Shown: positions 1-54,298 of the stretch, in pieces
Numbering within the stretch: position 1 is the first letter of the stretch
Layout: the number at the start of each line of letters is the position of its first letter
Assembly: GCA_013285805.1 (NCBI GenBank)
Contig: JABDGY010000008.1
Coordinates: 1 to 54,298 of the forward strand
From: Bacteroidota bacterium
GTDB lineage: Bacteria > Bacteroidota > Bacteroidia > JABEUT01
Length of the DNA: 54,298 nt
Reading direction: 5' to 3'
Translations under genes and position numbers: made by a program
Notes under the pieces: model-generated
What the model was told of the DNA's origin: nothing
The model's database searches: none
What the model saw: only the letters and a program-made list of their open reading frames with translations

Positions 1-3000
1 GCTGAAGTTTACCAGCCCTACCAGTTAGCCTTCGATACTGCAGGTAACTTATATTTTGTAGACGCTAATACCGCTACCGTGCGGAAGATTGATAAAACAA
101 CTAATGTTATTACTACCATTGCAGGTACGGGTGTACAGAACTACTACGGTGATGGCGGGAAGGCTGATACTGCTCAATTTATATCACCGACAGGTATTGC
201 TATTGATAAAAACAATAACATTTTTATAGCCGACCAGGCCAACAGCCGTATACGAAGAATTGATGGAGTTACATCAATAATAACTACCATAGGCGGTAAT
301 GGCACAAACGGGTTTCAGAATGGTTTTGCTTCTATATTTCAGTCACCTACAAACCTGGCATTAGACTCCGTAGGCAATGTTTATGTTTCAGACATGAGCA
401 ATAACATGGTGCGTGAAATATTTGTTTCAACAGACTCAGCTATAACTATTACAGGAACAGGTTCACAGGGATATTTTGGGAACCATGTAATGGCAAACAC
501 GGCCTCGCTCAATGGCCCTTTTGGTATTGGATTTGATAAATCAGGAGATATTATTTTCAGCGACGCCAATGATTATAAAATGCGTGAAATATCCTTTAGC
601 GGGCCTTCTATTACAAGCCAGCCTCCTGCCACAATTTATACATGCCCTGGTTTGGGGAATAAAATAGGTATTGGTGTTTCGGGCAGCGGTGTTACCTACC
701 AATGGTATGTTGATTCCACAGGAAGCGGAAGTAATTTAGTGCCTGTAACCAATGGTGCTGAATTTTCAGGCGCTAATGCCGATTCACTGTTAATTAGCAG
801 CATAGAAACCTCTACGCTTGCATTTCAATGCTCAATAAATGGAGGGTATGTTAACTCGATACTGGTACAGGATAATCTTGTTCCAGCTCCTTCTCTCAGA
901 TATATTGGAAAGTATTTACGGGGTAATAGCATTTGCTCGAACAGTAGTGCGGATATTGGTTTTGCAGATATGAGCATTGGTTTAATTAAACCCAGGCATG
1001 GAAAAGGTATTCCCTACGATGAAGATTTCTATTCATGGAGTGCAAGCCCAGGTGATACAAGTACCGGTTATAGTACTACTATATATGTGAACCCAAGTGT
1101 AACTACAACTTATACGCTTATGGTTAACAACGGGGCTTGTACCATTGATACTACTGTTACTGTGTATGTTCACACGCACACACTTGAAGCCAATGTTCTC
1201 CCTGCCTCACCCGTTTGCCAAGGCACAACAGTTACCTTGTATGGTAAGGGTGGCAGCAATTACCAATGGATGGATACTACAACTTATGCTTATACCACCA
1301 ATGGTGTGGGCTTTCCTATTGGTAAAACTACTACTTACTTTATGAGTGGTACTGATACTTATGGATGCTCCTATACCGATACATTAACTGTAGTTGTTAA
1401 CCCCATACCTGCTGTTACCGCTAATGCTTCTAAAGATTCTATTTGCTCAGGCAACTCTGTTACACTTACGGGTGGTGGAGCACTTTCATATTCCTGGAGC
1501 AATGGCGTTACAAATGGTGTTCCGTTCATACCTACAGCATCGGGTGTTTATTCTTTAACAGGTACAGATGCTAATGGTTGCAGCGCTACGGCTAACGTGG
1601 CTGTTACAATAATGGCACAACCACCGGTTTCCGGTATGGCCAGCCCGGCTACTGTTTGCGGAGGCGATTCACTTACGTTGACCGGCAGCGGAGCTGTTTC
1701 ATATACATGGAGCGGAGGCGCTACTAATGGCGTGCCTTTTGTTCCTGCAAGTACAACTACATACACTGTTACAGGAACCAGTGCTTTTGGTTGTACCAAT
1801 ACATCGCTTGTTTCTGTAACCGTGAACCCTAAACCACCCGTTAAAGCTATTGCCTTCCCCAGCGCCGGCGTTTGCCAGGGTTCAACTGTAACATTGCTTG
1901 GCGGCGGCGGAGTATCTTATTCATGGAGTGGCGGCGCAAACAATGGAGTGGCTTTTGTACCTCCCGGAACTACCACTTATACAGTAACGGGTACTGATGC
2001 CAATGGCTGTACGGCTACAGATTCTGTCAGAGTTGTGGTAGATAACGCCATAATAATTGCACCTACCTCTGCAAGCACTTTATGCGGACAAAATAATGGT
2101 ACTGCATCAGTATCGGTTTCAAGTGGCATTCCTCCCTATACTTATTTATGGAGCACAACCCCTATTTCAACTAATTCGTCTGTCGACAGCCTTGCACCCG
2201 GAGTATATGTGGTTACCGTAACCGATTCGGCTCATTGTAACTCTACACAGGCTATAAGCATTGGCGGTTCTTCCGCGCCTGTTCTTACAGTTGCCACAAC
2301 AAACAGCAATTGCGGTACCAGGGGAACCGGTTCGGCCAGCGTTGTAGTTACCGGCGGAACAACACCCTATCACTACTTATGGAACAACGGCGATACACTT
2401 TCAAATGATTACAATCTTAGAGCTGCCACCTATATTATTACAGTAACCGATGCCAACGGTTGCTCTACTTTCGCCCCGGCAATTGTAAACAATGCCAACG
2501 GGCCGGTGGTTACAATAACTTCGCAGCAAAATGTTATGTGTTACGGAAATGCCACAGGCTCTATTTCGGTAACTGTATCAAGCGGCACCCCTCCTTACCA
2601 GTACCTTTGGTCGAACGGGGCCACTGTATCGTCAATTACTAACCTGCCAGCAGGGCCTTACCAGCTAACGGTTATGGATGCCGATAGTTGCACCAGTGTA
2701 AGAAGTTTCACTATTACCCAACCCATTTCTCTTACTGCTACCACTTCAACAATTAAAGCCGATTGCGGTGTAGCCGATGGTTCCGCCTCAATATCAGCAG
2801 CCGGCGGCACTTCGCCTTTCCTATACTCATGGAATACAGGAGCTACTACTTCTTCCATTTCTTCAGTGCTGGCAGGGGTTTACTTTGTTACCGTTACCGA
2901 CGGTAATGGATGCCAGGATTCACTTACAATACCTCTCAGCAATAAAACAGGCCCCTCAGTTTCGCTCACTATTTCATCAAATGCAGGTTGTGGCAGCGGA

Positions 3001-4023
3001 GGATTACTTTCTGCTTCTGCTACGGGTGGCACTACGCCTTACACGTATAAATGGTCGAACGGAGCTACCGCTTCTTCCATATCAAATGTTCCGGCGGGCG
3101 ATTACTTTGTTACGGTTACCGATGCACACGGTTGCCTGGGTACTGCTGATACTTCTATCTCTGAAATTACTCCTCCTGTACTTCCTTTATGTATGGTTAC
3201 GGTTGATACTGCCAGTGTCCACAACCTGGTTATATGGGATAAAACAGCGGCAACCAATATTGACCATTATAATGTTTACAAGGAAAGTACTACCGCAGGT
3301 GTATACTTTTTGGTGACTTCAGTACCTTACACCAGCCCTGCCACATTCATTGATACTCTCTCAAACCCGATGATACGCAGCTGGAGATATAAATTAACCC
3401 AGGTTGACACTTGCGGCAATGAATCGCCACAGAGCCCTGACCATAAAACCATGCACGTTACTGTAAACAAAGGAGTTGGAAACACCATTAACCTTATCTG
3501 GGATGGTTATGAAGGACTTGCCTTCTCAACCTATTACATTTACAGGGATACTATGCCTGATACCTACACTCTATTTGACTCGGTGCCAAACACTATTTAT
3601 ACTTATACCGATGTACATCCGATGAATACCAAAAAGACTTCTCTCTATCATATAGGTATTGATAACCCGGGCAGCTGTACTCCGCTGCGTACTCTTGCTA
3701 TAAACTACAATTCATCCAAGTCGAACTCCGGTAATATTACCTTAACATCAGTACCTGAAATAAGCGACTTCACCAATTGTACAGTTTTCCCAAATCCTTC
3801 TTCAGGTGTGTTTACTGTTAATATGACACTTTCTCAGAATACACAGAACTTGTCACTGAAAGTGATAAATGAACTTGGACAGGAAGTTTACGAACAATCG
3901 TATTCAAGAATTGCTGGGCAATTTACCAGGGAACTTAATTTATCTGACCTTGCCAAAGGGGTATATTTCCTGAAAATATCTTCTGACCAGGGTAATGTAT
4001 ACAAGAAAATTGTTTTACAATAA
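1..4023 (+). CDS. Giant T9SS-secreted NHL/SprB-repeat surface protein (5' end outside window)
   Basis: The frame is open from base 1, and the bases before the first internal Met at 79 already encode an NHL-type strand, so the true start lies upstream. Visible order: four to five NHL repeats (to about base 590), an Ig-like segment, about four Cys-bounded Ig/PKD-like units with the pattern S-Y-x-W-S-G-G then T-Y-T-V-T-G-T-D-A-N-G-C (about 1400-2040), five SprB-type repeats ending V-T-V-T-D-x-x-G-C (about 2040-3160), an FN3-like region, and a type A T9SS sorting domain starting at the V-F-P-N-P-S motif (about 3780 on) and ending K-K-I-V-L-Q. Such domains direct export through the outer membrane by T9SS and anchoring or release at the cell surface. 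Role is probably adhesion or gliding-associated (inference). The next gene is a tandem paralogue. Family assignment is sure; ligand is unknown. Confidence 0.9.
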   Translation, partial: AEVYQPYQLAFDTAGNLYFVDANTATVRKIDKTTNVITTIAGTGVQNYYGDGGKADTAQFISPTGIAIDKNNNIFIADQANSRIRRIDGVTSIITTIGGNGTNGFQNGFASIFQSPTNLALDSVGNVYVSDMSNNMVREIFVSTDSAITITGTGSQGYFGNHVMANTASLNGPFGIGFDKSGDIIFSDANDYKMREISFSGPSITSQPPATIYTCPGLGNKIGIGVSGSGVTYQWYVDSTGSGSNLVPVTNGAEFSGANADSLLISSIETSTLAFQCSINGGYVNSILVQDNLVPAPSLRYIGKYLRGNSICSNSSADIGFADMSIGLIKPRHGKGIPYDEDFYSWSASPGDTSTGYSTTIYVNPSVTTTYTLMVNNGACTIDTTVTVYVHTHTLEANVLPASPVCQGTTVTLYGKGGSNYQWMDTTTYAYTTNGVGFPIGKTTTYFMSGTDTYGCSYTDTLTVVVNPIPAVTANASKDSICSGNSVTLTGGGALSYSWSNGVTNGVPFIPTASGVYSLTGTDANGCSATANVAVTIMAQPPVSGMASPATVCGGDSLTLTGSGAVSYTWSGGATNGVPFVPASTTTYTVTGTSAFGCTNTSLVSVTVNPKPPVKAIAFPSAGVCQGSTVTLLGGGGVSYSWSGGANNGVAFVPPGTTTYTVTGTDANGCTATDSVRVVVDNAIIIAPTSASTLCGQNNGTASVSVSSGIPPYTYLWSTTPISTNSSVDSLAPGVYVVTVTDSAHCNSTQAISIGGSSAPVLTVATTNSNCGTRGTGSASVVVTGGTTPYHYLWNNGDTLSNDYNLRAATYIITVTDANGCSTFAPAIVNNANGPVVTITSQQNVMCYGNATGSISVTVSSGTPPYQYLWSNGATVSSITNLPAGPYQLTVMDADSCTSVRSFTITQPISLTATTSTIKADCGVADGSASISAAGGTSPFLYSWNTGATTSSISSVLAGVYFVTVTDGNGCQDSLTIPLSNKTGPSVSLTISSNAGCGSGGLLSASATGGTTPYTYKWSNGATASSISNVPAGDYFVTVTDAHGCLGTADTSISEITPPVLPLCMVTVDTASVHNLVIWDKTAATNIDHYNVYKESTTAGVYFLVTSVPYTSPATFIDTLSNPMIRSWRYKLTQVDTCGNESPQSPDHKTMHVTVNKGVGNTINLIWDGYEGLAFSTYYIYRDTMPDTYTLFDSVPNTIYTYTDVHPMNTKKTSLYHIGIDNPGSCTPLRTLAINYNSSKSNSGNITLTSVPEISDFTNCTVFPNPSSGVFTVNMTLSQNTQNLSLKVINELGQEVYEQSYSRIAGQFTRELNLSDLAKGVYFLKISSDQGNVYKKIVLQ

Positions 4024-4077
4024 CTAAAATCTACAAACCAATAAGTATATAATCATCTTACAATAAAACCGTAAATC

Positions 4078-7000
4078 ATGCAAAACTTCTACCGAATTTC
4101 CCGACTTACATTACTTGCCATTTTTTGTTTCAGCATAAGCAGTACGCTGAAAGCCCAGGTTATTTTAACCGATGCCGGTAACGGTACTTATGGTTATTCC
4201 GGCGACGGAAGTGCTGCCACAGCTTCAGAAGTGGAAACGCCTTACAGTGTGGTGGTTGACAAAGCAGGCAACATTTATATAGCCGATTATGGTGTAGACG
4301 TAATTCGTAAAGTCACTGTGTCAACTGGTATTATTACAACCCTTGCCGGAAGCGGTAACGCTAACTATTCCGATGGCTTAGGAACAGCAGCCTCTTTTAA
4401 TGGCATTGAAGGTTTAGCCATTGATACTGCATCAGGTAACCTTTATGTGGCCGATGCCAATAACCAACGCATACGTATGGTTACACCGGGAGGCGTAGTA
4501 ACAACCATTGCAGGAACAGGTACTGCCGGTTTCTTTGGCGATGGCGCTCCTGCATCAGGCTGCCAGTTAAACTACCCTTCAGGGGTTGCAGTAGATAAAT
4601 CAGGTAATATTTACATAGCTGATAATGCCAATAACCGTATTCGCGAAATAACGGGAAGCACCATAAACACTATTGTAGGTAATGGAACAGCAGGGTTTGC
4701 TGGTGATGGTGCTGCGGCTACTCTTGCTGAATTGAATGCCCCCTCCTGCATAGCGGTTGATAAAGCTGGCAATATTTATATAGCAGATGCATCTAACCAA
4801 CGTATACGTAAAGTAAATGCAATAACACAGACCATTTCAACTATTGCAGGTAATGGTAATACCGGTTATATTGGAACAAATATACCGGCTACAAACGCCC
4901 AGTTATACAACCCCTGGGGAATTGCCGTTGATGCGAGTGGTAATGTTTACTTTGCCGATCAGAGTAATAATATGATAGAGGAGGTATTTGCCAGTAACGA
5001 TAGTATTACTCTTCTTGCAGGCTTTGGCCAGTATTCATACGGCTATAATGGCGACCATATACCCGGAATAAATGCCGAATTATATACTCCATTGGGATTA
5101 GCTATAGATGATTCTTCTAATATTTATTTTGCCGATGAGAATAATTACAGGGTTAGGGAATTAAAAGTAACAGGGCCCAATATTGTGGTAGAACCGCAGT
5201 CAAATGATAATGTTTGCCCGGGTGCACCTACCTATGTTAGCATTGTCACTTCGGGAACCGGTGTTACCTATCAGTGGTTAGTAGATTCCAATTATTCCAA
5301 CTGGGATACCGTTAAAAATGGCGCAGTTTATTCCGGCGCTACGTCTGATACACTTAAATTTAACGTGGGCACGCAACAGGGAAATAGCTATCAGTATATG
5401 TGCGTTATTAATAACGGATACGAAACTTCCACTGTTGGCAATGTTTATATCAATTATCTTCCTAATGTTAATCTGGGTTATCCAACCGACAGTATCTGCC
5501 CCGGTACACCTACGCAAATAAGCGCATGGATAGGTGGCGGTAGCCGTATTAAACCTTTACATCATCCGGCAGTGCCTGCCAGCGGTATTTTATGGAGCAC
5601 CGGCGATTCTACCGATACAATTACGGTAATGCCATTGGTTACCACCAAATATACTGTTACAGCTACTCAGAGTGGATGCTCTGTTACCGATACCATTACT
5701 GTTGATGTTGACCGTACTAAGGTTTCCGTTAAAGCATTCCCGTCAACATCAGTTTGTTCGGGTAATACTGTTACTTTATTCGGCCAGGGTGTAAGCTCAT
5801 ATTCATGGAGCAGTGGTATTAATAACGGGGTAGGGTTTACCCCGCCGGGAACAAGTACATATACTGTAACCGGTGTTGACGATATAGGATGTTTAATAAA
5901 AGATAGCGTAACCATAACCGTGAATCCATTGCCGGTAGTTACAATTACCTCAACCTCGGCTACCGATACAATATGCCAGGGAACCAGCCTCACCCTTTCG
6001 GGCGGAGGAGCTGTTTCATATAACTGGAGCGGAGGGGTAGTTAATAATACTGCTTTCACTCCTTCATCTTCCGAGGTTTACTACCTCACCGGAACCGATG
6101 CTAATGGCTGTTCAGGCACTACATCTATTCCTATCACCGTTGCTCCATTACCTGTTATAACGGGTACTGCTTCACCTTCAACTGTATGCGCGGGCGGTTC
6201 AGTTACACTTACAGGTAACGGTGGTTCATCATACGTATGGAGCGGTGGTGTTACCAATGGCGTTGCTTTTACCCCGGTTACTTCGGGAACATATACAGTT
6301 ACAGGCACCGATGCAGCAGGCTGCACCGGAAGCGGCCAGGTAATCATTACCGTTTCGCCCAAGCCAATCATTACAGCTAATGCATTCCCTTCCGCTACCT
6401 TGTGCGAGGGTTCTTCAGTAGCATTATTCGGCGGAGGCGGCGTTTCATATGCATGGAGCGGCAGTGTAAACAATGGCGTTTCTTTCAACCCAACATCTTC
6501 AGGCACATATACTGTTACCGGAGTTGATGTTAACGGTTGTTTCAATAAAGATTCAATAATGATAACCGTTAATAAAAAAGTTGTTATTACACCTGTCACT
6601 TCAAACACTTCATGCGGATTGAAGAATGGTTCAGCTTCAGTAATAGCATCCAATGGCCTTCCTCCTTACACTTACTTATGGAGTACGACCCCTGCGTCTA
6701 CCAGTTCTTCGGTTGACAGCCTTGGAGCAGGAACTTACGTAGTTACCGTTTCCGATTCTGCAAAGTGCCCTTCAACCCTTGTTATTGGTATTGGCGCTTC
6801 AACGGCACCTATTTTATCGGTTACCACTACCCCTAGCAATTGCGGCACGGTAGGTACAGGTTCGGCTTCGGTATCAGTTACCGGCGGTACCGCCCCTTAC
6901 AAGCTTATGTGGAACAATGGTGATACCCTTGCTAATGATTACAACCTGAAAGCAGCCACCTATATTATTACCGTTACCGACGTAAACGGCTGTTCTACTT

Positions 7001-8559
7001 TTGCCCCTGGCATTGTTACCAATGCCAACGGCCCTAAAATTTCTATCTCTTCGCAATCGAATGTAAAATGTTACGGCAGTACTTCAGGCGCACTATCAGT
7101 TTCTGTTTCAGGCGGTGTTTCTCCTTACACCTACTTATGGTCGAATGGAGCTACCACCTCAGCAATTGGCGCACTGCAAGCCGGGCCCTACCAGCTTGTG
7201 GTTATGGATGCCGACAGTTGCACCAGCGTAATGAGCTTTAACATTACACAGCCTGCGGCACTCACACTTACATCATCTATAGTTAAATCAGACTGCGGTG
7301 TTTCCGATGGCGATGCTTCGGTAGCAGTAAGCGGCGGAACTTCTCCTTTCACATACGCATGGAACAATGGTGCAACTACTTCAAATAACACATCGGTTAT
7401 GGCCGGTGTTTATGAAGCGACTGTAACGGATGGTAATGGTTGTATAGATTCTGTAGCTGTTGCTGTAAGCGATAAAACAGGCCCTACCGTTTCTCTTGAC
7501 GTAACGGCTAATGCAGGTTGCGGAAGTGGTGGTTCTGTTACTGCCACAGCAACGGGTGGAGCTTCGCCTTACACTTATACATGGTCTGATGGGCTTACTT
7601 CCACATCAATATCGAATGTGCCTGCCGGTAACTACTTTGTTACTGTTACCGACCACCTTGGTTGCGTAGGTTCGGCCGATACTATTATCACCGAAACCGT
7701 ACCTGCGGTGCTTCCGATATGTATGGTTACTGTTGACTCAGCCAGCAGCCACAACCTTGTTATATGGGATAAAACAGTTGCCACAAATATTGACCATTAC
7801 AATGTTTATAAAGAAAGCACCACAGCAGGTGTATACTTCATGGTAGCTTCAGTACCATATACAAGCCCTGCTACCTATGTTGACTCGCTCTCTAACCCAA
7901 TGGTACGCAGCTGGAGGTATAAAATATCTCAGGTAGATACTTGCGGCAACGAGTCGCCTTTAAGCCCCGACCACAAAACCATGCACCTAACTGTGAACGA
8001 AGGTGTGGGTAACGTTATAAACCTGATTTGGGATAACTACGAAGGCCTCACATTCTATACATATTATGTATACAGGGACACCCTTCCGTTTACCTATACC
8101 AAGATTGACTCTATCCCGAATAACATTTTTACCTATACCGACCTGCACCCGCTGGTTACTAACAAAACAGCGCTCTATCACATAGGTATTGATAACCCGG
8201 GTAGCTGTACTCCGTTGCGTACACTGGCTATCAATTACAATTCATCCAAATCGAACTCGGGTAATATTGTATTTGTACCAACCGGTATCGCCACAGTATC
8301 TGATTTGAACAATTGCTCGGTATATCCTAATCCTTCCAATGGCAGGGTAACTGTAAGTATGAATCTTTCGCAGAATACGCAGAGCCTGTCGCTGAAAGTG
8401 ATTAACACACTGGGTCAGGAAGTATATGCTCAATCATATTCAAGAATTGGCGGACAATTCACGAAAGAACTCGATCTCTCTGACTTAGCTAAGGGAGTTT
8501 ACTTCCTCAAGTTGTCAGATAATCAATCGACCGTATACAAGAAGATTGTGTTGCAATAA
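4078..8559 (+). CDS. Giant T9SS-secreted NHL/SprB-repeat surface protein, tandem paralogue of the preceding gene
   Basis: A 1493-residue protein starting with a Sec signal peptide (cleavage after S-T-L-K-A-Q, about residue 27). Residues about 30-365 hold six or so NHL repeats of the type G-N-I-Y-I-A-D-x-x-N-x-R-I-R, expected to form a beta-propeller. An Ig-like region (365-550) and four Cys-framed Ig/PKD-like repeats (about 545-830) follow, then five SprB-like repeats (about 839-1200), an FN3-like region (about 1215-1400) and a type A T9SS sorting domain from N-C-S-V-Y-P-N-P (about 1410) to the end. It begins 54 bases after its paralogue, and the C-terminal third of the two proteins is nearly identical. 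A strong terminator follows, so the pair probably forms one transcript. Likely a cell-surface adhesin; the substrate cannot be read from sequence. Confidence 0.93.
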   Translation: MQNFYRISRLTLLAIFCFSISSTLKAQVILTDAGNGTYGYSGDGSAATASEVETPYSVVVDKAGNIYIADYGVDVIRKVTVSTGIITTLAGSGNANYSDGLGTAASFNGIEGLAIDTASGNLYVADANNQRIRMVTPGGVVTTIAGTGTAGFFGDGAPASGCQLNYPSGVAVDKSGNIYIADNANNRIREITGSTINTIVGNGTAGFAGDGAAATLAELNAPSCIAVDKAGNIYIADASNQRIRKVNAITQTISTIAGNGNTGYIGTNIPATNAQLYNPWGIAVDASGNVYFADQSNNMIEEVFASNDSITLLAGFGQYSYGYNGDHIPGINAELYTPLGLAIDDSSNIYFADENNYRVRELKVTGPNIVVEPQSNDNVCPGAPTYVSIVTSGTGVTYQWLVDSNYSNWDTVKNGAVYSGATSDTLKFNVGTQQGNSYQYMCVINNGYETSTVGNVYINYLPNVNLGYPTDSICPGTPTQISAWIGGGSRIKPLHHPAVPASGILWSTGDSTDTITVMPLVTTKYTVTATQSGCSVTDTITVDVDRTKVSVKAFPSTSVCSGNTVTLFGQGVSSYSWSSGINNGVGFTPPGTSTYTVTGVDDIGCLIKDSVTITVNPLPVVTITSTSATDTICQGTSLTLSGGGAVSYNWSGGVVNNTAFTPSSSEVYYLTGTDANGCSGTTSIPITVAPLPVITGTASPSTVCAGGSVTLTGNGGSSYVWSGGVTNGVAFTPVTSGTYTVTGTDAAGCTGSGQVIITVSPKPIITANAFPSATLCEGSSVALFGGGGVSYAWSGSVNNGVSFNPTSSGTYTVTGVDVNGCFNKDSIMITVNKKVVITPVTSNTSCGLKNGSASVIASNGLPPYTYLWSTTPASTSSSVDSLGAGTYVVTVSDSAKCPSTLVIGIGASTAPILSVTTTPSNCGTVGTGSASVSVTGGTAPYKLMWNNGDTLANDYNLKAATYIITVTDVNGCSTFAPGIVTNANGPKISISSQSNVKCYGSTSGALSVSVSGGVSPYTYLWSNGATTSAIGALQAGPYQLVVMDADSCTSVMSFNITQPAALTLTSSIVKSDCGVSDGDASVAVSGGTSPFTYAWNNGATTSNNTSVMAGVYEATVTDGNGCIDSVAVAVSDKTGPTVSLDVTANAGCGSGGSVTATATGGASPYTYTWSDGLTSTSISNVPAGNYFVTVTDHLGCVGSADTIITETVPAVLPICMVTVDSASSHNLVIWDKTVATNIDHYNVYKESTTAGVYFMVASVPYTSPATYVDSLSNPMVRSWRYKISQVDTCGNESPLSPDHKTMHLTVNEGVGNVINLIWDNYEGLTFYTYYVYRDTLPFTYTKIDSIPNNIFTYTDLHPLVTNKTALYHIGIDNPGSCTPLRTLAINYNSSKSNSGNIVFVPTGIATVSDLNNCSVYPNPSNGRVTVSMNLSQNTQSLSLKVINTLGQEVYAQSYSRIGGQFTKELDLSDLAKGVYFLKLSDNQSTVYKKIVLQ

Positions 8560-8580
8560 TAAATTATAAGTAATACAGAA

Positions 8581-8608
8581 AAGGCTGACAGTATTGTCAG
8601 CCTTTTTT
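8581..8608 (+). terminator. Rho-independent terminator after the giant surface-protein pair
   Basis: A perfect 10-bp stem (8581-8590 with 8595-8604) closes a 4-base loop and runs straight into a T-tract. It lies 21 bases after the stop codon of the second giant gene and ends that transcript. Confidence 0.9.
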
Positions 8609-8640
8609 ATTTGACGGCATCTGAACATGTATGTCTCATT

Positions 8641-8778
8641 AGATTCCTCACTTCGTTCGGAATGACAAAAAACTGTCGGGTACTATTATGAATTGGAGCA
8701 GTGTCGAACTGGCTCCAATTCAACATAAATAATTCCTATAACTGTCATTCCGATCCGCCGGCTGGCGGAGAGGAATCT
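8641..8778. repeat. Nested inverted-repeat element (REP/MITE-like)
   Basis: Outer arms AGATTCCT (8641-8648) and AGGAATCT (8771-8778) pair, as do CGGAATGACA (8658-8667) and TGTCATTCCG (8743-8752). Between them a perfect 9-bp inverted repeat (8691-8699 / 8712-8720) forms an inner hairpin, and the right arm carries its own 6-bp hairpin (8754-8759 / 8764-8769). No gene fits here. From memory, phrases of this type recur between genes in many Bacteroidota genomes; I cannot verify this here. Confidence 0.7.
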
Positions 8779-8781
8779 CCT

Positions 8782-9738
8782 TTACTTAAGGCCCAATACT
8801 GTCAAAATTTTCTCCGCCAGTATAGCCGCAATCTTTTCATTCGATTCATGAGTCCAGCCTGCAATGTGCGGTGTAAACACCACCCTGTCGCTTTTTATTA
8901 AATATTGAAAAGCTTCGGGTAATTTGCTTTGGTCAATATCTTCAAACGAAATCTTTTCATATTCCAGTACATCAAGGCATGCGCCAATTACCTTACCCGA
9001 TTTCATCATCTGTACAAGGTCATCCGTCTTCACCACTTTGCCGCGGGCAGTATTAATCAAATAAATATTCTTCCTGAATTTTTCAAGGAATGATTTATCT
9101 ATCATGTAATGCGTTTCTTCCGTCAGCGGAATATGTAAACTTAGCACATCTGCTTTTTCAAACAGTTGTTCCAATGTTGCTTCTTTTGCATATTCATCAG
9201 AAAAGCCCTTTTTGTATTTATCATAGGCCAGCACACTTACTCCAAAGCCCTTCAGGCGCTGTGCAAAAGCACTGCCCATATTTCCATATCCAATTATACC
9301 CACGGTCTTACCTTGCAACTCCACTCCACGGTTTCCTTCGCGTATCCACTTGCCATGCCTTACTTCATTATCGGCCCTTAAAATATTATTAAACAGGCAC
9401 AACAGCATACCCAAAGCATGTTCGCCAACAGCATCGCGGTTGCCTTCGGGTGCATGCAGGCAATGTATGCCCATGCTGTGTGCATAGTGCACATCAATAT
9501 TCTCCATACCGGCACCGGCACGGGCAATGAATTTAAGATTGGTTCCTTTGCTTATTATTTCTTTATCAAGTTTTATACGGCTGCGGATAACTACACCTAT
9601 GTAATTAGGCAATTCCTTTTCTATTATTGCTTTATCCCACTCATATTGCAAATCGCACACAAGCCCTGCTGCTTCCAGTTCTTTTTGTAAAAGCGGGTGA
9701 ACAGAATCGATGAAGAGGATGCTTATTGTTGTGGGCAT
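8782..9738 (-). CDS. D-2-hydroxyacid dehydrogenase (phosphoglycerate dehydrogenase-like)
   Basis: 318 residues, a cytoplasmic NAD-dependent oxidoreductase of the D-isomer 2-hydroxyacid dehydrogenase family. The Rossmann motif G-Y-G-N-M-G is at 150-155, and the catalytic set is Arg232 (N-T-A-R-G), Glu259 (L-D-V-L-E) and His291 (T-P-H-I-A-G-W). It resembles SerA-type phosphoglycerate dehydrogenase but lacks an ACT regulatory domain. No other serine-pathway gene is near, so the exact substrate stays open. It lies 31 bases downstream of the KAP NTPase gene in the same direction and may share its transcript. A second, divergent family member lies at 23084-24055. Confidence 0.88.
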   Translation of the reverse strand: MPTTISILFIDSVHPLLQKELEAAGLVCDLQYEWDKAIIEKELPNYIGVVIRSRIKLDKEIISKGTNLKFIARAGAGMENIDVHYAHSMGIHCLHAPEGNRDAVGEHALGMLLCLFNNILRADNEVRHGKWIREGNRGVELQGKTVGIIGYGNMGSAFAQRLKGFGVSVLAYDKYKKGFSDEYAKEATLEQLFEKADVLSLHIPLTEETHYMIDKSFLEKFRKNIYLINTARGKVVKTDDLVQMMKSGKVIGACLDVLEYEKISFEDIDQSKLPEAFQYLIKSDRVVFTPHIAGWTHESNEKIAAILAEKILTVLGLK

Positions 9739-9769
9739 TAGATTTGGTTTGTGAGTGTGAAAATAAGAA

Positions 9770-11272
9770 TTAGAGAATTGTTCTTGCCATTAGAAAGAAA
9801 TTCGTATAAATATAAGTAGATTTTGACTGCAATATTTCTTTCTTATTCTTGTATAGAAAATTACAAAAATTTACCAGTAATTTATTTTCTTCAGTATCAA
9901 ATTGCTTTGTAAATTCACTTTCATCTATACCATTAATATTTGGATTAAGGCTTGGTATATTCTTTGGAGTAAAAAGGCTCAAGAATCTTATAAAACTTCT
10001 GAAGTTATGCTGTGGACTACTGTTATTAAGCGCCTTATTCGACTCATCCGCTCGCTTAACAATATCTGTTAGAGTCAATCCACCGATGGAATTGAAGCAA
10101 AAGGCTTGATTTCCGTCTTTAATTTGACTTAGCGCCCCAGTGAAGTCTCCAGCATTTGGTTTTCCCAACTCTTGATTCTTTCTAGCATATTCTATTACTT
10201 TACTATCATAGTCCTCCAACTCTGTAAAGGTTTCAGGATAATATTCATATGTGATAATAATGAATAGAGTTAGGATAATTTCTAAAAAATTATCCGTTTC
10301 ATTATTAAAAATATTAGGCACCAATCCGCTCCAATTCCTATGAGTACCAACCGAAATCATAGTTCTTAATATTTCTAATTTATTGAAAACTTTTTTAACA
10401 TGGCGGGGGGTTCTAAAGTTAATAGCTTTCAAAAACTCCTCTATCTTATCAATATCTTTTGAAAAATATTCACCAATTAATGGTTTCAAGTTGTTGCTTT
10501 GAGGCATCCCAAATGAAATATCGAAAACTTTTTCAAGGTATTCATCTGATTTTATTACATTACCGTATTTTGTTTTAACAGCACTCGTAACAGCATCTCT
10601 ATCAACACCAAAAAAGAAAATGGTTCTCTTGCCTAATGAGAAAAAAAGTTTGATACTACTCAATAGTGCGAGCATATTTTCTGGCTCACATCTATCTAGA
10701 TCATCTATGAATACGATTAGTCTTTGGTTCTCTTCAAGAATTTCATCTTCCATTTTTTGGAATGACTCTTTAAACTCTTTGATTTTCTTAAAGAATGAAC
10801 CTTCCTTCTCTACTTTCTCATAATACTTATTCAGCGCTTCCTGTTGCTTATCAACATCATATTCAATCCCTATACCTAATATGTCTGGCGTTTTTATTGT
10901 TAATCCCCTAAACATATTAACAAAAAAAGCTGCTGATTCCTTAATAAATGCCTTTACTGCTTTTCCTCTTTTTAATTCACTGGTAATTGCATCAACCAAG
11001 GAGAGCGCTAGATTATCATCTTTTTCATGTTCCCACGCAGTAAAAAAAATTGTTTTGTATTGTTTGCCAACCTCTAATTCTTTCTTAATAAAATTCATTA
11101 GGGTCGATTTTCCGCTTCCCCATTCGCCAAAAAGTACAATCATATTATTACCGTTCAACGCATCACCTGCACTTTCAAGAAAGTCCCAGATTGCAATTCC
11201 TTTTGTTTTTAAGTTAAAATGGTCGGACGTATTTTTTTCAATTTCTACATATCTATTAGATAATAATTTCAT
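9770..11272 (-). CDS. KAP-family P-loop NTPase
   Basis: 500 residues. Walker A G-E-W-G-S-G-K-S is at 49-56 and Walker B I-V-F-I-D-D-L-D at 186-193, followed by R-C-E-P-E-N, the typical KAP/STAND-like signature. A conserved R-T-P-R-H-V-K-K segment lies in the C-terminal half, where KAP proteins carry their helical sensor region. I see no convincing membrane helix between Walker A and B, unlike many KAP members. The gene is clearly richer in A+T than its neighbours. KAP NTPases include PifA, which mediates T7 exclusion by plasmid F, so an anti-phage or stress role is possible, but no other defence gene sits beside it. Function is unknown; family is confident. Confidence 0.85.
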   Translation of the reverse strand: MKLLSNRYVEIEKNTSDHFNLKTKGIAIWDFLESAGDALNGNNMIVLFGEWGSGKSTLMNFIKKELEVGKQYKTIFFTAWEHEKDDNLALSLVDAITSELKRGKAVKAFIKESAAFFVNMFRGLTIKTPDILGIGIEYDVDKQQEALNKYYEKVEKEGSFFKKIKEFKESFQKMEDEILEENQRLIVFIDDLDRCEPENMLALLSSIKLFFSLGKRTIFFFGVDRDAVTSAVKTKYGNVIKSDEYLEKVFDISFGMPQSNNLKPLIGEYFSKDIDKIEEFLKAINFRTPRHVKKVFNKLEILRTMISVGTHRNWSGLVPNIFNNETDNFLEIILTLFIIITYEYYPETFTELEDYDSKVIEYARKNQELGKPNAGDFTGALSQIKDGNQAFCFNSIGGLTLTDIVKRADESNKALNNSSPQHNFRSFIRFLSLFTPKNIPSLNPNINGIDESEFTKQFDTEENKLLVNFCNFLYKNKKEILQSKSTYIYTNFFLMARTIL

Positions 11273-11323
11273 GCTTCTTCTTATTTAAATTACTCTATAA
11301 ACTTTTGCGAAAATAGACAAAAC

Positions 11324-11354
11324 AAAAAAGCCCTGAATAAATCAGGGCCTTTTC
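11324..11354. terminator. Bidirectional-looking terminator between the SnoaL-like and KAP genes
   Basis: An 8-bp stem (11329-11336 with 11342-11349) around a 5-base loop is flanked by an A-run on the left and a T-run on the right, so it can work on either strand. On the minus strand it ends the SnoaL-like gene and separates it from the KAP gene. Confidence 0.8.
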
Positions 11355-11369
11355 TATTTTAATCTATTA

Positions 11370-11918
11370 CTACATTTTCTTATCCCCATCGGGCGCTTTT
11401 GCTTTGGCAGTATCTCCACCCATTCCCGGAGACATTCCAAGTTGAGCCATCATTTTCATCTCATCCATATATCCCCAATGTTCAAATGCCTTTCCGTTTT
11501 TGAAACGCACAATATCTACACCATCAACATTTATTTTTTTGCCTGTAGCAGCCATGCCCATAACAGAACCGGTATTGGTTCCTGTAATGGTATATTGCAC
11601 GGTTACGCAATCGGTATCCGCTACCATAAAGTTTATTTTGCAATTTAAGTCTGGATATCCTTTAATGAAATCTTCCCAGCCTTTTCTCAATCCATTGCGG
11701 TCAGGGGTATATCCCGGGTCAATACAATGCTCTATATAGTCGGAAGCAACAAGCGAATCGACCATAGAGGTATTGTGCTTATTCATTACTTCTTCATAGA
11801 ATTTACGCATTATTTCCTGGTTTTTTGCAGGCCTGTTATCTACCCCAACTTTGTTACCCGGAGACATGCATGCTGAAAAAGCCGCTGTAATAGCTATTGC
11901 TGTAATTATTTTTTTCAC
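11370..11918 (-). CDS. SnoaL-like / ester cyclase-fold lipoprotein
   Basis: 182 residues. The start is GTG; an in-frame stop directly upstream rules out an earlier start. The N-terminus is a lipoprotein signal with lipobox F-S-A-C (Cys17). The body matches the SnoaL-like polyketide-cyclase fold (NTF2-like): a helix with Y-E-E-V-M-N-K, D-Y-I-E-H, G-W-E-D-F-I-K-G-Y-P-D and the final strand pair D-I-V-R-F-K-N-G-K-A-F-E-H-W. These small barrels either bind a hydrophobic ligand or catalyse aldol-type or isomerase chemistry; no substrate can be named. It is transcribed divergently from dxr and is followed by a terminator, so it is monocistronic. Confidence 0.8.
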   Translation of the reverse strand: MKKIITAIAITAAFSACMSPGNKVGVDNRPAKNQEIMRKFYEEVMNKHNTSMVDSLVASDYIEHCIDPGYTPDRNGLRKGWEDFIKGYPDLNCKINFMVADTDCVTVQYTITGTNTGSVMGMAATGKKINVDGVDIVRFKNGKAFEHWGYMDEMKMMAQLGMSPGMGGDTAKAKAPDGDKKM

Positions 11919-12046
11919 AGTTTATTTGGATTTTGATTTATAGGTTCGAAAGTATAAAATATTTTATTCAATGCCTGTTTTAACTGCATATATGCCTTTA
12001 GCCTATCATAGAATAGCTTATAAATGTGTAATTTTATGGCTTAGTT

Positions 12047-13222
12047 ATGGCACAACCAATTAAGAAAACTATTGCGGTACTTGGTTCCACGGGTTCCATA
12101 GGTAAGCAGGCGCTTGAAATAGTGCAGGCCAACCCCGACCGTCTGCAGGTAGAAGTACTTACTGCCCAGAACAATGCCGATTTATTAATAGAACAAGCCA
12201 TAGCTTTTGAACCAAATGCAGTAGTAGTTGGCGAAGAGAAATACGCTTATGTAAAAGATGCTCTTCAAAAGCACGATATAAAAGTATATGCCGGCGCCGA
12301 TGCGCTTTGCCAGGTGGTGCAAATGGAAACCGTTGATATGGTATTGGCTGCCATTGTAGGTTTTGCAGGTTTACGTTCTACATTAGCTGCTATTGAGGCA
12401 GGAAAACCTGTAGCCCTTGCCAATAAAGAGACACTGGTAGTAGCAGGGGCTTTGGTTACCAGCCTTGCCAAAGAAAAAGGTGTTAACATTTACCCTGTTG
12501 ATTCTGAGCATTCTGCCATATTTCAATGCCTTGCAGGTGAATTCCATAATAAGATAGAGAAGATATACCTTACCGCTTCTGGCGGGCCGTTCAGGGGAAA
12601 AGACAAAACTTTTTTATCCACCGTCACTAAGGCCGATGCGCTTAAGCACCCCAACTGGAAAATGGGTGAGAAAATTACCATTGATTCGGCTACAATGATG
12701 AATAAAGGGCTGGAGATTATTGAAGCTGCATGGTTATTTAGCCTGAAGCCTGAACAGATTGATGTTATTATTCACCCACAATCTATTATACATTCGTTAG
12801 TACAGTTTGAAGATGGCTCGTTAAAAGCGCAGATGGGTTTGCCAGATATGAAACTGCCCATACAGTATGCGTTATTCTATCCGCAACGCATGCCTTCATC
12901 ATTCAAGCGGTTCGATTTTGCCTCCTATCCTTCACTCACATTTGAAAAACCCGATATGAGTACCTTCCCTTCTATTTCATTGGCTTATGAGGCCCTGAGA
13001 AAAGGTGGTAACATGCCATGCGTTTTAAACGCAGCTAATGAGGTGGCTGTCAGTGCATTTTTAAATGGTGGAATTGGCTTTAATGATATTCCAACAATAG
13101 TTGAGAAATGTATGCAGCAGGTACACTATATTGATAAACCTACCTTGCAGGAATATATTGATACCGATATAGATACACGCAAAGAAGCTTCTTCTTTAGC
13201 CAAAAAGAAAATACGTGCTTAA
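12047..13222 (+). CDS. dxr: 1-deoxy-D-xylulose 5-phosphate reductoisomerase
   Basis: 391 residues, the usual length. This enzyme converts DXP to 2-C-methyl-D-erythritol 4-phosphate with NADPH, the committed step of the MEP isoprenoid pathway. Visible marks: N-terminal nucleotide-binding G-S-T-G-S-I-G (about residues 13-19), A-N-K-E-T-L-V, the metal and substrate site D-S-E-H-S-A-I-F-Q, T-A-S-G-G-P-F, and M-N-K-G-L-E-I-I-E-A. Its stop overlaps the start of the PAP2 gene by one base (TAATG), so the two are probably translationally coupled. rseP comes next but one, a neighbourhood common in bacteria. Confidence 0.97.
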   Translation: MAQPIKKTIAVLGSTGSIGKQALEIVQANPDRLQVEVLTAQNNADLLIEQAIAFEPNAVVVGEEKYAYVKDALQKHDIKVYAGADALCQVVQMETVDMVLAAIVGFAGLRSTLAAIEAGKPVALANKETLVVAGALVTSLAKEKGVNIYPVDSEHSAIFQCLAGEFHNKIEKIYLTASGGPFRGKDKTFLSTVTKADALKHPNWKMGEKITIDSATMMNKGLEIIEAAWLFSLKPEQIDVIIHPQSIIHSLVQFEDGSLKAQMGLPDMKLPIQYALFYPQRMPSSFKRFDFASYPSLTFEKPDMSTFPSISLAYEALRKGGNMPCVLNAANEVAVSAFLNGGIGFNDIPTIVEKCMQQVHYIDKPTLQEYIDTDIDTRKEASSLAKKKIRA

Positions 13223-14040
13223 TGAAGCATTTTGCTTTTTCTCTCTTTCTCTTTATTGTTTCTGTTTCTTCTCCTGCCCAGCAAGATAGCGCCCACAATG
13301 TTGAACTGGTAAGATTAGATAAATATTATATCCATTCCGGTTTACTCGATGCCCGCGACCAGGTTATTGCGCCCTTCCATTGGAAAGGATACCAGTGGGC
13401 CACCTTTGGTGGATTAGCTGTTACAGAATCGGCACTGATATTTGCCGGAGGCGATAAAAGCCTGCAATCTTTCATGCAAAGCAACCGCAACGTCACCACC
13501 AACTTTATAGAAACCAATTTCGGCGACCCTTTTGGCAGCGGACTTTATCCAGCCATTATTGTAGGTTCAACCTATATTATAGGGTGTATATTTAAACAAG
13601 ACCACCCCAAAAAACTAGCCATGATAGCTGCTAAATCTATTGTAATTAGCGGGGCAACCACGACCATAATTAAGTTTCTTGCTGAACGCCATCGCCCCTA
13701 CCAAACCAACCCTCCTAACCCCCTTTTATGGGATGGGCCAGTAGGCATAGGTACCACCCAATATGTATCATTCCCTTCGGGGCATACAACAGTAGCTTTT
13801 GCCACGGCTACCAGCATAGCCCTGATTTATCCCCATCCTGTTATAATACCCGTCCTTGCCTATAGCCTTGCTACGGTAACTGCTTACGGGCGCATGAATG
13901 GCGACTGGCACTGGTGCTCAGACGTTTTAATGGGGGCTGCCATAGGGTATTTTACCGCCAAGCTCGTCTATAATCATAATAATTGGGGTAAATGCCTTTC
14001 CAGGCGTATTCACTATCATCCGGATATTGATTACATGTAG
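13222..14040 (+). CDS. PAP2-superfamily phosphatase, exported or membrane-bound
   Basis: 272 residues with an N-terminal signal sequence ending near S-S-P-A-Q-Q. The three phosphatase signatures are present: K-x6-R-P (about residues 151-159), P-S-G-H with His188, and R-x-x-x-x-x-H-x-x-x-D with His230 and Asp234. Several hydrophobic stretches fit a membrane phosphatase. PAP2 enzymes remove phosphate from lipids such as undecaprenyl diphosphate, phosphatidylglycerol phosphate or lipid A. Its one-base overlap with dxr, which feeds polyprenyl synthesis, makes a polyprenyl-diphosphate substrate attractive, but this is inference. Confidence 0.88.
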   Translation: MKHFAFSLFLFIVSVSSPAQQDSAHNVELVRLDKYYIHSGLLDARDQVIAPFHWKGYQWATFGGLAVTESALIFAGGDKSLQSFMQSNRNVTTNFIETNFGDPFGSGLYPAIIVGSTYIIGCIFKQDHPKKLAMIAAKSIVISGATTTIIKFLAERHRPYQTNPPNPLLWDGPVGIGTTQYVSFPSGHTTVAFATATSIALIYPHPVIIPVLAYSLATVTAYGRMNGDWHWCSDVLMGAAIGYFTAKLVYNHNNWGKCLSRRIHYHPDIDYM

Positions 14041-14055
14041 ATTGGAAATTTGAGG

Positions 14056-14063
14056 TAACTTTG
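14056..14063 (+). promoter_or_regulatory. Possible -7 promoter box (TAACTTTG) before rseP
   Basis: TAACTTTG fits the Bacteroidota -7 consensus TAnnTTTG and ends 16 bases before the rseP ATG. The nearest upstream TTG (14027-14029) is 26 bases away, a little far for a -33 box. It would give rseP a promoter separate from dxr. Confidence 0.4.
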
Positions 14064-14079
14064 TAGTTTATAATTGCTT

Positions 14080-15387
14080 ATGGGTGTACTTATTCAGATA
14101 TCACAGTTTTTACTTAGTCTTTCTATATTAATACTGCTTCACGAGGCCGGACATTTTACGGCAGCACGCCTTTTTAAAATAAAGGTTGAGAAGTTTTATC
14201 TCTTCTTCGATCCATGGTTTTCTCTCTTTAAAATAAAGAAAGGTGAAACGGAATATGGTATTGGCTGGCTGCCTTTAGGCGGCTATGTGAAAATAGCGGG
14301 TATGATAGATGAGTCGATGGACAAGGAGCAGATGAAACAGCCTGCACAACCCTGGGAATTCCGTTCGAAACCGGCATGGCAAAGGCTTATTGTAATGGTG
14401 GCAGGTGTAACTGTCAACCTTATACTTGGTTTTGTAATTTACAGTTGCGTACTACTTACATGGGGTACTGAATATCTTCCGACAAAGAATGTAACCAATG
14501 GTATTTATTGCGATTCTATTGCAACCCAGATGGGCCTTAAAAACGGCGACAAGATTCTGTCGGTTGACGGAAAATACGTAGAGAACTTTGATAAGATACC
14601 CATTCAGTTGTTGCTGAACCTTGCACATTCTATACAGATAGAGCGCAACGGACAGCAAATGAATATACCGGTTACAGAAGATAATCTTTCCCTGTTGCTT
14701 ACTAACCCTACCAGGTTTATACAACCCCTTGTTTACCCAATTGTCGACTCGGTAAAACATGGCATGGAAGCCGAAAAAATAGGGCTTAAGCATGGTGACA
14801 GAATATTGCAGGTAGATACATCGCATGTCCAGTACCAGCAGGAAGTAGTTGCCCTATTTCATAAAGACAGTGATAAAAATGTAACGCTTGTGATTAATTC
14901 AGGTGGCGATATAAAAACACTGCAGGCGCATATAAGTAAACAAGGCACATTAGGCTTTGTTTCTCAGCTGCCTGAAACAGTTAAAACCTCTTACAACATA
15001 CTTACCTGCATACCCGCAGGGTTTAAAAGGGGTATAGAAACAGTGGTGGACTACGCCAAACAACTAAAGGTATTAATGGTATTGAAGGGCGCCCACAGGC
15101 AAATTGGCGGATTCATTACCCTTACAAAAGCCTTTCACAAAGTATGGGATTGGCCCAGTTTCTGGGGCTTTACAGGCTTTTTATCTATTATGCTGGCATT
15201 CCTGAACATACTGCCTATTCCGGCACTTGATGGGGGCCATGTAATATTTGTGTTATATGAAATGATAACAAAGCGCAAACCGAATGAGAAGTTTATGGAA
15301 TACGCCCAGTATGCCGGCTTGCTGATATTAGCTACTCTCATTCTGTATGCTAACGGACTTGATATAGGAAGGCTTTTTCATAAGTAA
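14080..15387 (+). CDS. rseP: RseP-type site-2 intramembrane zinc metalloprotease
   Basis: 435 residues from the ATG at 14080; a TTG two codons earlier is a poorer start. The first membrane helix holds the zinc motif H-E-A-G-H (His21, Glu22, His25). The third zinc ligand lies in N-I-L-P-I-P-A-L-D-G-G-H (Asp384) in a C-terminal helix. Two PDZ-like segments lie between (about 140-220 and 225-300; L-K-N-G-D-K-I-L and L-K-H-G-D-R-I-L). RseP cuts transmembrane anti-sigma factors and leftover signal peptides in the inner membrane. It sits in the dxr-PAP2-rseP block. No anti-sigma factor lies nearby. Confidence 0.94.
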   Translation: MGVLIQISQFLLSLSILILLHEAGHFTAARLFKIKVEKFYLFFDPWFSLFKIKKGETEYGIGWLPLGGYVKIAGMIDESMDKEQMKQPAQPWEFRSKPAWQRLIVMVAGVTVNLILGFVIYSCVLLTWGTEYLPTKNVTNGIYCDSIATQMGLKNGDKILSVDGKYVENFDKIPIQLLLNLAHSIQIERNGQQMNIPVTEDNLSLLLTNPTRFIQPLVYPIVDSVKHGMEAEKIGLKHGDRILQVDTSHVQYQQEVVALFHKDSDKNVTLVINSGGDIKTLQAHISKQGTLGFVSQLPETVKTSYNILTCIPAGFKRGIETVVDYAKQLKVLMVLKGAHRQIGGFITLTKAFHKVWDWPSFWGFTGFLSIMLAFLNILPIPALDGGHVIFVLYEMITKRKPNEKFMEYAQYAGLLILATLILYANGLDIGRLFHK

Positions 15388-15389
15388 AC

Positions 15390-16259
15390 ATGATCAGGGT
15401 TTTTCATAGTCTTTCATTTACAGCATTACTTCTTGCTTCGTTAAGCGGTTTTGCCCAGCAATCAAATACAAGAGGAAGTGGCACTACCACCGATTCTTCC
15501 ATGATAAAGCTACTGCATGGTAAAATGGATACCACCATGCCGCATAAAATATTACTTATTCCATTTGAGCCGAAAATGTTCATGTCGGAAATAGGCAAAG
15601 ACGTGAATGCCAAAACAAATCTGAGCTATAAAGCTATTACCGATGAGTTCCGTAAAGAACTCGACCTTGCCATGTACAATGCATTGAGAATGAGCTGTGT
15701 AACGGTTACATTACTCGATGGCAAACATAGTTCCGATACCACTATGGGTTACATATACAGCAGCACTACCTACGGCTATGAACCTGTTCCCGGCACAGCT
15801 ATTGATGCCGGTGGCAGCACAGAATATGACCCCAAACACCAGAAAGACCATTATATAGATAAGGGACAACTTTCAGTTCCGGTAGATTATACCAAACGCT
15901 TTATGAATACTACGGTTCAGAATCCGCACCTGCTATCGCAACTAAGTGGTATATACAATACCGATACTTATGTCTTCATTAACGAACTGGACATAAAGAA
16001 TGTAGATAACGCAACCGAAAATTTATCGGAGGATACCTACCGCAGGCAGGTAACAGTTCATTACTCAATAATTGATAATACGGGCCATTATGTTTCCAAG
16101 GGTGTTGCAATCACATACTTCCCGTATAGGGAAAATGACCCTAAAGAGATAGGCGACAAGTATTTCACTGTTATTGCCCGCACCATTCTCAAAAATTATA
16201 TCCAGGGCCTCAACAATGATAAAATGCAGGCCGACAAGAAAAAGAAACCAGGAAAATAG
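15390..16259 (+). CDS. Secreted or periplasmic protein of unknown function
   Basis: 289 residues, starting 2 bases after the rseP stop, so almost certainly cotranscribed with it. It opens with a Sec signal peptide ending L-S-G-F-A-Q (about residue 22) and has no further membrane helix. The mature chain has a low-complexity Thr/Ser-rich start, a segment resembling I-L-L-I-P-F-E-P-K-M-F-M-S and a Lys-rich C-terminus. I do not recognise a family. Its position suggests an envelope role. Confidence 0.75.
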   Translation: MIRVFHSLSFTALLLASLSGFAQQSNTRGSGTTTDSSMIKLLHGKMDTTMPHKILLIPFEPKMFMSEIGKDVNAKTNLSYKAITDEFRKELDLAMYNALRMSCVTVTLLDGKHSSDTTMGYIYSSTTYGYEPVPGTAIDAGGSTEYDPKHQKDHYIDKGQLSVPVDYTKRFMNTTVQNPHLLSQLSGIYNTDTYVFINELDIKNVDNATENLSEDTYRRQVTVHYSIIDNTGHYVSKGVAITYFPYRENDPKEIGDKYFTVIARTILKNYIQGLNNDKMQADKKKKPGK

Positions 16260-16307
16260 AACGGTTTGCCGGAACATTAATAAATTAATCCCCCAAAATA
16301 TACCGAA

Positions 16308-17873
16308 ATGAAAACAGCAGAAGTAAAAGATAACCACGGAATAGGAAAAGTACTGGATGAGCTCGGCCTTTCAGGCATTATGTCGGGCGCGGGCACCGGC
16401 GAGAACAGGCTCAACACTTCGGGCGAGGTACTTGAATCCTATTCACCATGCGATGGCTCGCTGATAGGAAAAGTAAAACAAGCGACAAAAGAAGATTATG
16501 AAAAAGTAATGCAGGCTGCCTGCAAAGCATTCCCTGAATGGAGAATGTGGCCGGCACCAAGGCGCGGTGAGATAGTTAGGCAGATTGGTGAGGCACTTAG
16601 AAAATATAAAGAACCACTGGGTAAACTTGTTTCGTATGAAATGGGAAAAAGCTACCAGGAAGGGCTTGGCGAAGTGCAGGAGATGATAGATATATGCGAT
16701 TTTGCGGTAGGATTATCTCGCCAGCTTTATGGTTTAACTATGCATTCGGAAAGGCCGCAGCACCGTATGTATGAACAATATCATCCATTAGGACCAGTTG
16801 GTATTATTAGTGCATTCAACTTCCCCGTTGCCGTATGGTCATGGAACGCAGCATTGGCTTGGGTTTGTGGTGATGTATGCATCTGGAAGCCATCGGAAAA
16901 AACTCCATTAACTGCTGTTGCTTGCCAGCATATTATAGCTCCTGTGCTTAAAAAGAATAATGTCCCCGAAGGTGTAAGTTGCCTTGTTATTGGCGGCGCG
17001 CAAATAGGCGAACTGCTTTCGAAAGATACACGCATACCACTTATTTCAGCAACCGGTTCTACCCGTATGGGAAAGAAAGTAGGCGTGGCAGTTGCAGAAC
17101 GTTTAGGCCGTTCACTGCTTGAGCTTGGAGGCAACAATGCCATAATATTAACCCCCGATGCCGATTTGAAAATGGCCATTACAGCAATATTGTTCGGAGC
17201 AGTGGGAACTGCCGGACAGCGTTGCACAACCACACGCAGGCTTATTATACACGAAAGCATTTACGATGCAATGAAGGCTTCGCTTGAAAAAGCATACAAA
17301 CAAATTAAGATAGGTAACCCGCTTGAAGAAGGTGTGCTTATGGGCCCACTTATTGACAAAGACGCGGTGAAGAATTATATAGACGCTATTCAGAAAATTA
17401 AGGAAGAGGGTGGTAAAATAGTTTACGGCGGAAAAGTACTTGAAGGCAAAGAATACAGTTCTGGTTGTTATGTAGTACCTACCATTGCCGAAGTAAAAAA
17501 TGAATATGCCATTGTACAACACGAGACCTTCGCACCTATTTTGTACCTTATTAAATATAAAACTATTGAAGAAGCCATTGCTCTTCAGAATGGAGTGCCA
17601 CAAGGATTGTCATCATCTATATTCTCAACCAATATGCGTGAGGCTGAAAAATTCCTTTCGCATGCCGGTTCAGACTGTGGTATAGCCAATGTAAATATCG
17701 GCACTTCGGGTGCTGAAATAGGCGGCGCCTTTGGCGGTGAAAAAGAAACCGGCGGAGGGCGCGAATCGGGCTCTGATGCATGGAAAAACTATATGCGCAG
17801 GCAAACCAATACCATAAATTACGGTACACAGTTGCCACTGGCACAGGGCATTAAATTTGATGTAGGGGAGTAG
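16308..17873 (+). CDS. Aldehyde dehydrogenase, ALDH7 family (alpha-aminoadipic semialdehyde dehydrogenase-like)
   Basis: 521 residues, typical of ALDH7 (antiquitin). It oxidises a semialdehyde to the acid with NAD; the family's known reaction is alpha-aminoadipic semialdehyde to alpha-aminoadipate in lysine breakdown. The catalytic residues are Glu272 in L-E-L-G-G-N-N and Cys306 in G-T-A-G-Q-R-C-T-T. The wording around both (G-G-N-N-A-I-I and Q-R-C-T-T-T-R-R-L) is characteristic of ALDH7 rather than other ALDH classes. Cytoplasmic. No other lysine-degradation gene is nearby, so a general aldehyde-detoxifying role remains possible. Confidence 0.9.
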   Translation: MKTAEVKDNHGIGKVLDELGLSGIMSGAGTGENRLNTSGEVLESYSPCDGSLIGKVKQATKEDYEKVMQAACKAFPEWRMWPAPRRGEIVRQIGEALRKYKEPLGKLVSYEMGKSYQEGLGEVQEMIDICDFAVGLSRQLYGLTMHSERPQHRMYEQYHPLGPVGIISAFNFPVAVWSWNAALAWVCGDVCIWKPSEKTPLTAVACQHIIAPVLKKNNVPEGVSCLVIGGAQIGELLSKDTRIPLISATGSTRMGKKVGVAVAERLGRSLLELGGNNAIILTPDADLKMAITAILFGAVGTAGQRCTTTRRLIIHESIYDAMKASLEKAYKQIKIGNPLEEGVLMGPLIDKDAVKNYIDAIQKIKEEGGKIVYGGKVLEGKEYSSGCYVVPTIAEVKNEYAIVQHETFAPILYLIKYKTIEEAIALQNGVPQGLSSSIFSTNMREAEKFLSHAGSDCGIANVNIGTSGAEIGGAFGGEKETGGGRESGSDAWKNYMRRQTNTINYGTQLPLAQGIKFDVGE

Positions 17874-17892
17874 CCTGCAATTTTTAAATTTG
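17856..17892 (+). promoter_or_regulatory. Possible promoter of the Pgi/Pmi-lipB operon
   Basis: TAAATTTG (17885-17892) is a perfect TAnnTTTG box, with TTTG at 17856-17859, 25 bases upstream, as a loose -33 element. It lies 28 bases before the isomerase start codon. Confidence 0.4.
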
Positions 17893-17919
17893 TAAACGTA
17901 TTTAAACTCTATAGGTTCT

Positions 17920-18903
17920 ATGATGAACGACCTGATTAAAAATTTTCCTGCCCAACTGACTGAAGCGGTTGAAATTGCAGGTAAATCGAAATTGAAAAGA
18001 GCGACTTCACCTATTCACAATGTTGTTATTTGCGGACTGGGTGGCTCGGGCATTGGCGGTACCATTGTTAAAGAAACAATATTGCACCAGGCAAAGGTTC
18101 CCATTGAAATAATGAAGACCTATACACTTCCTGCCTACGTTGGTGAAAATACGCTTGTAATTTGTTCCTCTTATTCAGGCAATACCGAAGAAACCCTTGA
18201 ATCGTTTTTGTTTGCGCAGGAACATAAGGCACATATAGTTTGTGTTACATCGGGCGGTAAGCTACTGGAACTGGCAAAAGAGGCAGGCTACGATGCTATT
18301 GTAATACCGGGCGGAATGCCTCCAAGGTCGTGCTTAGGATATTCGCTTACACAGCTTTTCCATATCCTCGCGTTTCATGGCATTGCTACCGAACATTCCA
18401 CGCATATCAGTTCCGCGGTAAAACTGCTGGTTGAAAACCAGGCTACCCTTATGAAAGCGGCTGAACGTATGGCTGAGGTATTGAAAACCCACACACCCGT
18501 TATTTACAGTACCGCGCTTAATGAAGGTGTCGCCATCCGTTTCAGGCAGCAACTGAATGAGAATGCGAAAATTTTATGCTGGCACCATGTGATACCCGAA
18601 ATGAATCACAATGAGCTGGTTGGCTGGAGCCATGAATATCCTGAAATAGCAGTGCTTATGTTCAAAGATGTGCAGGAACATTCGCGTAATGAATTGCGCA
18701 TAGAGCTTTGTAAAAAAATATTTGAAAAGTACGCCAACATAATAATTGAAATACCTTCGAAGGGTAACCATATACTTGAGAAAAAACTCTACTGGATACA
18801 TTTTGGCGATTGGGTATCATACTACCTGGCCGAACAAAGGCATGTAGATTCTATGGAAGTGAAGGTTATTGACCAGCTAAAAAAAGATTTATTAGCCAAA
18901 TGA
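17920..18903 (+). CDS. Bifunctional phosphoglucose/phosphomannose isomerase
   Basis: 327 residues with two consecutive SIS (sugar isomerase) domains. The first has the glycine-rich phosphate-binding loop G-L-G-G-S-G-I-G-G (39-47) and S-S-Y-S-G-N-T-E-E-T (83-92), the signature of the archaeal/bacterial Pgi-Pmi family. It interconverts fructose 6-phosphate with glucose 6-phosphate or mannose 6-phosphate in the cytoplasm. Two ATGs stand in a row (17920, 17923); either may be used. The stop overlaps the lipB start (ATGA). Confidence 0.92.
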   Translation: MMNDLIKNFPAQLTEAVEIAGKSKLKRATSPIHNVVICGLGGSGIGGTIVKETILHQAKVPIEIMKTYTLPAYVGENTLVICSSYSGNTEETLESFLFAQEHKAHIVCVTSGGKLLELAKEAGYDAIVIPGGMPPRSCLGYSLTQLFHILAFHGIATEHSTHISSAVKLLVENQATLMKAAERMAEVLKTHTPVIYSTALNEGVAIRFRQQLNENAKILCWHHVIPEMNHNELVGWSHEYPEIAVLMFKDVQEHSRNELRIELCKKIFEKYANIIIEIPSKGNHILEKKLYWIHFGDWVSYYLAEQRHVDSMEVKVIDQLKKDLLAK

Positions 18904-19607
18904 ACCGTAAGGTAATCTTTAAAGACCTTGGTAACATAGACTATAAAGAAGCCTGGGATTACCAGGAAAGCCTCTTCAGGGAGGTAGTAGACAAAAAACT
19001 TGCCAACCGCAACCTTAGCGAGGAGGAAAAACAATTCACGGGTAATTATCTTGTATTCTGCGAACACCCTCATGTGTTTACACTTGGCAAAAGCGGTTCG
19101 GAAGAAAACCTTCTGATTAAACAAGAACAACTTCAGCAGCGAAACATAGCTTATTATAAAATAAACCGTGGGGGAGATATTACCTATCATGGCCCGGGGC
19201 AGGTAATAGCTTATCCTATTTTTAACCTCGATTATTTCTTCACCGACATTCATCGCTATATGCGTGCGCTAGAAGAAGCCGTTATACTAATGCTGGCAGA
19301 ATACGGCATTAAAGGTGAACGCCTGAAAGGCATGACCGGCGTATGGCTTGATGCTGACCATCCTGCTAAGGCACGTAAAATATGCGCCATGGGTGTACGT
19401 ACCAGCCATTGGGTTACTATGCATGGTATTGCCTTAAATGTAAACCCCGACCTGCAATATTTTTCCCTTATTATCCCCTGCGGAATAACCGATAAAGCTG
19501 TCACTTCTATGGCCAAAGAGCTGAAATACGAACCGGATGTAAATGAAGTGAAAGAACGTCTGAAAAAGCACATTGCGGCGGTTTTCGAAATGGATTACGT
19601 GGTGTAA
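18900..19607 (+). CDS. lipB: Octanoyl-[acyl-carrier-protein]:protein N-octanoyltransferase LipB
   Basis: 235 residues. LipB moves octanoate from acyl carrier protein to lipoyl domains (E2 subunits, glycine cleavage H protein). The family motif R-G-G-D-I-T-Y-H-G-P-G-Q is at 90-101. The catalytic Cys194 sits in L-I-I-P-C-G-I, and the conserved Lys160 precedes I-C-A-M-G-V-R. It overlaps the upstream isomerase by four bases (ATGA). A short hairpin follows the gene. Confidence 0.96.
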   Translation: MNRKVIFKDLGNIDYKEAWDYQESLFREVVDKKLANRNLSEEEKQFTGNYLVFCEHPHVFTLGKSGSEENLLIKQEQLQQRNIAYYKINRGGDITYHGPGQVIAYPIFNLDYFFTDIHRYMRALEEAVILMLAEYGIKGERLKGMTGVWLDADHPAKARKICAMGVRTSHWVTMHGIALNVNPDLQYFSLIIPCGITDKAVTSMAKELKYEPDVNEVKERLKKHIAAVFEMDYVV

Positions 19608-19633
19608 CCGGTAAATCAGCCCTTTTTGCACAT

Positions 19634-19660
19634 AACCCCACCCTTAAACGGGGTTTCTTT
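19634..19660 (+). terminator. Weak rho-independent terminator after lipB
   Basis: AACCCC (19634-19639) pairs with GGGGTT (19650-19655) over a 10-base loop, followed by TCTTT. The stem is short and the T-run broken, so it may be weak. Confidence 0.5.
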
Positions 19661-19729
19661 GCCTTAATATTAATAAGCGTGTATATTATATAATTGTTAA
19701 ATTGCGCCCTTTAATTCATACTTCCAATC

Positions 19730-21823
19730 ATGAAAAAAGCATTCTTCTACAGTTCAACCCTCTGCCTCGCATTAAGCTCAATTTTATTGAGCACCTCCTG
19801 CAATCATACCGATGATGCAGCGAAATACAAAGGGGAAGTTGACAAAGCAAATTTCGATACGACTGTAAAACCACAGGATGATTTTTACCATTATGTAAAT
19901 GGTACCTGGCTGAAAAATAATCCAATACCTGCCAGCGAACCGGCATGGGGAAGTTTTAACGTTGTTAATGACAGCGTAACCATGCGCCTGAGGAAAATAC
20001 TTGAACAGGCAGCGGCTAATAAACAGGCGCAACCCGGCAGTATTGAACAGAAGGTAGGCGACCTGTATGCCTGCATGATGGATTCTGTTCAACTTAACAA
20101 ACTGGGTATTACTCCGTTAAATGATGAATTTGCAAAGATTAACGCAATATCAGACAATAAAGGATTGTGGACAGAAGCAGCCCGCCTGATGATGATAGGC
20201 CCTGATGTAATGTTCGGATTTGGTGTTGAGCAGGATTCTAAAATCAGCAGCAAAGAAGTATGTGTTGTAGGACAAGGCGGAATGACACTGGGTGCTAAAG
20301 AATATTATTTGAATGATAACCCAATGATGCAGCATATCCGCGAAAAGTTTGTGGAATATGCCACCAGGTTATTTGAGCAGATGAATGAATCATCTGAAAT
20401 GGCTGAGAAAGATGCTCACAAAATTCTCGACATTGAAACTGAAATGGCAAAATCATCTATGTCTCGCGTTGAATTAAGGAACATAGAAGCCCAGTACAAT
20501 AAAATGCCATTGGCTTCACTTGTTAATATGTCTACCAACGTAGATTGGGCCACCTGCATGCAGGTATGGGGCATGAAAGCAATTGATACAGTTATTGTTG
20601 CCCAGCCCGATTTTGTGAAACAAATCAGCGAAATGTCCAAATCACTTTCTCTTGACGACTGGAAAACATACCTGCGTTTCCACCTTCTTTCAAGTGAAGC
20701 TTCCAAGCTTGGCGATACATTGACTAAAATCAACTTCGACTTCTGGCAACGTACATTACAGGGTGTTACTGAAATGCAACCCCGCTGGAAGCGTTCAGTA
20801 CAAGGCACCAGCCGTGCGCTTGGCCAGTTATTAGGACAACTTTATGTTAAACAATATTTCAGTCCTGAGGCAAAAGCTAAGGTTCAGGAAATGGTTACAA
20901 ATATTATTGCCGCTTATAAGGACCGCATTAATTCAGTAACCTGGATGAGCCCTGAAACCAAGAAATATGCTTTCCAGAAACTTGATAAAATAATGCTGAA
21001 ACTCTGCTATCCTGACAAGTGGAAAGATTATTCCGCTCTTGAAATCAAGCGCGATTCATGGGTACAGAATTCATTCCGCATAAACCAGTTTGAATTCAAT
21101 TACGACCTTAATAAACTGGGCAAACCGGTTGACCGCACTGAATGGGGAATGTCGCCACAGACAGTTAACGCATACTATAACCCATCTATGAATGAGATTG
21201 TATTCCCTGCAGCTATCATGCAACCTCCTTTCTTCGATATTAACAGGGATGATGCCATGAACTATGGAGCTATGGGCGCTGTAATAGGCCATGAGCTCAC
21301 TCACGGTTTCGATGACCAGGGAGCACAATTTGATGCTGAAGGCAACCTGCATAAATGGTGGACCAACGATGATTCAGCTCACTATTATGGAAAACTGCAG
21401 GTGCTTATTCACCAGTTCGATAATTATGAAATTGATTCTATGCACGTAAACGGTCACCTTACTATTGGCGAAAATACCGCTGACTTAGGTGGACTTACCA
21501 TTGCTTACCATGCTATGGAGACTGCCCTGAAACAACATCCTGAAGGTGTTGTTGATGGCTTTACACCTGAACAGAGATTCTTTATTGCATGGGCGCAGGC
21601 ATGGAGGGATAACATCCGCCCTGATTACCAAAGACAACTTATTACAACCAACCCGCACTCTCCCGCCATTTTCAGGGCTAACGGGCCTTTATCGAATATG
21701 CAGGAATTCTATAAGGCTTTCAGCGTGAAGAGCAATGAAAGAGATAAAGAATTCAGAGGTTTTGACCTGAAACCAGGCGATGGTATGTATAGGTCAGACA
21801 CAACCAGGGCGGTTATCTGGTAG
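19730..21823 (+). CDS. pepO: M13-family zinc metallopeptidase lipoprotein (PepO/neprilysin-like)
   Basis: 697 residues. A lipoprotein signal with lipobox S-T-S-C (Cys24) puts it in the envelope. The N-terminal M13 domain opens with D-D-F-Y-H-Y-V-N-G-T-W. The peptidase domain has the zinc motif H-E-L-T-H (His521, Glu522, His525), the third ligand Glu581 in G-E-N-T-A-D-L-G-G with Asp585, and the family N-A-Y-Y-N-P and P-A-A-I-M-Q-P-P-F-F segments. It cuts peptides in the periplasm or at the surface. It stands alone, between the lipB hairpin and a strong terminator. Confidence 0.95.
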   Translation: MKKAFFYSSTLCLALSSILLSTSCNHTDDAAKYKGEVDKANFDTTVKPQDDFYHYVNGTWLKNNPIPASEPAWGSFNVVNDSVTMRLRKILEQAAANKQAQPGSIEQKVGDLYACMMDSVQLNKLGITPLNDEFAKINAISDNKGLWTEAARLMMIGPDVMFGFGVEQDSKISSKEVCVVGQGGMTLGAKEYYLNDNPMMQHIREKFVEYATRLFEQMNESSEMAEKDAHKILDIETEMAKSSMSRVELRNIEAQYNKMPLASLVNMSTNVDWATCMQVWGMKAIDTVIVAQPDFVKQISEMSKSLSLDDWKTYLRFHLLSSEASKLGDTLTKINFDFWQRTLQGVTEMQPRWKRSVQGTSRALGQLLGQLYVKQYFSPEAKAKVQEMVTNIIAAYKDRINSVTWMSPETKKYAFQKLDKIMLKLCYPDKWKDYSALEIKRDSWVQNSFRINQFEFNYDLNKLGKPVDRTEWGMSPQTVNAYYNPSMNEIVFPAAIMQPPFFDINRDDAMNYGAMGAVIGHELTHGFDDQGAQFDAEGNLHKWWTNDDSAHYYGKLQVLIHQFDNYEIDSMHVNGHLTIGENTADLGGLTIAYHAMETALKQHPEGVVDGFTPEQRFFIAWAQAWRDNIRPDYQRQLITTNPHSPAIFRANGPLSNMQEFYKAFSVKSNERDKEFRGFDLKPGDGMYRSDTTRAVIW

Positions 21824-21846
21824 ATTTTATAAGCTTAAAAAATTGC

Positions 21847-21885
21847 GGGACAAGGATATAAATATATCTTTGTCCCCTCTTTTTT
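21847..21885 (+). terminator. Strong rho-independent terminator between pepO and tRNA-Ser
   Basis: A 14-bp stem with one G-U pair (21847-21860 with 21863-21876) closes a 2-base loop and is followed by CTCT and a T-run. It ends 2 bases before the tRNA. Confidence 0.85.
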
Positions 21886-21887
21886 AG

Positions 21888-21975
<88 letters not shown>

Positions 21976-21976
21976 A

Positions 21977-22013
21977 AAATAAAGAAGCCACAATTGTGGC
22001 TTCTTTATTTTAC
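21977..22013 (+). terminator. Terminator after tRNA-Ser
   Basis: A perfect 15-bp stem (21977-21991 with 21996-22010) with a 4-base AATT loop starts 3 bases after the tRNA. Its right arm ends in a T-rich run, and the left arm in A residues lets it work on the other strand too. The rest of the gap to 22159 shows nothing I can name. Confidence 0.85.
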
Positions 22014-22159
22014 ATTTAACTTATTGATATCCTGTCATTTATTGGCTTTCTGGTTATATAACCCAACCATTTCATTAATTTATTCATCTAATTAACGTGC
22101 AACTTAGCCGAGATATCGGATATTCTCTACTTTAGTAACTAATTAAACAACCCTGGTTT

Positions 22160-23065
22160 ATGAAAAAAATTACTTTATTAGCTATTGCCGGAACCGCCCT
22201 GACTGCGTACATATTTTTGTGCGGTTACAAGGAAGGCCCTGCCTTATACTCAGGCTGGGAATGTACCGGTGCAGAAACCGATAATACTAATCCAGCCGGA
22301 TGTTACTCAGGCGGTAGCTGTCATTCTTCAGCAGCCACACCCGGAATTACCCTGAGCCTTGTATTGGACTCAGCCGGTAAGGCAACTACCCAATATGTGC
22401 CCGGTATGTCATATAAAATTGTACTTACAGGTGTGAATACTACTACCAATTCGCTTCCTACACATGGTTTCCAGATAGCTGCTATAACCGGTACGACACC
22501 TGTTGCCGCCACCGGCTTTGATGCCGGTACTTTCCCGGGACCTTTTGCTCCTAATACACATTATGCCCCACCTGCAACTTACTTTGATGTAGGTACCGTA
22601 GAACACGGAATACAACTTGCACCTGTAAGCGGTACGGGCGGAACAGGAACAGTTTATGCTGATACTGTTATATGGACCGCTCCCACATCAGGAACCGGTA
22701 CCATTTCAATTTGGGCCGCATTAAATGCCGTAAACAATAATGGTGTTGCCGACAGGGGAGATTTGTGGAATACTATGCATATTGTAATTAGTGAATCGCC
22801 CAGCGGTATTGCATCAATTACTGATAATAATACAGCAAAAGTATATCCTAATCCTTTTTCACTTAATACAACATTTTTACTCCCTACCGAGGTTTCAACC
22901 GGTATGTTAAGCCTTTATGATATTACAGGAAGAGAAGTAAGGCAGGTTCCTTTTTCAGGGAAACAAGTAACAGTTGAAAGAGGTAACCTCGGCACAGGAA
23001 TTTATTTTTACCGTATTGTGAATGAAAACAATGTTACCATGACAGGTAAACTTGTTATTGAGTAA
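22160..23065 (+). CDS. Small T9SS-secreted protein, choice-of-anchor V-like domain
   Basis: 301 residues. An N-terminal signal-like helix (residues 1-20) is followed by a Cys-rich segment with C-Y-S-G-G-S-C-H-S-S (about residues 48-57), which recalls the Reeler-like 'choice-of-anchor V' domain of Bacteroidota surface proteins. The beta-rich body contains T-H-G-F-Q and G-T-V-E-H-G-I-Q. The C-terminus is a type A T9SS sorting domain from K-V-Y-P-N-P-F (about residue 230) to V-I-E. In relatives I recall a C-x-x-C-H motif at this point; here the spacing is C-x5-C-H, so heme attachment should not be assumed. Exported to the surface; ligand unknown. Confidence 0.8.
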   Translation: MKKITLLAIAGTALTAYIFLCGYKEGPALYSGWECTGAETDNTNPAGCYSGGSCHSSAATPGITLSLVLDSAGKATTQYVPGMSYKIVLTGVNTTTNSLPTHGFQIAAITGTTPVAATGFDAGTFPGPFAPNTHYAPPATYFDVGTVEHGIQLAPVSGTGGTGTVYADTVIWTAPTSGTGTISIWAALNAVNNNGVADRGDLWNTMHIVISESPSGIASITDNNTAKVYPNPFSLNTTFLLPTEVSTGMLSLYDITGREVRQVPFSGKQVTVERGNLGTGIYFYRIVNENNVTMTGKLVIE

Positions 23066-23083
23066 AATCCTTCTTCCCCGGTA

Positions 23084-24055
23084 TTAAAAATGCGCTTCAA
23101 GTAATTCTGAAGGGGCAAGTGTGCCATTCATGAATTCAAACAATTGGGTTGAAGCTATTTGCGCAAATTCTTCAAACACCTCTTCTACCGTCCACCCTAT
23201 GTGTGGGGTTATTATAATATTTAGCAATGAACGTAAGGGGGAATCTTTTGCCAATGGTTCGTGGGCAAATACATCAAGCCCTGCAGCAGCTATAGTTCCT
23301 TTAGTAAGCGCATCAATCAGTGCAGGCTCATCAATAATTGCGCCGCGCGAAGTATTTATCAGTATCGCATCCTTTTTCATTTTCAACAGAGTCCCAGCAT
23401 TAATCAGCCCGGTCGATTCGGGTGAAAGCCTCAGGTGAATACTTACCACATCGCTGGTTTGCAACAGTTCATCTAAATGCACCCTTGGTATACCATCGCT
23501 GTTATTGTTTTTACTTCCGGGCCTGTCCCATGCAACCACTTCCATATTGAAAGCCGTTTTTGCAATGCGTGCAACATTTGAACCATGCCTGCCATTTCCT
23601 AAAATACCCAACCTGCGGCCCGATAAGTTACGTCCTGTAATTAAGGGCCATTCAGCACTACGCATAGCTTTTAACGCCAGCGGCACTTTATGCTGAAGGC
23701 CAAGTATCATGGCAAACGTCAGTTCAGGAATTGAAGCAAGCGGGGCTTTTATTTTACGTCCCAGCGCTATGGTAATTTTTCTCTTTTGCGCGGCATGTGC
23801 ATCAATATGGTAAGCATGACCGCCTGTTTGCAGAATTAATTTCAGGTTCGGCATTTTAGCAAATACTTCTTCTGTTAATGCAGTGCGTTCGCGTATTGCC
23901 ATAAGAAATTCAACACCTGCTATTTCGGTTTCCTTTGCGGAAGATATAGGTTCGCGCATGTACTTTATATCTACACTATTGCTAAGCTTGCTCCAACAGC
24001 CAGAAGCAGCTACGCGCCCTTCCCAATCATCAAGTACCAGTAATCGTGGTTTCAT
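23084..24055 (-). CDS. D-2-hydroxyacid dehydrogenase family protein
   Basis: 323 residues. The dinucleotide loop is G-N-G-R-H-G (153-158), and the catalytic triad is Arg237 (N-T-S-R-G), Glu266 (D-V-F-A-H-E-P) and His285 (T-P-H-I-G-W). The N-terminus (L-V-L-D-D-W-E-G) is typical of a subgroup usually annotated only as D-2-hydroxyacid dehydrogenase. It is distinct from the enzyme at 8782-9738. Convergent with the T9SS protein gene (18-base gap). Substrate unknown. Confidence 0.88.
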   Translation of the reverse strand: MKPRLLVLDDWEGRVAASGCWSKLSNSVDIKYMREPISSAKETEIAGVEFLMAIRERTALTEEVFAKMPNLKLILQTGGHAYHIDAHAAQKRKITIALGRKIKAPLASIPELTFAMILGLQHKVPLALKAMRSAEWPLITGRNLSGRRLGILGNGRHGSNVARIAKTAFNMEVVAWDRPGSKNNNSDGIPRVHLDELLQTSDVVSIHLRLSPESTGLINAGTLLKMKKDAILINTSRGAIIDEPALIDALTKGTIAAAGLDVFAHEPLAKDSPLRSLLNIIITPHIGWTVEEVFEEFAQIASTQLFEFMNGTLAPSELLEAHF

Positions 24056-24073
24056 TCAAACACTTTATTTACA

Positions 24074-24081
24074 CAAAGTTA
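24074..24081 (-). promoter_or_regulatory. Possible -7 promoter box for the hydroxyacid dehydrogenase
   Basis: Read on the minus strand this is TAACTTTG, a perfect TAnnTTTG box ending 18 bases before the start codon. No clear TTG stands at the -33 position. Confidence 0.4.
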
Positions 24082-24157
24082 CGTTTTCTGCATTTACTTT
24101 AATCACCCGGTGTTAACGGTTTATTTCTATATTCGACTATTAATACGTCATTCTTTT

Positions 24158-24640
24158 ATGAAAGAAAAAGGCTTAATAGCTGTTTTACTTTTAATCCTTA
24201 TAAGTTCAATTTCCAATGGTCAGAATCATTCAATGAAACCTGATTATGTAGGCCATATTGAATACACCAAAGGCAACTTCGGAACATATAATTATCCTAT
24301 AAAAGGAGACTCTGTAATTGTTTATATTAAGGATAGCACCATTGACTTTATAATTCTTTCGAAAGAAGGCAATAACCCGAGGAACCTGGAAATAAGTTCA
24401 TCGGACCTTAAACAGGTGCAAAGAAAGGAATATGATGATATTATTACTGAGGATAAAATTATTCCTTCCGGAAGCTTCGATTTGAAATACACTGCCGAAA
24501 ATTCAGGTCGTTATTCGCGCTGCACAGTTTACCTTACTCATTATGGCGATGGGACTACCGCCGACCTTACATTAATTGGCGAGAGTGGTGGAATACGCTT
24601 AAATGATATTTTTACAGCGCAACTGGTCAAGTTCAAATAA
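24158..24640 (+). CDS. Secreted protein of unknown function
   Basis: 160 residues when started at the ATG at 24158. An earlier in-frame GTG (24110) would put 16 extra residues before a good Sec signal peptide (M-K-E-K-G-L-I-A-V-L-L-L ending S-N-G-Q), so the ATG is preferred. The mature part is short, beta-rich and lacks membrane helices. I do not recognise a family. It precedes the GNAT gene by 21 bases and may be cotranscribed. Confidence 0.7.
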   Translation: MKEKGLIAVLLLILISSISNGQNHSMKPDYVGHIEYTKGNFGTYNYPIKGDSVIVYIKDSTIDFIILSKEGNNPRNLEISSSDLKQVQRKEYDDIITEDKIIPSGSFDLKYTAENSGRYSRCTVYLTHYGDGTTADLTLIGESGGIRLNDIFTAQLVKFK

Positions 24641-24661
24641 AGTTAGTAAAGGTTAGGTATT

Positions 24662-25150
24662 ATGAATGATACTTTTGAAACTGAACGACTCCTGCTTTCT
24701 AAAATAACTCTCGAAGATACCCCGTTTATATTCGAGCTTGTAAATACACCCTTGTGGATTAAGTTTATAGGAGAAAGGAACATCAGAACACATGACGATG
24801 CTAAAAAGTACATTGAAAAACTAATGCATACTGCAGGGCTTACCTATTGGGTGGTAAAATTAAAGCCTTCGCTTACTGATTTGGGGGTTATAACATTCAT
24901 TAAAAGAGATTATCTGGAACATAGTGATATCGGATTTGCATTTCTTCCTCAATATATGGGTAAAGGATATGCGTTTGAAGCAAGTAAAGTAGTATTAAAC
25001 CATGTGCTTAAGGAATTGAAAATGCACACGGTAGTGGCCACAACCCTTCAAGACAATACAAGTTCAATACGCTTATTGGAAAAGCTCGGGTTGCATTTTG
25101 AAAAAAGAATTACTGAAGAAGATTTGGAATTACTGGTATACAGCACTTGA
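24662..25150 (+). CDS. GNAT-family N-acetyltransferase (RimJ/RimL-like)
   Basis: 162 residues. It begins with the RimJ/RimL-type strand F-E-T-E-R-L-L-L and has the acetyl-CoA-binding segment Q-Y-M-G-K-G-Y-A-F-E-A (about residues 99-109) and the N-x-x-S-I-R-L-L-E-K-L-G-L motif (about 136-148). Such enzymes acetylate protein N-termini, amino acids or small molecules in the cytoplasm. Target unknown. Confidence 0.85.
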   Translation: MNDTFETERLLLSKITLEDTPFIFELVNTPLWIKFIGERNIRTHDDAKKYIEKLMHTAGLTYWVVKLKPSLTDLGVITFIKRDYLEHSDIGFAFLPQYMGKGYAFEASKVVLNHVLKELKMHTVVATTLQDNTSSIRLLEKLGLHFEKRITEEDLELLVYST

Positions 25151-25201
25151 AAATGAAAGAAAAAGAAACCGGGTTTGTGTACCCGACTAAAAATTAAACT
25201 T

Positions 25202-25663
25202 ATGCAACCTTCCATTTCGTTATCACCAATAGCTTTTGTAAAGAATAGTCGTTCAGATATGAGTGATGACTTCTGGGGCAATGTAGTTTCAGAAATTACC
25301 CTTGTTGACGAACTACCCGCCGAATGTTTCGATGCTATTGATTCATTCTCGCACCTTGAAGTGATATATCATTTCAACAAGGCAGAAAAAACTATGATTG
25401 GCTCGGCACACCCGCGCGAGAATGCCGCATGGCCGAAGGTGGGAATATTTGCCCAGCGTAAAAAAGACAGGCCCAACCACCTGGGATTAACTATTGTAGA
25501 ACTTGTAAAAAGAGAGGGCAGAACCATTACAGTTAAGATGCTGGATGCCGACGACGGCACACCTATATTAGACATAAAGCCGGTGGTGAAAGAGTTTCTT
25601 CCTCAGGGAGATGTTAAACAACCTGCATGGATCGGTGAATTGATGAAAGACTATTGGAAATAG
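25202..25663 (+). CDS. TrmO/TsaA-family tRNA methyltransferase-like protein
   Basis: 153 residues from the ATG at 25202 (an earlier TTG at 25175 adds nine unlikely residues). It fits the TsaA/UPF0066 family, whose studied member TrmO methylates N6-threonylcarbamoyladenosine-37 of tRNA using S-adenosylmethionine. Visible: N-terminal S-P-I-A-F-V-K-N-S, the F-S-H-L-E-V-I-Y-H-F segment, H-P-R-E-N, V-G-I-F-A-Q-R, R-P-N-H-L-G-L-T and D-G-T-P-I-L-D-I-K-P. The usual R-P-N-P-I-G reads R-P-N-H-L-G here, and the C-terminal extension of full-length E. coli TrmO is missing. The substrate may therefore differ. Confidence 0.82.
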   Translation: MQPSISLSPIAFVKNSRSDMSDDFWGNVVSEITLVDELPAECFDAIDSFSHLEVIYHFNKAEKTMIGSAHPRENAAWPKVGIFAQRKKDRPNHLGLTIVELVKREGRTITVKMLDADDGTPILDIKPVVKEFLPQGDVKQPAWIGELMKDYWK

Positions 25664-25717
25664 TAATCTTCCTCTAATCCTGTTTAATTTTATAACTTTA
25701 GTCAATAAACCTACCCT

Positions 25718-26074
25718 ATGGAAACCCCAAACGAAAATCCTTTAAAAGTTCTTAAAGAACAGGTTACCGAATACATTGACCTGAGAACCGAGCAGGCCCG
25801 CCTTGAAGCCATTGAAAGCATGGCCAAAATAACAGCCTATTCTGCCAGCACAGCTATAAGTATTTTGCTCGTCCTGCTATGCGTAATGTCGCTGGTAGTG
25901 GCATGTTCCTTATTTATAGGGCAGTGGCTGCATAATTACGGACTTGGTTTTCTTATCTCTGCCGGTATTTATTTAATACTGTTGCTGATATACAAGTATG
26001 GTATACGTAAAAGTAGTGAGACATCGATAATGAACAGAATAATACACCTAACCAACGAAGACAATGAGAAGTAG
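25718..26074 (+). CDS. Small membrane protein, phage-holin (holin-X-like) family
   Basis: 118 residues: an amphipathic charged N-terminus (about 1-40), two transmembrane helices (about 46-72 and 78-93) and a charged tail. This layout matches the Holin-X / 'phage holin family' proteins found on bacterial chromosomes; they are not necessarily lytic. A TAACTTTA box at 25693-25700 may be its promoter. It overlaps the next gene by 11 bases, so the two proteins probably work together. Confidence 0.7.
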   Translation: METPNENPLKVLKEQVTEYIDLRTEQARLEAIESMAKITAYSASTAISILLVLLCVMSLVVACSLFIGQWLHNYGLGFLISAGIYLILLLIYKYGIRKSSETSIMNRIIHLTNEDNEK

Positions 26075-26384
26075 CATAAACGACTTAGCCAGCCTGCAAA
26101 AGAGAAAGGCAGAGCTTTCTGTGCTTTGCAAGGAAAAAGAGAAACAGATGGGCGAACAGGTTGATTATATAAGCGAGCACCTGGGCTCAATTGCGCTCCG
26201 TTCATTTATTGGCGGATATGGTAAAAAAGATACCTCTACGAAATCGGAAATAATCAGCCTGCTGGTATCGGAAGGTGTTGAGGTGGCATTTGAAATACAA
26301 AAAGACCCGCACAATATAAAGGACAAAGTAGTTGACTTTATTAAGAAAGCCACAGCAGGCGTTATTAATTTAATTGTAAAATGA
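26064..26384 (+). CDS. Small protein of unknown function, partner of the holin-like protein
   Basis: 106 residues. The N-terminal half is strongly charged and predicted helical or coiled-coil (residues about 1-40); the C-terminal part is mildly hydrophobic and contains no clear membrane helix. The 11-base overlap with the upstream gene indicates translational coupling. Family not recognised. Confidence 0.65.
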   Translation: MRSSINDLASLQKRKAELSVLCKEKEKQMGEQVDYISEHLGSIALRSFIGGYGKKDTSTKSEIISLLVSEGVEVAFEIQKDPHNIKDKVVDFIKKATAGVINLIVK

Positions 26385-26425
26385 ACTATATTTCATTTAG
26401 AATATTTTTAGTTTATAGTACATAA

Positions 26426-27028
26426 ATGTTTGGTAAAACCTACAAAGAGGAAAAATTTTGGGAGTGGTTCATCGCAAATGAGTATCGTTATTATACTCAA
26501 ACAGAAAACCAAAAAGAACTGTTTGATGAACTTAGTTACAATTTAGAACTAGTTGAATCTAATTTAACCTTCGCATTTAGCCCAATTCGTAAAAACGGTA
26601 TCCGAGAATTTACTATTTCAGCAGACGGTGTAAAGAAGTACTTTCCGATTGTGCAATCACTGGTAGAGAAATCCCCAAAGATTAATAATTGGCAGATAAA
26701 TGCATTTAGGCAAAGAATACCAGGTGATTCAATGAAAATAATATATGATAATCAACTAGCCATTGGTTATCAGGATATATACTTTAGATACGCTGAAGAT
26801 TTCGATAAAATTGGCTTAGAATTAAATGTCAAAAATTTTGACGATTCTTCTAACTTAAAAAATGCAATATATGTTCTAATGGATGGTCTTATTGGTGAAT
26901 ACGATATGGAAACTCAAATAAGCTGGATAGAATTTAAATTACTGGATGAGACTAAAGTAGACCAATTGTATCCCTTAATAGAACTAAGGGGTTTTGTGGA
27001 TACTCGTAAAAAGAAACAACTGGATTAA
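26426..27028 (+). CDS. Orphan protein of unknown function, AT-rich
   Basis: 200 residues, acidic, without signal peptide or membrane helices; several aromatic-rich strands and helices suggest a soluble alpha/beta fold. The gene is visibly richer in A+T and uses more A/T-ending codons than its neighbours, which suggests acquisition. It stands between the holin-like pair and a TfoX-like gene that starts 10 bases after its stop. I cannot assign a family; wording such as Y-N-L-E-L-V-E-S-N-L-T-F-A-F resembles nothing I can name safely. Confidence 0.65.
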   Translation: MFGKTYKEEKFWEWFIANEYRYYTQTENQKELFDELSYNLELVESNLTFAFSPIRKNGIREFTISADGVKKYFPIVQSLVEKSPKINNWQINAFRQRIPGDSMKIIYDNQLAIGYQDIYFRYAEDFDKIGLELNVKNFDDSSNLKNAIYVLMDGLIGEYDMETQISWIEFKLLDETKVDQLYPLIELRGFVDTRKKKQLD

Positions 27029-27038
27029 ATATTGTAAC

Positions 27039-27353
27039 ATGACCAAAGCCGAAGAACTATTTCACCAGATGGCCAGGGAAATTCCTGATGGGAAAGAAGG
27101 AAAGATGTTTGGCTCATTATGCATTAAAGCGCCCAATGGTAAATCAGGTGCTATGCTGTGGAAAGACTGCCTTGTGGTAAAACTTTCAGCCACCGAAATG
27201 AAAGAAGCTCTTGCTTTGAAAGGCTCGCACCTATTTGAACCTATGGAAGGCAAGAAAATGAAAGAATGGGCGCAGATTCCGTACACCCATAAAGACAAAT
27301 GGATGTATTATGCCACTATTTCAATGGCGGATGTAAAGAAGATAAAGAAGTAG
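27039..27353 (+). CDS. TfoX N-terminal-domain-like protein
   Basis: 104 residues from the ATG at 27039; a longer frame from 26994 would overlap the previous gene and add unrelated residues. It matches the TfoX/Sxy N-terminal domain-like proteins of Bacteroidota: K-M-F-G-S-L-C-I-K, a G-A-M-L-W-K-D strand, L-F-E-P-M-x-G-K-K-M-K-E-W and a C-terminal W-x-Y-Y-A. TfoX regulates competence in gammaproteobacteria, but the role of these short stand-alone domains is not known. Cytoplasmic. Confidence 0.78.
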   Translation: MTKAEELFHQMAREIPDGKEGKMFGSLCIKAPNGKSGAMLWKDCLVVKLSATEMKEALALKGSHLFEPMEGKKMKEWAQIPYTHKDKWMYYATISMADVKKIKK

Positions 27354-27361
27354 CATCTGCT

Positions 27362-27456
27362 GTTTGGGCTAAAGCCCCTAATCATCCTTGTGTTGTAACC
27401 CCCGACTTAAGTCGGGGGTTAATATAAAATCAGAAATACCGGGCTTTAGCCCAAAC
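27362..27456. repeat. Nested inverted-repeat element between convergent genes
   Basis: A perfect 16-bp inverted repeat (27362-27377 with 27441-27456) encloses a perfect 24-base palindrome (27397-27420, AACCCCCGACTT and its complement). The element fills nearly all of the gap between two convergent genes, so the inner hairpin could serve as a two-way terminator. From memory such 'gggctaaagccc' phrases recur in Bacteroidota; not verified here. Confidence 0.75.
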
Positions 27457-27463
27457 CTTATGT

Positions 27464-28267
27464 TTAAGGAACTATTATACTCTTGGTAGTTACAGCATAC
27501 GCGCTGAAGTAACCTAATGCACCATTATTAATATTAGATGCAGGATTAGCTGGCGCAACATTCGCTCCGCCTCCACCACTGGCATTATTCAGCGAGCTGT
27601 AGTATTTAAATACGTTCGGGTCAATTGTTTCAAGATATACCCTTACAGAATCACCTGCTTTAAGGCTGTCGTTCTCGCCCACTAAAGGGAATGTTATCTT
27701 TTGCCCGCTTTGCAATTGATTATCGGTGAGATAAATACGGGTACTTACAGTACTATTTATCTTCTTTATAAACTTGTAATAATTTGTACCACCGCCCGGG
27801 TCCTGGAAAACAACATTCACTACTAGTGAATTCCTTCCGAAAGGGCTTTTTGTAACAGTTAGCGTATCAATATTCACCGGTTGTGGCATAGTACATGTGG
27901 AACTATATGACTTTCCATTTGCATTTGCAATATTCAATGTATATGTCCTGCCCGGAACGCCTGTAAGTTTTGCCGATGTATATGTTCCCACGGGATACTC
28001 AAAAAGTGTATCAAGGTTACCTGCATTATCACCTATGGTTACAAAAGCCCCGGCAATAGCAGGAAAATAATTGGGGTCGCTGAAGTTTACGGTTTGGGTT
28101 AAAACTACAGTATCCCTAATGGCCATATCAGTAAAGTTAGCCTGTACAACTGTTTGGGGAGATACAGAATTGAGGTCTATATTTATAACCTTCTGGCATG
28201 CTGTAAACAGAATACTGGCAACCGCTATTCCAAATCCGCTTTTTATATATCCGTTAATTCTTTTCAT
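27464..28267 (-). CDS. DUF4249 lipoprotein
   Basis: 267 residues with lipobox F-T-A-C (Cys24) and the DUF4249 start C-Q-K-V-I-N-I-D-L. An Ig-like beta-sandwich follows (P-A-I-A-G-A-F-V-T-I-G-D, then P-G-R-T-Y-T-L-N-I). DUF4249 genes nearly always lie downstream of a TonB-dependent receptor, as here with a 4-base gap; they are thought to be surface or periplasmic accessory lipoproteins, though no reaction is known. The element at 27362-27456 marks the operon end. Confidence 0.87.
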   Translation of the reverse strand: MKRINGYIKSGFGIAVASILFTACQKVINIDLNSVSPQTVVQANFTDMAIRDTVVLTQTVNFSDPNYFPAIAGAFVTIGDNAGNLDTLFEYPVGTYTSAKLTGVPGRTYTLNIANANGKSYSSTCTMPQPVNIDTLTVTKSPFGRNSLVVNVVFQDPGGGTNYYKFIKKINSTVSTRIYLTDNQLQSGQKITFPLVGENDSLKAGDSVRVYLETIDPNVFKYYSSLNNASGGGGANVAPANPASNINNGALGYFSAYAVTTKSIIVP

Positions 28268-28271
28268 ATTC

Positions 28272-30596
28272 TTAGAATTTGAAATTATATGAAATGGATG
28301 GTACTATGCCAAATAAAGCCGTCAACACTGCCTGTGTTTCCTGCGAATTGTTGGGGTTCGTCTGGAAAGTTATAGTATAGGCGTTCCATCTATCGTACAC
28401 ATTGTAGATAGAAAAATTCCAGCTCGATTCAAATTTCTCGGTTTTCTTGCGCTGCCATGTAAGGCCCACATCCATGCGGTTGTAATCGGGCATCCGGTAA
28501 CCATTGCGACTGGTGTAATAAAAATAAACATTACCGTCGACATCATATTTGCCGCTGGGGAAAGTAACCGGGCTGCCGGTGTAATAAATAAACGTAGCAG
28601 ACAATGTTACCTTTTTTGATAACTGGTAAATACCCACTACCGATATATCGTTGGGTCTGTCTTGTGTCGACGGGTACCAGCTGCCATTATTTATATAAGG
28701 TATTTGTATCTCAGCTTTTGATAGTGTGTAGCCAATCCACCCGTTAAAACGTCCGTATTTCTTTTTCAGGAAAAATTCTATGCCATAATCGCGGCCCTGG
28801 CCAAATAGCAATTGAGATTCTACATTTTCATTAAAATTTAACTGGGCATTATCGCGGTAGTCCAATGCATTTTGTATTATTTTGTAATACACTTCCGCAG
28901 AAAATTCGTAATCGTTGTTATGGAAATTCCTGAAATAACCTGCCGAGAACTGGTCGGCTATTTCGGGCTGAACATATGTGCTGCTGGGTATCCATAAATC
29001 TGTAGGGCTGGTGGTTGTAGAATTACTTAAAAGGTGCATATTCTGCACATTCCTGTCATACGATACTTTAATCGAGCTCTTTTCATTCAGCAAATAAGTA
29101 GCAGCCACACGTGGTTCTAGATTCAAATACGTTTTTACAATTTGTGTTGAACTGTACACATTCGAGTCGATAGTTGTGCCTGTAGCCTCATTATAGGTTT
29201 TAAATGTTCCAGGGCCAATGAGGCTAAACGCGGTCAGCCTTAACCCGTAATTTATAGTTATGCGCTGCGAGGCTTTAATTTCATGGGAAGCATAAAGGGC
29301 ATTCTCCCATGCATATTTATCGGTAAGGGCAATGTCATTACTGGTTGAACTATTTACAGCTGTTATAGTGCCGGGAACTATTTCATGGTAGGTTGAACTA
29401 AAGCCAAACTTTATTTTATTCTTTGAATTAAGGAAATACTCGAAATCTTCTTTCACACCATAATCCTGTATCCTCGACAAAATACCGATGCTCGTACCCG
29501 AGAAGTTGATACTGATATTGTCATTGTAATTACTTACTATAAAAGAGGTATTACAAAATAGTTTATCGCTGAATAAATGGTTCCAGCGCAACGTGCCGGT
29601 AATGTTCCCCCAGTTAATACCAAATGTAGTACCCAGCCCCAAAACGTCTTTACCAAAATAACCCGACAGGTACAACCTGTCTTTATCGCCCAACTGGTAA
29701 TTGGCTTTAACATTTATATCGTAAAAGTATATTTGGGTTTGCCGCAACAAACTGTCGCTTGATAGTTTCAGGAATTCATCGAGATACGTTCTCCTCGCAC
29801 AAATTATAAATGAGCCTTTGTTCTTCTTAATAGGACCCTCCACACTGATTCTTGAAGATATAAGCCCTATTCCTCCACTCACTTTGAATTTCTGGTTATC
29901 TCCATCGTTCATTTTAATATCAAGTACCGAGGCTAACCGGCCACCATATTCCGCAGGCATGCCGCCTTTGTATATGGTTACATCCTTTATAGCATCTGAA
30001 TTAAATACTGAGAAAAAACCTAACAAGTGAGATGCGTTATACACAGGTGCCTCATCGAGCAGGATAAGGTTCTGGTCGGCCGAACCGCCCCTTACATAAA
30101 AACCACTATTACCATCACCGGCCGATTCTATACCCGGCAATAACTGTATCGTTTTCAATATGTCCTTCTCGCCAAATAATACAGGTATGCTATTTATCTC
30201 TTTTATATCAACCTTCTCCACTCCTATCTCAGTATTGGTAATATTATCATTCTTCTTTTCGCCACTTACCGATACTTCGTTTAATTGTGTGCCTCCTTGT
30301 GAGATAGTGAAGTCTAATTTTGTATTGGCATTCAACTCTACATGAACCGTTTTGGCTGCATAGCCCAATAGTTGAGCCGTAACCGTATAACTGCCCTGTG
30401 GTATGGTTATGGAATAAAAGCCATATGCATTGGTGCTTGTTCCTGTGGCGGTAAGTTCTTTTATTGATACTGTGGCGCCAATAAGTTCTTCGCCTGTAGC
30501 GGAATCTTTAACATACCCGCTTATTGTGAAATTGCTTTGTGAGAAAACCGGCAACATAACTAAGGTCAGTAGCGCCAGCAAAATGATTTTTTTCAT
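28272..30596 (-). CDS. TonB-dependent outer-membrane receptor with carboxypeptidase-like N-domain
   Basis: 774 residues. A signal peptide (ending V-F-S-Q, residue 20) is followed by a carboxypeptidase-D regulatory-like beta domain (about 23-110, G-Y-V-K-D-S-A-T-G-E-E-L-I-G-A-T-V), a plug (about 125-225, with F-Y-V-R-G-G-S-A-D-Q-N-L-I-L-L-D-E-A-P-V-Y) and an outer-membrane barrel ending in Phe. It imports a large or scarce substrate with energy from TonB-ExbBD. It is paired with a DUF4249 protein, not a SusD, so glycan uptake is less likely than a metal, peptide or other ligand (inference). It lies downstream of the ABC export operon but has its own 83-base upstream region. Confidence 0.93.
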   Translation of the reverse strand: MKKIILLALLTLVMLPVFSQSNFTISGYVKDSATGEELIGATVSIKELTATGTSTNAYGFYSITIPQGSYTVTAQLLGYAAKTVHVELNANTKLDFTISQGGTQLNEVSVSGEKKNDNITNTEIGVEKVDIKEINSIPVLFGEKDILKTIQLLPGIESAGDGNSGFYVRGGSADQNLILLDEAPVYNASHLLGFFSVFNSDAIKDVTIYKGGMPAEYGGRLASVLDIKMNDGDNQKFKVSGGIGLISSRISVEGPIKKNKGSFIICARRTYLDEFLKLSSDSLLRQTQIYFYDINVKANYQLGDKDRLYLSGYFGKDVLGLGTTFGINWGNITGTLRWNHLFSDKLFCNTSFIVSNYNDNISINFSGTSIGILSRIQDYGVKEDFEYFLNSKNKIKFGFSSTYHEIVPGTITAVNSSTSNDIALTDKYAWENALYASHEIKASQRITINYGLRLTAFSLIGPGTFKTYNEATGTTIDSNVYSSTQIVKTYLNLEPRVAATYLLNEKSSIKVSYDRNVQNMHLLSNSTTTSPTDLWIPSSTYVQPEIADQFSAGYFRNFHNNDYEFSAEVYYKIIQNALDYRDNAQLNFNENVESQLLFGQGRDYGIEFFLKKKYGRFNGWIGYTLSKAEIQIPYINNGSWYPSTQDRPNDISVVGIYQLSKKVTLSATFIYYTGSPVTFPSGKYDVDGNVYFYYTSRNGYRMPDYNRMDVGLTWQRKKTEKFESSWNFSIYNVYDRWNAYTITFQTNPNNSQETQAVLTALFGIVPSISYNFKF

Positions 30597-30679
30597 ACTT
30601 ATTTACAAGAGCAGGTTTTATTAGGTTGGTAAATATACATAGATACGCCATCTATAACGGGTAAAAACATACTATAGTA

Positions 30680-31798
30680 TCAAGTAGTTTTACGGTAGTT
30701 AAGTATGGCCCAGGTATTCAGTACAAGGCCAATAATGAATACATATAGTATATGGAACCTTATATCAGCAAAGCCGCTACCTTTTATCACCACCATCCGC
30801 ATAACATCAATGAAATAACTTACAGGGAATAAGTGAGTTATAATTTTTGCCCATTGGGGCATACTATCTATAGGAGTATAAAGGCCGCTCATCATGTTAA
30901 ATACCATCATAAACAAAAACATTAAGGAATTCGCTTGCTGCTGCGTTTCAGTATAGGTAGATATAAGCAGGCCGAAACCCAGAATTGCAAACAGGAACAC
31001 CAGCAGGAAGGTATACATAGTAATAAGATTTCCTATAGGGGCTATGCCGTACCCGACAAATGCAATAAGCAAACCGAAAGAGAAAACTACAGCGCCCATT
31101 ACCACAAAAGGTAAAAGTTTGCCTAAAATGAATTGCCATTTTTTAATGGGTGTAACGTTTATCTGCTCTATTGTGCCAATCTCTTTTTCCTTTACAATAT
31201 TAAATGCAGCCGAAAGCCCTGCAATACCTGTAACCAATGATACTAAAATGGCAGGCACCATAAATATGTAATAGGTTAATGTCGGGTTGTACCAAAAGGA
31301 AGGAACAACTTCAATATCGGGTTGTGCCGGCAGGGGTGTAGGCTCCACCATTTCCATGCGTATCTGGTTATTATAATCAGTCATTATACCACTCAGGTAG
31401 CCGAAGCCTACGCTTGCTTTAACACCATTTATGGCATTTACTTCTATAGCTACTTTTTTGCTGCCTTCCTTAATAAGGTCTTGCGCAAAGCCGTCCGGTA
31501 TCTCTAATACTATGTCGGCCTTATCATTTTCAATCAGCTTATCAGCCTTTGAATTAAAGTCGGTATACCCCGTTAATTTAAAATAACCCGATGATTTTAT
31601 TTTGTCGGCAAGCTCCTGTGAAACCGTTGAATGGTCGTGGTCGACAATGGCAATGTTAATATTCTTAATGGTGAAGTTTGCCGCCATAGGGAGCAATATA
31701 AGCTGTATGGCAGGGGCAATGAACAACCTTCCGATAAATCCTTTATCGCGGAATATCTGCCTGAACTCTTTCTGTAATAAAAACCAAAGCGGTCTCAT
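30680..31798 (-). CDS. ABC-2 type export permease (YbhR/YbhS-like), second of two
   Basis: 372 residues: one N-terminal membrane helix (about 20-45), a large periplasmic loop (to about 175) and five C-terminal helices, the layout of ABC-2 permeases with an extended external domain. It carries the W-Y-N-P-T-L and K-E-K-E-I-G-T-I-E-Q-I-N-V-T-P signatures. Its start overlaps the stop of the other permease (TAATG). With its paralogue it forms the channel of an efflux system. Last gene of the operon. Confidence 0.9.
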   Translation of the reverse strand: MRPLWFLLQKEFRQIFRDKGFIGRLFIAPAIQLILLPMAANFTIKNINIAIVDHDHSTVSQELADKIKSSGYFKLTGYTDFNSKADKLIENDKADIVLEIPDGFAQDLIKEGSKKVAIEVNAINGVKASVGFGYLSGIMTDYNNQIRMEMVEPTPLPAQPDIEVVPSFWYNPTLTYYIFMVPAILVSLVTGIAGLSAAFNIVKEKEIGTIEQINVTPIKKWQFILGKLLPFVVMGAVVFSFGLLIAFVGYGIAPIGNLITMYTFLLVFLFAILGFGLLISTYTETQQQANSLMFLFMMVFNMMSGLYTPIDSMPQWAKIITHLFPVSYFIDVMRMVVIKGSGFADIRFHILYVFIIGLVLNTWAILNYRKTT

Positions 31799-32904
31799 TA
31801 TTCAAGTCGTATTTTAAAGTTTCGTAGCGCTACCACAATGAAAAACGCTGTCATTCCCATTAATATCAAGGTCTCTTTCCATATAGCTGAAAAGCCAAGC
31901 CCTTTAAGCATTACATCCTTCACAATTATATAATACCATTTTGCAGGAACAATGTTTGATAGTACCTGCAACACCACTGGCATATTTTCAATAGGGAACA
32001 TATAACCACTTAAAAGCATAGTAGGTAACATCATTCCCAGCATTGATGCAAACATGGCTGCCTGCTGCGATTTGGTTACCGTAGATATGTATAAGCCAAG
32101 CGAAAGCGCAGTAATAATTAATAAAGTGCTTTCTGCTACAAGCAGGAATAAACTACCCTTTATAGGTAAATCAAGTGCGTATACACTCAACAACAAAATA
32201 GCAGCCAGGTTAATCCATGAAAGAATAAGATAAGGTATTGCCTTTGCAACTATAACCATCAATGGCTTTACGGGCGATACCAAGAGTATTTCCATAGTGC
32301 CCAATTCCTTTTCCCGCACAATAGATACAGATGTCATCATAACACATACCAGCAACAATACCATGGCCATTACACCCGGTACAAAATTGGGCGCTCCTTT
32401 CAAATCAGGATTATAAAGCATTCTTACTTCAGGTATTATGGTATAGGGCACAGATGAATTTGGTGACAGTTGAGACTGGTAATCGCTGACAATTGTGTTA
32501 ATATAGTTGGTAAGCTGTGTAGCAGTATTTGGGTCTGAGGCATCGGCTATTACCTGGATTGATGCCTTGTTAGTGTGCATCAGGTCGTTATAAAAATTAA
32601 CAGGAAAAACAACGGCCAGTTTTATTTTGCCTTCTTTAAACGCTGCATCTATCTCCGAGGAGCTTGTAAGTACTTTCTGAATATTGAAGAATTCGCTACC
32701 TGCTATTTTATTTATTATCTGTTGCGATGCCTGGTCCTTTGCATTATCAACCACAGCAATATTGGCATTCTTAAGTTCATTGGTAAGCGCGAAACCAAAC
32801 AACACAATCTGCACAACGGGCAAGCCAAAAAGCATTACAAGGGTCTTAGGGTCTCTAAAAACCTGGTAGAATTCCTTTTTTACAAATGACAATAACTGTT
32901 TCAT
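31798..32904 (-). CDS. ABC-2 type export permease (YbhS/YbhR-like), first of two
   Basis: 368 residues with the same topology as the next permease: helix at about 20-42, external domain, five helices from about 175. Family marks are L-Y-N-P-D-L-K-G and R-E-K-E-L-G-T-M-E-I-L-L-V-S-P. It follows the second ATPase gene by 22 bases. Substrates of characterised relatives are drugs, cations or bile-type compounds; none can be inferred here. Confidence 0.9.
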   Translation of the reverse strand: MKQLLSFVKKEFYQVFRDPKTLVMLFGLPVVQIVLFGFALTNELKNANIAVVDNAKDQASQQIINKIAGSEFFNIQKVLTSSSEIDAAFKEGKIKLAVVFPVNFYNDLMHTNKASIQVIADASDPNTATQLTNYINTIVSDYQSQLSPNSSVPYTIIPEVRMLYNPDLKGAPNFVPGVMAMVLLLVCVMMTSVSIVREKELGTMEILLVSPVKPLMVIVAKAIPYLILSWINLAAILLLSVYALDLPIKGSLFLLVAESTLLIITALSLGLYISTVTKSQQAAMFASMLGMMLPTMLLSGYMFPIENMPVVLQVLSNIVPAKWYYIIVKDVMLKGLGFSAIWKETLILMGMTAFFIVVALRNFKIRLE

Positions 32905-32926
32905 AATAGTTGCTGTTAGCTATTAA

Positions 32927-33667
32927 TCAATCTGCCGATCGTTTCGCTTGTCTCGCTAGTTTATAAAATACTTCATCCATACTGGCCACTCCGAATTTTT
33001 GCCTCAGCCCACCCGGGGAATCAAGCGCCTCTATCTTGCCATCAACCATAATAGTTACCCGGTTACAATACTCGGCCTCATCAAGGTAGTGGGTAGTAAC
33101 AAAAATTGTAATTCCCTTATCGGCTGCATCATATATCAAATCCCAGAACTCGCGTCGCATATAAGGGTCAACTCCACCAGTAGGCTCGTCAAGGAAAACT
33201 ATTTTAGGTTGATGAACAATAGCCACAAGGAATGAAAGCTTCTGCTTCCATCCCAATGGCAATGAACGCACCAGGTTATTTGCTTCCTTTTCTAGGCCAA
33301 GTTTTGAAATAAGCTCTTTGTTCTTTTCTCTTATTTCGCTTCGGCTCAGTCCGTAAATACCGCCGTAAAATTCTATATTCTCTAAAACAGATAAATCTTC
33401 ATATAGCGAAAACTTCTGACTCATATAGCCAATGTTCTTTTTAATCTCTTCAGGTTGGGTAAACACATCGAAGCCCGCCACTGTAGCCTCGCCTGAAGTA
33501 GGTGTAGATAAGCCACACAACATGCGCATAGCCGTAGTTTTTCCTGCTCCATTAGCTCCAAGGAAACCAAATATCTCTCCCTTGTAGACGTCGAATGTAA
33601 TTTCATCAACGGCCACAAAATCGCCAAAACGCTTGGTCAGTTTATTTGCTTTTATTACCGTTTCCAT
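32927..33667 (-). CDS. ABC transporter ATPase (matches C-terminal half of YbhF)
   Basis: 246 residues from the ATG at 33667; a GTG one codon earlier is also in frame. Walker A is G-A-N-G-A-G-K-T and Walker B I-V-F-L-D-E-P. The signature loop is S-L-P-L-G-W-K-Q instead of L-S-G-G-Q, the same variant that I recall from the second half of E. coli YbhF. It overlaps the preceding ATPase gene by 26 bases in a different frame, which keeps the two halves as separate proteins with coupled translation. Cytoplasmic, powers the two permeases. Confidence 0.92.
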   Translation of the reverse strand: METVIKANKLTKRFGDFVAVDEITFDVYKGEIFGFLGANGAGKTTAMRMLCGLSTPTSGEATVAGFDVFTQPEEIKKNIGYMSQKFSLYEDLSVLENIEFYGGIYGLSRSEIREKNKELISKLGLEKEANNLVRSLPLGWKQKLSFLVAIVHQPKIVFLDEPTGGVDPYMRREFWDLIYDAADKGITIFVTTHYLDEAEYCNRVTIMVDGKIEALDSPGGLRQKFGVASMDEVFYKLARQAKRSAD

Positions 33668-34577
33668 CACTCTGAACTTTTAATAATCGTATGAAACAAT
33701 CTTCTACCGTCGGTGTTACCGGTTTAAATTCAAGATCTGTATGGCCGCTTTCCGCTAAAAATTCCCTTATTTCCTCCTCGCCACATTCCGTTGACAGATG
33801 AAGATATTCACCAAATGTGTAACAATTCATTGTGCAGTCGTGGCTACGTAAATCATTCAGTAGCTTGTACATGGCAGGCGCTTTCACGGCATACAACTTT
33901 TCAGGGTATGCCTTAACAGTATCTTCGGGAGAAGCAATGGATAAAAGCTTTCCTCCTAATATTAAACCTATACGGTCGCATAGTGTGGCTTCGTCCATAT
34001 ATGAAGTAGACACCAGAATTGTAATTCCCTGTGCTTTCAGGCGTTTCAGCATCTCCCAGAATTCCTTGCGCGATACAACATCCACTCCCGTTGTGGGCTC
34101 ATCGAGAAACAAAACTTTTGGTTTATGAATGAGGGCGCAACATAATGCAAGTTTCTGCTTCATTCCACCCGATAGCTTACCGGCACGCCTATCTTTAAAT
34201 GGTTCTAATTGCACATAAATATCCTTTATCAGGTTGTAGTTCTCTTCTATTGAAGTTTCAAATACCGTAGCAAAAAAACTAAGGTTCTCTTCCACCGTCA
34301 AATCCTGGTAAAGCGAAAACCTGCCCGGCATATAACCCAGTATTCCGCGTATAGCTTTAAAGTCCTTTACTATGTCATACCCACCAACAGTGGCTGTCCC
34401 TTTATCGGGTATAAGTAATGTGGTAAGCATTCTGAAAATGGAACTTTTCCCTGCACCGTCAGGGCCAATAAGCCCAAACATTTCCCCTTCGGCTATAGAA
34501 AATGACACATCATCCACCGCAAGGACTTTACCCTTGTTATACGTTTTGGTAATATTTTTTAATTCAATTGCGTTCAT
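33642..34577 (-). CDS. ABC transporter ATPase (matches N-terminal half of YbhF)
   Basis: 311 residues. Walker A is G-P-D-G-A-G-K-S (38-45), the signature L-S-G-G-M-K-Q (135-141) and Walker B V-L-F-L-D-E-P (about 155-161), with T-T-G-V-D after it. A C-terminal extension (about 215-311) follows the nucleotide-binding domain. The Asp in the P-loop is characteristic of YbhF-type first halves. It starts 3 bases after the adaptor gene and overlaps the second ATPase. Confidence 0.92.
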   Translation of the reverse strand: MNAIELKNITKTYNKGKVLAVDDVSFSIAEGEMFGLIGPDGAGKSSIFRMLTTLLIPDKGTATVGGYDIVKDFKAIRGILGYMPGRFSLYQDLTVEENLSFFATVFETSIEENYNLIKDIYVQLEPFKDRRAGKLSGGMKQKLALCCALIHKPKVLFLDEPTTGVDVVSRKEFWEMLKRLKAQGITILVSTSYMDEATLCDRIGLILGGKLLSIASPEDTVKAYPEKLYAVKAPAMYKLLNDLRSHDCTMNCYTFGEYLHLSTECGEEEIREFLAESGHTDLEFKPVTPTVEDCFIRLLKVQSDGNGNKSK

Positions 34578-34580
34578 CGC

Positions 34581-35477
34581 TTATTTAAAACTCATCTCAC
34601 CATACATTCCAATCTTCAGGAAGCCGTCATTAATAACCCTGATTTTGATGGCATACACCAAATCAGCTCTTTCCTCTTTTGTAGGTATTGTTTTAGGAGT
34701 AAACTCCGCTTTATCAGAAACCCAGTAAATAAGGCCATCGTAATAAGCATATTGCTTAGCACCTTTGTCAACTCTCACTTTTACTTTTTGTCCCAGTTTA
34801 GCTTTGTCAAGCTGATCGCCTGTAATGTATGCGCGAAGAATCAGTGTATCTGTTTCGGCAATTTTGTACAATGCCTTGCCCGGCATTACCACTTCATGGT
34901 CTTCAGAATACTTGGTAAGCACAGTACCGTGAATAGGGTTTATAATTCTGCATTTTGCCAATTGGTCATTCAACTGGTCTATCTGGCGTTGCAAGGGTGC
35001 CACGTCTTTTTCAATAGTATTTGAACTTATCCCTAAAGAAGACTTCTGCGCCTCTATTTGTTTGGTAATCATATCTACCTGCGTGTTGGCATCGTCAACC
35101 TGTTGCTGGGTTGCAGCATTTTGCTTGAAAAGGTTATTCATACGTGTCTGGTTCTTCTCGGCTTCGGCTAACTGGGATTGTAATGCCGCAACCTGCACAG
35201 GAATATTAGGTATCTGGCTGGTAGTCGACGCTATTTGCGCTTCCAGTTGCTGCTTCTTATAATAAAGCTGCGCGCTATCTACATAACCTATAAATTGATG
35301 GGGTTGAAGTGTCTGCCCCTCTTCTACATTAAGCTGCATTATAGTTCCGGTTGCCTCGGTAGATACAATTGTTTCCACCGATTCAAACGCACCTGCCGCA
35401 TCAAAATCATTCTCGCTGTTGTGGCACGACGCAAATATTACCGCTACTCCTGCCGCTATTAATGATACCTTTTTCAT
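34581..35477 (-). CDS. HlyD/YbhG-type membrane-fusion protein, lipoprotein-anchored
   Basis: 298 residues. A lipobox I-F-A-S-C (Cys18) anchors it by lipid rather than by a membrane helix. Order: lipoyl-like half motif (about 40-65), a long coiled-coil hairpin (about 70-180, rich in Q, L, A, K), second lipoyl half with G-T-V-L-T-K-Y, and a beta-barrel domain to the end. It bridges the inner-membrane ABC pump to the TolC channel. The gene follows the TolC-family gene by 18 bases. Confidence 0.9.
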   Translation of the reverse strand: MKKVSLIAAGVAVIFASCHNSENDFDAAGAFESVETIVSTEATGTIMQLNVEEGQTLQPHQFIGYVDSAQLYYKKQQLEAQIASTTSQIPNIPVQVAALQSQLAEAEKNQTRMNNLFKQNAATQQQVDDANTQVDMITKQIEAQKSSLGISSNTIEKDVAPLQRQIDQLNDQLAKCRIINPIHGTVLTKYSEDHEVVMPGKALYKIAETDTLILRAYITGDQLDKAKLGQKVKVRVDKGAKQYAYYDGLIYWVSDKAEFTPKTIPTKEERADLVYAIKIRVINDGFLKIGMYGEMSFK

Positions 35478-35495
35478 TTTAAAGAATTTTAATTT

Positions 35496-36764
35496 TTAGT
35501 TTCCTGTTATATTCTGATATTCGTATTCGTCCATTAAAAATTGCACCTGGTGAAGCAGAAGATTTTGTTTTGCCAGATCCTCCGCGTCAAGGTCGCTTAT
35601 GTAATCGTGTACTGTAATTACACCGTTATCTAACTGGGCCTTTGCAGCCTCTTTTACTGATGTACGTTTGCCTATTATATCATTATCCTTGTTTATCAGT
35701 TCCTTCAGCTTAATCATATCGGCGCTTTGCTGCTTAACGCTTTGTTTCGTATTAAATAGGAAAACATCACGCTGGATATCTATCGTCTGCCTGTCGATAT
35801 TCAATAACTGCCTTTGATTTTTGAGGGTATAAAACCCACCCAGCGACCAGCTTAAACGGATACCGGTAATGTAATACGCGGCAGGGTTAACATCAAATCC
35901 GTTAAGGCCGGGCAATGCATAACCACCCTGGAAAAATGCTGATAACCTCGGCCTGTTACCTGCTTTCAACATATTGTCCTGTACATCGTCGCTTTTTTTC
36001 TGTGAGTCATACATGGCAAGTTCGGGCCTGTGAACACTATCAGAGACTGTCACATCACGGGGTGTTGCAAGCGTTGTGTTTTCATCAAGTGCCTTGTTTA
36101 TAAACAATCCTAACATATCCATATATGCCTTGCGTGAAGCTTTAAGGCTTATTTCATTCTGCTGTTGCTGCATCAGGTCGGCTTGTAATTCATCGAGGCT
36201 GCTTTGCAAGGCTGTACCATTTGTAACTCCTGCCTGAACAAAATCAATACTGCTTTGCAGGTCTTTCTGTGTAAGTTTATTTTGCTTTATCTGCTCATCA
36301 ATAAGCAATGCGCCAAAAAACATCTGGTTTATCCTATCCCTTAACGTATACAACTGCACCTCTATACTTTGTTCCTGTATATCAGCACCTGTTACCTGGG
36401 CTTGCTTTTGCTGCTTTATCATACCACCATCGTAAATGGTTTGGTCAACCTCGCCGTGAATATTAAACTGTTCCAGCGGAGGGGTAGGAAAACTTAAACC
36501 GCTGAACGCCTTCGGCAAACCGCTGAGTGATATTGTTGTAACTGCCGACTGGTATGTAGCCTGTCCGTTAACCGTAAACTGGGGCAAATATCCTTTTGCT
36601 GCATTCGATACATTATACTCTTTCGATTGCTCTATTAATCCTCGTTGCCTTATAAGCGGGTATTGCTGCCTTGCCCTGGCATAACATGTATCAAGGGTAA
36701 GAGCCTGGGCATTTACTGCAATAGCTGCAATGGTAAACCCAACTGCTGCAATTATTCTTTTCAT
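35496..36764 (-). CDS. TolC-family outer-membrane efflux channel
   Basis: 422 residues from the ATG at 36764, which gives a normal signal peptide (M-K-R-I-I-A-A-V-G-F ... A-V-N-A-Q) and has an AAGG ribosome site about 8 bases upstream. An ATG eight codons earlier (36788) would spoil the signal. The body shows the long amphipathic helices of OEP proteins with heptads of Q, L and A and a conserved Y-P-L-I-R-Q start (L-D-T-C-Y-A-R-A-R-Q-Q-Y-P). It forms the outer-membrane exit duct of the pump. It sits directly behind the regulator gene. Confidence 0.9.
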   Translation of the reverse strand: MKRIIAAVGFTIAAIAVNAQALTLDTCYARARQQYPLIRQRGLIEQSKEYNVSNAAKGYLPQFTVNGQATYQSAVTTISLSGLPKAFSGLSFPTPPLEQFNIHGEVDQTIYDGGMIKQQKQAQVTGADIQEQSIEVQLYTLRDRINQMFFGALLIDEQIKQNKLTQKDLQSSIDFVQAGVTNGTALQSSLDELQADLMQQQQNEISLKASRKAYMDMLGLFINKALDENTTLATPRDVTVSDSVHRPELAMYDSQKKSDDVQDNMLKAGNRPRLSAFFQGGYALPGLNGFDVNPAAYYITGIRLSWSLGGFYTLKNQRQLLNIDRQTIDIQRDVFLFNTKQSVKQQSADMIKLKELINKDNDIIGKRTSVKEAAKAQLDNGVITVHDYISDLDAEDLAKQNLLLHQVQFLMDEYEYQNITGN

Positions 36765-36790
36765 TTTTATGCCTTTTTTATAATTCATGG

Positions 36791-37405
36791 TTATTTCACT
36801 TTCATCATTGCATCAATCCATTTGGGTACAAGTGTCCTTCTTTCTTCAATAAGCTCAAGGAATTGCTTATCATCCATATTATGCGAGTTCTTTATCATAG
36901 GCTTACCTATAAAGGGGAATATAGTAAGTGATACTACATTCAACATGAAATTAACAGGGTTCATATCAGGCATTTTGCCCTTTTTTATCGCTTTCTGTAC
37001 CTGCTTCATAAGAAATGAATCGCGGAAACGCCCCTGGAACTGCGTACGGGTAGAGCTCTTTATATTCGACATTACAAAAATGGGTAGCTCAGGGCTGTTC
37101 AGCAACATATCAATATACCGGTTAACAAGTAACTCCACTTTTTCTCTTATGGTGGTTTCTTCGTCGTTAATAATACCTACTATGGACTGGAAAAACTTCT
37201 GCATGTTCTCCTGCATTACTATTTCAAAAAGCTTTTCCTTGCTGCGAAAATAGTAATTCAATAAAGCAAGGTTAATGCCTGCTTCGTTAGCTATATCGCG
37301 GGTTTTAACAGCATCGAAGCTCTTTTCGGTAAACAGTTTCCTGGCAGCTTCAATAATCTTCTGCTCGGCGCTTTCTTCTGATTTTTTGGTTTTGGCAGTT
37401 TTCAT
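36791..37405 (-). CDS. TetR/AcrR-family transcriptional regulator (CecR-like position)
   Basis: 204 residues from the ATG at 37405; an upstream TTG (37426) lies inside the promoter box and is rejected. The N-terminal helix-turn-helix reads T-R-D-I-A-N-E-A-G-I-N-L-A-L-L-N-Y-Y-F-R-S-K-E-K-L-F (about 40-65), followed by an all-helical ligand domain. It is the first gene of the efflux operon and is likely its repressor, released by the exported compound. In E. coli the TetR-type CecR (YbiH) heads the ybhGFSR operon in the same way. Confidence 0.93.
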   Translation of the reverse strand: MKTAKTKKSEESAEQKIIEAARKLFTEKSFDAVKTRDIANEAGINLALLNYYFRSKEKLFEIVMQENMQKFFQSIVGIINDEETTIREKVELLVNRYIDMLLNSPELPIFVMSNIKSSTRTQFQGRFRDSFLMKQVQKAIKKGKMPDMNPVNFMLNVVSLTIFPFIGKPMIKNSHNMDDKQFLELIEERRTLVPKWIDAMMKVK

Positions 37406-37423
37406 TATTTCAGAATTATGGCA

Positions 37424-37456
37424 CAAATATATATTTATTATTCTGATTTAAACAAA
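37424..37456 (-). promoter_or_regulatory. Promoter of the TetR-TolC-HlyD-ABC operon
   Basis: On the minus strand TTTG (37456-37453) is followed after 21 bases by a perfect -7 box TATATTTG (37431-37424). Transcription would start close to the regulator ATG, leaving a very short leader. I found no clear long operator palindrome. Confidence 0.6.
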
Positions 37457-37598
37457 TGATTAAAACAGAAAATCAATATTTTCGACGAACAACTGGTTTA
37501 TATCGACCAATTATTAGCTCTTCTGTTCTTAAGAAAAGATAATTACCTGGAATATTGCTGATTTATGCCTAATTAAAAATTACTTGTCAATTTTTCGG

Positions 37599-37629
37599 TT
37601 GTATGGTATTCTGCCATAGGCTAATTTTG
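37599..37629 (+). promoter_or_regulatory. Promoter of ada
   Basis: TTG (37599-37601), a 20-base spacer, then a perfect TAATTTTG box (37622-37629) fit the Bacteroidota TTG-N17-23-TAnnTTTG consensus. It lies 34 bases before the preferred ada start. Confidence 0.65.
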
Positions 37630-37663
37630 CCTCAAATTAGTTATTGTGCTTACTAACGATATA

Positions 37664-38698
37664 ATGTATAAGGCTCTCTTAGAGAAAGACTCTTCTTATG
37701 AGGGGTTATTTATTGCAGGGGTAAAGACAACAGGCATATTCTGTCGCCCCACCTGCACCGCACGTAAGCCCAAACCTGAAAACGTAGAATTCTTTAAAGA
37801 CATAAAAGAAGCTATTGCCCATGGTTACAGGCCATGCAAAACATGCTCTCCCTTGGAAAAACTGGGAGCTACCCCAGCACATATTAAAGAACTGCTTATT
37901 GAATTAAGTGAACACCCGGCCATAAAAATTAATGATGCCTTATTACGTTCCCGGGGTTTAGAGCCCAATGCATTGCGTCGCTGGTTTAAAAAGAATCATG
38001 GCATTACTTTCCAGGCATACCAGCGCATGTTACGTATCAATTCTGCATTTACCAAAATTCAGCAAGGCGAAACTGTTACTGCTGCTGCATACGATTCAGG
38101 GTATGAATCATTGAGCGGTTTTAACGACTCTTTCAAATCTGCACTAGGTGTAGCTCCCTCGAAAAGCAAAGATAAAATGGTTATAACCATTACCCGTTTC
38201 GAAACCCCATTGGGCCCCATGTTTGCCGGGGCAACCGATGAAGGAATATGCATGCTGGAATTTACCGACAGAAGAATGCTGGAAACAGAATTCAAATCGC
38301 TGGCTAAAGATTTAAACGCCACCATTCTGCAAGGCGAACACAAGTATTTTCCCCAATTACAAAAGGAACTTGTGGAATATTTCGAAAACAAACGCAAAGA
38401 ATTTACAGTGCCCCTGCATCTGATTGGAACTCCCTTCCAGAAAGAGGTATGGGAAGAGTTATTGCGCATACCCTATGGCACCACTCGCTCATATAAACAG
38501 CAATCCATTGCCATAAAGAAGCTCGATGCAATAAGAGCCGTAGCCAGTGCAAATGGCATGAATAAAATTGCAATAATAGTGCCTTGCCACCGGGTTATTG
38601 GCGAAGATGGAAGCCTTACTGGCTATGGGGGCGGGCTGTGGAGGAAGAAATGGCTGCTTAATTTGGAAAGCGGGCAGTTAACATTAAATGCATTTTAG
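37664..38698 (+). CDS. ada: Ada: methylphosphotriester-sensing regulator and O6-methylguanine-DNA methyltransferase
   Basis: 344 residues from the ATG at 37664, which matches the usual Ada beginning (M-Y-K-A-L-L); a GTG six codons earlier is possible. The N-terminal zinc module has Cys27 and Cys31 (F-C-R-P-T-C) and Cys58 and Cys61 (C-K-T-C). Cys27 would accept a methyl from a DNA phosphotriester and switch on the AraC-type helix-turn-helix (about 75-175). The C-terminal domain takes methyl from O6-methylguanine on Cys308 (I-V-P-C-H-R-V-I-G). It thus senses and repairs DNA alkylation. No AlkA or AlkB gene adjoins it; a GNAT gene follows directly. Confidence 0.95.
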   Translation: MYKALLEKDSSYEGLFIAGVKTTGIFCRPTCTARKPKPENVEFFKDIKEAIAHGYRPCKTCSPLEKLGATPAHIKELLIELSEHPAIKINDALLRSRGLEPNALRRWFKKNHGITFQAYQRMLRINSAFTKIQQGETVTAAAYDSGYESLSGFNDSFKSALGVAPSKSKDKMVITITRFETPLGPMFAGATDEGICMLEFTDRRMLETEFKSLAKDLNATILQGEHKYFPQLQKELVEYFENKRKEFTVPLHLIGTPFQKEVWEELLRIPYGTTRSYKQQSIAIKKLDAIRAVASANGMNKIAIIVPCHRVIGEDGSLTGYGGGLWRKKWLLNLESGQLTLNAF

Positions 38699-38699
38699 T

Positions 38700-39185
38700 A
38701 TGAGTTTTTCAATACGGGAAATAGAAAAAACAGACAATGAAACCATTCGGCAGGTTATACGCACTGTGCTTGAAGAACATGGTGTAACCATGCCAGGAAC
38801 TGCATATTACGATGACAGCCTGAACCACATGCATGAATCATATACAGGTGGAAACAAGATTTACTACCTCGGAATTATTGATGACGAGATAGCCGGTGGT
38901 GCCGGTATATTTCCTACCGAGGGCCTGCCTGCTGACACCTGCGAACTGGTTAAAATGTACTTGCTACCCCAGGCAAGAGGCTTAGGGCTTGGGAAAGCAT
39001 TGGTAAATAAATGCCTTGATTTTGCTACTGCCCATGGTTACAAAAAGATTTACCTTGAAACTATGCCCGAACTGCAAAATGCGGTACATATGTATGAAAA
39101 AATGGGTTTCAACCTGTTAAAGGGCCCAATGGGTAATACGGGCCACTTTGCCTGTACCCTGCGTATGCTAAAGAATATCAGCTAA
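38700..39185 (+). CDS. GNAT-family N-acetyltransferase
   Basis: 161 residues from the ATG at 38700, directly after the ada stop; an ATG at 38688 would overlap ada and is less typical (M-S-F-S-I-R-E-I-E is a standard GNAT start). The acetyl-CoA site reads L-L-P-Q-A-R-G-L-G-L-G-K-A-L (about residues 85-98), and the C-terminal motif is Y-E-K-M-G-F. Substrate unknown; cotranscription with ada suggests a link to the alkylation response (inference). Confidence 0.88.
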   Translation: MSFSIREIEKTDNETIRQVIRTVLEEHGVTMPGTAYYDDSLNHMHESYTGGNKIYYLGIIDDEIAGGAGIFPTEGLPADTCELVKMYLLPQARGLGLGKALVNKCLDFATAHGYKKIYLETMPELQNAVHMYEKMGFNLLKGPMGNTGHFACTLRMLKNIS

Positions 39186-39352
39186 CTACAGCACTTATTC
39201 CCGTTTTATTTAAGCCCTGGCAAATGCGTTAAGGCCATTTCACCGCCTTCTAGCTCTTTCATTAACATGCTGATAAACGGCAAGATAGCTTGGCAGAGAA
39301 GAAAATTGTTACATTAGAGGTTTAAAAATTTACGACTCCTCCTTTATAACAC

Positions 39353-42300
39353 ATGGAAAATAAAACACGTTTATTTACAGCAGGCACATTATTGTTCTTT
39401 CTTACAACCGGCACAATATTGAATGCCCAAAAAGAAGTTAAGCTTGTCAACTCGGGTGAAATACTTCAAAGAGGTTCTGATTTAATGGATTCAGGCAAAT
39501 ACGATGAAGCATCGGCATTGTATGAACAGGTTTCCCGGAACGATACCAACTATATGATGTGCGTTTATAAAGATGTGCTAAGCCGTATATCTGCAGGGGA
39601 AGACAGCGCGGCTATACCCTTATGCAGGAAAGATATTGCACTAAATACTGAGTACACCCCTGCATGTTATAAATTCCTTTGCGATGCTTACACCGACCTG
39701 GAGAAATACGACGATGCCGTTAAGCTTATGCAGGACACCGTTATTCCTAAATATCCTACCCTTTACTACTTACATTATTCTTTAGGCCTTGCCTATTATA
39801 AATCGCACCGGTACGACAGCGCTATTGCATGCTTTGAACGGTCAATTACACTTAATGTTTTTGATGCTTCCAGCCATTATTACCTTGGCAAATGCTGCCT
39901 TGAACAAGGACGTATGATACCGGCTCTTTTATCATTCCAGTTCTATTTGCTTTTAGAACCGCTTTCTACCCGTTCTTTTGCCACCATTCAACTTATAGAA
40001 CAGGTTAGCGAAGGAAAATACGATTACAATAAAGCTACCATGGTTGACCCTTCAAAATACCATGACGATGATTTCCAGGACCTTGACCTTATTATTAAAT
40101 CGAAGGTGGCTTTGAATGATGATTATAAGGCCAAGACAAAAATTTCATACGGCGTTATTAAGCAGTGCCAGTTGTTTATGGAAAAGCTTACCTATACGGC
40201 CAAGAGCGGTAATTTCTGGATGGAAACTTATGTGCCTTTCTTTGTAGCCTTGCAGAAAAACGACTACTTTGAACCTTATGCCTATTTCATTGTTGGCTCT
40301 ATAAACAATGATGATTTGCAAAAGGATATTGCAAAAGAAAAAAGGAAGATAGACGATTTTACTACCTGGGCCGGAAAGCAGATAAGAGATTCGAGGAATA
40401 CTAAAGAAGTAATGGTTGATGGTAAGAAAAAAACCATGTCGTATGTTTATTACGATAACCATGTAACGGAAGCCATGGGGGAAGAAAATTCAAAACAGAA
40501 AAGCGTTGGGGAATGGACCATATACAACCAGTTTACCGGTACCCTTGAAGCGAAAGGTGTTTTTAACGATAATGGCGAGCGAGACGGGCAATGGGTATCC
40601 TATTACTATAACGGAGTAATGAAGGAACGCACCAATTACAAAAATGGTAAACGTGAAGGTTTATCCGAATCGTGGTACGTGAATGGGGCGCAAAAAGCCA
40701 CTTATAATTTCCAGGACGATAAACTGAGCGGAGATGCGAAAGAATTTACTTCGTCGGGTACACCCAGTACTGTTGGCGCTTATAAAAATGATAAACCTAC
40801 TGGTGCGGCAACTGTTTATTACAGCAATGGTAAACAACATTACCTGGTAAATTATTCTGATATAGGCCTTGACGGAGAACAGAAGGAATATTACCTGAAT
40901 GGCCAGCAGCAGCTTTCTTCCAACTATAAAAATGGCAAGAAAAACGGCGCATTTACGGAATACTGGTCAAACGGTAAGGTAGAAGACCAGGGCGCATACA
41001 AAGACGATAACCCTGTTGGCGAATGGAAATATTATTACCGCGATGGCTCCTTGCATAAAGATGGTTCATTTAACAACGATGGCAAGTCTATTGATACATG
41101 GACAACCTATTACAGGAATGGCAAAAAATCGGAGGAAATAAATTACAACAAAACAGGCGATTTGAATGGTTCCGATATACTTTATGATGATGACGGAATT
41201 AAAGATGCCGACTTTGAATACCGCAACGGTACATTGCAGGGCATGCAGTTTTTCGATAAAAGCGGCAAGGTAACCGTCGACAAAAAATCATCGGGTGGTA
41301 AATTGGCGTATGAGAATTATTATGCCAGCGGTATTAAATACAGTGAAGGTGATATGACGAACGGCAAGCGCTCGGGCCATTGGAAGTTTTATTCCAATAC
41401 CGGCCTTCTTTCCAGTGAAGAAAATTATAAAGATGGTTTGTTGAGTGGCATGAGAATGGAATATTACCTCGACGGAAAAGTGAAAGATTCGTTGAACTAT
41501 TCGAATGACATGGCCAACGGGCTATACCATGCATACTATGAAAACGGGCAACTGAAATCGACCGGCTGGTATGTAGACGGGCAGGAAGAAGGCGACTGGT
41601 ATTTCTATAACCAGCGCGGCGCCGTGAGCAACCACCGTTACTTTCTTCGCAATCAAATTTATGGCTATGCCGATTATTACGATGTTAACGGCCGCTTATC
41701 AGCCGAAGAATATACCAACCCGCTGGGTTATTTTGACAAGGCATGGCTTTACGACAGCACCGGAACCAAAGTAGTGTTTTCCTATGCTTCTGACAAAGGA
41801 AATGGTAACTATAAACCTACCTATAGTAACGGACAGGTAAAGTTTGACCGCACCTATGTAGCGGGTAATTCCGACGGGCCTGAAAAGTCGTATTACCCTG
41901 ATGGAAAGGTATCTCTTGAATGCACTTATGTATCCGATAACCTGCAGGGAAAATATACCGCTTATTATGATAATGGTAGCATAAGAGAAGTAAATAATTA
42001 CGACCTGGGGTATTTAGACGGAACCACCCACAGCTATTACCGCAACGGCAAACTAAGGAATGAGAATAATTATTCTGAAGGAGACCTAGACGGACCGTTT
42101 TCGGAATATTATGAAGATGGCCGCATAAAACGCACCGGCTATGATGTAGACGGAAGCATAACCGGGGAATCGAGGAGATACTTTGAGGACAGTGTTTTAT
42201 ATTGCGTTACCTGGTATAAGAGCGATGTAATTACAGGTTATTCATACCCGGGTAAAGATGGCAAACTTGTTCCGACAATTAATGTAGATAAGGGAACCTG

Positions 42301-42664
42301 CAATGTGGTGTGCTACTATGCTAACGGAGCAAAAGCGCTTGAAAACACATACACTAATGGAGAACTTAACGGGAAAAGAACAACCTATACCCCCGACGGT
42401 AAAGTATATATAGAAGAGAATTATTCCTGGGGTAATGAGGAAGGCCCTCAGAAGTTTTACTACAAAAGCGGCAAGTTGAAGTCGGAAGAAAATTACTCTA
42501 TGGGCAATAAAGACGGGGTTTGCCGTTATTATTATGAGACCGGAAAATTAGAACACGAGGAATATTGGGTGCTGGGCAACCGCCAGGGCACTTTTAAGTA
42601 TTACGATAAGATGGGAAAGCTTCTTAAAACTGAGGTATATTATAACGACAGTCGTCTACAATAA
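39353..42664 (+). CDS. Exported TPR protein with about 30 tandem MORN_2 (YwqK-type) repeats
   Basis: 1103 residues. A signal peptide (ending I-L-N-A-Q, about 25) is followed by TPR-like helices (about 30-240; L-G-L-A-Y-Y-K-S-H-R-Y-D-S-A-I and similar), a linker (to 385), then from Gly386 to the end about 30 repeats of roughly 24 residues with the core G-x-x-x-x-Y-Y-x-N-G-K-x-x-x-x-x-x-Y-x-x-G. This is the MORN_2 / 'YwqK family antitoxin' repeat, which forms a long beta-ribbon. A few units (about 590-680 and 740-790) are worn. The protein is presumably periplasmic or surface-exposed. Only 5 bases separate it from the next gene. Function unknown; no toxin partner is evident. Confidence 0.9.
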   Translation: MENKTRLFTAGTLLFFLTTGTILNAQKEVKLVNSGEILQRGSDLMDSGKYDEASALYEQVSRNDTNYMMCVYKDVLSRISAGEDSAAIPLCRKDIALNTEYTPACYKFLCDAYTDLEKYDDAVKLMQDTVIPKYPTLYYLHYSLGLAYYKSHRYDSAIACFERSITLNVFDASSHYYLGKCCLEQGRMIPALLSFQFYLLLEPLSTRSFATIQLIEQVSEGKYDYNKATMVDPSKYHDDDFQDLDLIIKSKVALNDDYKAKTKISYGVIKQCQLFMEKLTYTAKSGNFWMETYVPFFVALQKNDYFEPYAYFIVGSINNDDLQKDIAKEKRKIDDFTTWAGKQIRDSRNTKEVMVDGKKKTMSYVYYDNHVTEAMGEENSKQKSVGEWTIYNQFTGTLEAKGVFNDNGERDGQWVSYYYNGVMKERTNYKNGKREGLSESWYVNGAQKATYNFQDDKLSGDAKEFTSSGTPSTVGAYKNDKPTGAATVYYSNGKQHYLVNYSDIGLDGEQKEYYLNGQQQLSSNYKNGKKNGAFTEYWSNGKVEDQGAYKDDNPVGEWKYYYRDGSLHKDGSFNNDGKSIDTWTTYYRNGKKSEEINYNKTGDLNGSDILYDDDGIKDADFEYRNGTLQGMQFFDKSGKVTVDKKSSGGKLAYENYYASGIKYSEGDMTNGKRSGHWKFYSNTGLLSSEENYKDGLLSGMRMEYYLDGKVKDSLNYSNDMANGLYHAYYENGQLKSTGWYVDGQEEGDWYFYNQRGAVSNHRYFLRNQIYGYADYYDVNGRLSAEEYTNPLGYFDKAWLYDSTGTKVVFSYASDKGNGNYKPTYSNGQVKFDRTYVAGNSDGPEKSYYPDGKVSLECTYVSDNLQGKYTAYYDNGSIREVNNYDLGYLDGTTHSYYRNGKLRNENNYSEGDLDGPFSEYYEDGRIKRTGYDVDGSITGESRRYFEDSVLYCVTWYKSDVITGYSYPGKDGKLVPTINVDKGTCNVVCYYANGAKALENTYTNGELNGKRTTYTPDGKVYIEENYSWGNEEGPQKFYYKSGKLKSEENYSMGNKDGVCRYYYETGKLEHEEYWVLGNRQGTFKYYDKMGKLLKTEVYYNDSRLQ

Positions 42665-42669
42665 CGCAT

Positions 42670-44619
42670 ATGCATTTTAAACGCAACATAGTAACTCTGG
42701 CAGGGTTAACTCTCTGCGCTTTATCATTATTACCTGCGACAAACGCATTGGCACAGAAAGATGATATTTATGCCCAGTTGCGTAAGAAATACGCCGATGA
42801 AAATGCAGTATATGTTTCGCGTAAAGAGGATGTTGAAATTAAGTTCGAGAAGGACCAACCCATGATTTACACTAATACATACGAAGACCTTTTAATGCTT
42901 ACCGATAAAACTTCGGAATATATTGACCGCAGTGTTTACTGGTCGAGTTTTTCAGATATACAGGACCTGGATGTACGAACTATGGTGCCCGATGGCAGCC
43001 ATTATAAAGCCCTTAAGGTAAAAGACTTCCAGAAGACCAATGAATTTTCGGAAGGCACTTTTTATGACGATGCCCGTTCGTATAAATTTATATACCCCGG
43101 GGTGGTAAACGGCGCCCGCGAAGTTCTTTCTTACACCGAGAAATTGAAAGACCCTCATCTCTTCGGCCATTTTTATTTCAGTTCATTTGCCCCTGAAGAA
43201 GATGTGGAATACTCTGTTACTTTTCCTTCGAACGTTAAAATACATTACAAGCTTTTTAACGTAAAGGACAGCACATTGCAGTTTACATCGAAAGTAAGCG
43301 GTAAAAGCACCACCTATACCTGGAAAATGCATGGTGTAAAGAAACTTAAGATAGATGAAGATGCCGCAAATCTTAGTTACTATATACCCGGTGTAATTGT
43401 TCTTATTGACCAGTACACCGACAAGGATGGAAAAGTTGTAAGGGTACTTGGAGACACCAACGATTTGTATAACTGGTATTATGGCCTGGTTAAAGATGTA
43501 AACAAAACTGTTTCACCCGAACTGAAAGCCGTGGTTGATTCCATTACAGAGGGCGTTACCGATAGCCTGGAAAAAGTAAGGCGTATATTTTACTGGGTAC
43601 AAAACCAGATAACCTATATTGCTTATGAAGACAGCCTTGGCGGTTTTGTGCCGCGTGAGGCATCGTTGGTTTGTTCACGCCGCTTCGGAGATTGTAAAGA
43701 TATGGCCACCACGCTCACAGAAATGATACGCGCGGCAGGATTGCAGGCTTACCAGGTATGGATAGGCACACGGGATATTCCATACACCTTTGCCGATGTG
43801 CCTGCGCCTATGGCCACCAACCACATGATATGCGCCTATGTGCAGGATGGAAAATATTATTTCCTCGATGCCACGGGCAAACATTCCCCGTTTGATTTTC
43901 CAACATCAATGATACAAGGTAAGCAGGCTCTGGTAGGTATGGGCGAAGGGAAATACCGCATTGTGCCTGTGCCTGTTATGGATACTGCACGTAATATATA
44001 TACCGATAGCGTGCACATGAGCCTCGACCAGGCTATGATAAAAGGCTCGGGCAGGGTGAGCGCTAACGGGTATGATAAAATTATAATGGGATGGAGGTTG
44101 CAAAACGTTGATAAGAAAAACGAACATACGTATATGACAGGCCTTTTACAGAAAGGCAATAACAAGTTTAATTTAGACAGCTATTCATTCGACAACCTTA
44201 CTAACCTTGATAAGGACCTGCAGATTAACTATAATTTCAGCCTGAGTGATTATGCGCAGAAAAACGGAAACGAGCTATACATAAATATGCAGCTTGAGAA
44301 AACGCTCATGAACGACTTGCTGCAACCCGACCGGGAAGCGCCTAAAGAAATTGAATTCAAACATATTGACAAGGGTATTAATACCCTTGAAATACCTGCA
44401 GGCTATAAGGTATCGTACCTGCCTGAGAGCACAAGCTATAATGGCCCGCTGGGTGGTTTTAAAATAAGTTATTACACAAAGGGTAACACAATTGTAAACG
44501 AGAGCTATATTTACATCAACACACTGATGGTTTATCCTAAAGATTTCCAGGAGTGGAACAAAATGATACGCTCGCTGAGCCGCGCTTACAATGAATCTGT
44601 TACTCTTATAAAACAATAA
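42670..44619 (+). CDS. DUF3857 protein with intact transglutaminase-like domain
   Basis: 649 residues. A signal peptide (to about residue 29, A-L-A-Q) precedes a DUF3857 beta-domain (about 50-235), then a transglutaminase/protease-like fold (about 295-415) and a C-terminal beta region (DUF2569-like position, 430-649). The thiol triad is complete: Cys342 in R-F-G-D-C-K-D-M-A, His385 in T-N-H-M-I and Asp400 in F-L-D-A-T-G. Such envelope proteins could crosslink or cut proteins, but no substrate is known. The next gene encodes a paralogue that lacks the triad. Confidence 0.9.
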   Translation: MHFKRNIVTLAGLTLCALSLLPATNALAQKDDIYAQLRKKYADENAVYVSRKEDVEIKFEKDQPMIYTNTYEDLLMLTDKTSEYIDRSVYWSSFSDIQDLDVRTMVPDGSHYKALKVKDFQKTNEFSEGTFYDDARSYKFIYPGVVNGAREVLSYTEKLKDPHLFGHFYFSSFAPEEDVEYSVTFPSNVKIHYKLFNVKDSTLQFTSKVSGKSTTYTWKMHGVKKLKIDEDAANLSYYIPGVIVLIDQYTDKDGKVVRVLGDTNDLYNWYYGLVKDVNKTVSPELKAVVDSITEGVTDSLEKVRRIFYWVQNQITYIAYEDSLGGFVPREASLVCSRRFGDCKDMATTLTEMIRAAGLQAYQVWIGTRDIPYTFADVPAPMATNHMICAYVQDGKYYFLDATGKHSPFDFPTSMIQGKQALVGMGEGKYRIVPVPVMDTARNIYTDSVHMSLDQAMIKGSGRVSANGYDKIIMGWRLQNVDKKNEHTYMTGLLQKGNNKFNLDSYSFDNLTNLDKDLQINYNFSLSDYAQKNGNELYINMQLEKTLMNDLLQPDREAPKEIEFKHIDKGINTLEIPAGYKVSYLPESTSYNGPLGGFKISYYTKGNTIVNESYIYINTLMVYPKDFQEWNKMIRSLSRAYNESVTLIKQ

Positions 44620-44629
44620 AATACCCTTT

Positions 44630-46633
44630 ATGCTCCGTAAACTTTCTGTCTGCCTGCTGGCCATTTTTGTCTCTGTAAATTTATATGCCCAAAGCAGTTT
44701 ATTCGACACCCACCCCGACCCTGAATACAAAAGCTATCATTGGGATGAAGCCCCTCACCTGCACGACCTTACTGCCGATGAAGAGAAGCGCAACGAGGTG
44801 GTGATAAAAGATAAACGCATTTTAGAATATGCTTACAACGAGCACGATTCACTTGTAATGTATATAACCCACCATTACATTGTTCGTGTAAACTCCGACA
44901 AGTCTATTGAAGAAAATAATACTGTATACATTCCCTTGGGCGACGGAGTAAAAGTTGTTGATGTGCAGGCGCGCGCCATAAGCAAGGAAGGTAAGATTAC
45001 CAACCTTGACCCCAAGAATGTTAAGAACGTAGATAATTATGAAAACCTTGGCCCGTTCCGGATTTTTGCCATTGACGGTATTGAACTAGGAAGTGAAGTG
45101 GAATACCTGTATACCGTAAAGCGCCCTTATCGTATTTCAGGTGAGGAATATGTAAGGCGTACAGCTTTGCACAAAGATTTATGCGTAGATATTTACTCAC
45201 CTACTTACCTGGTATTCCTGGCAAAAAGCTACAATGGTTTCCCCGATGTGAAGGTAGATTCATCTAAGACAACCAAGCGCCACATTTATGCGGAAGGGCA
45301 CGATGTGGAAGGTTTCGACCATGAAGAATTTTCGGCAGAAGATGGCGCGCTCATGCGACTTGAATATCTCATTGCATACAATAAAGGACGTGATGCCGAT
45401 ACTCGCCTTTATTCATACAGCGATTTCTGCCAGCGATTGTTCGACCTGCTGAATAAAAGTATTACCAAGCAGGATACTAAAACAGCGGAGAAAGTGGTTG
45501 ACACTATGAAAATTAAAAACCTGGGCGATGAGGATAAAATACGCTACATAGAAAGCCGCCTTAAGAATAGCATTGCCATTAAAGAAGACGTGCCCGATGA
45601 TAAAGCCATGTCCTTGCCCGATGTATTTAAAGACCATGTTACAAGTGAATATGGAGCCCTTAAATTATATAATATGATTTTTGATGCTGCCGGAATAAAG
45701 TATGAACTGGTATCTACATCCGATCGTTTTGATAAAGCATTCGATGGCGACTTTGATACATGGACCTACCTGCAGAAGTTCGTCTATTACTTCCCTTCCA
45801 CCGGCGACTATATAGCCCCAACAGAAGCAGCATATCGTTACGGTTTCATTCCTTTTAACTGGACATGCCAGAAAGGGTTTTTTATGCATTCTATAACCAT
45901 TGGTAAAGATGTGCAGACAGGTGTTGGTAAGGTTAAAGACATACCCTGCAACGACTACAAAAAAAGCATGAACGTGCTAAATGCCGATTGTAAGTTCGAC
46001 TTTGATATGGGTGTGGTGAATATGCATTATAAAATAAGTACTACCGGTTATGAGGCTTTAGGTATGGCGCAACCTTATTACGGCTATCTCTCGGACCAGG
46101 ACAGAAAAGACTTTTCTACCAAGGTCTTCCAGGGCTATTTCCAGGATTCTAAACCGACTAATATAAAGGTATCTGGGTACGACGAAAAAGACATTTTACG
46201 TAACCCGTTTGTGGTTGAAGCCGACTTAAGCACTAACACAGTGTTGGAAAAAACAGGCAACAAATACCTGTTTAAAATAGGGCAGATAATTGGCCCGCAA
46301 AGTCAACTTTATCGCGATACCGTTCGCCATACCCCAATCGAAAACCAATTCAACCATGGCTACCACCGCGAAATTTCTTTCCAGGTACCCGAAGGGTATA
46401 AAGTAACCAACCTAGACGCAGCTAATATGGATGTGTACGATGGAAAGGCCACCGATGCACATACATTAGAGTTTCATTCATACTATAAAATTGATGGCGA
46501 TAAAGTAACTGTGTATTGCGATGAATATTATTCGCAATTACGTTACCCGATAAACATGTATGACGTATTCCGCAATGTAATTAATGCCTCAGCCGATTTT
46601 AACAAAATTGTGCTGGTGCTGGAAAAGAAATAA
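44630..46633 (+). CDS. DUF3857 protein with degenerate transglutaminase-like domain
   Basis: 667 residues with a signal peptide (ending N-L-Y-A-Q, residue 22) and a DUF3857 domain (about 60-235). By eye alignment the following region keeps the transglutaminase fold (A-L-K-L-Y-N-M-I-F-D-A-A-G-I against A-T-T-L-T-E-M-I-R-A-A-G-L), but Glu340 stands where the catalytic Cys should be, and the His and Asp motifs are also lost. A binding or regulatory role beside the active paralogue is likely (inference). It starts 10 bases after that gene and overlaps the next by one base. Confidence 0.86.
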   Translation: MLRKLSVCLLAIFVSVNLYAQSSLFDTHPDPEYKSYHWDEAPHLHDLTADEEKRNEVVIKDKRILEYAYNEHDSLVMYITHHYIVRVNSDKSIEENNTVYIPLGDGVKVVDVQARAISKEGKITNLDPKNVKNVDNYENLGPFRIFAIDGIELGSEVEYLYTVKRPYRISGEEYVRRTALHKDLCVDIYSPTYLVFLAKSYNGFPDVKVDSSKTTKRHIYAEGHDVEGFDHEEFSAEDGALMRLEYLIAYNKGRDADTRLYSYSDFCQRLFDLLNKSITKQDTKTAEKVVDTMKIKNLGDEDKIRYIESRLKNSIAIKEDVPDDKAMSLPDVFKDHVTSEYGALKLYNMIFDAAGIKYELVSTSDRFDKAFDGDFDTWTYLQKFVYYFPSTGDYIAPTEAAYRYGFIPFNWTCQKGFFMHSITIGKDVQTGVGKVKDIPCNDYKKSMNVLNADCKFDFDMGVVNMHYKISTTGYEALGMAQPYYGYLSDQDRKDFSTKVFQGYFQDSKPTNIKVSGYDEKDILRNPFVVEADLSTNTVLEKTGNKYLFKIGQIIGPQSQLYRDTVRHTPIENQFNHGYHREISFQVPEGYKVTNLDAANMDVYDGKATDAHTLEFHSYYKIDGDKVTVYCDEYYSQLRYPINMYDVFRNVINASADFNKIVLVLEKK

Positions 46634-46965
46634 TGAACATTGAAGACATACAGGCATTCTGCAAAAAGCTCCCCGGTGTTAAAGAAGATATAAAATGGGG
46701 CGCTGACCTTTGTTTTTGCATAGTAGAAAAAATGTTCTGCGTGGTGCCGCTCGAAGGCGAGCTAAGCATAACCCTTAAAGTGCGCGACGATGAGTTCGAC
46801 GAACTTGTTTCACGCGAAGGAATTATTCCGGCAAAATATTTAGCACGTAATAAATGGATAACAATTAAAGATATTACAGTGCTTAACCGGAAAGAATTGG
46901 AAGGTTATATAAAACAATCGTATGAAATTGTTAAATCTAAACTGCCCCGCAAATTGAGGAAGTAG
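46633..46965 (+). CDS. MmcQ/YjbR-family protein
   Basis: 110 residues. It matches the YjbR fold: I-Q-A-F-C-K-K-L-P-G-V-K-E-D-I-K-W-G near the start, F-C-V-V-P-L-E-G, L-K-V-R-D-D-E-F-D-E-L, P-A-K-Y-L-A-R-N-K-W-I and a C-terminal helix E-G-Y-I-K-Q-S-Y. These small cytoplasmic proteins have a CyaY-like shape and are often called DNA-binding, without much proof. The one-base overlap (TAATG) couples it to the DUF3857 gene. Confidence 0.88.
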   Translation: MNIEDIQAFCKKLPGVKEDIKWGADLCFCIVEKMFCVVPLEGELSITLKVRDDEFDELVSREGIIPAKYLARNKWITIKDITVLNRKELEGYIKQSYEIVKSKLPRKLRK

Positions 46966-46967
46966 TT

Positions 46968-47408
46968 ATGCCCAACACCAAAAATATTCCCTTCTTTTTT
47001 GTGCTCGATTACCTTATGCCGTTGGAGCCCTATATAAAACCATTCTTTGGTTGTTACGGGGTTTATGTGGGTGAAAAAATAGTATTCATTTTACGAGATA
47101 AAAAATCTCACCCTGAAGTAAACGGGGTATGGATAGCTACCGACCACCAACATCATAAAAGCCTGAAGAAAGAATTTCCACCACTCTGTTCAGTATCGGT
47201 ACTCAACGATGGAAAGGGTGCCACCGGCTGGCAAATGCTGCAGGCCGAAGCCGACGACTTTGAACCATTGGTTGTGAAAGCCTGTGAACTTGTGTTGCAT
47301 GGCGACCCACGCATTGGCAGAATACCCAAACCTAAAGCCAAGAAAAAGAAGAAGATAATTCCACCGCAGAAAAAAGCACCCACAAAACCGAGGAGGAAAA
47401 CAAAATAA
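46968..47408 (+). CDS. Small protein with a strongly basic C-terminal tail, unknown function
   Basis: 146 residues, starting 2 bases after the MmcQ gene. A compact N-terminal domain (about 1-118) with G-C-Y-G-V-Y-V-G-E-K-I-V-F-I-L-R-D and W-I-A-T-D-H-Q-H-H recurs, as far as I remember, in Bacteroidota as a conserved hypothetical. Residues 119-146 are almost only Lys, Arg and Pro, a tail that could bind nucleic acid. Its stop codon abuts the stop of the convergent hydrolase gene with no gap. Confidence 0.78.
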   Translation: MPNTKNIPFFFVLDYLMPLEPYIKPFFGCYGVYVGEKIVFILRDKKSHPEVNGVWIATDHQHHKSLKKEFPPLCSVSVLNDGKGATGWQMLQAEADDFEPLVVKACELVLHGDPRIGRIPKPKAKKKKKIIPPQKKAPTKPRRKTK

Positions 47409-48392
47409 TTACTGCTTCTTTCCTATAAAGTCCTCTATATCTTTTACCAGTTTATCATTTATAGGCAAGGCAGGGTTATTATACGTTGCCACATTTGCCT
47501 GGCGATCAATTGGCGCCATTTTCAGAACATGGTTCATGCCTGTTATAGTATCGAGTGTAGCCGATGGGTTTGCTTGTTTTAATCGTAAGGCATCATCTAC
47601 TCCTACCTGTATATCTGTTGTGCCTTGAATAATTAATACTGGTATAGCCAGTCTTTTAATCAATACCTGTGGGTCGAACTTAAACCATGATATCATATAA
47701 GGCTGTACAGTTGGCCTGAACAGTGTATATAAACTTATCGGGAATTTTAATACTGTTTTACCTGCTACCAAACTATCAATAATTGCGTATGCGGTATCTT
47801 TTAGCCCGGCAGGCAAATTACTTAATTGTCGCTTAATTGCCTTATCAGCGGTTTCTCCAACACCTGCCAATGATACATATCCGGCCACATTATGTTCTGC
47901 CGCAACCATACCAATTAAAGAACCTTCGCTATGGCCTACAATATAAACGCCTGAAAAACGCGAATCACTTTTCAGAGATTCAACCCAAGCAATGGCATCG
48001 TCAACATAATTGTCGAACCTTAAAGTAATTTCACTTTTCATGGCAGCTTTACTTTCGCCAACGCCACGTTTATCATAACGCAGGGTTGCTATACCTGCCT
48101 CACTTAATTTATGTGCCAGTTGTTTAAAGGCATCTGTTTTTAAGCCAAGTGTTGGGCTGTTACAATCTCTGTCAGTCGGGCCTGAACCTGCAATAAACAA
48201 TGCAACGGGTATCTTGCCGCTTGCATTTGCAGGCACGCATAAGGTGCCATAAATATTTCCGGTTGGTGTTTTAAGGGTGTCTTCAGCTTCAATAAAAATA
48301 GCTTTATCAGGAGCAGGCGAATTAGCTTGCTGCTGCTGTGCGTGGCTGCAACCTATTACAAAAAGGCTAAGAAGAAATGTAAGGCGTTTCAT
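47409..48392 (-). CDS. Alpha/beta-hydrolase lipoprotein (serine esterase-like)
   Basis: 327 residues with lipobox V-I-G-C (Cys15). The nucleophile elbow G-H-S-E-G has Ser155; Asp260 (I-Q-G-T-T-D) and His287 (G-M-N-H) complete the triad. The oxyanion loop is I-A-G-S-G-P-T-D-R-D, typical of the YpfH/Hydrolase_4 serine aminopeptidase-like branch common in Bacteroidota. It hydrolyses an ester or amide in the envelope; substrate unknown. Single gene, convergent with the MORN/DUF3857 operon. Confidence 0.9.
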   Translation of the reverse strand: MKRLTFLLSLFVIGCSHAQQQQANSPAPDKAIFIEAEDTLKTPTGNIYGTLCVPANASGKIPVALFIAGSGPTDRDCNSPTLGLKTDAFKQLAHKLSEAGIATLRYDKRGVGESKAAMKSEITLRFDNYVDDAIAWVESLKSDSRFSGVYIVGHSEGSLIGMVAAEHNVAGYVSLAGVGETADKAIKRQLSNLPAGLKDTAYAIIDSLVAGKTVLKFPISLYTLFRPTVQPYMISWFKFDPQVLIKRLAIPVLIIQGTTDIQVGVDDALRLKQANPSATLDTITGMNHVLKMAPIDRQANVATYNNPALPINDKLVKDIEDFIGKKQ

Positions 48393-48498
48393 ACTATTTT
48401 ATGTTTTAATTATTGCACAAAAATATATATATTTTTAATATAATTGAATATTTACTTAATTTTATTTATTTTATTATTCATTATATTAATATAAATAC

Positions 48499-48506
48499 TA
48501 TATTTG
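48499..48506 (+). promoter_or_regulatory. -7 promoter box (TATATTTG) of the DUF2089 gene
   Basis: A perfect TAnnTTTG box, 19 bases before the start codon, at the end of an extremely AT-rich 90-base stretch (about 48415-48505) that could act as an UP-element or protein-binding region. No TTG stands at -33. Confidence 0.5.
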
Positions 48507-48525
48507 TGTCATAAAATTGATTCCT

Positions 48526-48819
48526 ATGCTAAAGAAACTTCCACATGTCTGCCCCAGTTGCGCATCGCCATTACGGGTTAAAAGCCTTATATGCGGTAAT
48601 TGCGCCACCGAAGTATCGGGCGAATTCGAGCTTCCCTTACTGGCAAGCATACCGTTAGACGACCAGCAGTTTATACTCGATTTTGTAAAAAGTAGCGGCA
48701 GTCTTAAGTTAATGGCCGAGAAACTGAAGCTTAGTTACCCGACTGTTAGAAACATGCTTGACGATATTATTAAGCGTGTGGAGCAGAATGAAAAACTTTC
48801 AAACTCGAATAAGAAATGA
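48526..48819 (+). CDS. DUF2089 zinc-ribbon/HTH regulator
   Basis: 97 residues from the ATG at 48526; an in-frame TTG three codons earlier is less likely. Two Cys pairs (C-P-S-C and C-G-N-C) form a zinc ribbon in the first 30 residues, followed by a helix-turn-helix (L-M-A-E-K-L-K-L-S-Y-P-T-V-R-N-M-L-D-D). DUF2089 proteins are presumed transcription regulators. Its stop overlaps the start of the membrane-protein gene (ATGA), so the two likely act together, the regulator perhaps controlling its own operon. Confidence 0.87.
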   Translation: MLKKLPHVCPSCASPLRVKSLICGNCATEVSGEFELPLLASIPLDDQQFILDFVKSSGSLKLMAEKLKLSYPTVRNMLDDIIKRVEQNEKLSNSNKK

Positions 48820-49388
48820 AAAAGTGGTTGTTTAATCCTTTTGTATACATAGCCGGGGTACGTGCTTTACTCATAGGTGGAGGAATAATGATTATAACGG
48901 CAGTAGTTGCATTTTACAGCCGCGCCCATTTCGACGGGGCATTGGATATGCATTGCGGCGCCCCTACCCAATTCTGGCAATCATGGCTTGAATCATCCGT
49001 TGATTTGGCAAGCCTGACAATACCCTTCTATATTTTAGGGCGCATTTTTTCCGATACTACAGTTCGTCTTATAGATATTGTAGGTACTGTGGCTTTGGCC
49101 AGGTGGCCTATGCTGCTTCTGGCTCTATTAGCATTTATGCCTGTCCCCTATCCTACAGGTGATATGCCTTCTATGAATGAAATATTTAAACTGCTGGCCA
49201 ACCCTTATTTTATTGTACAGGTAATACTCACCATACCTTTAATAGTGTGGAATGTTGCATTGTTATACAATGCCTATTCGGTTTCTACAAACCTGAAAAA
49301 AGGAAAAGCGGTTGTAACATTTATAGCAGGGTTGATAATTGCTGAAGTGTTATCGAAAGTTACATTGGCCGAGCTTTTGCATAAATAA
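48816..49388 (+). CDS. Integral membrane protein, YIP1-like, partner of the DUF2089 regulator
   Basis: 190 residues with five hydrophobic helices (about 14-33, 60-77, 86-108, 128-150, 162-182) and short loops, reminiscent of Yip1-domain proteins. It is translationally coupled to the DUF2089 gene. Its role is unknown; a membrane sensor or sequestering partner of the regulator is one option (inference). Confidence 0.78.
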   Translation: MKKWLFNPFVYIAGVRALLIGGGIMIITAVVAFYSRAHFDGALDMHCGAPTQFWQSWLESSVDLASLTIPFYILGRIFSDTTVRLIDIVGTVALARWPMLLLALLAFMPVPYPTGDMPSMNEIFKLLANPYFIVQVILTIPLIVWNVALLYNAYSVSTNLKKGKAVVTFIAGLIIAEVLSKVTLAELLHK

Positions 49389-49400
49389 CCTCACCTGGAG

Positions 49401-50285
49401 TCAACAGGCGTAATATACCCTTACCAGTATCTTATTCCCCTTTCTCCATCTTATCCAGCCCTGCTCTCCATAGTCGCCGCTATACACCTCTACATTCATC
49501 CAGTCTCCTTTCATTATGACTGTTGCCCTATTATTTACCATAATACCTTCGGCACGCCATATTTTACTCGCTCCTGCCAGGTTTTTAATTACTGTTGAGC
49601 TATCGTTTGGTTCCTTTCTTAAAGGATTTTCTTCCCTGTTAAAATCGCATCCAAGTCCTGTGTGTTCCTCAATAAATTGCGCCACCGTTTCATACCGGAA
49701 ACTCCTGTCTTTGATTTTTATGTACCCCCTTAAATTTTTCTTCTTGTTATAAATCACCTCATAGTACTTATCTGTTCTTTTCATACAGTCCATCGTTAAG
49801 GAGAAATAATCAGGGTTAGGTACAAACTCCCTGGGGTCGAAAAAATCAAAGAATTGAGGCTCTAAGGTGTCCGCCCTATATTTCTTGTTTTTATAAAATA
49901 CCCCCACTCCATTGCAGGAATCACTTTCACAATGTTCTATCGTGAGCATTATTTTACCGGTTGAATCATAAATCCAGTACTTTTCATCGAAACCCGTTAT
50001 TTCCATTATTCCAATTCCTCTGATACTATCCTCCGGCCTGAATTCTGCATCTTCTATTGAATCTCTAAGCTTCTTTTGTTTATCCGTTAATGTGTCGGCA
50101 GGATTATATTTATTCTGCACCAAATCAACATTAGGAAGTTTTGAATGAGAATCGTTTGGCATAACATCTTGTTTCTTGAAAAAATGTACGGTGTCCCCTT
50201 CATTTACTTTTATGGGCACACTATTGTTTCTGCAAGCTACCAGGCTTATTATACAAAACAGGATTATAAAATGCCTTGGGTACAC
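49401..50285 (-). CDS. Lipoprotein of unknown function with SH3-like C-terminus
   Basis: 294 residues. The start is GTG at 50285; an in-frame stop five codons upstream excludes anything longer. Lipobox S-L-V-A-C (Cys18). The middle is Asp-rich and charged. The C-terminal 60 residues (G-D-W-M-N-V-E-V-Y-S-G then G-W-I-R-W-R-K-G-N-K) resemble a bacterial SH3 barrel. Family not recognised beyond that. Convergent with the YIP1-like gene. Confidence 0.72.
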   Translation of the reverse strand: MYPRHFIILFCIISLVACRNNSVPIKVNEGDTVHFFKKQDVMPNDSHSKLPNVDLVQNKYNPADTLTDKQKKLRDSIEDAEFRPEDSIRGIGIMEITGFDEKYWIYDSTGKIMLTIEHCESDSCNGVGVFYKNKKYRADTLEPQFFDFFDPREFVPNPDYFSLTMDCMKRTDKYYEVIYNKKKNLRGYIKIKDRSFRYETVAQFIEEHTGLGCDFNREENPLRKEPNDSSTVIKNLAGASKIWRAEGIMVNNRATVIMKGDWMNVEVYSGDYGEQGWIRWRKGNKILVRVYYAC

Positions 50286-51125
50286 GGTGGTTAAATTCTA
50301 TTGTAAATGTATGAATTTACCCGTCGTATATGGGGGGTGTTGAAAACAAAATGCGATTTCACTTTTAAAACTACTTAGGGCTGCTGAACTTTGTGGTAAG
50401 ACCTCACCCCTAACCCATCTCCTTGTTCAAGGAGAGGGAAGGAATGTGATGGTGAATGTTCTTTGAAATAGTTTAGGAGTAAGTAATACCTCTGCGGCAC
50501 TCAGCGTGCAATTTGCTCAGCGTACTCTGCGGTAACCCTTCGACAGGCTCAGGGTGACTACTTAGTGCAACTTAGTGCTCTTCATGTCTTAGTGGTGAAG
50601 AATTTAAAATGATTTTTATTGATATTATCAATAAACATTATTGGTTTTCAGACACATGCAAATTCAATAACAATGGCCTTTTATTGATAATTCTATTGTT
50701 TATGCCTTGTTATTGCATTGATAAGTTATTGTTTTAACATACCTGTAAAGAGGTGTAAGGAATAAGGAGTAAGTCTTTGCAACCTTTGCGTGGCTGTTTA
50801 CTTTGCGACTTTGCGCGAAAAAAGTAAACAAAAGGTAAGAGTTTTTAAATGGCATATAATTGAAAATCAATATGTTAAATATAAAAAGCCCCCCAAAAGT
50901 GTTACCTTTCTAATAAAAGTAATTGAAAAACAGTGAGTTAGTAAAATTGACCGACTGAAAACGGCAAAAAATGGCAAGTTTTGGCAATGGGACGCAGATA
51001 CCGCAGATTGCTTATGATTATTTAAGATAAATCAGTGAAAATCTTATAGGATTAGCTTCATCAGCGTTCTAGCGGATACAACCTCACTCTGGCATACATC
51101 ATTTTCGGTCAGGCTCTATTCATTT
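50286..51125. repeat. Gene-free mosaic of small inverted repeats and repeat-like phrases
   Basis: No frame in this stretch looks coding. It contains: a 7-bp hairpin (50418-50424/50429-50435) inside CCTCACCCCTAACCCATCTC; a CTCTGCGGCACTCAGCG phrase (about 50491) and a related one near 50521; an ACCCT/AGGGT pair around TTCGACAGGCTC (50535-50555); ACTTAGTGCAACTTAGTGCT (about 50560); a 19-base palindrome with 9-bp arms (50616-50634); several TTATTG/ATTGATAA copies (50630-50735); a TTTGCG-rich phrase inside a 9-bp inverted repeat (50795-50803/50822-50830); and an ACGCAGATACCGCAGATT phrase (about 50992). From memory, several of these recur in Bacteroidota intergenic DNA. Confidence 0.65.
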
Positions 51126-51128
51126 TTT

Positions 51129-51136
51129 TACATTTG
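51129..51136 (+). promoter_or_regulatory. -7 promoter box (TACATTTG) of kbl
   Basis: A perfect TAnnTTTG box ending 17 bases before the kbl ATG. No TTG at the expected -33 distance. Confidence 0.5.
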
Positions 51137-51153
51137 TCCTATAATAATTACCT

Positions 51154-52347
51154 ATGTATAACGAAGCATTCCAACACCACTTACAGAACGAATTAAAAGC
51201 CATTGACGAGGCGGGCCTTTACAAACGCGAACGCATTATAATTACTCCGCAAGGAGCCGATATAAAAGTGCAGGGCGGCAAAGAGGTGATTAATTTCTGC
51301 GCCAATAACTACCTGGGCTTGTCATCGCACCCCGAGGTTATTGCTGCAGCAAAAAAGGCTTTGGATACACATGGTTATGGAATGTCGTCGGTGCGATTTA
51401 TTTGCGGTACGCAAGACATCCACAAAACACTGGAAGAAAAAATATCGAAGTTCTTAGGAACTGAGGACACGATTCTCTATGCGGCTTGCTTTGATTCTAA
51501 TGGAGGTGTGTTTGAACCTTTGTTTACCGAGCAAGATGCAATAATATCTGATGAACTTAACCATGCATCAATTATTGATGGTGTGCGCCTTTGCAAAGCC
51601 AAACGTTACCGTTACAAAAACTCTGATATGGCTGACCTTGAAGCGCAATTACAAGCAGCCAAGGCCGATAGGTTTAAGATTATTGTTACCGATGGTGTAT
51701 TTTCAATGGATGGCTACATTGCCAAGCTGAAAGACATTGTTGCCCTGGCAGAAAAATATGGTGCGCTTGTAATGGTTGACGATAGCCATGCAACTGGCTT
51801 TGTGGGTAAGACCGGCCGCGGTTCACATGAACATAACGAAGTTATTGGCAAGATTGATATACTTACAGGTACACTCGGCAAAGCTTTGGGTGGCGCCATG
51901 GGCGGATATACCAGCGGTAAAAAAGAAATTATTGATATGCTCCGCCAACGTTCACGTCCTTACCTGTTTTCAAACTCACTTGCACCTGTAATTACAGGCG
52001 CAGCTATTACAGTATTTGATTTATTGAGTAATACCACAGAATTGCGTGATAAGGTAATGAATAACGCTTTGTATTTCCGCGAAGGAATGACCAAGGCAGG
52101 ATTTGATATTAAGCCGGGCATACATCCCATTGTACCCGTTATGTTATACGATGCCAAACTATCGCAGACAATGGCCGACAAGCTTTTAGAGGAGGGTATT
52201 TATGTAATCGGCTTCTTCTACCCTGTGGTAGCTAAAGGACAGGCGCGTATAAGGGTTCAGTTATCAGCAGCGCATACCAGGCAGCACCTCGATAAAGCCA
52301 TTGCAGCGTTTACCAAGATTGGCAAGGAGCTTGGGGTGGTAAAGTAA
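51154..52347 (+). CDS. kbl: Glycine C-acetyltransferase (2-amino-3-ketobutyrate CoA ligase)
   Basis: 397 residues, the family length. A PLP-dependent alpha-oxoamine synthase that cleaves 2-amino-3-ketobutyrate with CoA to glycine and acetyl-CoA, the second step of threonine breakdown. The PLP lysine is Lys243 in [10 protein letters not shown]. Other marks are [20 protein letters not shown] and V-D-D-S-H-A-T-G-F. No threonine dehydrogenase gene is adjacent. Related serine palmitoyltransferase or KAPA synthase is less likely given the F-I-C-G-T-Q-D-I-H wording. Confidence 0.95.
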
Positions 52348-52408
52348 CTTTCAGTAGCTTCTTTAAAAATTGACCAGGCATGATACTAAACCACTTAAAA
52401 GCTTGTTA

Positions 52409-52422
52409 GTGCATTAATGCAC
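52409..52422. promoter_or_regulatory. Perfect 14-base palindrome upstream of a lipoprotein gene
   Basis: GTGCATTAATGCAC is fully self-complementary and lies 38 bases before the next start codon. It could be an operator for a dimeric regulator. No T-run follows, so it is not a terminator. Confidence 0.4.
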
Positions 52423-52460
52423 CTGTAGAAAACTGTCTTGTCTTTTTCGAAATTTGAGTA

Positions 52461-53594
52461 ATGAAAAAACCACTTTATATATTTCTTTTAATTCATATTT
52501 TCTTGCCGGGTTGTGGTATGCATTCTACAAGTAGTAATGAGGTTACTTCCAAAGACGTAAAAACTTCAGCTGCTAATTTGTTCCGGAGAGATTCAATCTT
52601 GATGGATTCAATTAGAAAGCACCCGGTAAATACAACACCTGAAAAGGATTTGATGGATACACCAATACTTACAAAAAACATCCGATACAATTTATTCTCA
52701 TTTCACAATGTAACATTGTCGGAACCGTTTAGTGTCGATAGCGCGCTAACAAAACTTTTCCCCGGCAGTTATTATAAGCTTTGGAGAAATGGCAGCGATT
52801 CAGTTGTGTTTGAAGGATGGAGATGCAAGAGCTGCACAAAGCTTGTGGAGCATGGCTGGGAAAGCGACGATACTGTAGATATATTTCCATACCCTGATAG
52901 CAATGAAACACAAATAGTCGATACATTACTATTTACTTGTGATGGGAAAAGAAATATAATCATGTCATTTAATACCTCGGAGTTTCAAACCGACTATATA
53001 GGCTGCGGTAGAACAACCTGCGCATTTTTAGGGTTAGCGTTATTTACAGAAGAAGGTAAAAAATGGATACTAAAGGCATTTACTCCCGCAGTCGGTTATT
53101 ACGGAATGTTTCAGCAAGTGCCGAAAATTGAATTGTTCAGGTACAGTAGTGGTAATGTTGGCTGTTATATAGGTAATTCTTACGGTAGTGGTGGCGGTCC
53201 ATATTTCTCCGATGCCTATTTCTTCGGAGTAATCGGAAACACATTTAAAGTGGTTCTTGAAAAGGATAATGTGTGCAGAAGCAATGTACCGGCAGATGCG
53301 TGGGATACATACCAGCAAATTGATTCAACTCAATTTAATAAGCAGTTCCCAGATATTTTATTTTCTACATCGGGAGATTATTCCAAAGACGGATTTGATA
53401 TTTATGGAGGTGACGATACCTCAGAAACACCAGATGCCATTAAGCAATTAATACGAAGCAGCGATACATTTGATTTTGACATCAAAGCACGATACACATT
53501 TAATGGAATAAAGTATAAATTGGCTAAACAGACAGTTACCACTTCACCTTACAAGCCAATGGTTGATGACTCCAATTTTAGGGCTCACTGGTAA
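52461..53594 (+). CDS. Lipoprotein of unknown function
   Basis: 377 residues with lipobox L-P-G-C (Cys18) and a Ser/Asn-rich linker, then a beta-rich chain with C-K-S-C and other cysteines (two in G-C-G-R-T-T-C). A glycine-rich stretch Y-G-S-G-G-G-P-Y-F-S-D-A-Y-F-F recalls a beta-propeller or sandwich edge. I do not recognise a family. Convergent with the Fe-S protein gene, 15 bases apart. Confidence 0.75.
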   Translation: MKKPLYIFLLIHIFLPGCGMHSTSSNEVTSKDVKTSAANLFRRDSILMDSIRKHPVNTTPEKDLMDTPILTKNIRYNLFSFHNVTLSEPFSVDSALTKLFPGSYYKLWRNGSDSVVFEGWRCKSCTKLVEHGWESDDTVDIFPYPDSNETQIVDTLLFTCDGKRNIIMSFNTSEFQTDYIGCGRTTCAFLGLALFTEEGKKWILKAFTPAVGYYGMFQQVPKIELFRYSSGNVGCYIGNSYGSGGGPYFSDAYFFGVIGNTFKVVLEKDNVCRSNVPADAWDTYQQIDSTQFNKQFPDILFSTSGDYSKDGFDIYGGDDTSETPDAIKQLIRSSDTFDFDIKARYTFNGIKYKLAKQTVTTSPYKPMVDDSNFRAHW

Positions 53595-53609
53595 GGAAAA
53601 GAATAGAGA

Positions 53610-54298
53610 CTATTTATTGGCAGCCTCAGCAATTAACTCAGCCACATCAAGCACCTTTATGTTTTGTTCCTTATTAAAATGTTTAACCCCGTCAGTCATC
53701 ATCGTCATGCAGAAAGGACAGCCTGTGGCAATAACTTCAGCGCCTGTGCGCATAGCTTCTTCGGTACGTTCAATGTTTACTTCCTTGTTACCTTTCTCTG
53801 CTTCTTTAAACATTTGCGCCCCGCCTGCACCGCAGCAAAAACTCTTGTGTTTGTGGCGTTGCATCTCAGTTAGCATGGTATCTAATTCCATTATCACTTC
53901 CCTTGGGGCTTCATAAATATCATTACCACGGCCTAAGTAACAGGGATCATGAAAAACAACTTTTTTACCTTTAAATGAACCACCTTCTATTTTTATTCGT
54001 CCGCTCTTTATCAAGTCATTAATAAAACTGGTATGATGCATCACCTCGTATGTTCCACCCAGCGACGGATATTCATTCTTAATCGTGTTAAAGCAATGTG
54101 GGCATCCGGTAACAATCTTCTTTACACCATAACCGTTAAGTATATTAATGTTGTTAATCGCCTGCATCTGGAAAAGGAATTCGTTACCTGCACGCTTGGC
54201 AGGGTCGCCGGTACAGGATTCTTCGGTACCCAATACGGCAAATTTTATGCCTGCTTTATGCAATATGCGAACAATGGCAACAGTAATCTTCTTGGCCC
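53610..54298 (-). CDS. CCG-domain (Fe-S) oxidoreductase, GlpC/HdrD/LutA-like (N-terminus outside window)
   Basis: The frame stays open to the window edge (upstream of an internal TTG at 54263), so at least 229 residues of the C-terminus are present and the start lies beyond 54298. Two cysteine-rich CCG modules are visible: the first with E-E-S-C-T-G-D and G-C-P-H-C-F-N, the second with H-D-P-C-Y-L-G-R, F-C-C-G-A-G-G and G-C-P-F-C-M-T. These modules bind Fe-S clusters or disulfides in electron-transfer subunits such as GlpC, LutA and heterodisulfide reductase HdrD. The missing N-terminal part probably holds 4Fe-4S ferredoxin motifs and perhaps membrane helices. The physiological donor is unknown. 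Confidence 0.88.
   Translation of the reverse strand, partial: AKKITVAIVRILHKAGIKFAVLGTEESCTGDPAKRAGNEFLFQMQAINNINILNGYGVKKIVTGCPHCFNTIKNEYPSLGGTYEVMHHTSFINDLIKSGRIKIEGGSFKGKKVVFHDPCYLGRGNDIYEAPREVIMELDTMLTEMQRHKHKSFCCGAGGAQMFKEAEKGNKEVNIERTEEAMRTGAEVIATGCPFCMTMMTDGVKHFNKEQNIKVLDVAELIAEAANK

Follow-up and report, generated by a model that had tools for sequence, protein, structure and literature searches.

DUF3857 proteins are common in Bacteroidota, and the family name surfaced as a single incidental mention in the open-access literature that we searched. In the transglutaminase-like superfamily, proteases, transglutaminases and acetyltransferases share one and the same Cys-His-Asp triad (PMC4866520). 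MORN-repeat proteins provide a second point of reference. The nine repeats of MORN1 are ~80 Å long, the aromatic groove of MORN4 binds a protein partner, and a role as lipid binder is not to be assumed for MORN repeats without evidence (PMC7725318).

Here, we analyze a locus of five genes, A to E, in which these two kinds of protein stand side by side. All of the domains are known, and the A-B-C module as such is absent from the literature searched: we found no description of a module of this type in open-access publications, a search that leaves most subscription journals and preprints outside. We propose, with moderate confidence, that A, B and C constitute one conserved envelope module, in which B and C are an enzyme-pseudoenzyme complex and A is a scaffold or spacer, while D and E are hitch-hikers.

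Layout of the locus

The window is the whole stretch of 54,298 nucleotides that was analyzed, contig C8 of G000, a MAG that is 60% complete and whose close relatives are Bacteroidetes MAGs. A sequence-only reading had described five open reading frames in one direction, with gaps of 5 bp (A/B), 10 bp (B/C), -1 bp (C/D) and 2 bp (D/E), and both the coordinates and the gaps are correct (Table 1). The domains that it named are likewise all found by Pfam: MORN_2 (8.6e-39; 127.4 bits, cut-off 29.6) and TPR (5.9e-13) in A; DUF3857 (PF12969, 1.1e-14; 55.2 bits, cut-off 24.6) and Transglut_core (PF01841, 1.5e-10; 41.7 bits, cut-off 23) in B, along with a weak DUF3858; a weak DUF3857 match, just below the cut-off, in C (2.1e-4); and YjbR in D (4.4e-16; 59.8 bits, cut-off 30.1). 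Neither a Pfam family nor a convincing solved homologue was found for E. Export of A, B and C, also claimed, is supported by N-termini that are signal-peptide-like in the window and in nearly all orthologues, as judged by a hydropathy and motif check and not by SignalP. For A, a hydrophobic stretch is present in 47/47 orthologues, a cleavage-like site in 40/47 and a lipobox in 0/47.

Table 1. Features of the locus, with positions in the window and the basis of each assignment
Feature	Position	Strand	Length and basis
A: probably exported protein with TPR head (~residues 30-370) and MORN_2 ribbon	39353..42664	+	1103 aa; Pfam, orthologues, TPR structure matches
A: signal-peptide-like N-terminus (...GTILNAQ)	39353..39430	+	hydrophobic stretch, then Ala-x-Ala/Gln-like site
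B: probably exported DUF3857, transglutaminase-fold and C-terminal sandwich protein, triad intact	42670..44619	+	649 aa; Pfam
B: Cys342, predicted nucleophile, in GDCKD	43693..43695	+	invariant 61/61
B: His385 (NHMI)	43822..43824	+	invariant 61/61
B: Asp400 (LDAT)	43867..43869	+	invariant 61/61
C: probably exported full-length B paralogue, predicted to be catalytically dead	44630..46633	+	667 aa; hhalign with B
D: YjbR/MmcQ-fold protein, adjacent in some relatives but outside the module	46633..46965	+	110 aa; Pfam
E: small protein with basic tail, adjacent within this order only and outside the module	46968..47408	+	146 aa; without Pfam family

No Bacteroidota-type TAnnTTTG promoter was found between positions 38601 and 47500 of the window; matches to sigma-70-type promoters are close to the shuffle level. 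Downstream, four genes (47409-50285) lie between E and an aminotransferase gene (51154-52347), the counterpart of which stands almost directly after E in three relatives (G002, G004 and G007).

An active protein and its paralogue without the triad

The triad that had been claimed for the DUF3857 protein (C342/H385/D400 of B) is complete in all 61 of the B orthologues (61/61), and the near-invariant core residues around it include Y316, G325, P328, GDCK 340-343, W364, NH 384-385, D400 and Q416. C, described earlier as a paralogue without the triad, is indeed homologous to B over its full length (598 columns aligned by hhalign at 16% identity, P 2.5e-35), and in the window its E340, Y380 and A396 align with Cys342, His385 and Asp400 of B. 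The triad is absent in 70/70 C orthologues, in which the aligned residues are mostly E/D/A/S, Y/F and A/S. AF2 models of the two proteins have mean pLDDT values of 92.8 (B) and 93.6 (C), and the best fold match in the PDB is 3KD4 for both (E 1.8e-31 and TMt 0.77 for B, E 3.1e-23 and TMt 0.67 for C); as modelled, C keeps the DUF3857-family fold. The catalytic core holds 22 of the 33 near-invariant positions of B but only 4 of the 25 of C (p = 1.6e-4). Most near-invariant residues of C sit instead in the flanking sandwich domains (N97, R115, K312, G551, P587, Y634, N652 and F657-K659), a pattern that suggests selection for binding and not for catalysis.

Our sample outside the taxonomic order of the window comprised 384 Bacteroidia genomes, searched with profiles of C, B, the TPR head of A, and E, and 60 C loci fetched for their neighbourhoods. 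The profile search detected C orthologues in 65 of these genomes, spread over 35 families. Both B and C are present in 65 genomes, one alone in 0 and neither in 319; these counts, like our Fisher p-values, take no account of the non-independence of genomes. B was called present at scores of at least 540 bits, a threshold set at the gap in scores from 549 to 521 bits, and G256, in which B ends at the contig end, was added to the B set; three further genomes with B-like proteins at 506-521 bits and no C orthologue were counted as carrying paralogues. B adjoins C in 56 of the 60 neighbourhoods, and the two are both present even where they are unlinked, as in G054, G206, G245 and G289 and, within the order, in G001 and G008. 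A draw across the phylum contributed a single further carrier; it lies outside the class and has B-C but lacks A. The correlation of B and C distances (r = 0.87) largely reflects shared species history; since carriers span 35 families, shared descent alone is an unlikely cause of the zero exceptions. In no sampled genome does B occur without C or C without B, so that the two very probably function together, on a substrate not yet described.

What kind of pair they form can be read in more than one way. C could itself be a binding protein or adhesin, with B as the maturation peptidase that processes exported C or A, so that C would be a substrate and not a partner. An obligate co-occurrence fits an enzyme and its substrate too, as would near-invariant residues in the sandwich domains of C, but C is homologous to B throughout and its core is modelled confidently, as expected of a pseudoenzyme partner, and we saw no conserved extra segment resembling a processing site. 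We consider this reading unlikely. We regard as similarly improbable the proposal that B is a true transglutaminase, a transamidase that cross-links envelope proteins while C templates the amine or acyl donor. Transglut_core and the Cys-His-Asp triad speak for it, but proteases, acetyltransferases and other members of the superfamily have the same triad (PMC4866520), and the closest solved proteins bear protease titles. Because that triad spans proteases, transglutaminases and acetyltransferases, cross-linking would be one of several chemistries available to B.

Protein A and the limits of the module

A combines a TPR head that matches solved structures with a ribbon in which a 24-residue MORN_2 repeat recurs ~30 times. 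Across its orthologues (n=47; 1085-1137 aa) the glycine positions stay in register and the ribbon measures 730 +/- 8.6 residues, at a median identity to the window copy of 30%, with values of 24-30% in about half of them. Other MORN_2 open frames in seven of the same genomes vary widely in length, from ~150 to 640 aa. A is thus a repeat protein that has kept a nearly constant length despite sequence drift. At ~0.9 nm per repeat, an arithmetic estimate taken from a eukaryotic MORN structure, ~30 repeats would extend over ~27 nm.

A, B and C occur in that order in 43 of the 60 C neighbourhoods outside the order, with A-B junctions of -80 to +60 bp and B-C junctions of -73 to +209 bp, counted from the longest ORF start; among these loci no A-B or B-C pair is in opposite orientation. 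A itself is present in 56 of the 384 genomes, 50 times with B-C and six times alone (G047, G086, G119, G150, G205 and G302). Since it is missing from 15 of the 65 B-C genomes, A is not needed everywhere. These exceptions on both sides are what would be expected if A, B and C were independent envelope proteins that share an operon only through a common regulon, but no genome of the sample has B without C or C without B, not even where the two are unlinked, and we think this explanation decidedly improbable.

Clustering of the flanking proteins in 65 neighbourhoods revealed no general neighbour that could be a constant further partner. The best flanking candidate is an exported TPR protein of ~310 aa that abuts the module in eight loci from five families; because TPR similarity is promiscuous, it is only a lead.

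Within the order, where our sample consists of 11 genomes from a single genus, the genes after C behave differently from B and C. The order A-B-C-D-E recurs in G007 and G004, whereas G010 and G009 have A-B-C-E without D, and G005 has B-C-E without D; the G005 locus, and that of G002 (C-D-E), end at contig ends. G003 carries B-C with neither A nor E adjoining, and in G001 and G008 B and C are on separate contigs and E was not found. D is thus present in three of the six relatives with E after C (G002, G004 and G007) and missing from the other three (G005, G009 and G010): within the order, D and E are variable and B and C are constant. Outside the order, neither D nor E occurs in any of the 60 C neighbourhoods (0/60). 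E is found in 36 of the 384 genomes, five of them with C and thus independently of it (Fisher p = 0.77), and never beside it, and D was not found near E.

We excluded both D and E from the system on the grounds of this variable presence within the order, their absence from the 60 neighbourhoods, and the independence of E from C; they appear to be hitch-hikers, not members of the module. The comparative data thereby contradict the sequence-only view of A to E as a single machine for protein cross-linking or processing, in which the cytoplasmic D and E would be regulators. We judge this view highly improbable: it can point to the close packing of the genes in the window and to the five-gene order in two relatives, but not to D in three in-order relatives with E after C, to D or E at any of the 60 outside loci, or to an association of E with C in 384 genomes. 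Such a machine could at most have a lineage-specific role. Of the undescribed envelope system first suggested, what stands is a probably exported, scaffold-like A, an active B and a dead C; the membership of D and E does not. A conserved gene order across Bacteroidota, offered as its check, likewise exists for A-B-C and does not extend to D and E.

For the three-protein envelope module that we favor, we propose the following mode of action. B and C would assemble into a heteromeric complex, with C turned into a binding or allosteric subunit that offers the substrate or exerts control over B, and B would carry out cysteine acyl-enzyme chemistry on an envelope protein, resulting in either proteolytic processing or transamidation. 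A may fix the place of the complex, with the client or B/C bound by the TPR head and by the aromatic groove in the ribbon; at ~27 nm, this ribbon may serve as a spacer or ruler whose length roughly matches the periplasm. With all three proteins exported, as their N-terminal sequences suggest, this site would be periplasmic. In its most ambitious form, the proposal becomes that of a widespread, hitherto undescribed periplasm-spanning machine of Bacteroidota: the fixed-length ribbon would measure off ~27 nm and bear a B/C heterodimer, by which a client is processed or cross-linked at one defined position in the envelope. We view this version as doubtful. The data thus offer a clean testable unit, made up of an enzyme with its apparently dead twin, jointly inherited across at least 35 families, and a repeat protein of nearly constant length.

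Comparison with known proteins

The closest solved relative of B and C is 3KD4 (BDI_1141 of Parabacteroides distasonis, DUF3857/DUF3858), which matches both over nearly the whole chain and is the sole PDB sequence match for the B profile. It is titled 'putative protease', yet a proline aligns with Cys342 of B (YGTPLE versus YGDCKD), so that at this position 3KD4, at 11-12% identity, resembles C and not B. This alignment indicates that the only solved structure of the DUF3857 family lacks the catalytic cysteine, and for this reason the title should not be carried over. With the PF01841 superfamily, including LapG, vasohibins and 3ISR, B shares the triad in its GDCKD, NH and LDAT contexts; unlike these examples, it has added N- and C-terminal sandwich domains and a partner that is a predicted dead paralogue.

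A resembles MORN1, MORN4 and bacterial MORN_2/YwqK proteins in its hairpin ribbon with regular glycines and aromatics, and differs from them in its ~30 repeats of nearly fixed number, its fused TPR head and its probable export. Its MORN_2-type repeats also match the LIC20035 family adhesin model (NF033566), an assignment that we rejected because the score of 127.4 bits is far under the NCBIfam cut-off of 250.

Pairs comparable to B and C exist elsewhere in the order or class. In three other DUF3857 tandems (G004:C30, G251:C85 and G002:C40), an active member is directly followed by a dead one, with no A orthologue recognized beside them in the stretches read. These tandems are distant from B and C, scoring 84-130 bits, and with the large C profile their dead members reach 99-130 bits versus 474-768 for C orthologues. 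Because active-plus-dead tandems recur in this way, the pairing of an active with a dead member may be a general theme of the DUF3857 family, of which B and C would be one instance.

Neighbourhood of the module

The exported TPR protein with a MORN_2 ribbon (A) is present without the active transglutaminase-fold enzyme (B) and its dead paralogue (C) at six loci, L168-L173 (genomes G302, G150, G047, G086, G119 and G205), five of them from the single genus g38 and one from a further genome. Where A, B and C stand together, the module is adjoined at eight loci (L119, L147, L153, L114, L134, L138, L140 and L143), spanning five families, by a gene for an exported TPR protein of ~310 residues, either 5' of A or 3' of C. 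In family f39, a gene that by eye resembles a monofunctional peptidoglycan transglycosylase lies just 5' of B at two loci (Table). A TPR-like match occurs around 1351426-1351989 within an extraordinarily long open frame of 24,197 residues in G354:C7.

Downstream of E, the small basic-tailed protein, an aminotransferase gene follows directly in G002, G004 and G007, whereas four genes intervene in the window; the first three of these also follow E in G010. Left of the module, both giant proteins of a neighbouring pair carry Por_Secre_tail, a type IX secretion sorting domain.

Table. Features in the window and in compared loci
Feature	Location	Strand	Remarks
Giant protein, first of pair	window 79-4023		NHL beta-propeller repeats, SprB repeats, Por_Secre_tail
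Giant protein, second of pair	window 4078-8559		NHL beta-propeller repeats, SprB repeats, Por_Secre_tail
KAP-family P-loop NTPase	window 9770-11272	minus	
Four genes between E and aminotransferase gene	window 47409-50285		alpha/beta hydrolase, DUF2089, Yip1-like, unknown
Putative monofunctional transglycosylase	L155 6651-7421		5' of B
Putative monofunctional transglycosylase	L159 10009-10737		5' of B
DUF3857 tandem pair	L037 5540-9835		active and dead member
DUF3857 tandem pair	L185 6104-10148		active and dead member
DUF3857 tandem pair	L038 6030-9867		active and dead member

DUF3857 relatives

Tandem DUF3857 pairs joining an active and a dead member occur at three further loci (Table). The sole solved DUF3857/DUF3858 protein we found, PDB 3KD4 (BDI_1141), is titled 'putative protease', and profile alignment places a proline at its catalytic cysteine position. 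In Xanthomonas campestris, the DUF3857 gene AAW18_RS09795 lies immediately 5' of lolA, which encodes the outer-membrane lipoprotein chaperone (PMC6341742), an adjacency that hints at envelope biology in a different phylum.

Follow-up and report, generated by a model that had tools for sequence, protein, structure and literature searches.

Gene transfer agents (GTAs) are encoded by dispersed operons and package DNA in a largely non-specific manner (PMC12946183). In the Caulobacter GTA, IHF acts with GafY at ~18 accessory promoters, and the system includes antitermination past tandem repeats (PMC11150451). Two further sites built around IHF are relevant here. BIME-1 elements consist of two opposed REPs around an IHF-interacting sequence (PMC2817692), and the cosB site of phage lambda has the order R3-I1-R2-R1, with R2 reversed, where IHF folds R3 onto R2 (PMC9026076). 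A literature search on gene transfer agents of the phylum, covering its sources in part, found no Bacteroidetes/Bacteroidota GTA.

Here we describe a repeat-rich noncoding gap upstream of kbl in the window, by which we mean the whole 54,298-nucleotide stretch of DNA analysed, and compare it with these systems. We propose, with moderate confidence, that the gap belongs to a GTA-like regulon as an untranslated member and carries nucleoprotein sites of a BIME-1/cosB-like kind.

The gap spans positions 50286-51153 (868 bp), between a minus-strand ORF (49401-50285), whose 294-aa product, a putative lipoprotein according to the first-pass annotation, had no NCBIfam match, and kbl (51154-52347), the product of which matches glycine C-acetyltransferase (TIGR01822, 696.9 bits). 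Its length and its right neighbour had been given correctly in the first-pass annotation, as had the gene-free run of repeat phrases, since short direct, inverted, and tandem repeats were detected inside this noncoding gap; the end placed at 51125 was 28 bp short (50286-51125 is 840 bp). A tRNA search of the gap found none, and an Rfam search returned nothing at E<=1. Comparison by blastn with phages produced best matches of E 0.07-0.9, which are not meaningful, and with plasmids no match. Within its own genome (G000, a 2.05-Mb assembly that is 60% complete), the gap had 78 matches at E<=10, self included, so its phrases are not all single-copy. Parts of query positions 257-503 recur at 10 other places with E<1e-30 and 83-92% identity. 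The A+T-rich core (50608-50743) is probably a diverged copy of the unit that we call R1, as suggested by a weak R1 match at 50624-50691 on the minus strand (19.9 bits, E 0.61). The features of the gap are listed in the table.

Table. Features of the noncoding gap upstream of kbl, in window coordinates.
Feature	Position	Strand	Evidence
M1 promoter module: G-run, TGTTGAAAAC box (50338-50347), -7-like GAACTTTG (50386-50393)	50331..50393	+	exact GGGGGTGTTGAAAAC 13 times in G000
G+C-rich hairpin phrase CCTCACCCC...CTCCTTGTTCAAGGAG...	50402..50441	.	sequence; partial copies in G000 (query 116-160)
boxA-like GTTCTTTGAA	50458..50467	+	identical in 16S leaders; follows M1 in clusters
CTCTGCGG/CTCAGCG tandem words	50490..50535	+	copies in G000, cluster scan
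CCCTTCGACAGGCTCAGGGTGAC palindromic REP-like phrase	50536..50559	.	copies in G000, cluster scan
ACTTAGTG tandem words, 10-bp period	50560..50602	+	TRF 50560-50578; copies in G000
A+T-rich core, ~125 bp, 11 copies in G000	50608..50743	+	alignment, 83-92% identity
CTTTGCG tandem words, second set	50775..50818	+	copies in G000, tandem-repeat and cluster scans
R1 unit, 89 bp, arms around exact IHF consensus AATCAATATGTTA (50865-50877)	50821..50909	+	47.9 bits, E 2.3e-6
Second centre-like motif TTGAAAAACAGTGAGTTA and GGCAA words, partial unit	50923..50989	+	sequence, repeat D1, copies in G000
GACGCAGAT...ATCAGCG phrase	50991..51078	+	query 700-786; copies in C92, C72, C33 and others
kbl's own promoter (TTTTTTTACATTTG)	51123..51136	+	similar in sister species

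The gap opens with the M1 module, TGTTGAAAAC-N39-AnnTTTG (50338-50393), and related noncoding zones likewise start with GGGGGGTGTTGAAAACAA, then GTTCTTTGAA. TAnnTTTG is the Bacteroidota -7 element. What had been taken as the start of a repeat landing site is instead a promoter and boxA leader common to phage-type operons. The sequence GGGGGTGTTGAAAAC was found 13 times in G000 and once each in four of 197 other genomes of the class, with no occurrence in G000 in the backward control. Scanning eleven genomes of the genus with the pattern TGTTGAAAACN{33,58}ANNTTTG gave 12, 12, 9, 17, and 7 matches in G000, G003, G004, G008, and G009, and 4, 1, 1, 1, 0, and 2 in G001, G002, G005, G006, G007, and G010; the backward control had 1 match in all genomes together. 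In the list of matches as read, a length of 55-57 bp was seen for 54 of the 57 in the first five genomes versus 2 of the 9 in the others. The five promoter-rich genomes are those in which the identity of the capsid gene to the G000 one reaches at least 89%, a co-occurrence of promoter, unit, and capsid that is weak evidence by itself given the common ancestry of the clade.

At this fixed spacing, M1 heads dispersed phage operons in G000 and four sister species, of the protease-capsid, head-tail/connector-tail, terS-terL-portal, and GTA_holin_3TM types. The M1-headed genes of G000 include a prohead protease and HK97-type capsid (PF04586, PF05065), head-tail and tail genes, a small terminase-like HTH protein (phrog_24579), and a GTA_holin_3TM protein (PF11351, E 1.5e-14), and terL and portal genes lie on C72 behind a variant M1 promoter. 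For the protease operon, TGTTGAAAAC stands at an equal distance from a TAnnTTTG-like element in G003, G004, and G008; the G009 sequence differs by one base. Readings of the promoter box as a CRISPR repeat or transposon end were dropped after phage operons were found behind it. Some M1 sites lie in front of ordinary rather than phage genes, which we take to be groES-groEL and DUF423-like.

Several M1 loci carried further features. TGTTGAAAAC occurs at promoter distance before an orthologous gene pair in five genomes (L173:3588, L164, L166, L184, L223), presumably a DUF423-like gene followed by a carboxypeptidase-like gene. On the minus strand of L035, from 2265, M1 precedes a small two-gene pair that is antitoxin-toxin-like by eye. 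A gene that appears by eye to encode a LexA-like repressor, downstream in L038 (G000 C27), adjoins an M1-boxA noncoding element and is a candidate regulator. The untranslated 5' leaders of protease operons (L120, L121, L122, L072) hold, by eye, an inverted, periodic word pair that differs from species to species.

The second element of the leader, GTTCTTTGAA, precedes 16S rRNA by ~145 bp in G000 and in five sister genomes, and lies close to this place of the 16S leader in two other genomes of the class, which identifies it as the local rrn boxA; the boxA of the gap is identical to it. Among 53 promoter sites inspected, with windows of up to 150 bp for boxA and 330 bp for a co-oriented gene, 9/10 sites with boxA had no such gene versus 13/43 sites without boxA (p 0.0008), where one tail-operon promoter is counted as noncoding because the fetched stretch ends there. 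The same comparison for G000 alone gave counts of 7, 0, 1, and 4 (p 0.010). The sole boxA site with a near co-oriented gene, in G008, precedes an OMP-like gene, and boxA is common only in the species of the window. BoxA is used on untranslated RNA, and its enrichment at gene-less promoters fits this role.

Phage structural loci are dispersed in G000 (C4 at 23.6 kb, C4 at 39.6 kb, C72, C67, and C43) and likewise in other species, the arrangement expected of a GTA. Both C4 structural operons stand behind an M1 promoter. On C4, the protease-capsid locus (L072:3554-6087) and the connector-tail-lysozyme locus (L072:19602-20000 and L073:1-6868) are ~16 kb apart among host genes. TerL matches PBSX-type TIGR01547, falling just short of the cut-off, and the portal is of the HK97 type. 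Among the ORFs read, none was noticed that would belong to an integration or replication module. The same operon is also present, at 95%, on a 5.5-kb IMG/VR contig, and the relatives of the capsid gene with named records are five Bacteroidetes/Bacteroidia MAGs, four of them of one series.

A capsid match was present in 7/60 relatives, own genome included. Identity to the G000 capsid (MCP) was 89-92% in four genomes (G009 92, G008 90, and G003 89%), 73% in G010, and 49% in G001; for kbl, it was 90% in G009, 90% in G008, and 89% in G003, values that follow those of the capsid, a close kbl being found in three of the four. The dN/dS was 0.03-0.07 over 10 pairs. G003, G008, and G009 have host genes around the capsid locus in common, few of them with G004, and the flanks of the G000 locus have hardly any host genes in common with the others beyond the operon. 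From these comparisons, the M1-headed phage set is under purifying selection and looks vertically inherited, like a GTA. In G001, the homologous genes form a contiguous terL-portal-protease-capsid-glycosyltransferase-connector-tail block without the promoter motif (C85:300-20219, L219). This is how an ordinary prophage would be arranged, and the block is possibly an ancestral-type prophage.

The remaining component, R1, was recognized in noncoding zones as inverted arms ~70 bp apart around TTGAAAATCA. A fixed-centre scan of fetched stretches from five genomes found 16 units versus 0 on reversed sequence. Their spacing peaks at 29 and 30/31 bp, and 1 to 3 of the 16 are odd in spacing or place and may have arisen by chance. 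Across the 11 of 16 units that were aligned, both sides had changed in 7/10 pairs and no shuffle reached the covariation score, which is partly built in because arm pairing was a selection criterion. A covariance model run against 60 relatives matched only G000, G003, G004, G006, G008, and G009, all of one genus, with 11, 25, 7, 17, 37, and 12 distinct units after removal of both-strand duplicates. The IHF consensus is WATCAANNNNTTR. Of 29 matches outside the training set, one of which is the window unit on the other strand, 14 contain it exactly and 22 with at most one mismatch, compared to 0.2% and 4.6% of shuffles. HU/IHF-family genes are present in 11/11 genomes of the genus, and IHF or HU would be the predicted binding protein.

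In the unit, an arm word is followed after 29 bp by the IHF site, then by a second arm word and an inverted one. A third arm word matching at least 6/8 positions after the centre was found in 25/39 units (at +10 in 20/39), compared to a mean of 5.4 and a maximum of 11 in shuffles. In the window unit, where the nearer arm pair is 50831-50840/50900-50909, the distance between these arms is ~10 bp short and the third word is indistinct, matching at 5/8. Exact unit patterns had 0, 0, and 0 occurrences in viral contigs. A coding role for the unit as a peptide was set aside due to stops in several copies.

The units are coupled to the promoter in one direction. In the five promoter-rich genomes, with 57 promoters, 22 units were located downstream of a promoter on its strand at up to 1 kb, versus 0.23 expected; 1 unit was downstream on the opposite strand and 0 were upstream. 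This placement involves 18/57 promoters and 22/92 units; for the other 70/92 units, no strict promoter lies on the same strand in the 1 kb upstream. The genomes are incomplete, and strict patterns miss variants. At four loci (G008 C4, G008 C64, G003 C6, and G000 C43), a unit follows an orphan TerS-like gene. These genes form three families: one with three members at 53% identity and a fourth at 29%, one with a single member ~36% identical to the true TerS, and one with two members at 50%. PHROG support for them was weak (E 2.6e-8 to 0.005) or, for some, lacking altogether. At the TerS-TerL loci, no unit was noticed.

Taken together, the gap may be an untranslated transcription unit, or a partly decayed copy of one, belonging to the regulon of a GTA-like phage remnant. 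The activator-type site TGTTGAAAAC, ~40 bp upstream of the Bacteroidota -7 element, would start the transcript, and the rRNA-type boxA would keep RNA polymerase moving through untranslated sequence. Downstream, one clear and one diverged 89-bp unit are laid out like an IHF-bent nucleoprotein site. Since M1 in sister copies drives orphan small-terminase-like genes followed by the unit, the likeliest role would be that of a site that works together with DNA-binding proteins of the terminase type once the phage-like system has been turned on; TerS binding and any part in packaging are predictions.

One alternative retains the units and dispenses with the packaging role. Possible, but doubtful in our estimate, are IHF-centred BIME-1/RIB-like structural repeats whose presence downstream of active promoters is maintained only for DNA bending, an effect on supercoiling, or transcript termination. 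An IHF consensus between inverted arms is the BIME-1 layout (PMC2817692), and some units stand apart from any promoter. G006 (99% complete), which also speaks against our own reading, has 17 units and a terS-terL pair without a close capsid gene or fixed-spacing promoters. However, the arm words vary by copy, a third arm copy occupies a fixed position in half of the units, orphan terS-like genes precede some of them, and the 7-37 copies per genome are below the >100 given for REPs.

A tentative alternative of similar standing is that the zones descend, in decayed form and without the gene, from a mobile cassette made up of promoter, gene, and units, and are functionless at most sites and MITE-like. 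The ordered, diverged, and truncated state of the copies favours this, as does ~1.1 kb with promoter, boxA, unit, and OMP-like gene between kbl and the next gene in G008, absent in G003, and the absence of the mosaic upstream of kbl in sister species. A clean empty site for the window mosaic was not found, and the upstream neighbour of kbl in G003, G008, and G009 is not the one in G000. Against this alternative, many diverged copies have kept the promoter spacing, boxA, and unit anatomy, and inspection of copies by eye showed no target duplication. The G008 insert (L252, C5:95.6-96.7 kb, downstream of kbl) is bounded by C/G-rich inverted phrases.

A stronger form of our proposal, which we consider unlikely, is a Bacteroidota GTA whose packaging is guided by sequence. 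Dispersed cosB-like IHF-bent sites, dozens in number and diversified in their arm words, would either set the starting points for packaging host DNA or behave as selfish packaging cassettes riding on the GTA. Some of these sites would be paired with an orphan small terminase of their own, many would be switched on by the GTA promoter, and the window mosaic would be a gene-less member. We regard as quite unlikely a structured regulatory RNA family in which hairpins rather than DNA sites act; units and phrases keep to one strand with respect to the promoter and the arms pair, but the unit centre fits the consensus of a DNA-bending protein, the 10-bp word period fits DNA helical phasing, and an Rfam match is absent.

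The remaining alternative depends on the arrangement of the modules, which was assessed with nine regular expressions on 517 kb of G000, a cluster being three or more modules; 14 oriented zones were read, from stretches around matches and part of the largest contigs. Strand-specific modules agreed in strand in all 12 clusters found, a count that leaves out the palindromic REP-like phrase and the low-complexity TGGCA word, which occurs on both strands. Each cluster carries a subset of the order promoter, boxA, TGCG words, TTAGTG words, core, TGCG words, GTTAC unit, and ATCAGCG phrase. The exceptions were the C3 copy, where the ATCAGCG phrase precedes the core, and copies C20, C56, and C71, where an extra TTAGTG pair follows it. 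In the reversed-sequence control, five phrase patterns gave 0 versus 23, 5, 12, 7, and 6 real matches, and M1, boxA, core, and TGGCA gave 8, 2, 1, and 39 versus 18, 14, 12, and 165. The same-order co-occurrence elsewhere that the first-pass annotation had proposed looking for is thus nearly always kept. Its reading of the gap as a landing zone where unrelated dispersed repeats accumulated was right about several repeat families, each of the many phrases having copies elsewhere, and fits the lack of such a mosaic upstream of kbl in sister species, but is very unlikely overall, since independent landing would give mixed order and both strands and the main modules keep one strand and a near-uniform order in 12/12 clusters, which rules out a random heap for them; individual phrases, the REP-like palindrome among them, may still have landed in this way.

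More broadly, what is dismissed as repeat debris can turn out to be the noncoding portion of a regulon. If this phage set is a GTA, a GTA-like system would exist outside the Alphaproteobacteria, with a regulon motif readable enough for its members to be listed from sequence. Noncoding members with IHF-type sites pose the question of whether GTAs use chromosomal sites to choose cargo.

Compared with known systems, the element is like the Caulobacter GTA regulon (GafY/IHF/GafZ; PMC11150451) in having promoters at many chromosomal sites, one activator-type control, and IHF, here by sequence, and the antitermination and tandem-repeat terminator of that system would have counterparts here. Unlike in Caulobacter, several loci share the phage genes between them, antitermination would use an rRNA-type boxA, and the IHF-like sites lie downstream, in untranslated zones. 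With E. coli BIME-1/RIB, the unit has in common two inverted arms around an IHF-type sequence, judged from the letters only, and an intergenic, dispersed occurrence in a mosaic with other repeats. It differs in its variable arm sequence, frequent third arm copy, and the directional tie of many units to one promoter type, and its 7-37 units fall below the high copy number (>100 per genome in one sequence family) of those repeats. The order R - IHF - R - R of lambda cosB, with one R opposite, is found in the unit family, with the third word of the window unit at 5/8, and TerS-like genes lie near some copies; unlike cosB, there are many copies per genome, and no adjoining TerL was noticed. As in phage-inducible chromosomal islands with their own TerS, an orphan packaging-specificity gene lies by a putative recognition site and is co-regulated with a helper, but the loci are much smaller, no integrase or replication module was noticed, and the helper would be a GTA. 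The element thus resembles parts of the Caulobacter GTA, BIME-1, and cosB, and is filed as a member of none of them.
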